Origin: a virus
Direction: 5' to 3' (one strand)
DNA: 25,917 bases
IMG/VR virus record: IMGVR_UViG_3300025085_002306
Span: 1-25,917 of that record
Of the stretch, positions 1 through 25,917 are shown one piece after another. The notes beneath the pieces were generated by a model, which was not told the origin of the DNA, searched no databases, and worked only from the letters and a program-made list of their open reading frames with translations. Positions within the stretch are counted from its first letter, which is position 1. Each line of letters begins with the position of its first letter. The position numbers and the translations under genes are program-made.

Positions 1-39
1 TGTAACGCCCATATAGTATACGGATAAATGTAGTGTTAC

Positions 40-111
40 GGGCGAATAGTTCAGAGGTAGAACACTTGATTTACATTCAAGTTGTCGGGGGTTCGATCCC
101 CTCTTCGCCCA
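40..111 (+). tRNA. tRNA-Val (anticodon UAC)
   Basis: A full cloverleaf can be drawn. The acceptor stem GGGCGAA (40-46) pairs with TTCGCCC (104-110), with discriminator A at 111. The D stem is GTTC/GAAC, the anticodon stem CTTGA/TCAAG closes the loop TTTACAT (70-76) with anticodon TAC, and the T stem carries the TTCGATC loop at 92-98. CCA is not encoded. It reads GUA and probably other valine codons. Confidence 0.93.
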
Positions 112-133
112 TGTCAAATTCAAAGTATTACTA

Positions 134-382
134 ATGATTACTATTAGATGTAAAGAATGTAGAAAAGAACTGACTGGTACTAATAAAGTTCAGTTCTGCG
201 GTTGTCCAAATCAAATGAGTTTGATGGATAATAAAATTGGTGCCAAAGACTTGGATAAAGTTGTAATGGTAACCAACGATGTAGAGAGAAAAATTGATAG
301 TCATTTTTCCAGTCAGGAACTTCTCTATCAAGAGGAGAGGCGCAGACGCAAAGTTCGTAGATTAGACTTTGAAGTCAAATGA
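134..382 (+). CDS. Small zinc-ribbon-like phage protein
   Basis: An 82-residue protein of unknown function. Its N-terminus has four cysteines spaced as C6-x2-C9 and C22-x-C24, an arrangement that could bind one zinc ion, although no zinc-finger family can be named from it. The C-terminal third is highly charged, with a run of arginines and lysines (EERRRRKVRR), which might contact nucleic acid. It begins 22 bases after the Val tRNA and its stop overlaps the next start by four bases, so it is probably translated together with the oxygenase gene. No clear Shine-Dalgarno precedes the ATG. The zinc binding is inferred from spacing only. Confidence 0.7.
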   Translation: MITIRCKECRKELTGTNKVQFCGCPNQMSLMDNKIGAKDLDKVVMVTNDVERKIDSHFSSQELLYQEERRRRKVRRLDFEVK

Positions 383-996
383 CATACAATATTACCCCAC
401 TCTTTTCAACACCAATTTATTCTCAGAATACTAATTTTAAATTCTTTGAAAAAGAAAAAGAGTTTGTAAATTCTTTACGATATGTAGATCATGGAAGTGG
501 TTGCATGTTGTCTAAAGATGAGTATATTTTTAAGCACAAAAATTTAAACAGAATCAAAATTGAATGTGAAAATCATCTTAAAGTTTATACAAAAAAAGTT
601 TTATGTATAAATGAAAATTTTTATATTACTAATTCTTGGATTACAAAAAAAGAAAGAGGACAATTCCACAATTGGCATATGCATCCAAACTCTGTATTTA
701 GTGGAGTTTTTTATATGAATGTTGAGGGATCTGATTGTAAATTAAACTTTAAGGCAAAACCTCAATTTTCACCAGGCGTATTAGAATATTCTCACTCTGA
801 GTATAATCAATTTAATTCGGAGAAATGGTGGATATCCGTTAAAAGTGGAACTATGATTATTTTTCCTTCACACCTTGAACATGGTGTTGATCAAAATCTT
901 TTTTATGATAATAGAATCGTTATTGGATTTAATACTTTTGTCAAAGGCAATTTTGGAAATGTTGGAAATGGGTATGTTAAACGTTTAACGTTATAA
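379..996 (+). CDS. 2-oxoglutarate-Fe(II) oxygenase-like protein
   Basis: This 205-residue protein resembles the phage/cyanobacterial 2OG-Fe(II) oxygenase family with a double-stranded beta-helix core (2OG-FeII_Oxy_5 type). The signature is NWHMHPNSVFSGVFYM around residues 98-113, where H100 and H102 are likely iron ligands. It is followed by FPSHLEHGV at 162-170, giving the distal histidine, and R179, which probably binds the 2-oxoglutarate carboxylate. Such genes are frequent in T4-like cyanophages and their substrates are mostly unknown. The ATG overlaps the upstream stop (ATGA). It is more AT-rich than the sugar genes downstream. The family call is firm; substrate and role in infection are not known. 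Confidence 0.85.
   Translation: MTYNITPLFSTPIYSQNTNFKFFEKEKEFVNSLRYVDHGSGCMLSKDEYIFKHKNLNRIKIECENHLKVYTKKVLCINENFYITNSWITKKERGQFHNWHMHPNSVFSGVFYMNVEGSDCKLNFKAKPQFSPGVLEYSHSEYNQFNSEKWWISVKSGTMIIFPSHLEHGVDQNLFYDNRIVIGFNTFVKGNFGNVGNGYVKRLTL
976..989. repeat. 14-bp perfect palindrome
   Basis: GTTAAACGTTTAAC is a perfect inverted repeat with no spacer, lying in the last codons of the oxygenase gene. A weaker CCAC/GTGG pairing (1000-1016) follows without a U-run, so this is not a convincing terminator. It could be a protein-binding dyad, or it may be chance. Confidence 0.5.
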
Positions 997-1034
997 TTTC
1001 CACATAATTAAAGTGGGTATAGCGATTTGATACA

Positions 1035-1041
1035 TTAAATA
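1035..1041 (+). promoter_or_regulatory. Possible late-type promoter (TTAAATA)
   Basis: TTAAATA followed by GT resembles the T4-like late promoter core TATAAATA. It lies 25 bases before the ATG of the 51-residue gene in a short intergenic gap. The same TAAATAGT string occurs before the gene at 3463. The match is imperfect, so this is tentative. Confidence 0.35.
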
Positions 1042-1066
1042 GTATTGTAGACACTTTCTTTCTACC

Positions 1067-1222
1067 ATGCATCCCGACGAATTAGCCAATTGGGCAGTAA
1101 TCAAAAAAGTTTTTGAGGAAAACGGCACAACAAACAACTACTATTATAAGCGAGCCTGTGCTATAGTAGGAGGACTACCAGACCCTATGAGTAGTTTGCC
1201 TAATGTCTCACAGGATGAATGA
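1067..1222 (+). CDS. Hypothetical 51-residue protein
   Basis: A short reading frame starting MHPDELANWAVIKKVFEE and ending in NVSQDE. Codon use looks coding-like and it fills the gap after the oxygenase. It has no transmembrane segment. I do not recognise the family. Its end overlaps the following reading frame, as is usual for neighbouring genes here. No clear Shine-Dalgarno precedes the ATG. It is real as far as packing and overlap suggest, but has no assignable function. Confidence 0.6.
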   Translation: MHPDELANWAVIKKVFEENGTTNNYYYKRACAIVGGLPDPMSSLPNVSQDE

Positions 1223-1418
1223 AATAAAACCAGTACATTATATTACTGAAGAAAAATGTCAGGAGATGATTGATGATGCCATACGAAAACATAATCGCAA
1301 TGCTGGAATTATCAGTATGTGTGTTGGTTGGGTTGTTCTCGCACTTTTTGCTGAGGGTTTACTTCGACTTATCGGAGTGATTCCTCCACTATTACCTTGG
1401 TTAAATATACAACTATGA
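1203..1418 (+). CDS. Small single-span membrane protein
   Basis: A 71-residue protein with a soluble charged N-terminus (about residues 1-33, ending in RKHNRN) followed by a hydrophobic stretch from about 34 to 67, long enough for one or two membrane passes. The ATG at 1215 (MNEIKPVHY) is an alternative start that overlaps the upstream stop more tightly; neither has a strong Shine-Dalgarno. The next gene starts at the ATGA overlap. Function unknown. The position within a string of minute membrane peptides suggests a host-membrane accessory role, which is inference. Confidence 0.65.
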   Translation: MSHRMNEIKPVHYITEEKCQEMIDDAIRKHNRNAGIISMCVGWVVLALFAEGLLRLIGVIPPLLPWLNIQL

Positions 1419-1510
1419 TGAGTGGATTGTTTGTTTTTGGATTTATTAGTTTGATGGTTATTGCCATGGAGATAACATGGTCTGTAAAAAATAGAGGAAG
1501 ATTAAAATGA
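1415..1510 (+). CDS. 31-residue membrane peptide
   Basis: A minute reading frame beginning MMSGLFVFGFISLMV, with one hydrophobic span (about residues 3-19) and a basic tail NRGRLK. It overlaps the previous stop and the next start by ATGA on both sides, strong evidence that it is translated within a coupled string. The tail would be cytoplasmic by the positive-inside rule. Function unknown. Confidence 0.6.
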   Translation: MMSGLFVFGFISLMVIAMEITWSVKNRGRLK

Positions 1511-1977
1511 AAGTTGGATTGATTGGTTTAGGTCGTACTGGTGAAGGTATGGCTCGCCGTATGCTTGCAAAGGGTATTGAAGTTTGGGGTTATAGTAGTA
1601 CTAACTACGAGAATGCCTGTGGACAATATGAAGCAGGATACATTAGTGGATGTGTAACTTCACTAGAGTATCTTGTCCAAGCAGTTAAATCTGATGGTAA
1701 GAAATATACTAGTGCAGGAAGAATTCCTGGTATTTTTCAGATTACACTTCCAGAAAAAAAGGCAGAAGATACCCTTGATGAGTTGTTACCTTTACTTGAG
1801 GAAGGTGATATCATCATTGACCATAGCACTAGTGACATAACAAAGTGTCAGGAACTAGAGAAGTATTGCTCTAAGTTAGGTATCTCATATATCTTCTCTG
1901 GAGTATATGGAGCACCTGGTGCTATTGATGTTTGTTCAAAAATTTTCCAATCACTATCACCAGGTAATGTTGAATGA
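1507..1977 (+). CDS. Truncated 6-phosphogluconate dehydrogenase-like NAD(P)-binding protein
   Basis: A 156-residue protein matching only the N-terminal Rossmann domain of 6-phosphogluconate dehydrogenase. It starts MKVGLIGLGRTGEGMARR, close to the GLGRMG..MxRR dinucleotide-binding signature, and carries GDIIIDHSTSD near residues 100-110 at the place of the family's GDxxIDGGNS. The segment FSGVYGAPGA replaces the usual GTSGGVWG. Family enzymes are about 300-470 residues; the C-terminal helical domain and the catalytic lysine that follows the Rossmann domain are missing. Full gnd genes are known cyanophage metabolic genes that support NADPH production. This one may instead be a relic, a cofactor-binding regulator or half of a split enzyme. 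No gnd C-terminal half was seen elsewhere in the window. Confidence 0.8.
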   Translation: MKVGLIGLGRTGEGMARRMLAKGIEVWGYSSTNYENACGQYEAGYISGCVTSLEYLVQAVKSDGKKYTSAGRIPGIFQITLPEKKAEDTLDELLPLLEEGDIIIDHSTSDITKCQELEKYCSKLGISYIFSGVYGAPGAIDVCSKIFQSLSPGNVE

Positions 1978-2105
1978 CTTTAGCACATGTCCTACTTTTC
2001 GGATCATTACCATTCATATGTGCCACCGCATATTTCGGGTACAGAAAGGGTGAAAATGTCTATTATGAAAGTGACAAATATGACGGAAATGGAACAGCGC
2101 ATTAA
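1974..2105 (+). CDS. 43-residue membrane peptide
   Basis: This frame starts at an ATGA overlap with the previous stop: MTLAHVLLFGSLPFIC, one membrane span (about residues 3-21), then a polar tail rich in Tyr, Asp and Gly ending DGNGTAH. The composition looks like a genuine small membrane protein. It overlaps the following gene by 50 bases in another frame. Function unknown. Confidence 0.6.
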   Translation: MTLAHVLLFGSLPFICATAYFGYRKGENVYYESDKYDGNGTAH

Positions 2106-2307
2106 GATGAGGTATGCGTTTGCCATGTCATCATTTGGTAGAATGTTTAGACCTAATAATATTGTATATGAGATGAGAGCACTTTGTAGAGAGTGGTCTG
2201 AAAATATTGATGAGATTCCACCTGCTAAAGACTTGTATCAAGTTGATCGTTACTTTCTAGAACTTTGGAAAACAAGGGAGATTGCTCATGGGCAACATAG
2301 CACTTAA
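2056..2307 (+). CDS. Hypothetical 83-residue protein
   Basis: A soluble, largely helical protein. The frame is open from an ATG at 1987, but I chose the ATG at 2056 because AAAGGGTG lies just before it at good Shine-Dalgarno distance and because the sequence before it is better explained by the 43-residue peptide in another frame. Later ATGs at 2080 or 2089 are also possible. The C-terminal half (about residues 38-78) contains a charged segment with EMRALCREW and QVDRYFLELW. No family recognised. Its end overlaps the next small gene. Confidence 0.6.
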   Translation: MSIMKVTNMTEMEQRIKMRYAFAMSSFGRMFRPNNIVYEMRALCREWSENIDEIPPAKDLYQVDRYFLELWKTREIAHGQHST

Positions 2308-2458
2308 GGCAGCACACTTTGCTTCTGCAACACTCAACAATCCATGGGGTATTGGTAGTTTAAGTTTCATATTAGTCTTTGTTCCTGTCATAGGAATGTG
2401 GGCAGTTCACAAATATAACTGGCAACACTGGGCCCCATTTGACAGCGAACATAAGTAG
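2288..2458 (+). CDS. 56-residue membrane protein
   Basis: A small protein starting MGNIALKAAHFASATL, with one hydrophobic segment (about residues 22-40) and an aromatic, histidine-containing tail (HKYNWQHWAPF). It overlaps the preceding gene by 20 bases. The perfect -35 box TTGACA of the next promoter lies within its last codons. Function unknown; possibly an inner or thylakoid membrane accessory peptide. Confidence 0.6.
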   Translation: MGNIALKAAHFASATLNNPWGIGSLSFILVFVPVIGMWAVHKYNWQHWAPFDSEHK

Positions 2459-2467
2459 AGATATAAT
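2439..2467 (+). promoter_or_regulatory. Consensus sigma-70 promoter for the antitoxin-like gene
   Basis: TTGACA (2439-2444) and TATAAT (2462-2467) separated by 17 bases, a perfect match to the sigma-70 consensus. The predicted transcript start is near 2474, about 15 bases before the ATG at 2489. The -35 box sits inside the preceding coding sequence. It likely also drives the two tRNAs downstream. Confidence 0.85.
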
Positions 2468-2488
2468 GTATGCATACATAATGCAACT

Positions 2489-2659
2489 ATGAAATTTTAC
2501 TCCGTGGAATACTGGCAGGAGAACTGGGAAAAACTCATGGATAGAGTTGAGAGTGGTGAGACAATAGGAGTAGAAAATAAAAATGGTGAGAGAGCAGTGA
2601 TGATACCTGCAGATGATGAACTCATACGAATACACACAACTCACGATGATGCATCTTGA
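2489..2659 (+). CDS. Phd/YefM-like antitoxin domain protein
   Basis: A 56-residue protein whose pattern matches the Phd/YefM antitoxin DNA-binding fold: an N-terminal strand and helix (MKFYSVEYWQENWEKLMDRV), then ESGETIGVENKNGERAVMIP, equivalent to the family's xxGexixIxrxGkpvavlvp turn and strands. The usual 75-90 residue antitoxins carry a C-terminal tail that wraps the toxin; here that tail is very short (about 15 residues after MIP). No toxin gene (RelE, Doc or YoeB type) sits next to it; tRNA genes follow directly. A role in repressing its own promoter, in modulating host genes or in neutralising a host toxin are all possible. The family call rests on pattern recognition only. Confidence 0.6.
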   Translation: MKFYSVEYWQENWEKLMDRVESGETIGVENKNGERAVMIPADDELIRIHTTHDDAS

Positions 2660-2731
2660 GGGACTGTCGCATATTGGTTAATGCTCTCTGCTTATAACGG
2701 GGTAAACTGGGTTCAATTCCCAGCAGTCCTA
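2660..2731 (+). tRNA. tRNA-Ile (anticodon UAU)
   Basis: Acceptor GGGACTG (2660-2666) pairs with CAGTCCT (2724-2730); the first pair is a G-U wobble, and the discriminator is A2731. D stem GCAT/ATGC, anticodon stem CTCTG/CGGGG (with wobbles) around loop CTTATAA giving anticodon TAT, T stem CTGGG/CCCAG with loop TTCAATT. It reads AUA, a codon common in this AT-leaning phage. It starts one base after the antitoxin stop. Confidence 0.87.
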
Positions 2732-2734
2732 TTT

Positions 2735-2807
2735 GCTTCCTTAGCAATCTGGTGAATGCAGCAAACTCATAATTTGCCTAAGGTGAGTTCGATCCTCACA
2801 GGAAGCA
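2735..2807 (+). tRNA. tRNA with CAU anticodon (Met, or Ile if modified)
   Basis: Acceptor GCTTCCT (2735-2741) pairs with AGGAAGC (2800-2806), discriminator A2807. D stem GCA/TGC, anticodon stem GCAAA/TTTGC around CTCATAA (anticodon CAT, 2768-2770), T stem GTGAG/CTCAC with loop TTCGATC. CCA is not encoded. A CAU tRNA can be Met or, with lysidine, Ile; I favour Met since an Ile-UAU tRNA lies immediately upstream. Confidence 0.87.
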
Positions 2808-2808
2808 C

Positions 2809-2838
2809 TTGACAGAAACCATGTCAAACCCTTATAAT
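2809..2838 (+). promoter_or_regulatory. Consensus sigma-70 promoter
   Basis: TTGACA (2809-2814) and TATAAT (2833-2838) with an 18-base spacer, starting two bases after the CAU tRNA. It should drive the pair of genes beginning at 2861. Confidence 0.85.
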
Positions 2839-2860
2839 ACTAAGGTCAACAAACGAGACG

Positions 2861-3073
2861 ATGACACTCACTACTAAGTTCAAGAAAGACATCCAAACCC
2901 TCAGGGGTGCGGTAAATGGAGAGTTCTTCCTGGATGTGAAGAATCCGAAACTTCTCAAAAAGGTCCGTCGTTATTATGAAAACACTGGTGTTGTCTTTTC
3001 AGGCGATGCCCTTGATGATTATGATATTTTGATGGAACAAATCTCTGTCGATCTTGAAGCGGTAGAAGCATGA
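2861..3073 (+). CDS. Hypothetical 70-residue protein
   Basis: A small soluble acidic/basic mixed protein (MTLTTKFKKDIQTLRGAVNG start, acidic end DLEAVEA). Secondary structure looks mostly helical. It sits directly behind a consensus promoter, which points to early expression after infection. Its stop overlaps the next start as ATGA. I do not recognise a family; small early cyanophage proteins of this size often act on host functions, but nothing in this sequence shows which. Confidence 0.7.
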   Translation: MTLTTKFKKDIQTLRGAVNGEFFLDVKNPKLLKKVRRYYENTGVVFSGDALDDYDILMEQISVDLEAVEA

Positions 3074-3351
3074 ACGATCTAGATCCTAAGTCTGTTGACT
3101 CAACAAAAACTATTGTTATTCATGAACGATTCCCTTATAGGTTCGTTCAGAGAGGTTACATTCAACTTAATGGTAAACCAGATTTTCGTATGCAAAAAGC
3201 AAATGAGTATACTAAAAAATACTCTGATGTTTATTTGTTTGATAATGGAGATCAAATGCTTCTTGCTATTGAAGACCCAGAATATCCTAAATGGTTAGAT
3301 CCAGATGGTGTCCCTTGTTATACAAAAGACTCGGTAAGTCGTGTAAACTAG
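3070..3351 (+). CDS. Hypothetical 93-residue protein
   Basis: A soluble protein rich in aromatic residues, translationally coupled to the gene before it. Alternating polar and hydrophobic residues around 15-35 (TIVIHERFPYRFVQRGYIQL) and 55-75 (VYLFDNGDQMLLAI) suggest beta strands. The C-terminus has PEYPKWLDPDGVPCYT. No known motif is seen. A structured RNA element begins a few bases after its stop. Function unknown. Confidence 0.7.
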   Translation: MNDLDPKSVDSTKTIVIHERFPYRFVQRGYIQLNGKPDFRMQKANEYTKKYSDVYLFDNGDQMLLAIEDPEYPKWLDPDGVPCYTKDSVSRVN

Positions 3352-3357
3352 CCCTGG

Positions 3358-3423
3358 TCGGGATGGTCTTAAGACCCCTGCGTTTCTTAGTTCGTAAAAC
3401 TAAGTGGTGGAGTCATTAGACCC
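3358..3423 (+). ncRNA. Structured RNA element, unit 1
   Basis: Hairpin A is GGTCTTAAGACC (3365-3376), a palindrome enclosed by GG/CC. Hairpin B is CTTAGTT (3386-3392) / AACTAAG (3398-3404), preceded by TTT and followed by GTGGTG. The layout recurs twice downstream with paired base changes. It lies just after the stop of the gene ending at 3351 and before the gene at 3463, so it would be in that mRNA as a 3' or 5' untranslated element. Confidence 0.6.
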
Positions 3424-3432
3424 TTCTAAAAA

Positions 3433-3439
3433 CTAAATA
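3433..3439 (+). promoter_or_regulatory. Possible late-type promoter (CTAAATA)
   Basis: CTAAATA followed by GT, 23 bases before the ATG at 3463, resembles the T4-like late core with one or two changes and shares TAAATAGT with the site at 1035. Tentative. Confidence 0.35.
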
Positions 3440-3462
3440 GTCCAAGAGTTATTTTAATCAAA

Positions 3463-3657
3463 ATGTCAACACAAGGAAAGGCAGCACGATCTGCAACTGG
3501 TGCAGCGATGTCAAAGTATGACGTAGAAGTCGAAGCAAGACTTAACGCACTTGAGTCAGCAATTCATTCACATGAAGGTGGCGGAGATGACGCGAGAGTA
3601 GAGCAATTAATTGCCACACTCAAGCGTGAGTTTCCTGCTAAGTTTGCGGATCTCTAA
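3463..3657 (+). CDS. Hypothetical 64-residue helical protein
   Basis: Begins MSTQGKAARSATGAAMSKYD, then a heptad-like helical region VEVEARLNALESAIHSHEGG, a glycine/aspartate hinge (GGGDDARVE) and a second helix to the end FPAKFADL. A short coiled coil or small adaptor is plausible. It stands alone between structured RNA units 1 and 2, and the first bases of unit 2 lie within its last codons. It has no family I can name, and no Shine-Dalgarno is visible. Confidence 0.7.
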   Translation: MSTQGKAARSATGAAMSKYDVEVEARLNALESAIHSHEGGGDDARVEQLIATLKREFPAKFADL

Positions 3658-3687
3658 GGTTTCTTACTTTACCTAAGAGTAAGTGGT
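3646..3687 (+). ncRNA. Structured RNA element, unit 2 (short form)
   Basis: GCGGAT, a short linker in place of hairpin A, then TTT and hairpin B: CTTACT (3663-3668) / AGTAAG (3678-3683) with two further T-A pairs above a bulged G (3677), followed by GTGGTG. Relative to units 1 and 3 the stem differs by compensating changes. It begins over the stop codon of the upstream gene. Confidence 0.55.
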
Positions 3688-3742
3688 GCGGATGGGATAC
3701 TCCCGCCCTGTTTCTTGCTTCAGGTAAAAGAGCAAGTGGCGT
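3688..3742 (+). ncRNA. Structured RNA element, unit 3
   Basis: GCGGAT, hairpin A GGGA (3694-3697) TAC TCCC (3701-3704), then CTGTTT and hairpin B CTTGCT (3714-3719) / AGCAAG (3731-3736) with the same bulged G (3730) as unit 2, then GTGGCG. It is 42 bases downstream of unit 2 in register and just upstream of the terminator that precedes the sugar operon. Confidence 0.6.
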
Positions 3743-3759
3743 GCATGACAAGACCTTCA

Positions 3760-3788
3760 AAGACCCTTGACAACAAGGGTCTTTTTTT
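3760..3788 (+). terminator. Rho-independent terminator
   Basis: AAGACCCTTG (3760-3769) pairs perfectly with CAAGGGTCTT (3774-3783) across the four-base loop ACAA, followed by a run of T to 3788. It should stop transcription from the genes ending at 3657. Confidence 0.92.
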
Positions 3789-3795
3789 GTATGAT
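3767..3795 (+). promoter_or_regulatory. Sigma-70 promoter for the glycan operon, overlapping the terminator
   Basis: TTGACA (3767-3772), 17-base spacer, TATGAT (3790-3795). The -35 box forms part of the stem and loop of the terminator. The transcript would start near 3802, leaving an 18-base A/T-rich leader before the ATG at 3820. Confidence 0.75.
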
Positions 3796-3819
3796 ACATA
3801 AGAAGAAACTTTTTTATTA

Positions 3820-4908
3820 ATGTCTGAATACAGTAAGACAGCACTGGTGCTTGGTGCTGGTGGCTTTATTGGAAGTCATATGGTTAAACGACTACGATCC
3901 GAGGGATACTGGGTGCGTGGTGTTGATCTCAAGTATCCTGAGTTCTCTTCGACTCAAGCACATGAGTTTGTTCAGGGAGATTTGCGTGACGTAAGACTTG
4001 TTCAGGAAGTTATCCAATTCAAAGGATATTCCGGTAACTACAACGCAAACGTACCCTATCAGTACGTTCAACCTTTTGATGAGATCTATCAGTTTGCTGC
4101 TGATATGGGTGGTGCAGGTTTTGTTTTCACTGGAGAAAATGATGCAGACATCATGCACAACTCTGTGTCTATCAACTTAAATGTTCTTGAAGAAGTTCGT
4201 AAGTTGAATGAAACGTTTGATGGTGTAGTTAAGGACTGGACTGAATGCAATCGTCCTAAACTTGATCAACCCACCAAGATCTTCTACTCTGGTTCTGCTT
4301 GCATGTATCCTGAGTACAACCAACTCGATCCTGATAACCCCGATTGCCGTGAAGAATCTGCATACCCCGCAGCACCAGACTCCGAGTATGGATGGGAGAA
4401 ACTCTTCAGTGAGCGTCTCTACTTTGCTTACAATCGTAACCATGGCATCCCTGTTCGGGTTGCTAGGTATCACAACATCTTCGGTCCTGAAGGAACCTGG
4501 GAAGGAGGAAGAGAGAAAGCACCAGCTGCAATCTGCCGTAAAGTTGCTTACCTCCCGGAGCAGGGTGGAGCAATCGAGGTGTGGGGAGATGGCTTACAAA
4601 CTCGTTCCTTCTTGTTCGTTGACGAATGCGTTGAAGCAACTAGAAGACTAATGGATAGTGACTTTATGGGTCCTGTGAATATTGGTTCTGAGGAGATGGT
4701 CACTATCAATCAACTTGTAGAGACTGCTGCTAAAGTTGCAGAAAAGGAAGTTGCTAAGATTCATATCGACGGCCCTCTGGGTGTTCGTGGTCGTAACTCT
4801 AACAACGACCTGATTCGTGAGAATCTTGATTGGGACTATTCTCAAACCTTAGAAGAAGGTATTCGTATTACATATAACTGGATTAAGGAACAAATCGATG
4901 TCATTTGA
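3820..4908 (+). CDS. GDP-mannose 3,5-epimerase-like enzyme
   Basis: A 362-residue extended short-chain dehydrogenase/epimerase. The NAD site is GAGGFIGSH (12-20). The sequence follows plant-type GDP-mannose 3,5-epimerase closely: GSACMYPEYNQ with the catalytic Cys at 161, Y190-x3-K194, HNIFGPEGTWEGGREKAPAA with K233, WGDGLQTRSF with R262, and a C-terminus GVRGRNSNNDLI and ITYNWIKEQI. That family converts GDP-mannose to GDP-L-galactose (and GDP-L-gulose). All catalytic residues I know for the family are present, plus two insertions near residues 68-82 and 138-150. It is the first gene of the operon, directly behind the strong promoter. GDP-fucose synthase (WcaG-like) is the main alternative, but the GGREKAPAA and GTW features favour GME. 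Confidence 0.85.
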   Translation: MSEYSKTALVLGAGGFIGSHMVKRLRSEGYWVRGVDLKYPEFSSTQAHEFVQGDLRDVRLVQEVIQFKGYSGNYNANVPYQYVQPFDEIYQFAADMGGAGFVFTGENDADIMHNSVSINLNVLEEVRKLNETFDGVVKDWTECNRPKLDQPTKIFYSGSACMYPEYNQLDPDNPDCREESAYPAAPDSEYGWEKLFSERLYFAYNRNHGIPVRVARYHNIFGPEGTWEGGREKAPAAICRKVAYLPEQGGAIEVWGDGLQTRSFLFVDECVEATRRLMDSDFMGPVNIGSEEMVTINQLVETAAKVAEKEVAKIHIDGPLGVRGRNSNNDLIRENLDWDYSQTLEEGIRITYNWIKEQIDVI

Positions 4909-5548
4909 TCATAATATTATCAAGCAAAAAATTGGTCGAGTTCTTCATATTGGTGCAGACCGTGGTGGAGAACTCCCTCAATACAAAGATATGGGTGTTG
5001 AGGAAGTAGTTTGGGTAGAAGCAAATCCAGAGGTCTATGGTGAACTTCTGGAGAACCTTGAGATCATGAACGTTAGTGAGGTTCAGAGTCGTCCTTTCAA
5101 TCAACTTATCTCAGATAATGATGATGTTGAACTTGACTTTAATCTTTATTATGGTTGGGATGCAGGACACTTGGTAGGAAACAAGGGTATGTCTTCCCTC
5201 CTCCAAGCTAGAAACTCTTGGTGGGGATCTGAATGTTATCGTGGAACTATCAAACTCAATTCTCTTTCTGTGGATACTTTCCTAGAAAGAAATGAGATTG
5301 ATAACTCATTTGATATGATGAATATTGATACTCAGGGTGCAGAACTCATGGTGTTCAAAGGGGCAACTGAAGTTCTGAAGAAAGTGAGTGTGATTAACTG
5401 TGAGGTCACTTTTCATACACCTCACTACCATGATAATCCTGACTTTGATGAGGTATATGAATACCTGAAACCATTTGGATTCAAGCATATTCACACTGAC
5501 TATTGTCTGGAACGTAACTGGGGCGATGCCGTATTCGTGAAAGAATGA
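4898..5548 (+). CDS. FkbM-family methyltransferase
   Basis: 216 residues with a class I SAM-dependent methyltransferase fold. The SAM motif is RVLHIGADRGGELPQY (14-29), with the acidic residue at VEANP (about 40-44), and the family hallmark DMMNIDTQGAELMVFKGA lies at about residues 139-156. FkbM proteins O-methylate sugars or polyketides, and members in surface-polysaccharide clusters usually methylate glycan hydroxyls. The start overlaps the epimerase end by 11 bases. It likely modifies a sugar placed by the glycosyltransferases encoded downstream; the target is unknown. Confidence 0.87.
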   Translation: MSFDHNIIKQKIGRVLHIGADRGGELPQYKDMGVEEVVWVEANPEVYGELLENLEIMNVSEVQSRPFNQLISDNDDVELDFNLYYGWDAGHLVGNKGMSSLLQARNSWWGSECYRGTIKLNSLSVDTFLERNEIDNSFDMMNIDTQGAELMVFKGATEVLKKVSVINCEVTFHTPHYHDNPDFDEVYEYLKPFGFKHIHTDYCLERNWGDAVFVKE

Positions 5549-6312
5549 AAAAGTATTGTATAATTAAACAACCTGCTGGATTTGGAGACATACTATTTTG
5601 TCAAAAGATTGCAAAGGTGTTTCAAGAGAATACTGAATACAAAGAAATTATATGGCCAGTCGCTCCTGTGTATTCTTTTATTCAAGAATACATGGGAGAT
5701 GAGAATCTTCATTTTCCTAGGGAAGATGAGGATTTTCCTTTTAAAGAAGTGTATGAATCCAATAGTTACAGTTGTCTGCAGTCTGATCAATTCTTATTCA
5801 TTCCTCTACAGACTGCTGATTATACGATTTCATCTTGCAAATGTCATGGAAGTCGTAGAGATCATGGACACATCAAGTACAATTTCTGTAATGTAGACTA
5901 TCTCGACTGGAAAGATTATCTTTCATTTCGACGTTTTGAAAACAGAGAAGATGCTTTGATAGACTATCTTGGACTTGATCTAAACGAACCTTATAATCTA
6001 ATCAATAAGAGTTGCGGTACTCCTCCTCACTGTGAGTATCGTGAAAATATTAAACCAGATAATGATTATAAGAATATCTACATGGATCCCCTTGAAGGGT
6101 TCTCTTTATTTGACTGGTGTAAAGTGTTTGAACATGCACAAGAGATTCATACCATGGAAACTGGTGTATGGTATGTACTTGATAAACTAGGTTTAGAGAA
6201 TGTCTACATTTACTCTAAATACACAAGCGATTGGAATCCCGAAAAACATCTTCCAGATGACTTTTCGTATATGAAAGATAACTGCAATCCGAATTGGAAA
6301 CTTATTAACTAG
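5545..6312 (+). CDS. Glycosyltransferase-like protein of uncertain family
   Basis: 255 residues, translationally coupled by ATGA. The N-terminus KKYCIIKQPAGFGDILFCQKIAKVF (2-26) has the GxGD..F..P-like opening seen in GT-B enzymes such as the GT9 heptosyltransferases. Near the end, HTMETGVWYVLDKLGL (about 202-217) resembles the donor-binding ET...Y.L segment of the C-terminal half in that fold. The middle is cysteine-containing and has no recognised motif. The context among sugar genes supports a glycan role. At 255 residues it is shorter than the usual 320-350 of GT9, so the assignment is weak. It could be a fucosyltransferase-type fold or a related unclassified family. Confidence 0.5.
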   Translation: MKKYCIIKQPAGFGDILFCQKIAKVFQENTEYKEIIWPVAPVYSFIQEYMGDENLHFPREDEDFPFKEVYESNSYSCLQSDQFLFIPLQTADYTISSCKCHGSRRDHGHIKYNFCNVDYLDWKDYLSFRRFENREDALIDYLGLDLNEPYNLINKSCGTPPHCEYRENIKPDNDYKNIYMDPLEGFSLFDWCKVFEHAQEIHTMETGVWYVLDKLGLENVYIYSKYTSDWNPEKHLPDDFSYMKDNCNPNWKLIN

Positions 6313-6325
6313 GAGATTTTATTAG

Positions 6326-6958
6326 ATGGGATGCTTACGACGACATGAATTGACCGGATACATCAAAGACTATGGTCTAGAGTATTACTTTGAAACTGGA
6401 ACTGGTAAAGCAGAGGCTCTACAACATGCTGTCAACTATCCATTCAAAAAGTGCTACACTGTGGATATTGATGAGGACATGGTGGAGTATTCATACAACA
6501 AACTCAAGGATGAATCTACCTGCGATATTGAATTTTTTGTAGGAAAGTCTACTGAAGCTCTGGATGAACATGTTCCTGAGTTACCAGCAGATGTCCCCAC
6601 TCTATTCTTCCTGGACGCACACTTTCCTGGAGCAGACTTTCACAAGTGTAGTTACGAAGAATCTATCCGAGAGCACAAGCAAGATGCATTTCCACTAGAG
6701 GAAGAAGTGGATATTATTCTTAAGCATAGAGATGTTTCCAAAGATGTCTTTATTGTTGACGATTTGATTCTGTACCAAAAGGATGCTAAAGTAGAGTGTC
6801 TGCAGCAAGGTATCGTGTGGAAATACGACTGGCTTCAGGAGGAACTAAACCTTCAAACTAGCGCAAACTTCCTGTATAAGAAGTTTGAAAAGACACATGA
6901 CTTTAAAACCGACTTGAGAGATCAAGGATACCTTATTATTACACCCAAATCTAAATGA
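6326..6958 (+). CDS. SAM-dependent methyltransferase-like protein
   Basis: A 210-residue protein with class I methyltransferase features: YYFETGTGKAEALQHAV (20-36) for motif I, YTVDIDEDMVEYS (about 44-56) with an acidic SAM-ribose contact, and a post-motif TLFFLDAHFPGADFH (about 91-105). The histidine after FLDAHF is as in TylF/MycF-like sugar O-methyltransferases, a plausible but unproven relation. A good Shine-Dalgarno (TAGGAG) overlaps the previous stop. This is the largest gap in the operon, 13 bases. It probably methylates a sugar; the substrate is unknown. Confidence 0.65.
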   Translation: MGCLRRHELTGYIKDYGLEYYFETGTGKAEALQHAVNYPFKKCYTVDIDEDMVEYSYNKLKDESTCDIEFFVGKSTEALDEHVPELPADVPTLFFLDAHFPGADFHKCSYEESIREHKQDAFPLEEEVDIILKHRDVSKDVFIVDDLILYQKDAKVECLQQGIVWKYDWLQEELNLQTSANFLYKKFEKTHDFKTDLRDQGYLIITPKSK

Positions 6959-7815
6959 AAACAATTGTTATTTCCTCTGACCACAACGGAGTTGAAGATA
7001 AAGAACAACTGAAGACATATTTGAAAGGTGAAGGGTATCGTGTTATTGACATCGGACCCTATACTCCAGAGGTTAGTGTTGATTATGTGGACTATGCTGC
7101 ACAACTTTCGACTATCGTAAGTAACAAGGAAGCAGACAGAGGTATCCTTCTCTGTGGCACTGGTGTTGGTATGAGTATCGTTGCTAATCGGTATCCTGGA
7201 GTCCGTGCAGTGCTTGCACATAACGAATTAACTGCTGTTAAGTCCAGGGAACATAACGATTCTAACGTCCTTTGTCTTGGATCTTGGCTTTCCTCTCAGA
7301 TTGAGATGCGAGAGATGTCTAAGATGTGGTTAGATGAGGCATGGGGAGAAGGTCGTCACATTAAACGTCTGACAAAAATTGATGCCAATACAGGAATTGT
7401 ACTGACAAATGGTGTCTTTGACATTCTACATAAGGGTCATATTGAACTTCTGAAGTTCTCTAAGATGCAAGGAACGAAACTGATTATTGCTATTGATTCT
7501 GATCGTAGAGTCAAAGAGTTGAAGGGAAATGACCGACCGATCAATAATCAGGAGGATCGTAGGAGAATTCTTGAGACCAATCGGTATGTAGATGAGGTTG
7601 TGATCTTTGATTCTGTAGAAGAATTGCAAGGATTCTACGATACTTTATCTCCAAATGTGATCGTCAAGGGGTCTGAATGGACTGCTGATGAGGTCAGAGA
7701 ACGTGATAATATTCCAGAGAACATTCAGATTAAGGTCTATCCTCTGGTTGGTGACTATTCCACCACAAATACTATGCACAAGATTCGGGATATGGAAAAA
7801 TGCGAGAAAATCTGA
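6955..7815 (+). CDS. Fusion of RpiB/LacAB-type sugar-phosphate isomerase and HldE/RfaE2-type nucleotidyltransferase
   Basis: Two clear domains in 286 residues. Residues 1-130 match RpiB: SSDHNG (7-12), ILLCGTGVGMSI (64-75) with catalytic-position C67, and REHNDSNVLCLGS (98-110). Residues 144-286 match the C-terminal domain of HldE (heptose-1-phosphate adenylyltransferase): TNGVFDILHKGHI (151-163, HxGH motif), SDRRVKELKGNDRPIN (182-197), VIVKGSEWT (235-243) and YSTTN (268-272). In E. coli HldE the nucleotidyltransferase is fused to the kinase; here it is fused to an isomerase, and the kinase is the next gene, overlapping by 16 bases. I infer the isomerase replaces GmhA and converts a ketose phosphate (sedoheptulose-7-P, or a pentulose-P) into the aldose that the kinase and transferase then activate. 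Confidence 0.87.
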   Translation: MKTIVISSDHNGVEDKEQLKTYLKGEGYRVIDIGPYTPEVSVDYVDYAAQLSTIVSNKEADRGILLCGTGVGMSIVANRYPGVRAVLAHNELTAVKSREHNDSNVLCLGSWLSSQIEMREMSKMWLDEAWGEGRHIKRLTKIDANTGIVLTNGVFDILHKGHIELLKFSKMQGTKLIIAIDSDRRVKELKGNDRPINNQEDRRRILETNRYVDEVVIFDSVEELQGFYDTLSPNVIVKGSEWTADEVRERDNIPENIQIKVYPLVGDYSTTNTMHKIRDMEKCEKI

Positions 7816-8579
7816 AGTATCTAATTATTGGTGATACGATTATTGATGAGACTGTTGAGTTGAAAGTCAGTGGTCTTTCTTTGGAATCACCTACAATTAA
7901 AACCACTCCTGTTGATCGATACTATGACTATGGTGGTGCTGCAAATGTGGCAAAATACCTGTCAAAGTTTGGTAGAGACGTGACATTTGTCACTTCTATG
8001 GATATTTCTATGGCAGAAATGTTTGAAGAGAAGTATAATGTTCGAGTATTGAATTATTTTCAGGGAAAACCAAATGTCAAGACCAGATATTGGGTGAGCC
8101 ATGGTGATTCTAGATACAAACATCTCCAGGTAAATGATGTAAACGGTGAGTTTTCCTTATCAACTCTAGAAAATTTTGACATAGATGGGTATGATATCGT
8201 TGCATTCTCTGACTATCGTTGTGGATTTATCAAGGAGTCATTCATCTCTCATGTGACAAACACTGGGAAAATTACATACGCATCTTCTCAAATTTCTAGT
8301 CAACAATCCAACTATGATCGGTATTTTGATATCGATTATCTTGTTTGTAACAAACATGAGTCTCAATTTACTGATAGATTGACCAATATTTGCATCACTA
8401 TGGGTGATGAAGGGTGTATAATGAACGGCATAAAGCACTCTATTGCTCCTGTAAAGGACCCAATAAATACGATTGGTGCAGGTGATTGCTTCTATGCCGC
8501 TCTGTTAGCGACAGGCGATCCCAACTTTGCTAATAAAAAAGCGTCTGAGTATGTTTCTAACAATATTGAAAGAGATTGA
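7800..8579 (+). CDS. PfkB-family sugar kinase, HldE/RfaE1-like
   Basis: 259 residues. Signatures: GDTIIDETVEL (11-21), SPTIKTTPVDRYYDYGGAANVAKYL (30-54), which match the HldE kinase start (sugar-binding region GGAANVA), and the PfkB family motif TIGAGDCF with D229 as the catalytic base. HldE kinase phosphorylates heptose-7-phosphate at O1; the full-length domain is about 310 residues, so this is a shortened version. It overlaps the end of the RpiB-nucleotidyltransferase fusion, and together they would supply the kinase and nucleotidyl transfer steps of an activated heptose (or analogous sugar). The phosphatase GmhB is not seen in HldE form, though a HAD phosphatase lies further down (14702-15049). 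Confidence 0.82.
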   Translation: MRENLKYLIIGDTIIDETVELKVSGLSLESPTIKTTPVDRYYDYGGAANVAKYLSKFGRDVTFVTSMDISMAEMFEEKYNVRVLNYFQGKPNVKTRYWVSHGDSRYKHLQVNDVNGEFSLSTLENFDIDGYDIVAFSDYRCGFIKESFISHVTNTGKITYASSQISSQQSNYDRYFDIDYLVCNKHESQFTDRLTNICITMGDEGCIMNGIKHSIAPVKDPINTIGAGDCFYAALLATGDPNFANKKASEYVSNNIERD

Positions 8580-9255
8580 GGACTGCCTCAAGCTTAACAA
8601 GAGTCTAAAAGAAAATAACTTAGTAAAACTAACTTGGGGTAATGCTAGTGTGCTTTCCGAAGATGGAAAGCATGTTGTGATCAAACCATCTGGGGTTGAC
8701 TTTGACAAAATTAAGTTCAGTGATCTCTGTATCATAGAACTCTATACTGGAAAGTTGATTTCTGGAATGAAACCATCTGTAGATACTGCTATTCACTTAG
8801 AGATCTACAAGGCATTTCCAGAGATCAAGTCTATTATCCATAGTCATTCTAAGTTTGCAACCTCTTGGGCTCAGGCACTGAAGTCCATTCCAATCCTTGG
8901 AACTACACATGCAGACTATTTCTTGTCTGACATTCCGATTGCAAGGCAACTTGAGAAGAATGAACTGGAAGAATATGAAAAGAATCTAGGACAGTCTGTT
9001 GTTGATTATTTTCAAAAGCACAAGGTTAATCCTCTGAATATTCCTGCAATACTTCTGCCTGGGCATGGTGTTATGGTCTTCTCCAACTCACCAAAGAGAA
9101 CTTTGGAGTGTGCTATCGTGCTTGAAGAAATAGCAGAGATGGCGTATTATACTGTAAAGATAAATCCAAACATAGAACAAACAGAATTATCTGAAATTTT
9201 GTACGAAAAACACTTTGAACGAAAGAATGGCATCAACAAATACTACGGACAATAG
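8551..9255 (+). CDS. Class II aldolase/adducin-family protein, AraD-like
   Basis: I take the ATG at 8551 (MFLTILKEIEDCLKLN), since the open frame upstream has only a TTG start and sits inside the kinase gene; the overlap is 29 bases. The 234-residue protein follows L-ribulose-5-phosphate 4-epimerase: KLTWGNASVL, VIKPSGVDFD, SVDTAIHLEIYKAFPEI, then the metal site IIHSHSKFATSWAQ and GTTHADYF, with a third histidine in LLPGHGVMVFS. The family includes 4-epimerases of L-ribulose/D-xylulose-5-phosphate and aldolases. In this cluster it may provide a pentose phosphate or a triose unit for an unusual sugar. The substrate cannot be read from sequence. Confidence 0.82.
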   Translation: MFLTILKEIEDCLKLNKSLKENNLVKLTWGNASVLSEDGKHVVIKPSGVDFDKIKFSDLCIIELYTGKLISGMKPSVDTAIHLEIYKAFPEIKSIIHSHSKFATSWAQALKSIPILGTTHADYFLSDIPIARQLEKNELEEYEKNLGQSVVDYFQKHKVNPLNIPAILLPGHGVMVFSNSPKRTLECAIVLEEIAEMAYYTVKINPNIEQTELSEILYEKHFERKNGINKYYGQ

Positions 9256-9652
9256 TTACGGAAGACAGGACTTACCCCCTGTTCTTAAGTGTGATGAGAA
9301 GAGAGACAAGTATTGGGGTTACATTACCACAGTGTTTGCTACTGAAGACTTCACACTCAAAGAAGTCTTTATGAAGGGTGGTACTCAAAGTAGTATGGAG
9401 TATCATGTCAATAAAGACGAATATTACTACATCCAATCTGGTAAATTAAAGGTTGGAATGAGGATCGGAAGAGCAAAAAACAAGTCAATCATTCTTGAAG
9501 CAGGTGATGTGTTTCACATTCCACCAGGTTTGATGCATATGCGTATTGCAATTGAGGACACGCTTGTGATAGAATGGTCGAATAAAGACGATGATAGTGA
9601 CTCTAACATCGTTGAAGATGGCAAAACCTACGTATTTACTGAAGACGAATGA
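9227..9652 (+). CDS. Cupin-domain protein (mannose-6-phosphate isomerase-like)
   Basis: The start at 9227 (MASTNTTDNSYGRQDLPPV) follows GAAAG and is preferred over an upstream TTG. In 141 residues there is one cupin: EYHVNKDEYYYIQSGKLKV, which supplies the HxxxE-type metal-binding motif, then EAGDVFHIPPGLMHMRIAI with the distal histidine. Such small cupins resemble the sugar-phosphate isomerase and dTDP-sugar epimerase superfamily and often sit in glycan operons. It overlaps the AraD-like gene by 29 bases. The likely role is sugar-phosphate isomerisation or epimerisation; alternative cupin functions (dioxygenase, binding protein) are not excluded. Confidence 0.75.
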   Translation: MASTNTTDNSYGRQDLPPVLKCDEKRDKYWGYITTVFATEDFTLKEVFMKGGTQSSMEYHVNKDEYYYIQSGKLKVGMRIGRAKNKSIILEAGDVFHIPPGLMHMRIAIEDTLVIEWSNKDDDSDSNIVEDGKTYVFTEDE

Positions 9653-10320
9653 ATTATCTGTTTGCTGACACAGCTAACCTTGATGAGATCAAGGTAGCAC
9701 ATGACATGGGTGTGATTCAAGGTGTGACAACCAATCCATCCATTATTGCTAAAGAACCACAAGGAAGTTTTGATGATTTGATCATGAAACTCTCTGAGTA
9801 TTGTGGTGCAGAGAAACTTTCTCTGAGTGTAGAGGTCTTTGCTGAAGAATATGATGCGATCGTGAAGCAGGCATGTGAGATCTATGAGAAGTTCTCTGCT
9901 GTATGTCCTGATCTTTACGTCAAAATTCCTGTTGGATTTGATGAACTACGAGCAATCAAGACTTGTTCTAAGAATGGTGTAAAGATTAATGCTACTATCT
10001 GCTATAGTGAACAGCAACTTATTCACTGTGCCTCTGCTGGTGCCAAGTATGTTTCTCTGTTCTATTGCCGACTGAAGCAACATGGTGGTGATGTAGAGAG
10101 GGCTCTGAAGAGAACTCGACGCTACATTCTTGAGAACGGTTTGGACACTCAGATTATCGCTGGTAGTATTCGCACACAGCAAGACGTGTGTGATGCCTGG
10201 GATTATGGTGCTGACATCGTTACAACGGGCCTTCCTGTTATTAAAGAGATGGTTTCTCACCCCAAAACAACGGAATCTTATAATGGATTCATGAATGATT
10301 TTTCTGCGTGGATGAATTGA
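9649..10320 (+). CDS. talC: Transaldolase/fructose-6-phosphate aldolase-like enzyme (TalC type)
   Basis: 223 residues in a compact TalC/FSA TIM-barrel. The start MNYLFADTANLDEIK and GVTTNPSIIAKEP (25-37) are classic, the Schiff-base lysine is K92 in YVKIPVGFDEL, and GVKINATICYSEQQLIHCASAGAKYVSLFY follows. TalC is a known cyanophage gene that redirects host carbon through the pentose phosphate pathway. Its place here, inside the surface-sugar operon next to an isomerase, kinase and aldolase rather than with electron-transport genes, suggests it may supply sedoheptulose-7-phosphate for the heptose-type module, which is inference. ATGA overlap with the cupin gene. Confidence 0.87.
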   Translation: MNYLFADTANLDEIKVAHDMGVIQGVTTNPSIIAKEPQGSFDDLIMKLSEYCGAEKLSLSVEVFAEEYDAIVKQACEIYEKFSAVCPDLYVKIPVGFDELRAIKTCSKNGVKINATICYSEQQLIHCASAGAKYVSLFYCRLKQHGGDVERALKRTRRYILENGLDTQIIAGSIRTQQDVCDAWDYGADIVTTGLPVIKEMVSHPKTTESYNGFMNDFSAWMN

Positions 10321-11072
10321 TGAATAGGATTGAAGATTATCTTGAACTAAAATTGAATCTTGTTAAGTGGATTAAAGAATACGCAGACAAAAATAAGATC
10401 AAATCACTGGTCGTTGGTGTATCGGGTGGTATTGATTCTGCTGTAGTCTCTACTCTTTGTGCTGAGACTGGACTTCCTACTTATGTTTTAGGTATGCCTA
10501 TTCATCAGAAAGAAGATCAGGAAAATTTATCAGATATACATCTTGATTGGTTGGTAGGGAAATATGCCAACGTAACCAAACTTAAGTACGACTTATCCAA
10601 TACATTTAATACATTTGTATCTGCTATGGATGGGTATAACGAAAATAAACTTGCTCTTGCAAACACTAGATCTCGTATTCGCATGGTGACTTTATATCAG
10701 GTTGCTGGATCTGTAGGTGGTATCGTAGTAGGTACAGGAAATAAAGTTGAAGATTACGGTGTCGGATTCTATACTAAATATGGTGACGGAGGAGTTGATA
10801 TCGCTCCTATCGCAGACCTTTACAAAACTGAAGTATGGGAACTTGGAAAATTTTTGGGAGTTGACCCAGGAATTATTGAAGCAAAACCAACTGATGGATT
10901 ATGGGATGATGGTAGAAACGATGAAGACCAACTAGGTGCTTCTTATGAAGATCTAGAGTATGCCATGGAGCATGGCCATGGACCTGCCGTTAGAGTCTTA
11001 CATGACTTTAATGCCCAAAATAAGCATAAAATGATACCTATTCCTACATTCAAACTGGAGAGTAAAGTATGA
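10320..11072 (+). CDS. nadE: NH3-dependent NAD+ synthetase
   Basis: The start at 10320 overlaps the previous stop as TGATG; an in-frame GTG at 10308 is possible. 250 residues with the ATP-pyrophosphatase P-loop GVSGGIDSAVV (about 34-44), then ANTRSRIRMVTLYQVA, GTGNKVEDYGVGFYTKYGDG, and IAPIADLYKTEVWELGKFLGV with a final DEDQLGASYEDL. It makes NAD+ from nicotinic acid adenine dinucleotide with ammonia. No glutaminase domain is fused, as in bacterial NadE. NAD would serve the dehydrogenase that follows, and could also sustain infection when host NAD is depleted. The function is firm from motifs; the reason for its place here is inferred. Confidence 0.9.
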   Translation: MNRIEDYLELKLNLVKWIKEYADKNKIKSLVVGVSGGIDSAVVSTLCAETGLPTYVLGMPIHQKEDQENLSDIHLDWLVGKYANVTKLKYDLSNTFNTFVSAMDGYNENKLALANTRSRIRMVTLYQVAGSVGGIVVGTGNKVEDYGVGFYTKYGDGGVDIAPIADLYKTEVWELGKFLGVDPGIIEAKPTDGLWDDGRNDEDQLGASYEDLEYAMEHGHGPAVRVLHDFNAQNKHKMIPIPTFKLESKV

Positions 11073-12295
11073 CAAACGTTGCGATGATTGGCGTAGGCAA
11101 GTTGGGTCAAGCCTGCGCTGAAGTTATGGCAGAAACATATCCAGTTGTTGGATATGATGTATCTCCCAGAAGTCCTAAGAACTTTGAAATGGTTGATACT
11201 GTTGAGAAGGCAGTGAACTTTGGCGATATTATTTTTATCGCTGCTCCTACTCCTCATGATCCCCTGTATGATGGCCGTCAACCAACTGCTCATCTACCTA
11301 ACAAAGATTTTGACTACACGATTGTCAAAGAGATTATTGGCAACGTAAATCAATATGCAGACAAGTCTAAACTTGTAGTGCTGATCTCCACAGTTCTTCC
11401 TGGCACCACACGTCGGGAACTTGAACCGTTGATTACTAATGCAAGGTTCGTCTACAATCCATATCTGATTGCTATGGGTACTGTTGGTTGGGACTTCTCT
11501 AATCCAGAGATGGTGATGATTGGAACTGACGATGGATCTGAGACTGGTGATGCAAAAGAACTGATCGACTTCTATCTTCCTATGATGAAGAATGCTCCAC
11601 GTTTCGTTGTAGGAACCTGGGACGAGTGTGAGTGCATTAAGATTTTCTACAATACCTTCATCTCTGCCAAACTCAGTCTGGTTAATATGATCCAGGATGT
11701 TGCAGAGAAGCAGGGTAACATTAATGTTGACGTTGTTACCGATGCACTGAAGAACTCTGATCAACGTATCATGGGCCCTCGCTACATGAAGGCAGGTATG
11801 GGTGATGGTGGTGCTTGTCACCCTAGAGATAATATTGCTTTACGTTGGATGTCAGATAACCTTGATTTGGGTTATGATATCTTTGACGCTATCATGGAAG
11901 CAAGAGAGATTCAGGCAAAGAACATCGCTATCAAACTCCTGGAACCTGGTCTTCCTGTTGTGATTGTTGGTAAGGCATACAAACCCCACGTTCACTACGT
12001 TGACGGATCTTACAGCATCTTGGTGGGGCATTACGTTGAAGAACTTGGCGGCACTGTCTACTATGATGATGACTATACTGGGGATAAACCGCCCGAAGAT
12101 TTAGGTGCTGCATCTTATCTGTTGGGACATGATCCTGAGTCTGCATTCCTTGGATGTCTTGATCCTGATCCAGACAAGGAAGAGTCTTCTATCTTCCCAG
12201 AGGGGTCTGTAATTATTGATCCTTGGAGAAAGTGTCCAGATATTCCTGGATGCACAGTTGTTCACTATGGTAATACCAGATTCAAGAGAGGTTGA
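11069..12295 (+). CDS. UDP-glucose/GDP-mannose dehydrogenase family protein
   Basis: 408 residues. A Rossmann start VAMIGVGKLGQACAEV (4-19), the central helical segment with ECIKIFYNTFISAKL (about 187-201) containing the lysine and asparagine of the family, and the catalytic cysteine C250 in GDGGACHPRDN (247-257 region), matching GxGGxCxPKD except that the lysine is arginine. These enzymes oxidise a nucleotide sugar to the uronic acid with two NAD+. The C-terminal domain (about 280-408) is present with GKAYKP. The N-terminal part of the TPHDPLYDGRQPT segment diverges from standard UGDH, so the sugar donor is unclear. ATGA overlap with nadE, whose product is NAD+. Confidence 0.82.
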   Translation: MTNVAMIGVGKLGQACAEVMAETYPVVGYDVSPRSPKNFEMVDTVEKAVNFGDIIFIAAPTPHDPLYDGRQPTAHLPNKDFDYTIVKEIIGNVNQYADKSKLVVLISTVLPGTTRRELEPLITNARFVYNPYLIAMGTVGWDFSNPEMVMIGTDDGSETGDAKELIDFYLPMMKNAPRFVVGTWDECECIKIFYNTFISAKLSLVNMIQDVAEKQGNINVDVVTDALKNSDQRIMGPRYMKAGMGDGGACHPRDNIALRWMSDNLDLGYDIFDAIMEAREIQAKNIAIKLLEPGLPVVIVGKAYKPHVHYVDGSYSILVGHYVEELGGTVYYDDDYTGDKPPEDLGAASYLLGHDPESAFLGCLDPDPDKEESSIFPEGSVIIDPWRKCPDIPGCTVVHYGNTRFKRG

Positions 12296-12296
12296 T

Positions 12297-13082
12297 ATGT
12301 TAAAATTTTCAGACAGAATGAGAAATGGACAATCCCCTTGGATTGTCAACATTTATGAGCAGTTCTTCAAAGATAAGACTGATGGATTCCTTGTAGAGAT
12401 TGGTGTTGGTGAAGTTCTTGACTGGACCAAGATGGGATTTCATAGTTCCACTGGATCTGGTGATAAGGGATATGTGAATGCTAATAGCACTGACAGAGTT
12501 CTTGACTGGGATGTTGATTGGGACAACGGTAAGATCATTCAAGGTGACAATCACACTGTAGAATTAGTTCAACAAGGTTGGACTGGTATCTACATCGATC
12601 CTCTTCGTGAGTTTATTGATAATGAACTGGAACCTGTATTCAAAAAGACTCTGACTGAAGAGCATTTCAATAAGATCAAGTTTGTGCGACAAGGAGCCTC
12701 TGATAGAAAGAAGGTATGTGTGCTAGAGCATCATGAAACTCTTGCTGAGACGGATGATTTTACGATTACTGGTGAGATTCAACCATACAATTATCAAGGA
12801 AGAAAGGTTGTTTGTGATAGAACATCTGATATCCTAGAAGAGAATGGTTGCCCCTATGATATCGACTTTATGTTGATTGATGCCGAGTCTGCTGAGGTTG
12901 ACATCATTAATGGTATTGACTTTGATAAGCATAGACCTAGACTGATGTTCATCGAGACCATGCACACGGGTAGAGAAGCAATCACAGATGTCCTTCCTGA
13001 TGAATACATCGAGGCAGTGACTGATGGATTGAATACTCTGTACGTTCATGAGAACTTCTATAAGGGACCAATCATCTTATGA
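12297..13082 (+). CDS. FkbM-family methyltransferase-like protein
   Basis: The start at 12297, one base after the dehydrogenase stop, is preferred over a distant upstream ATG. 261 residues. The N-terminal half holds GFLVEIGVGEVLDWTKMG (about 30-47), a SAM-binding-like loop, and GIYIDPLREF with an acidic residue. The later TSDILEENGCPYDIDFMLIDAESAEVDIINGIDF is the FkbM-type D-x-E-G/A hallmark (LIDAESAEVDIINGI). The protein has a long insertion (about 50-85) with aromatic and aspartate residues absent from the other FkbM gene at 4898. Probably an O-methyltransferase on a sugar, unproven. Confidence 0.7.
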   Translation: MLKFSDRMRNGQSPWIVNIYEQFFKDKTDGFLVEIGVGEVLDWTKMGFHSSTGSGDKGYVNANSTDRVLDWDVDWDNGKIIQGDNHTVELVQQGWTGIYIDPLREFIDNELEPVFKKTLTEEHFNKIKFVRQGASDRKKVCVLEHHETLAETDDFTITGEIQPYNYQGRKVVCDRTSDILEENGCPYDIDFMLIDAESAEVDIINGIDFDKHRPRLMFIETMHTGREAITDVLPDEYIEAVTDGLNTLYVHENFYKGPIIL

Positions 13083-13888
13083 GTAGGGTAAAGTATAATC
13101 TGGTGGGTAATACCTTTACTCACCTTACTAACGGGAACAAAGGATATTCCGTACATGGGAAGGAATCAAAATATCTTGAGTGGAGTAATGATAATCCTTT
13201 AGCAGAGGGAACTTTCTATATTGATAATACTATCAACGATGGTATTAATGATGATCGAAAAGGTCTGAAGTATCTTTGGCTTTTAGAGTCCAAGTATATC
13301 AAGCAAGGACTGGTAGAAAGTATCATCGCCAATCGTGAATTGGTTGAAGATACCTATGAGACTATCTTCACTCATGATCAGAGGTTGCTCTCTCTTGGTG
13401 GTAAGTATAAGTGGGTTCCTGCTCAAGGTTTCTGGATCAAGGAACCAAAGATCTATGAGAAGTCAAAAATGATTTCTATGATTGCTTCTAATAAAAACAT
13501 GTGCGAAGGGCATAGACTTCGCCTTGAATGGGTAGAGAAGATTGGTGATCAAGTTGATCTCTATGGCCGTGGATTTAATGAGATTGAAGATAAAGAAGAG
13601 GGACTTTGTGATTACATGTTCTCTGTTGCAATTGAGAACGGACAGTATAAAACATATTTCACTGAAAAGATTCTAGATTGTTTTGCCACAGGAACCATTC
13701 CTGTGTATCTTGGTGCTCCTGATATTGGTGATCACTTTAATATGGATGGAATCATTCAGTTGAGTGATGAGTTTGACATCTCAGATGACATTTATTATGA
13801 TAGGATGGATGCGATCAAAGATAATTTAGAACGCGCAAAGAAAATGGAAGTTTTAGAAGACTTCATTTGGGAAAACTACTTACGGTAA
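13079..13888 (+). CDS. Glycosyltransferase family 10 (fucosyltransferase-like)
   Basis: 269 residues. The C-terminal half carries the GT10 alpha-1,3-fucosyltransferase signature: MFSVAIENGQYKTYFTEK (about residues 180-197), then ILDCFATGTIPVYLGAPDIG (198-217), equivalent to the family's FEN...YVTEK...A...G.VPV..G. An acceptor-domain segment MISMIASNKNMCEGHRLRLEWV precedes it. GT10 uses GDP-L-fucose. Since the first operon gene should make GDP-L-galactose, the donor here might be GDP-L-galactose, a C6-hydroxyl analogue of GDP-fucose (inference). ATGA overlap. Confidence 0.85.
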   Translation: MSRVKYNLVGNTFTHLTNGNKGYSVHGKESKYLEWSNDNPLAEGTFYIDNTINDGINDDRKGLKYLWLLESKYIKQGLVESIIANRELVEDTYETIFTHDQRLLSLGGKYKWVPAQGFWIKEPKIYEKSKMISMIASNKNMCEGHRLRLEWVEKIGDQVDLYGRGFNEIEDKEEGLCDYMFSVAIENGQYKTYFTEKILDCFATGTIPVYLGAPDIGDHFNMDGIIQLSDEFDISDDIYYDRMDAIKDNLERAKKMEVLEDFIWENYLR

Positions 13889-13889
13889 A

Positions 13890-14705
13890 ATGGTAACGGC
13901 AACACTAAGACATATTAAAGACTTTCATTATTGGAACCTAGGACCAGACGGCACGTATCAGAACGGATTTTATCCAAGTCTGGTACGTGTTCCTGGTAGA
14001 AAGGGCTATATTGGAACCTGTAGGAATGGTAGGGCAAACCTTGATGATGTCTTGCATATCATTCACTATGATGACGATTTCAACCTGACTTATAGAAAAG
14101 AGATTACCAAAGGTGAAGACCCTAGGACGTTTGTCTTTAATAATAAGGCATACTCCCTGACCTGGGATCCTAATCATCAAGAGATCTTGAGATATAAGTT
14201 AGTTGACTTGATTGACGAGAAAGTAATCAATCTCTATATCGATAATGTTCCACCATCTCCTCTCCGCGTTCTTGGTAAGAATTGGATGACCATGCAGAAG
14301 GATGGTGAACTTTACATTCTTCTGACTATTGACCCAGAGATTAATATTCTTCACGTTGATATTGAGACTGGTGAGTGTACATGGGTAACACCATTTGAAA
14401 ATGTACAAAGAGGTTTGCCCATTTCAGATAGCAGAGGTGGAAGTCCTTTGATTTTCCATGAGAAACTGGATATGTATATTGGTTTGGGTCATAGAACTCA
14501 CAACTATGAAAGGCATACACCATTCCTTTACACACTGTCAAAGGACTTTAAGACTTCTGTAATGGGTGAGGATATTGAAACTGGTAAGACTGTAGTGGAG
14601 GATCCTCTCTCAATCTATGAGGAAGATGGAAAGATCTATTGTTGCATTAGTAATTGGCTTCACCCAGATGGATGTGCTAATTTGTATGAGGTTACTGTAG
14701 AATGA
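13890..14705 (+). CDS. Five-bladed beta-propeller protein, GH130/GH43-like
   Basis: 271 residues. Repeated strand blades with a K/E-D-P-R box: KGEDPRTFVFNNKAYSLTWD (about 71-90) recalls the EDPR motif at the start of a blade in GH130 mannoside phosphorylases. GRANLDDVLHIIHYD and RGGSPLIFHEKLDMYIGLGHR form similar repeats. These propellers usually cleave or phosphorolyse glycosidic bonds; if catalysis is retained it could trim or scavenge mannosides. Being inside an operon of glycan transferases, it might also be a non-catalytic glycan-binding protein. I see no clear second catalytic residue, so activity is uncertain. Confidence 0.6.
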   Translation: MVTATLRHIKDFHYWNLGPDGTYQNGFYPSLVRVPGRKGYIGTCRNGRANLDDVLHIIHYDDDFNLTYRKEITKGEDPRTFVFNNKAYSLTWDPNHQEILRYKLVDLIDEKVINLYIDNVPPSPLRVLGKNWMTMQKDGELYILLTIDPEINILHVDIETGECTWVTPFENVQRGLPISDSRGGSPLIFHEKLDMYIGLGHRTHNYERHTPFLYTLSKDFKTSVMGEDIETGKTVVEDPLSIYEEDGKIYCCISNWLHPDGCANLYEVTVE

Positions 14706-15049
14706 GATACGTTGTAGATATTGACGGAACTATCTGTATTCCTGGTCCTACTGATGAAACAAGGTATGATCAGGCACTTCCAATTCAGGATCGGATAGAT
14801 GAAATAAATAAGTTGTATGATGAAGGTCACACTATCATCTACTTAACTGCCAGAGGAATGGGTAGGCACAAAAATAATGCAAACCTGGCAAGACAAGAAT
14901 TTTACGAATTTACTGAAATACAATTGAGTTTGTGGGGATGTAAATATCATGAACTTCATCTTGGAAAACCTACGGCTGATTTTTATATTGATGATAGGGG
15001 GGTAAATTCTGATGAGTTCTTTTCACAAGAAACCGTGGGGAGGGTATGA
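14702..15049 (+). CDS. HAD-superfamily phosphatase (capsule/LPS biosynthesis type)
   Basis: 115 residues, small HAD fold. Motif I is VVDIDGTIC (DxDxT), motif II TARG (around residue 50), and the final acidic motif IDDRG near residues 96-100. The size and layout resemble the short HAD phosphatases found in capsule clusters. It could remove the C7 phosphate from a heptose-1,7-bisphosphate, doing the job of GmhB, or act on another sugar phosphate. ATGA overlap with the propeller gene, and 38 bases overlap with the cupin that follows. Confidence 0.8.
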   Translation: MRYVVDIDGTICIPGPTDETRYDQALPIQDRIDEINKLYDEGHTIIYLTARGMGRHKNNANLARQEFYEFTEIQLSLWGCKYHELHLGKPTADFYIDDRGVNSDEFFSQETVGRV

Positions 15050-15353
15050 AGTTCTACTAGATTCTGAAACTTATAAAGTAAAGAGAATCATAGTAGATCC
15101 ATATCAACAGTTTTCACTTCAGTATCACAATAAAAGAGTAGAGCACTGGGTGATTGTAGATGGTGGAGGTAAAGTAATCGTTGATAACAGCGAACATATT
15201 GCCTTCCTTAGATCTTCATGGTATATTAAAGAGAAATCTATTCATAGAGCAACAGCTGCTTCGGACGGATTAGTTTTTATCGAAACCCAAATTGGTAAGT
15301 GTGATGAAGATGATATCGTCAGAATACAAGATGATTATGGAAGAGTAACATGA
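15012..15353 (+). CDS. Mannose-6-phosphate isomerase type II cupin
   Basis: 113 residues: KPWGGYEVLLDSETYKVKRI, DPYQQFSLQYHNKRVEHWVIVDG and IKEKSIHRATAA form the cupin of the type II phosphomannose isomerases, whose usual pattern is RPWG.Y......KVK.I.V.PG..LS.Q.H..R.EHW.VV.G. It converts fructose-6-phosphate to mannose-6-phosphate. The guanylyltransferase half is absent, so the host must supply GDP-mannose synthesis. This links to the GDP-mannose 3,5-epimerase-like gene at the operon head. Long overlap with the upstream gene. Confidence 0.85.
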   Translation: MSSFHKKPWGGYEVLLDSETYKVKRIIVDPYQQFSLQYHNKRVEHWVIVDGGGKVIVDNSEHIAFLRSSWYIKEKSIHRATAASDGLVFIETQIGKCDEDDIVRIQDDYGRVT

Positions 15354-16201
15354 AAGTTTTAAATCTCGGATCAAGTGGGCAAATTGGTGCCTACCTTACA
15401 GAATACCTTCGCAAGAAAGGTCATGAGGTTATCGAGTATGATAAGAACCTTGGAGCACAATACAACCTCACTGCTATACCTAGCACCTGGTTAGAGTCCT
15501 GTATCAAGCAAGCAGACTTTGTATTCTTCCTTGCCTTTGATGTAGGTGGTTCACGATACCTGAAGAAGTATCAGCATACCTTTGACTTCATCAATAATAA
15601 TACTAGACTGATGGCAAATGTCTTCGGTCTGTTGGAGAAGTACAATAAAAGATTTGTGTTTGCATCATCTCAGATGAGCAACATGTCTTACTCTCCTTAT
15701 GGTGTAATGAAACGAGTGGGTGAACTTTACACTACATCACTGAAGGGACTAACTGTTAAGTTCTGGAATGTGTATGGTATCGAGAAAGACATGGACAAGG
15801 CTCATGTCATCACTGACTTCATCAAGAAAGGATTTGAAGAGGGTGATTTTGAGATGATGACCGATGGCACTGAAGAACGTCAGTTCCTCTATGCTGAGGA
15901 CTGTTGTGAGGCACTTGAATCCATCATGGAAAACTATACTGACTTTAAATCAGAAGATCCCCTGCACATTACATCTTTCCATGCAACATCTATTAAAGAA
16001 GTTGCTGCAATCATCATGGGACAGTTCAATTTGATTGACAAACCAGTTAGAATTAATCCTGGTCTTGCAAAAGATAGTGTGCAGATGGATAAGAGAAATG
16101 AGGCAGATACTTATATCACTGGATGGTGGATGCCTAAAACTAACATGCAAGACGGTATCAAAGCAGTCTTTGACGAAATGAAAAAGGAGTATGGTTACTG
16201 A
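15350..16201 (+). CDS. NAD-dependent epimerase/dehydratase (extended SDR)
   Basis: 283 residues: nucleotide-binding loop NLGSSGQIGAYL (about 5-16), catalytic triad-like FASSQMSNMSYSPYGVMK where Y and K are the YxxxK pair, and NVYG plus DCCEAL of the substrate domain. It belongs to the GalE/WcaG/RmlD-type extended SDRs acting on nucleotide sugars. It is shorter than the usual 310-330. It may carry out an epimerisation or reduction on the GDP-sugar. The substrate is not determinable. ATGA overlap with the cupin. Confidence 0.8.
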   Translation: MKVLNLGSSGQIGAYLTEYLRKKGHEVIEYDKNLGAQYNLTAIPSTWLESCIKQADFVFFLAFDVGGSRYLKKYQHTFDFINNNTRLMANVFGLLEKYNKRFVFASSQMSNMSYSPYGVMKRVGELYTTSLKGLTVKFWNVYGIEKDMDKAHVITDFIKKGFEEGDFEMMTDGTEERQFLYAEDCCEALESIMENYTDFKSEDPLHITSFHATSIKEVAAIIMGQFNLIDKPVRINPGLAKDSVQMDKRNEADTYITGWWMPKTNMQDGIKAVFDEMKKEYGY

Positions 16202-17058
16202 TGTTATCTTTTAATAAACTTGGTAAGTCTGGTCGTCTTGGCAACCAGATGTTTCAATATGCAGCACTGAGAGGTATTGCTGCCAATCGTGGGTTTGACT
16301 GGGTTGTTCCACCTCCAGGTACATCAGGTGTTGATGAGTTTGGTTGTGAGAACAACTACTGTATGTTTGAAACCTTCAAGATGACTGGTGCCACAGAGGA
16401 GCATCATGGCATTCCTGATAATATTCCTTGGGCTATCTGGAAAGAGTTTCACTTCAACGAACAACTCTTTAATGAATGTCCTGATAATGTAAACCTGGAT
16501 GGATACTTTCAGACCGAGAGATATTTTGAGAATGTAGAGAAAGAGATCCGTGAGGACTTTAAGTTCCAGGACTCTATCTACAAACCATGTAAGGAGATGA
16601 TGGATAGTATTGAGGGTGATCGTAAGATCTTCCTTCACATCCGTCGTGGTGATCCTAAGTTGCCTTGGGCATATGTTAACCTAGAGGCAGCACATCCCGT
16701 ATGTACATTTGATTATTATGAAAAAGCCCTTGCTGAGTTTCCTGATGATATCCCTGTCGTTGTGTTCTCTGATGTTATTGAATGGTGTAAGGAACAGGAA
16801 TTCTTTAATCCAGATCGATTCATTTTTTCCGAGACCACTGATGAATTATCTGATGGTCAGAGAGTCCCCTGGACAGATCTATGTCTAATGTCTCTCTGTA
16901 CCGATGCTATCATCGCCAACAGTTCATTCTCTTGGTGGGGTGCATGGTTGATTGATAATCCTGAGAAAAAAGTAATCGCACCTAAGAGATGGTTTGGCGC
17001 ACAGTATGATCACTATCATATGGATGACTTGATTCCTGAAACCTGGACTGTTCTGTAA
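16201..17058 (+). CDS. Glycosyltransferase family 11 (alpha-1,2-fucosyltransferase-like), copy 1
   Basis: 285 residues. The start LGKSGRLGNQMFQYAALRGIA is the GT11 donor-domain opening. LHIRRGDP near residue 143 carries the family H-x-R-R-x-D motif, and SSFSWWGAWL near 240 is the conserved C-terminal motif. GT11 enzymes use GDP-fucose. A second copy lies at 17861, with a GT2 gene between, indicating tandem duplication. Copy 1 has a region of about 30 residues (WVVPPPGTSGVDEFGCENN) not like copy 2. It starts at the TGATG overlap with the epimerase. The donor could be GDP-L-galactose if the operon head makes it (inference). Confidence 0.85.
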   Translation: MLSFNKLGKSGRLGNQMFQYAALRGIAANRGFDWVVPPPGTSGVDEFGCENNYCMFETFKMTGATEEHHGIPDNIPWAIWKEFHFNEQLFNECPDNVNLDGYFQTERYFENVEKEIREDFKFQDSIYKPCKEMMDSIEGDRKIFLHIRRGDPKLPWAYVNLEAAHPVCTFDYYEKALAEFPDDIPVVVFSDVIEWCKEQEFFNPDRFIFSETTDELSDGQRVPWTDLCLMSLCTDAIIANSSFSWWGAWLIDNPEKKVIAPKRWFGAQYDHYHMDDLIPETWTVL

Positions 17059-17864
17059 TGGATCTCACCTTTCTAATTCCTACTAGAATTGAAACAGAAG
17101 ACCGACTGAGAAACATCATCTCGTCGGTTTCTTATTTGTTGCGACATACTAATGCACATGTGATTGTGAAGGAAGTAGCTCCTAGAAATACTTTCCTATT
17201 CAGGGCACTGCCTGAAATCAAGAAGTATGCGGACACGACCAACCTCATTCATTCGTATGAAGAAACTAATGAACCACTTTTCTGTAAGAGTAAGGTTCTG
17301 AATGATCTCATCGTTGAATCTAATACAAGAGTGGTTGCAAACTATGATGCTGATTGCATTCTTCCAATCCCATCATACCAAGAAGCATATGATTTGATTA
17401 TTAATGATAAGGCAGATATAGTGTATCCTTATCAGTGTGGTATCTATCAGTGGTGTGCTGACTTTAGTATGGAGATTTTCTCAGAGTTTGTGAAGTCTTG
17501 GAACGGCACATCTGTTCTTGATAAGAATAAGAGGCTTTCTAATTCTACGATTGGTTGGTGTCAGTTCATCGACCGTCAAAAGTATATCGACTCTTATATG
17601 ATGAATGAGAACTTTGTGTCATGGGGATGTGAGGATGATGAGTTCTACTTCCGTATGAGCACACTGGGACATCGTATTGCAAGACTTAATAATTATGTCT
17701 ACCATCTTGAGCATGGTAGGACACACAACTCCTGGTTCAGTAATCCAAACTTTAATAACAACTATCAACTCTGGAATACGATCAAAACATTTGACAGAGA
17801 TCAGTTGGTGAAGTATTATGAGAACCAGGACTATCTGAAAACACGTAAAGCACAACTGAAATGA
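17058..17864 (+). CDS. Glycosyltransferase family 2-like
   Basis: 268 residues in a GT-A fold: LTFLIPTRIETEDRLRNI at the start, YDADCILP (about 95-102) with the DxD metal/UDP motif, and a C-terminal SWGCEDDEFYFRMSTLG (about 189-205), as in galactosyltransferase C-terminal segments, followed by HLEHGRTHNSW. The TAATG stop/start overlap shows coupling. It likely adds hexose to the glycan acceptor; donor and linkage unknown. It sits between the two GT11 copies. Confidence 0.82.
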   Translation: MDLTFLIPTRIETEDRLRNIISSVSYLLRHTNAHVIVKEVAPRNTFLFRALPEIKKYADTTNLIHSYEETNEPLFCKSKVLNDLIVESNTRVVANYDADCILPIPSYQEAYDLIINDKADIVYPYQCGIYQWCADFSMEIFSEFVKSWNGTSVLDKNKRLSNSTIGWCQFIDRQKYIDSYMMNENFVSWGCEDDEFYFRMSTLGHRIARLNNYVYHLEHGRTHNSWFSNPNFNNNYQLWNTIKTFDRDQLVKYYENQDYLKTRKAQLK

Positions 17865-18664
17865 TAGGATTTAATGCGCTAGGACGAATGGGTCGTCTTG
17901 GCAATCAGATGTTCCAGTATGCAGCCCTCAAAGGACTGTCAAGAAATAATGGAGCAGAAATCACCATCCCATACTATCAGGATGCTGTTGATGATGGCAT
18001 AGGCAATATGCTTCGGACTGAGTTGTTTGACTCTTTCGATCTGAATGTTAATATTGGTTTATTAAATAATGGACATGCACCAGTTGTGCAGGAGAGACAT
18101 TTTCATTTTGATGAAGAACTCTTTCGCTTGTGTCCTGACCACGTAGATATTCGTGGATATTTTCAGACGGAGAAATACTTCAAGCATATTGAGAGTGAAA
18201 TTCGTGAGGACTTTACATTCAAGAAGGAAATTCTTGCACCATGTAAAGAAATGATGGAGGGGGTTAGTGACCCAGTAGCACTTCATGTCCGTCGCACGGA
18301 CTATGTAAGTAACAGTGCCAACCATCCTCCATGCTCTCTTGAGTATTACAAGAAAGCCCTATCACGCTTTGAGGCACATCGCACGGTGATTGTATTCTCT
18401 GATGACCCTGCATGGTGTAATGAACAAGAACTCTTCTCTGGGGACCATTTCATGATCTCTGAGAACGATGATAATCGGATGGACCTCTGTCTAATGACAC
18501 TCTGTAGCGATTTCATTATCGCTAACTCCTCTTTCTCCTGGTGGGGTGCATGGCTTGCTAATAGGGGTATAGTTATTGCCCCTAAACAGTGGTTTGGCAC
18601 CGATGGATATACAAAAGATCACGATACAAAGGATGTAGTACCCGATGGATGGACACGAATTTAG
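17861..18664 (+). CDS. Glycosyltransferase family 11 (alpha-1,2-fucosyltransferase-like), copy 2
   Basis: 267 residues, paralogous to copy 1 from start to end: LGRMGRLGNQMFQYAALKGL, VQERHFHFDEELFRLCPDHV, GYFQTEKYFKHIESEIREDF, LHVRRTDY (HxRRxD, with G replaced by T) and SSFSWWGAWLA. Copy 2 lacks the insert of copy 1 and has a different region about 31-60. The pair may transfer to two different acceptors. ATGA overlap with the GT2 gene. Confidence 0.85.
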   Translation: MIGFNALGRMGRLGNQMFQYAALKGLSRNNGAEITIPYYQDAVDDGIGNMLRTELFDSFDLNVNIGLLNNGHAPVVQERHFHFDEELFRLCPDHVDIRGYFQTEKYFKHIESEIREDFTFKKEILAPCKEMMEGVSDPVALHVRRTDYVSNSANHPPCSLEYYKKALSRFEAHRTVIVFSDDPAWCNEQELFSGDHFMISENDDNRMDLCLMTLCSDFIIANSSFSWWGAWLANRGIVIAPKQWFGTDGYTKDHDTKDVVPDGWTRI

Positions 18665-19478
18665 TACGATGGACAAGAACAAGTCCGCATTTAAACTGAA
18701 AGGTCTCCCCACAATCTATTGGCTCAATCTGGATGCCGATGAGAACAGAAGGTTCTACATGGAGGAGCAGTTTAAATATTGGCAAGTTGAAAATCATATT
18801 CGTATCGCTGGATATGATGCGAGGGAGGATGATCCATCAGAATATCTGAAAGGAAGGGTTCCTGACAGTGTGAGTCCTGCTGAGTTGGGATGCTGCATGT
18901 CCCACCTCAAAGCGATTAAGCATTTCTATGAAGAGACTGAAGATGAGTATTGCATGATCCTTGAGGATGATGTAGACTTTTCTACAGTAAAGCACTGGAA
19001 CTTTACTTGGCATGAATTCTTTGGACTTCTCCCATATGATTGGGATTGCGTTCAGATGACTGCCATCACAACTGGAGACATCCACGTAAAACTTCACCAC
19101 AAGTTCATCAACGATTTCTCTGCAGCAGCCTATCTAATCTCTAGGCATCATGCTGCAAAGATGATGAAGTATCATATCCGTGGTAATAAGTATAAGTTGG
19201 ATAATGGTGTAAAACCCAGAGCAGTCTCTGAAGATACAATCTTAGAAACTGGTAAAACTTACACCATTCCTTTGTTCTTGTATAATCTAGATTTTAGTTC
19301 TACGATTCATCAAGAACATATTGGCGTCTTCCATCAAGGACCACATACTGCTCTGTCAAACTACTGGCAGCAGCAAGGACCAAACGTTGACATCCGAGAC
19401 TGGATGAACTATGATCCTTATCTTGGTCGGATCGTCCACAACTCTGCACAGCAGAATGTGGAAAACCCACCAAGTTGA
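18645..19478 (+). CDS. Glycosyltransferase family 25 (LPS glycosyltransferase)
   Basis: 277 residues. IYWLNLDADENRRFYMEEQF (about 24-43) is the family N-terminus, GYDAREDDP follows, ELGCCMSHLKAIKHFYEE (about 79-96) and MILEDDVDF (about 104-112) give the EDD metal site. GT25 members transfer galactose or glucose onto lipopolysaccharide or related glycans. The start at 18645 overlaps the GT11 end; an internal ATG at 18669 (MDKNKS) is possible. It ends the operon: the TGA at 19476 is inside the -35 box of the next promoter. Confidence 0.83.
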   Translation: MDGHEFSTMDKNKSAFKLKGLPTIYWLNLDADENRRFYMEEQFKYWQVENHIRIAGYDAREDDPSEYLKGRVPDSVSPAELGCCMSHLKAIKHFYEETEDEYCMILEDDVDFSTVKHWNFTWHEFFGLLPYDWDCVQMTAITTGDIHVKLHHKFINDFSAAAYLISRHHAAKMMKYHIRGNKYKLDNGVKPRAVSEDTILETGKTYTIPLFLYNLDFSSTIHQEHIGVFHQGPHTALSNYWQQQGPNVDIRDWMNYDPYLGRIVHNSAQQNVENPPS

Positions 19479-19503
19479 CAGAATCTCAAGACTCTGTTAA
19501 TAT
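19475..19503 (+). promoter_or_regulatory. Sigma-70-like promoter
   Basis: TTGACA (19475-19480) with TAATAT (19498-19503) at 17-base spacing. Its -35 includes the TGA stop of the glycosyltransferase gene. It overlaps the late core at 19501, so this gene may be read early and late. Confidence 0.5.
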
Positions 19504-19508
19504 AAATA
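19501..19508 (+). promoter_or_regulatory. T4-type late promoter TATAAATA
   Basis: TATAAATA exactly matches the T4-family late promoter core recognised by the gp55-type sigma factor. The transcript would begin near 19514 and carry a leader of about 110 bases to the ATG at 19623. Confidence 0.75.
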
Positions 19509-19535
19509 CTTAACCTTTTGTCTTTCAGTAATTAA

Positions 19536-19616
19536 AGTAACGAAAGGTATACTTAACACGGGACAGTCGAGTCCCTATTCATCTGCGGGTATCCATTCCG
19601 CAAGTAACTAAAGGTA
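19536..19616 (+). promoter_or_regulatory. Structured leader with repeated SD-like box
   Basis: The leader contains AGTAACNAAAGGTA twice, at 19536-19549 and 19603-19616. The second copy carries AAAGG eight bases before the ATG and should be the true ribosome site. Between them lie two hairpins: GGGAC/GTCCC (19560-19575, loop AGTCGA) and TGCGG/CCGCA (19584-19602). CTTTC at 19522-19526 could pair GAAAG in the first copy. This suggests translational control. Confidence 0.6.
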
Positions 19617-19622
19617 ACAAAA

Positions 19623-19994
19623 ATGTTTAAATCTGTATTCGCAGCTTCTGCTGCTCTGTTCGCTTCTGCTGGCGCTGCCCTTGCAGGTCCATACGTTAAC
19701 GTAGAAACCAACGCTGGTTGGACTGGATCCGAGTACAACGGTGCCGGAACAGACCTCCACGTAGGCTATGAAGGTGCATTCAGTGACACTGGTTCGTTCT
19801 ACGTTCAGGGCGGTGCTACTGTACTGACTCCTGATGGTGGTGACGCTGACACCGTTCCTTCTGGTAAGGCAGGTCTTGGCTTGGGTCTGACTGACGCTCT
19901 GGGTGCATATGGTGAAATCTCTTTCGTCGGTTCTGGCGACGAAGATCTTGACCGTGGTTACGGAGCAAAGTTGGGCGTCAAGTACAACTTCTGA
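19623..19994 (+). CDS. Small secreted beta-rich protein, possible outer-membrane beta-barrel/porin-like
   Basis: 123 residues. A clean signal peptide (MFKSVFAASAALFASAGAALA, cleavage after ALA at 21) precedes a beta-rich glycine/aspartate-rich chain PYVNVETNAGWTG..., with alternating strands and loops (GAYGEISFVG, GYGAKLGVKYNF). The chain ends in aromatic F, the C-terminal signature of barrel proteins recognised by BamA. With about 100 residues after cleavage, an eight-stranded barrel is possible. It has the only perfect late promoter in the window. A host outer-membrane placement, receptor masking or a lytic-phase role are inferences; its identity beyond this is not known to me. Confidence 0.75.
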   Translation: MFKSVFAASAALFASAGAALAGPYVNVETNAGWTGSEYNGAGTDLHVGYEGAFSDTGSFYVQGGATVLTPDGGDADTVPSGKAGLGLGLTDALGAYGEISFVGSGDEDLDRGYGAKLGVKYNF

Positions 19995-20003
19995 TTGTTC
20001 ATA

Positions 20004-20032
20004 TAGACAAGTAAATATCTAGATGTTATACT
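20004..20032 (+). promoter_or_regulatory. Sigma-70-like promoter abutting a terminator
   Basis: TAGACA (20004-20009), 17-base spacer, TATACT (20027-20032), followed at once by the terminator GC stem. The predicted start near 20040 falls inside the hairpin. Confidence 0.6.
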
Positions 20033-20059
20033 GGGGGTGCGACGGCATCCCCTTTTTTT
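20033..20059 (+). terminator. Rho-independent terminator
   Basis: GGGGGTGC (20033-20040) pairs with GCATCCCC (20045-20052, one G-T wobble) across loop GACG, and seven T follow. The T run ends against the ATG at 20060. It should end the barrel-gene transcript. Confidence 0.88.
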
Positions 20060-20269
20060 ATGAGAAATTATTTGGTAAGGATCGCCACTCATCCTGCTAC
20101 ACACTTTAATTTGATTTCTATTGGAGTATTGATTACGATTGGAATGCTTCACAACTATGCTCACTTTACGATGGATAAAGATGCAGATGCTTATGTGAGG
20201 CAGTGGTGTAGGTCATCATCAGAAAACAAAAAGATCTGCATCCGCTATGGCGGCAACATGGACTATTGA
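20060..20269 (+). CDS. 69-residue membrane protein
   Basis: MRNYLVRIATHPATHFNLISIGVLITIGMLHNYAHF starts with a basic N-terminal segment and then a hydrophobic span (about 18-31), followed by a soluble tail with two cysteines (WCRSS, KICIR). The ATG follows the terminator U-run directly, with no Shine-Dalgarno. The last bases (TGA at 20267) sit in the next -35 box. Single-pass, cytoplasmic/periplasmic topology uncertain. Function unknown. Confidence 0.65.
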   Translation: MRNYLVRIATHPATHFNLISIGVLITIGMLHNYAHFTMDKDADAYVRQWCRSSSENKKICIRYGGNMDY

Positions 20270-20294
20270 CAAAACTTTATGTTTCCTATATACT
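20266..20294 (+). promoter_or_regulatory. Sigma-70 promoter for hli gene
   Basis: TTGACA (20266-20271), 17-base spacer, TATACT (20289-20294); the -35 includes the stop codon of the preceding gene. ATGTTTC (20279-20285) and GAAACAT (20302-20308) form an inverted repeat flanking the -10. Confidence 0.8.
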
Positions 20295-20321
20295 ATGTAA
20301 AGAAACATTACGGAGTGTATC

Positions 20322-20540
20322 ATGACTGTAACAACTGAAGATGGTGGACGCACAAACCTGTTCGCCAGAGAACCCCAAATGTATATCTCACAAACTGACG
20401 CGGAACGTTACGGTTATGAGTCATACGCAGAGAAAGCAGAGAAACTAAATGGTCGCACTGCGATGATTGGTTTTATTGCAGCAGTTGTTTCGTATGCTAC
20501 ATCTGGTAGTGTATTCTTCTTTGGCGCATTCGGATTCTAA
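20322..20540 (+). CDS. hli: High-light-inducible protein (Hli), long form
   Basis: 72 residues. The C-terminal half AEKLNGRTAMIGFIAAVVSY (about 39-58) has the ExxNGR-A-MIGF signature of high-light-inducible, chlorophyll-binding proteins, with a single membrane span. Hli proteins bind chlorophyll near photosystem II and dissipate excess energy; cyanophages use them to keep the host photosystem working. The N-terminal 40 residues are polar. A good Shine-Dalgarno (GGAG) precedes the start and its own promoter lies upstream. Functional family confident. Confidence 0.92.
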   Translation: MTVTTEDGGRTNLFAREPQMYISQTDAERYGYESYAEKAEKLNGRTAMIGFIAAVVSYATSGSVFFFGAFGF

Positions 20541-20626
20541 TGACTGAAATTATTTTTACCGTTACGGCAGTTGCTTTTTTCTGCCTACTCGGTTATACTG
20601 TGGAACAACTTTCGGAAACCTATTGA
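20540..20626 (+). CDS. 28-residue membrane peptide
   Basis: MTEIIFTVTAVAFFCLLGYT followed by VEQLSETY. One hydrophobic span and a polar tail, overlapping the hli stop and the next start (TGATG). The size and charge resemble small photosystem-type or accessory subunits, but no known family matches with confidence. Confidence 0.55.
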   Translation: MTEIIFTVTAVAFFCLLGYTVEQLSETY

Positions 20627-20847
20627 TGGAAACTTCTATTGCTGAACTCCTTACTTATTATGTAATCGGTGGTGCTCTTATCATAGGACCACCTGCAATA
20701 TTCCTAATCATCGCTATGATGGCAGCACTCCAAAATACGAAAGGACGTATGGTTGGATACAAAGATCACAAAACTTATGGTGATATCTCATTTTATGAGA
20801 ATGCACCATCAGACCAAACTAAATTTTATCTTACACTAGGCGAATAG
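20626..20847 (+). CDS. 73-residue membrane protein
   Basis: METSIAELLTYYVIGGALII starts the protein and the hydrophobic part runs to about residue 35 (one span, possibly a hairpin), ending MAALQNTKGRM. The C-terminus is soluble (YKDHKTYGDISFYENAP). ATG at 20626 overlaps the previous stop. Function unknown; it sits among hli and small peptides, likely in the same transcription unit. Confidence 0.65.
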   Translation: METSIAELLTYYVIGGALIIGPPAIFLIIAMMAALQNTKGRMVGYKDHKTYGDISFYENAPSDQTKFYLTLGE

Positions 20848-20869
20848 ATAGAAAACATTTCTAATTATT

Positions 20870-21025
20870 ATGCCTGATCCTAATGCTCTCTATGATGACA
20901 TGGAGAAGCTCAACGCTTTATACGAAGAACTTTGCTGGGATCATGATGACGAACTGATGTTTAGTCATGACGGAAGCAAAATACTCATAACAAACAAAAC
21001 ACTAAAGGAAAAAAACGATGTTTAA
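20870..21025 (+). CDS. 51-residue acidic protein
   Basis: Begins MPDPNALYDDMEKLNALYEE and is strongly acidic with HDGSKILITN near its end; soluble, with probable helix up to about 24. It resembles short conserved cyanophage proteins placed near hli genes, as I recall, though no function is known. It overlaps the second hli gene by eight bases. No Shine-Dalgarno is obvious. Confidence 0.6.
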   Translation: MPDPNALYDDMEKLNALYEELCWDHDDELMFSHDGSKILITNKTLKEKNDV

Positions 21026-21128
21026 TGAATCAGCAGAACGCATCAACGGTTGGGCAGCGATGATCGGAGTGATCGCTGCGATGGGTAGTTACGCAACCAC
21101 AGGACAAATCATTCCAGGTATCTGGTGA
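21018..21128 (+). CDS. hli: High-light-inducible protein (Hli), short form
   Basis: 36 residues: MFNESAERINGWAAMIGVIA, with the ERINGxxAMIG signature and one membrane span. This is about half the length of the other Hli in the window and is basically the chlorophyll-binding span alone, as in many phage Hli proteins. A Shine-Dalgarno (AAAGGA) lies seven bases before the start within the previous gene. The stop TGA overlaps the next start. Confidence 0.88.
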   Translation: MFNESAERINGWAAMIGVIAAMGSYATTGQIIPGIW

Positions 21129-21193
21129 TGGGATTTGTAGTAGCAGCACTGCTGTTTCTTATTCCAATTGGCGCAGCAGTTAGAGACTCATGA
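21128..21193 (+). CDS. 21-residue membrane peptide
   Basis: MGFVVAALLFLIPIGAAVRD followed by S. A single hydrophobic segment with a short charged tail, coupled at both ends by overlaps. Its size, hydrophobicity and place beside hli recall tiny subunits of photosynthetic complexes, but I cannot match it to a named one. Confidence 0.45.
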   Translation: MGFVVAALLFLIPIGAAVRDS

Positions 21194-21333
21194 GTATAGA
21201 ATGGGCACAGACAACTATTTTTTTATTGGCACCCCTATTCTTTATGCTCCTCTTCATAGAAACTAATGAAGATGATGATGGACCACCAGACGGAGGGATG
21301 ATGACACCAGTTTATGCACCGTCACCCTCTTGA
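21190..21333 (+). CDS. 47-residue single-span membrane protein
   Basis: Starts MSIEWAQTTIFLLAPLFFML with one membrane span to about residue 23, then an acidic ETNEDDDGPPDGG and a proline-rich tail ending PSPS. ATGA overlap with the peptide before it. Its stop TGA (21331-21333) is inside the next promoter -35 box. Function unknown. Confidence 0.55.
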   Translation: MSIEWAQTTIFLLAPLFFMLLFIETNEDDDGPPDGGMMTPVYAPSPS

Positions 21334-21358
21334 CACAGAACACAAAACAGTTTATAAT
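21330..21358 (+). promoter_or_regulatory. Consensus sigma-70 promoter
   Basis: TTGACA (21330-21335), 17-base spacer, TATAAT (21353-21358), a perfect match. The -35 contains the preceding stop codon and the -10 is followed at once by a terminator stem. Confidence 0.85.
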
Positions 21359-21360
21359 TC

Positions 21361-21384
21361 GGGGGTACTACGCACCCCCTTTTT
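21361..21384 (+). terminator. Rho-independent terminator-like hairpin
   Basis: GGGGGT (21361-21366) pairs with ACCCCC (21374-21379) across a seven-base loop, then five T. It ends just before the ATG at 21386. The predicted start of the promoter at 21330 (near 21365) is inside the stem, so it would stop only transcripts arriving from upstream. Confidence 0.75.
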
Positions 21385-21385
21385 A

Positions 21386-21961
21386 ATGTTCGGCCGAATC
21401 GCTGCTTACACTTCTTTGATACTTCTTAGTGCTTCATGCGCTACTAAGGCTGTAGAGACGAAGAAAGAAGTTGTGAGTGCTCCTGTAGAACCCTATGTAG
21501 CTACTTGGAAGTGTGAAGATTGTACTCCAGAAGAAAAGTATGTTCTTGAACAACTACAAGACAAAACAAGAATTACAGATCGGAATGCCTTAGCAACGAT
21601 CATGGGTAACATTAAACAGGAATCTAAGTTCATCTCCAACATCTGTGAAGGTGGTGCTCGGGTAAATTATGAAGACTGTCTTGTTGGTGGGTATGGTTTG
21701 ATCCAGTGGACCAGCGTTAATCGTTATGATAATCTTGGGAGATTTTGTAATAAATTCGATTGTGACCCTAGCACTCTAGAAGGTCAGACTCGTTATATGA
21801 TTAACGAGAACATCTTTCAACGCTACCTCCCTGAGTTTGAGGGTAATGGTCAAACCATCTCACAGTACATGGTTCCTGCATACTATTGGCTGGGATGGGG
21901 AGTCAAAGGTAACAGAGAACTTTATGCATACGACTACACAAAAAAACTTGTACTGGCATGA
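21386..21961 (+). CDS. Phage tail-lysozyme family protein with lipoprotein-like signal
   Basis: I use the ATG at 21386; the frame is open upstream. 191 residues. The N-terminus MFGRIAAYTSLILLSASC is a possible lipoprotein signal with cysteine at 18, though the lipobox is loose (SASC). Later IMGNIKQESKF (about 72-82, likely catalytic E79) and GGYGLIQWTSVNRYDNLGRF (about 101-120) match the phage tail lysozyme family (Phage_lysozyme2, PF18013), which cleaves peptidoglycan. Anchoring such an enzyme in the host periplasm would differ from a virion-tail enzyme, so its role may be lysis. The next gene overlaps as ATGA. Confidence 0.8.
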   Translation: MFGRIAAYTSLILLSASCATKAVETKKEVVSAPVEPYVATWKCEDCTPEEKYVLEQLQDKTRITDRNALATIMGNIKQESKFISNICEGGARVNYEDCLVGGYGLIQWTSVNRYDNLGRFCNKFDCDPSTLEGQTRYMINENIFQRYLPEFEGNGQTISQYMVPAYYWLGWGVKGNRELYAYDYTKKLVLA

Positions 21962-22359
21962 TTAATACTCTCAAAAATATTTTAGGATTTACCAAACAGA
22001 AAAAGGTTAAGTGTACTATTGATGACATAGAAGCACCTTTATTTGAATGTGGTCCAGGACATTTGACTCAAGGATATGGTTTCTTTGGGTATACTGGTGT
22101 TCCTGCACCAACTGTTCTGACTGACGATCCTTGGTTTGGTCCTGCTCCCATCTCTGATTCAAATAAAGACTACATGGAGAAAGAAGCAGAGATCAAAAAA
22201 GAAGAAGCAGAGAATCGTCAGTATTGGACAAATGAACAAGAGAACATTCATCAGATAATGTATGAAATAGCAACCAGGAGTAGTGGCACTACTCTTCAAC
22301 TTGATCCTATCGGAGGATCCGAAAACTTCCAAGGGGGTTCAGAAAATGTTCATCGATGA
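21958..22359 (+). CDS. Hypothetical 133-residue protein
   Basis: Starts MINTLKNILGFTKQKKVKCT, contains a glycine/proline/aromatic region (PLFECGPGHLTQGYGFFG) and later a highly charged coil NKDYMEKEAEIKKEEAENRQ. No membrane segment or recognised motif. It is coupled by ATGA to the lysozyme gene, and the next gene starts 14 bases before its stop. Could assist lysis or virion assembly; no evidence. Confidence 0.65.
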   Translation: MINTLKNILGFTKQKKVKCTIDDIEAPLFECGPGHLTQGYGFFGYTGVPAPTVLTDDPWFGPAPISDSNKDYMEKEAEIKKEEAENRQYWTNEQENIHQIMYEIATRSSGTTLQLDPIGGSENFQGGSENVHR

Positions 22360-22567
22360 TTGGCGCTACAGTGACCAGAAAATGAAGATCAGAGAACAAG
22401 CACTCAAAGTATTGCTTGCAAAGTTTGGTGCTGCACTAGAGAAAGGATCTCCTAAATATTCAAATCAATCAATCTATGAGTGTGCTCACGACTGGGTTTC
22501 CCAAGGCAATATGCACACTGCAGGGATTGTAAAATACTACGAGGCTTATTATGCAAAAAGTAATTAA
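22346..22567 (+). CDS. Hypothetical 73-residue protein
   Basis: Start at 22346, with AGGGGG about ten bases earlier as Shine-Dalgarno; the longer frame upstream lies inside the previous gene. The protein MFIDDWRYSDQKMKIREQAL... is helical and soluble, with a C-terminal HTAGIVKYYEAYYAK. It overlaps its neighbours by 14 and 17 bases. No family recognised. Confidence 0.65.
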   Translation: MFIDDWRYSDQKMKIREQALKVLLAKFGAALEKGSPKYSNQSIYECAHDWVSQGNMHTAGIVKYYEAYYAKSN

Positions 22568-22799
22568 TGTTTTAGCAGTTCTTTCTTTTGTTGGAACTGC
22601 GGGTATCGTCGGTGGCGGCACTGCACTATATCTCAATAAGGATTCTATTGTTGAGAACATCAAATCTCAAGTTGCATCTGCAGCAGCAGAAGCAATTTCT
22701 GCAGAACTTCCTGGAATGATGGATGCTGCTATGCCTGAACTTCCTACTACTACTGGTGGCACTATTCCTTCTACAGGTGGTGCTGCTCTCCCATTTTGA
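22551..22799 (+). CDS. Single-span membrane protein with acidic C-terminus
   Basis: 82 residues. MQKVINVLAVLSFVGTAGIV begins a hydrophobic segment (about 4-27), followed by a soluble, Ala/Ser-rich helix (IVENIKSQVASAAAEAISAE) and a Thr/Gly/Pro tail. It could be a signal-anchored or secreted protein. I recall similar proteins in T4-like cyanophages, without a known function. Overlaps the previous gene by 17 bases. Confidence 0.65.
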   Translation: MQKVINVLAVLSFVGTAGIVGGGTALYLNKDSIVENIKSQVASAAAEAISAELPGMMDAAMPELPTTTGGTIPSTGGAALPF

Positions 22800-22808
22800 T
22801 AATCTATT

Positions 22809-23486
22809 ATGAAAAAAATTATTGCGTCCCTGGTTGCTGCGGCGGCGGTTGCCCTACCTGCCCTTTCAGACCCCCTAAAAGATAACGAATATTATACCAA
22901 TCATTCGATGGGGTGTATGTTACTCCGAGAGTGTACCGATGAAGTCAAACAAGTCTTTAGTCTTTTGGATATTTCTAGTGAGTATCCCAATACTGACGAT
23001 TTTTATTCTGTTGCTAACGAATTCAACTCTATGCTTGTCGCCCTTAACCAGGTCGGAGTTAACGTGTTTCTAGCAGATGAAAAATATTTTCCAGTCGGAC
23101 ACCGTGGAGTTTATCATACTGTAGGTAACAATTTCTTTCTGAACAAAACGTTCATGAAGCGTCCTCATATATTAATGAGTGTGATGCGCCACGAAGGATG
23201 GCACGCTGCACAAGATTGTATGGCAGGAACAATTGACAATAGTTTGATTGCTATTATTCATCATGAGGATGATGTTCCTGCGATGTGGCAAGAGATGGCA
23301 CGGAGAGCCTATGTATTGCAACCCTCTGCTATTCCTTGGGAGAAGGAAGCAACCTGGGCAGGTAAAACTGAAGGCATGACTATGAAAGCACTTCAGTCTT
23401 GTGCTGCAGGTACTATGTGGTCCGACTATGATCCGACTCCAAAGACTCGCGAATGGTTGGTTGAAAACGGATACCTTTCTAAATAG
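22809..23486 (+). CDS. Secreted putative zinc metalloprotease (HEXXH)
   Basis: 225 residues. A signal peptide MKKIIASLVAAAAVALPALS is followed by a periplasmic domain. The metal-binding signature RHEGWHAAQDC gives HEXXH at H128-E129-G-W-H132, the mark of zincin-type metallopeptidases. The third zinc ligand is not obvious; E in WQEMARRAY or KEATWAG could supply it. Two cysteines in the middle (137, 36) might pair. If active it would act on host periplasmic proteins or cell-envelope structures, possibly helping lysis. The family beyond the motif is not recognised. Confidence 0.65.
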   Translation: MKKIIASLVAAAAVALPALSDPLKDNEYYTNHSMGCMLLRECTDEVKQVFSLLDISSEYPNTDDFYSVANEFNSMLVALNQVGVNVFLADEKYFPVGHRGVYHTVGNNFFLNKTFMKRPHILMSVMRHEGWHAAQDCMAGTIDNSLIAIIHHEDDVPAMWQEMARRAYVLQPSAIPWEKEATWAGKTEGMTMKALQSCAAGTMWSDYDPTPKTREWLVENGYLSK

Positions 23487-23507
23487 AGTTGCCCTTGTTG
23501 GTGACAT

Positions 23508-23969
23508 ATGCCCGAAGAAGTTAAGGTAGAAGAGACCAAAAAGGAAGACCCAAAGAAGAAAGGTCCATTAGGAAAGTTAAAAGAAAAGGTTGGAGATGCT
23601 GAGGATAACCTTGCCATTCTTTCAACCTTTGTTCGTTTAGGAATTCTTGTGTGGTCCGGTGGTATTCTTACCCTGAACTATGTAACAGTTCCTGGGTTAC
23701 CACAGCAGAAAATTGATCCGACTTTTATAGCCAGCGTCTTCACCGGAGTTTTGGCTACGTTCGGAGTCCAGACGGCGAAGAAATCTGGTGATGGCACTAT
23801 GAAGATGAATGGTGCTAATGCTGCTGCTGCTGGTGGTGGTAGTGGAATTACAAAAGAAGATCTCGAAAGATTAATTGCTGCTGCATCCCAGACTGCACCT
23901 GCTCAGACCATTAGAGTTGAGCAAGGCCCAATCAAAATTGTAACCGATCAACCTCCATACAAGATGTGA
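23508..23969 (+). CDS. Two-span membrane protein with charged N-terminus
   Basis: 153 residues. A very lysine/glutamate-rich N-terminus (EEVKVEETKKEDPKKKGPLG), then hydrophobic segments about 42-58 (RLGILVWSGGILTLNYV) and 71-88 (FIASVFTGVLATFGVQT), and an Ala/Gly linker NAAAAGGGSG with a soluble tail ending QPPYKM. The two-span layout resembles holins or other phage membrane proteins, but no firm family is recognised. It precedes a further set of membrane genes. Function unknown. Confidence 0.6.
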   Translation: MPEEVKVEETKKEDPKKKGPLGKLKEKVGDAEDNLAILSTFVRLGILVWSGGILTLNYVTVPGLPQQKIDPTFIASVFTGVLATFGVQTAKKSGDGTMKMNGANAAAAGGGSGITKEDLERLIAAASQTAPAQTIRVEQGPIKIVTDQPPYKM

Positions 23970-23970
23970 T

Positions 23971-24549
23971 ATGAAACCTTACCTCAAGTGGACTGCCATT
24001 AGTCTTGGTAGTGTCGTAGCAATCGCACACATCGGTGTGTTGGGACATTTGGTCCGACGAGAACCTAATAGGATTCAGGTCCCGACCATTAACATTCCAC
24101 GCGGCACTCCATATTCTTCTTATAAAATAGAAGCAGGTAAAGAAGGTTATAGTATAGAATACAGGGCAAACGATCCTGCTATTCTTGAGTCACAAAAATC
24201 CTTATCATTAGATAAAACTAAGAGAGGATTCTTTGGTGGCGGTACTGAGAGTCGTCGCGAATGGCGTCAAGATCAATTCACTATGGATGGCACTAGAAAT
24301 CTAGGAGGTGTTGGAGGAGATGGCGAGGGAAAGTTGACTGCAAAAGAGGAAGAGTGTTTAGTGGCGGACGCTGGAGCACGGTCACAAGGTGCGATGGCAG
24401 GTAGTGCTATTACTGCTGGTGTTGCTGTTCCTGCTGTGATTGGCGTTCCATATGTTGGCTGGTTGGCAGCAGGATGGGTTTCCCTGTTAGGAAATAATAT
24501 TGGATCTTCAGCAGGGTCGTTAGTAAATTCTGCAATTAGTGACTGTTAA
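23971..24549 (+). CDS. Hypothetical protein with N- and C-terminal hydrophobic segments
   Basis: 192 residues. N-terminal anchor MKPYLKWTAISLGSVVAIAH (about 6-27), a central charged and glycine-rich domain (RRREW-like RREWRQDQF, GVGGDGEGK), then a glycine/alanine-rich hydrophobic region ITAGVAVPAVIGVPYVGWLA to the end (ISDC). The C-terminal part looks like a glycine-zipper or pore-like segment. Function unknown. Starts one base after the preceding stop. Confidence 0.62.
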   Translation: MKPYLKWTAISLGSVVAIAHIGVLGHLVRREPNRIQVPTINIPRGTPYSSYKIEAGKEGYSIEYRANDPAILESQKSLSLDKTKRGFFGGGTESRREWRQDQFTMDGTRNLGGVGGDGEGKLTAKEEECLVADAGARSQGAMAGSAITAGVAVPAVIGVPYVGWLAAGWVSLLGNNIGSSAGSLVNSAISDC

Positions 24550-24755
24550 TGAATTTAATTCTTCGTCCTCTTGATAATATTGCTGATCCTGTTTGGAGTG
24601 TAATTATTTCCTTAATCATACTTCTTGCTGGAGTTGCATATTACATCGTCTATATAATGCGTATGGCTTTTGATGAATTGAACGATGGCGGATCAAATCG
24701 ACAAGAAGGACGCGGATCAGGATCAACTGATAGCACTGCTGACTCACAGGATTGA
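24549..24755 (+). CDS. Single-span membrane protein
   Basis: 68 residues. One membrane segment (about 16-37) and a Gly/Ser/Asp-rich, highly charged tail ending STADSQD. Overlaps the next gene by 71 bases in another frame. Function unknown. Confidence 0.6.
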   Translation: MNLILRPLDNIADPVWSVIISLIILLAGVAYYIVYIMRMAFDELNDGGSNRQEGRGSGSTDSTADSQD

Positions 24756-24951
24756 AGACGCTGAAAAAACTCAAGAAGAACTCCGCGATCGTGTTCGTAA
24801 ATTAGAAAAGTGGGTATGGGGTGCCGGTGCCGTCATAACTGCTGCCATTACACTAATCGGAATAGCAACAGCAGTAGAATCAAAGGAGATCGAGTATGGG
24901 CGCTATGGTTCCCCCCAGCAGGAAGTCGTGTTACAACTTCCGAGTAGTTGA
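24685..24951 (+). CDS. Coiled-coil protein with C-terminal membrane span
   Basis: 88 residues. Heptad-like charged helix (about 10-43, DQLIALLTHRIEDAEKTQEE) followed by a membrane span (about 45-65, WVWGAGAVITAAITLIGIAT). Its start lies within the previous gene and its end lies within the thermonuclease gene, a nested-overlap arrangement. Layout resembles small phage holin or anchor proteins (helix plus single span), no family identified. Confidence 0.6.
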   Translation: MADQIDKKDADQDQLIALLTHRIEDAEKTQEELRDRVRKLEKWVWGAGAVITAAITLIGIATAVESKEIEYGRYGSPQQEVVLQLPSS

Positions 24952-25357
24952 GATCAATCGTGTTCTTGATGGTGATACTATCGATGTCACTATTGACCTC
25001 GGGTTTGATTTATACAAGAAAGAAAGAGTTAGAGTTGCAGGAGTTGATACGCCGGAGAAGAGAACCAAGAACTTAGAGGAGAAAGCTCTGGGACTTGATG
25101 CTACCAACTGGATGAAAGAAAAACTAGAAGGTGCTATTGCTGGTGACGATGAACTCTCTGTCAGAACTGAATTGGTTGGCGGTATGGGTAAGTACGGTCG
25201 CCTTCTTGGTTGGTTATATATTGGAGATGCAGAAGTATCGTTGAATGAAATGATGATTGAGGAAGGATATGCTCATGCCTACGATGGTGGCACCAAGGAT
25301 ATGAACCTTGAAGCACTTCGTGTCATTCGTAGAGAACATGGTACTCTGGTTGAGTAA
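24896..25357 (+). CDS. Staphylococcal-nuclease-like (thermonuclease) protein
   Basis: 153 residues. EINRVLDGDTIDVTIDLGFD (about 19-38) has the nuclease DGDT calcium site; RVRVAGVDTPEKR follows with the catalytic arginine and an acidic pair, and GMGKYGRLLGWLYI... VSLNEMMIEEGYAHAY matches the SNase core. There is no signal peptide, so the enzyme may be intracellular, degrading host DNA for nucleotide reuse or acting on RNA. Shine-Dalgarno GGAG precedes the start, which overlaps the previous gene by 56 bases. Family firm. Confidence 0.88.
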   Translation: MGAMVPPSRKSCYNFRVVEINRVLDGDTIDVTIDLGFDLYKKERVRVAGVDTPEKRTKNLEEKALGLDATNWMKEKLEGAIAGDDELSVRTELVGGMGKYGRLLGWLYIGDAEVSLNEMMIEEGYAHAYDGGTKDMNLEALRVIRREHGTLVE

Positions 25358-25917
25358 TGATTCCAGAAATACGGTTAGGTAATATTGATATTGGAATTAA
25401 TCAAGTTAGTAATTTGATTATTAATGATACGCCTGACTGGTTGAAAACTCCATCACATGCAATACCAATTTACCCACCCGTGACTACACAGGTGGGTATT
25501 CCTATTGTTAATATACCAGGGTGTGTTGAGTCCCATAGGGATAGTGGTGAGAATCAAACACTGAAGGATGAAGATAAGGATGGTGTTCAAACATTCTGTG
25601 ATGCTGGAACTCCTAATTTTTATCCTATTGATTATGATCCGAATAAGTTAGAGTTGACAACAGAGGCACCACCACCTCCACCTATGAAATCTCCTGAGAA
25701 AGAAGAGGATACTAAAACAGATACCGAAGCACCAGCACCACCTAAGACGGATACTGCATTAGCAGAGTGTCCTACAAGAGAGCAACAGTTAAAGAATCCT
25801 GTAGGAAAAGTATTACAAAACAATAAAAAGATAGTCAGGTATGAGACAGTAGGAAAAGAATGTCTCCCTGTATTTGAGAATTTAAATATACCAGATCAGA
25901 TTATTGCCAACTTACCA
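25357..25917 (+). CDS. Proline-rich protein, 5' part (cut by window edge)
   Basis: An open frame of 187 codons that runs off the window with no stop. It begins MIPEIRLGNIDIGINQVSNL, followed by proline-bearing strands (IYPPVTTQVGIPIVN), a cysteine-containing middle, and a low-complexity proline stretch (APPPPPMKSPEKEE, APAPPKTD). It starts at the TAATG overlap with the thermonuclease. I think it resembles cyanophage virion-associated proteins, but cannot assign it. Confidence 0.75.
   Translation, partial: MIPEIRLGNIDIGINQVSNLIINDTPDWLKTPSHAIPIYPPVTTQVGIPIVNIPGCVESHRDSGENQTLKDEDKDGVQTFCDAGTPNFYPIDYDPNKLELTTEAPPPPPMKSPEKEEDTKTDTEAPAPPKTDTALAECPTREQQLKNPVGKVLQNNKKIVRYETVGKECLPVFENLNIPDQIIANLP

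Follow-up and report, generated by a model that had tools for sequence, protein, structure and literature searches.

A complete wcaG-family RNA with four units arrayed in order behind gp205- and gp206-like genes of a T4-like cyanophage, possibly the noncoding 3′ end of their transcript

The stretch of DNA analyzed here, the window, is 25.9 kb (25,917 nucleotides) of a T4-like cyanophage virus, and every feature given below with window coordinates lies on the plus strand. An ORF for a Phd-like antitoxin is followed by tRNA-Ile, tRNA-Met, a gp205-like ORF (2861-3073; phrog_552, T4-like GC 249), a gp206-like ORF (3070-3351; phrog_481, T4-like GC 250), a group of RNA units into which a 64-aa ORF is set (3463-3657; phrog_35121, function unknown), and a glycan operon whose first gene encodes a nucleotide-sugar epimerase/dehydratase (3820-4908; Pfam Epimerase, 2e-35). 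From 3820 to 19478, about 15 kb of genes lie on the same strand, with the epimerase and an FkbM-type methyltransferase at the start, and this block is probably devoted to glycan synthesis. The antitoxin is of the Phd/YefM-like kind (56 aa, 2489-2659; phrog_375, 1.6e-12), no adjoining toxin gene was recognized, and lone Phd-like antitoxins are found in the same neighborhood in S-H9-1, Sf-CH3, and DSL-LC03.

The full RNA element consists of four units, I to IV, with the 64-aa ORF between II and III. Unit I (3324-3363) is of type B, whose general layout is a stem GTC/GAC, a loop NYGGX, a spacer, and CCCTGG; in the window the stem is GACT/AGTC (3328-3331/3337-3340), overlapping the final codons of the gp206-like ORF, and is followed by a loop with the conserved GG, a spacer, and CCCTGGTCGGGA. 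A hairpin, GGTCTTAAGACC (GGTC-TTAA-GACC, 3365-3376), comes after it. Units II, III, and IV are of type A, a compact H-type pseudoknot laid out as S1 (3-4 bp), UUU, S2 (6-7 bp), S1′, an A-rich linker, S2′, and UGG[U/C]G. In unit II (3379-3413), GCG (3380-3382) faces CGT (3393-3395) with one G-T pair, the stem is 3386-3391/3399-3404, and TGGTGGAGTC follows; in unit III (3656-3692), GGT (3658-3660) faces ACC (3671-3673), the stem is 3663-3668/3678-3683, and TGGTGCGGATGGG follows; in unit IV (3707-3745), CCTG (3707-3710) faces CAGG (3721-3724), the stem is 3714-3719/3731-3736, and TGGCGTGCATG follows. Between units III and IV lies a hairpin, GGGA-TAC-TCCC (3694-3704), which is the second hairpin of the Rfam wcaG model RF01761. 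Behind unit II, CTAAATA (3433-3439) resembles the T4-like late promoter (NATAAATA; consensus from PMC2984593), and 33 of the 144 loci have such a motif within 40 nt downstream of unit II, against a background of about 1%.

An initial annotation of this DNA had described a three-copy element with covarying stems, each copy carrying GCGGAT or a variant of it. The three stems are real (CTTAGT/ACTAAG in unit II, CTTACT/AGTAAG in III, and CTTGCT/AGCAAG in IV), with TTT on the 5′ side and GTGGYG on the 3′ side of each and with positions 4 and 5 differing in both arms, and the second hairpins that it named also exist. The count of three holds for type A only, since the unit of the second type at 3324-3363 was overlooked, and what had been taken as the first copy is a mixture of the ends of units I and II. 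Each stem also sits within an H-type pseudoknot that had gone unseen. For the middle copy, the GCGGAT register was wrong: the one at 3647-3652 belongs to the coding region of the 64-aa ORF, and the conserved order is the stem and then TGGTGCGGATGGG. Finally, the shared bulged G (3677 and 3730) is better read as part of a T-G wobble, which adds a seventh, closing pair to the stem.

We searched the window with a type-A model (R1) and a type-B model (R2). R1 was made from 26 units, window units II and III included, and the R2 alignment included window unit I, so the scores of 41.9, 44.6, and 45.2 bits for units II, III, and IV, and of 42.9 bits (E 1.2e-10) for unit I, are partly matches by construction; the informative part is therefore their uniqueness. 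R1 found the three type-A places and nowhere else in the window, at E ≤ 2.5e-10, and R2 found unit I plus a single chance match of 9 bits.

The initial annotation had suggested either a member of the wcaG RNA family or a new repeated RNA, and both the family membership and the repeated RNA proved correct. RF01761, a covariance model of 98 nt with a gathering cut-off of 42 bits, matches 3655-3750, that is, units III and IV, at 96 bits (E 1.9e-17), so that their membership of the family is certain. A second match, at 3324-3418, reaches 43.1 bits (E 4.2e-5), barely above the cut-off. The three wcaG hairpins and the invariant GUGGUGCGGAUGGG and GUGGCG segments are present in the RF01761 alignment and the homologs. 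As matched here, the wcaG of Rfam is a pair of similar units, the last half of a longer four-unit array, and the pseudoknot pairs of type A, as well as the crossing pairs of type B, are all absent from the model as run. Neither the text of the wcaG papers nor the Rfam model was found to contain an architecture of four units, a unit of type B, covarying pseudoknot pairs, or the terminator-promoter context described below. The locus shares with the published family the sequence of units III and IV, the three hairpins, the T4-like cyanophage origin, and the epimerase gene downstream; it differs in that the 64-aa ORF splits the array and that a terminator and a promoter stand between the RNA and its supposed target gene. 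Under a lax threshold, the only match to another Rfam family was a chance one, to ST7-OT4_1.

The wcaG RNA was confirmed in all 20 BLAST-matched Kyanoviridae/cyanophage isolates, with one RNA per genome in each of them. A search of plasmids for wcaG gave no match, and no cyanobacterial genome in GTDB contained a long exact pattern of the array. Matches to that pattern elsewhere in GTDB were set aside: three in Actinomadura are presumed to be due to chance, and one lies on a 10.6-kb MAG contig that may be viral. For comparison across phages, we assembled 188 distinct loci from 20 named phages and from IMG/VR contigs found with exact patterns, a set in which relatives are oversampled.

Pairing was evaluated in these relatives by arm-swap tests and by an APC-corrected G-test on column pairs. 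Of 54 distinct unit IV sequences, 48 can form all four base pairs of the pseudoknot helix, compared with 14.4 ± 2.8 when arms are swapped (maximum 24 over 1000), and the arms are of six types: CTGG/CCAG, CCTG/CAGG, CCAG/CTGG, CAGG/CCTG, CTAG/CTAG, and CGAG/CTCG. When column pairs were ranked with no structure supplied, the top 7 of 210 all belonged to the predicted structure: pseudoknot pairs took the first two ranks, and the other five were pairs of the stem. For unit III, a 3-bp helix is formed in 66 of 109 sequences versus 30.6 ± 4.3 after swapping, a count of Watson-Crick pairs alone that leaves the GGT/ACC register of the window uncounted. The pairing that the initial annotation had proposed to check in homologs is thus kept with compensatory changes. 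These sequence comparisons establish units II to IV as H-type pseudoknots, and no columns covary more strongly in the relatives than those of the pseudoknot pairs. The type-B stem varies among relatives as GTC/GAC, GAC/GTC, and GTG/CAC, and two of the loop bases have covarying partners 3′ of the stem: the Y-R pair is C-G or T-A in 136 of 137 cases and T-G in one, and X-X′ is the top-scoring APC-corrected pair. As these loop pairs cross the stem, type B is also some form of pseudoknot.

The usual order of the units can be read from their connectors, which are TGGTCGGG (I), TGGTGGAGTC (II), TGGTGCGGATGG (III), and TGGCG(TGCATG or AGCCTG) (IV). Of the 187 loci examined for it, 90 have I before II and 31 have the reverse order, whereas 51 yielded just one of these units and 15 neither. 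Small genes interrupt the array between I and II, or between II and III as in the window. The size of the array varies as well, some phages having an extra unit and some having two. Six loci (L151, L152, L153, L156, L157, and L161) have an extra hairpin unit of the CCTGTTTTGCAACTGAACTAAAACAGGTGGCGTGCATG type 3′ of unit IV, after GTGGTGGATCC or a similar connector, and such longer arrays belong mostly to phages in which tRNA-Gly comes next. In S-MS29 and a relative (L162 and L113), the unit IV stem is GGTGGT/ACCACC and unit IV is fused to the 5′ end of tRNA-Leu, as if the two had recombined at the common GTGGCG.

In 151 of 162 loci, a gp205, gp206, or gp207 gene is found within the 1.5 kb before the array, the gp205- and gp206-like ORFs being the constant neighbors in the window, and in 142 of 162 the first unit overlaps or closely follows a stop codon, whereas random positions give 17%. 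Downstream, an intrinsic terminator begins within 110 nt in 137 of the 182 loci with enough sequence (0.96% at random positions), mostly at a fixed short distance of 12-21 nt behind the RNA (median 17 nt). A tRNA gene lies within 220 nt downstream in 24 of the 182, two of which also have a terminator; one or the other is thus found in 159 loci, and neither in 23. Lone type-B units are also known: in S-RS29, S-CAM9, S-IOM18, S-PRM1, and five contigs, one lies between tRNA-Leu, which it directly follows, and tRNA-Thr.

This placement could suggest an element of 3′-end stability or processing, in which the pseudoknots would stop exonucleases or show where polycistronic transcripts, tRNA precursors included, are to be cleaved. 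The units directly behind stop codons, the tRNA genes next to the array, and the lone type-B units within tRNA clusters all agree with such a role. Nevertheless, we find it unlikely, as the invariant unpaired sequence and the ordered, non-identical units exceed what a generic block needs and the 3′ end is shielded by an intrinsic terminator in any case.

In the window, the terminator is AAAGACCCTTG-ACAA-CAAGGGTCTTTTTTT (3759-3788), comparable to those of the relatives, and the RNA plus this terminator folds with a z-score of -3.87. It overlaps a putative sigma-70-type promoter, TTGACA-17-TATGAT (3767-3795), with the -35 box inside the terminator hairpin and the -10 box (3790-3795) behind the T run. 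The same composite recurs in relatives: a -10 hexamer lies no more than 5 nt past the T run in 115 of the 137 terminators, and the terminator loop is usually TTGCAT or TTGACA, at the place of a -35 box. Transcripts from the window promoter would begin about 18-25 nt upstream of the epimerase ATG at 3820, giving a leader of ~20 nt that would not contain the RNA.

A strong terminator directly behind the array and at the border of variable cassettes could also point to antitermination by nascent RNA, in the style of HK022 put or the Bacillus EAR: the array would bind RNA polymerase and let transcription from upstream pass the terminator into the cassette. EAR is associated with long downstream glycan operons, and some of the phages have such operons behind the array. 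On the other hand, many arrays precede a tRNA or nothing that could be read through, the lone units in tRNA clusters have no terminator, and the embedded promoter removes the need for read-through. The idea seems quite improbable to us.

The published reading is different again. Weinberg 2010 (PMC2864571) placed wcaG in possible 5′UTRs of exopolysaccharide or high-light genes and considered it a riboswitch candidate with a probable cis-regulatory role, a reading repeated in later cyanophage papers. In the window, such regulation would act through attenuation at the terminator behind the RNA. Several observations fit this proposal. Compact pseudoknots with invariant loops resemble an aptamer, the terminator lies close behind the RNA in most loci, upstream transcription that reads through could extend into the next gene, and sugar-nucleotide genes are downstream in 101 of 166 contig loci (about 60%). 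In the 20 isolates, however, the next gene is a sugar gene in only 5 and a tRNA in 8. The RNA occurs with no epimerase gene nearby in S-RSM4, S-PM2, S-CAM1, Syn9, and others, and in S-B05 the two are 30 kb apart; conversely, S-SSM7, P-TIM68, S-PRM1, and S-CAM9 have the epimerase gene but no RNA. The RNA of the window does lie upstream of the epimerase gene, but with a terminator and a promoter in between, and across the loci the next gene is usually served by a promoter of its own within the terminator.

We also looked for an expression platform that competes with the aptamer. Neither the terminator arms nor the 3′ linker coevolve with the RNA: antiterminator or attenuator pairing between RNA and terminator was no better for native than for swapped arms (z -0.25 and 0.10), and a closing helix seen in the minimum-energy fold, between AAGGUUU on the 5′ side of unit III and the linker GACCUU, showed no coevolution with unit III. 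Given the intervening promoter, the lack of antiterminator coevolution, and the low number of isolates in which a sugar gene comes next, the array is probably no switch for the sugar gene behind it, and the 5′UTR riboswitch reading appears doubtful and rather unlikely on the sequences compared here. The role as leader of the glycan operon implied by the initial annotation is unsupported for the same arrangement of terminator and promoter. The RNA may nonetheless act as a leader where a start codon closely follows, as in S-H38, L023, and L201, which have no terminator or tRNA downstream and a start codon within about 40 nt, and control by read-through may likewise occur.

We propose instead that the element is a wcaG-family RNA in full form that acts as a 3′-terminal, multi-site noncoding RNA binding a protein and does not serve the epimerase gene as a leader, a reading to which we give a probability of about 45%. 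From the terminator and promoter sequences, the array would form the 3′ tail of the transcript of gp205 and gp206, and likewise of that of the inserted ORF; transcription would stop at the terminator, and the array would persist as a stable structured RNA. The invariant unpaired GGTCGGGA, GGTGGAGTC, and GGTGCGGATGG, recurring from unit to unit, would be bound repeatedly by a single protein of the phage or the host, so that the array could serve as a binding platform or decoy, and the sugar gene, hli gene, or tRNA downstream would merely be the next transcription unit. We tentatively favor protein binding because the invariant unpaired segments recur unit by unit. Against the proposal stand the loci with neither terminator nor tRNA downstream, several of them with a close start codon, the frequency of sugar-nucleotide genes downstream in the contig set, and the isolated type-B units beside tRNA-Leu, which could point to RNA processing. 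The AlphaFold models of gp205 (pLDDT 92) and gp206 (pLDDT 74), in which an RNA-binding fold was sought, matched no solved structure at E ≤ 0.001. More generally, it is possible, and we suggest it with some reserve, that the "wcaG RNA" is a fragment of a so far undescribed modular phage noncoding RNA of 1 to 5 pseudoknot units of two types, located behind stop codons and tRNAs of cyanomyoviruses; it would work in trans on a protein of the host or the phage and not as a riboswitch of sugar genes.

One could think of a counter-defense target for such an RNA, the array mimicking an antitoxin and neutralizing a host RNase toxin or abortive-infection protein. Type III antitoxins are likewise pseudoknot arrays, a lone Phd-like antitoxin gene is close by in the window, and S-CREM1 has an abiF RNA. 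As a working analogy, ToxI too is a chain of small H-type pseudoknots that ends at a terminator. However, the array has no type III antitoxin match in Rfam, no ToxN, CptN, or TenpN gene was present among the neighbors searched, the units are ordered and different rather than tandem copies, and the long exact pattern found no array in host genomes, all of which makes this role very unlikely.

The proposed protein-binding array can also be compared with STAXI (Weinberg 2010), which shares the tandem pseudoknot units; STAXI is one repeated unit near DNA-processing genes, whereas the wcaG array has different units in a set order. wcaG has been an unsolved riboswitch candidate since 2010, and new cyanophage annotations repeat the cis-regulatory label. 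Should it prove to be the end of an upstream transcript, looking for a ligand within sugar metabolism would be misdirected, and most of the Synechococcus T4-like phages examined would carry a highly conserved structured RNA. In S-PM2 (L126, 484-2281), a region of ~1.8 kb with the wcaG RNA, from a conserved hypothetical gene to the next annotated gene, is unannotated in GenBank, and the wcaG RNA is not discussed in the published paper on RNA-seq of S-PM2 infection. The manA RNA (RF01745) is another cyanophage riboswitch candidate, with no sequence match in the window. In S-CREM1 it lies among tRNAs, sharing 1.3 kb with wcaG, and at L132 of this phage (1972-2870) the wcaG, manA, and abiF RNAs and several tRNAs are clustered within about 0.9 kb.
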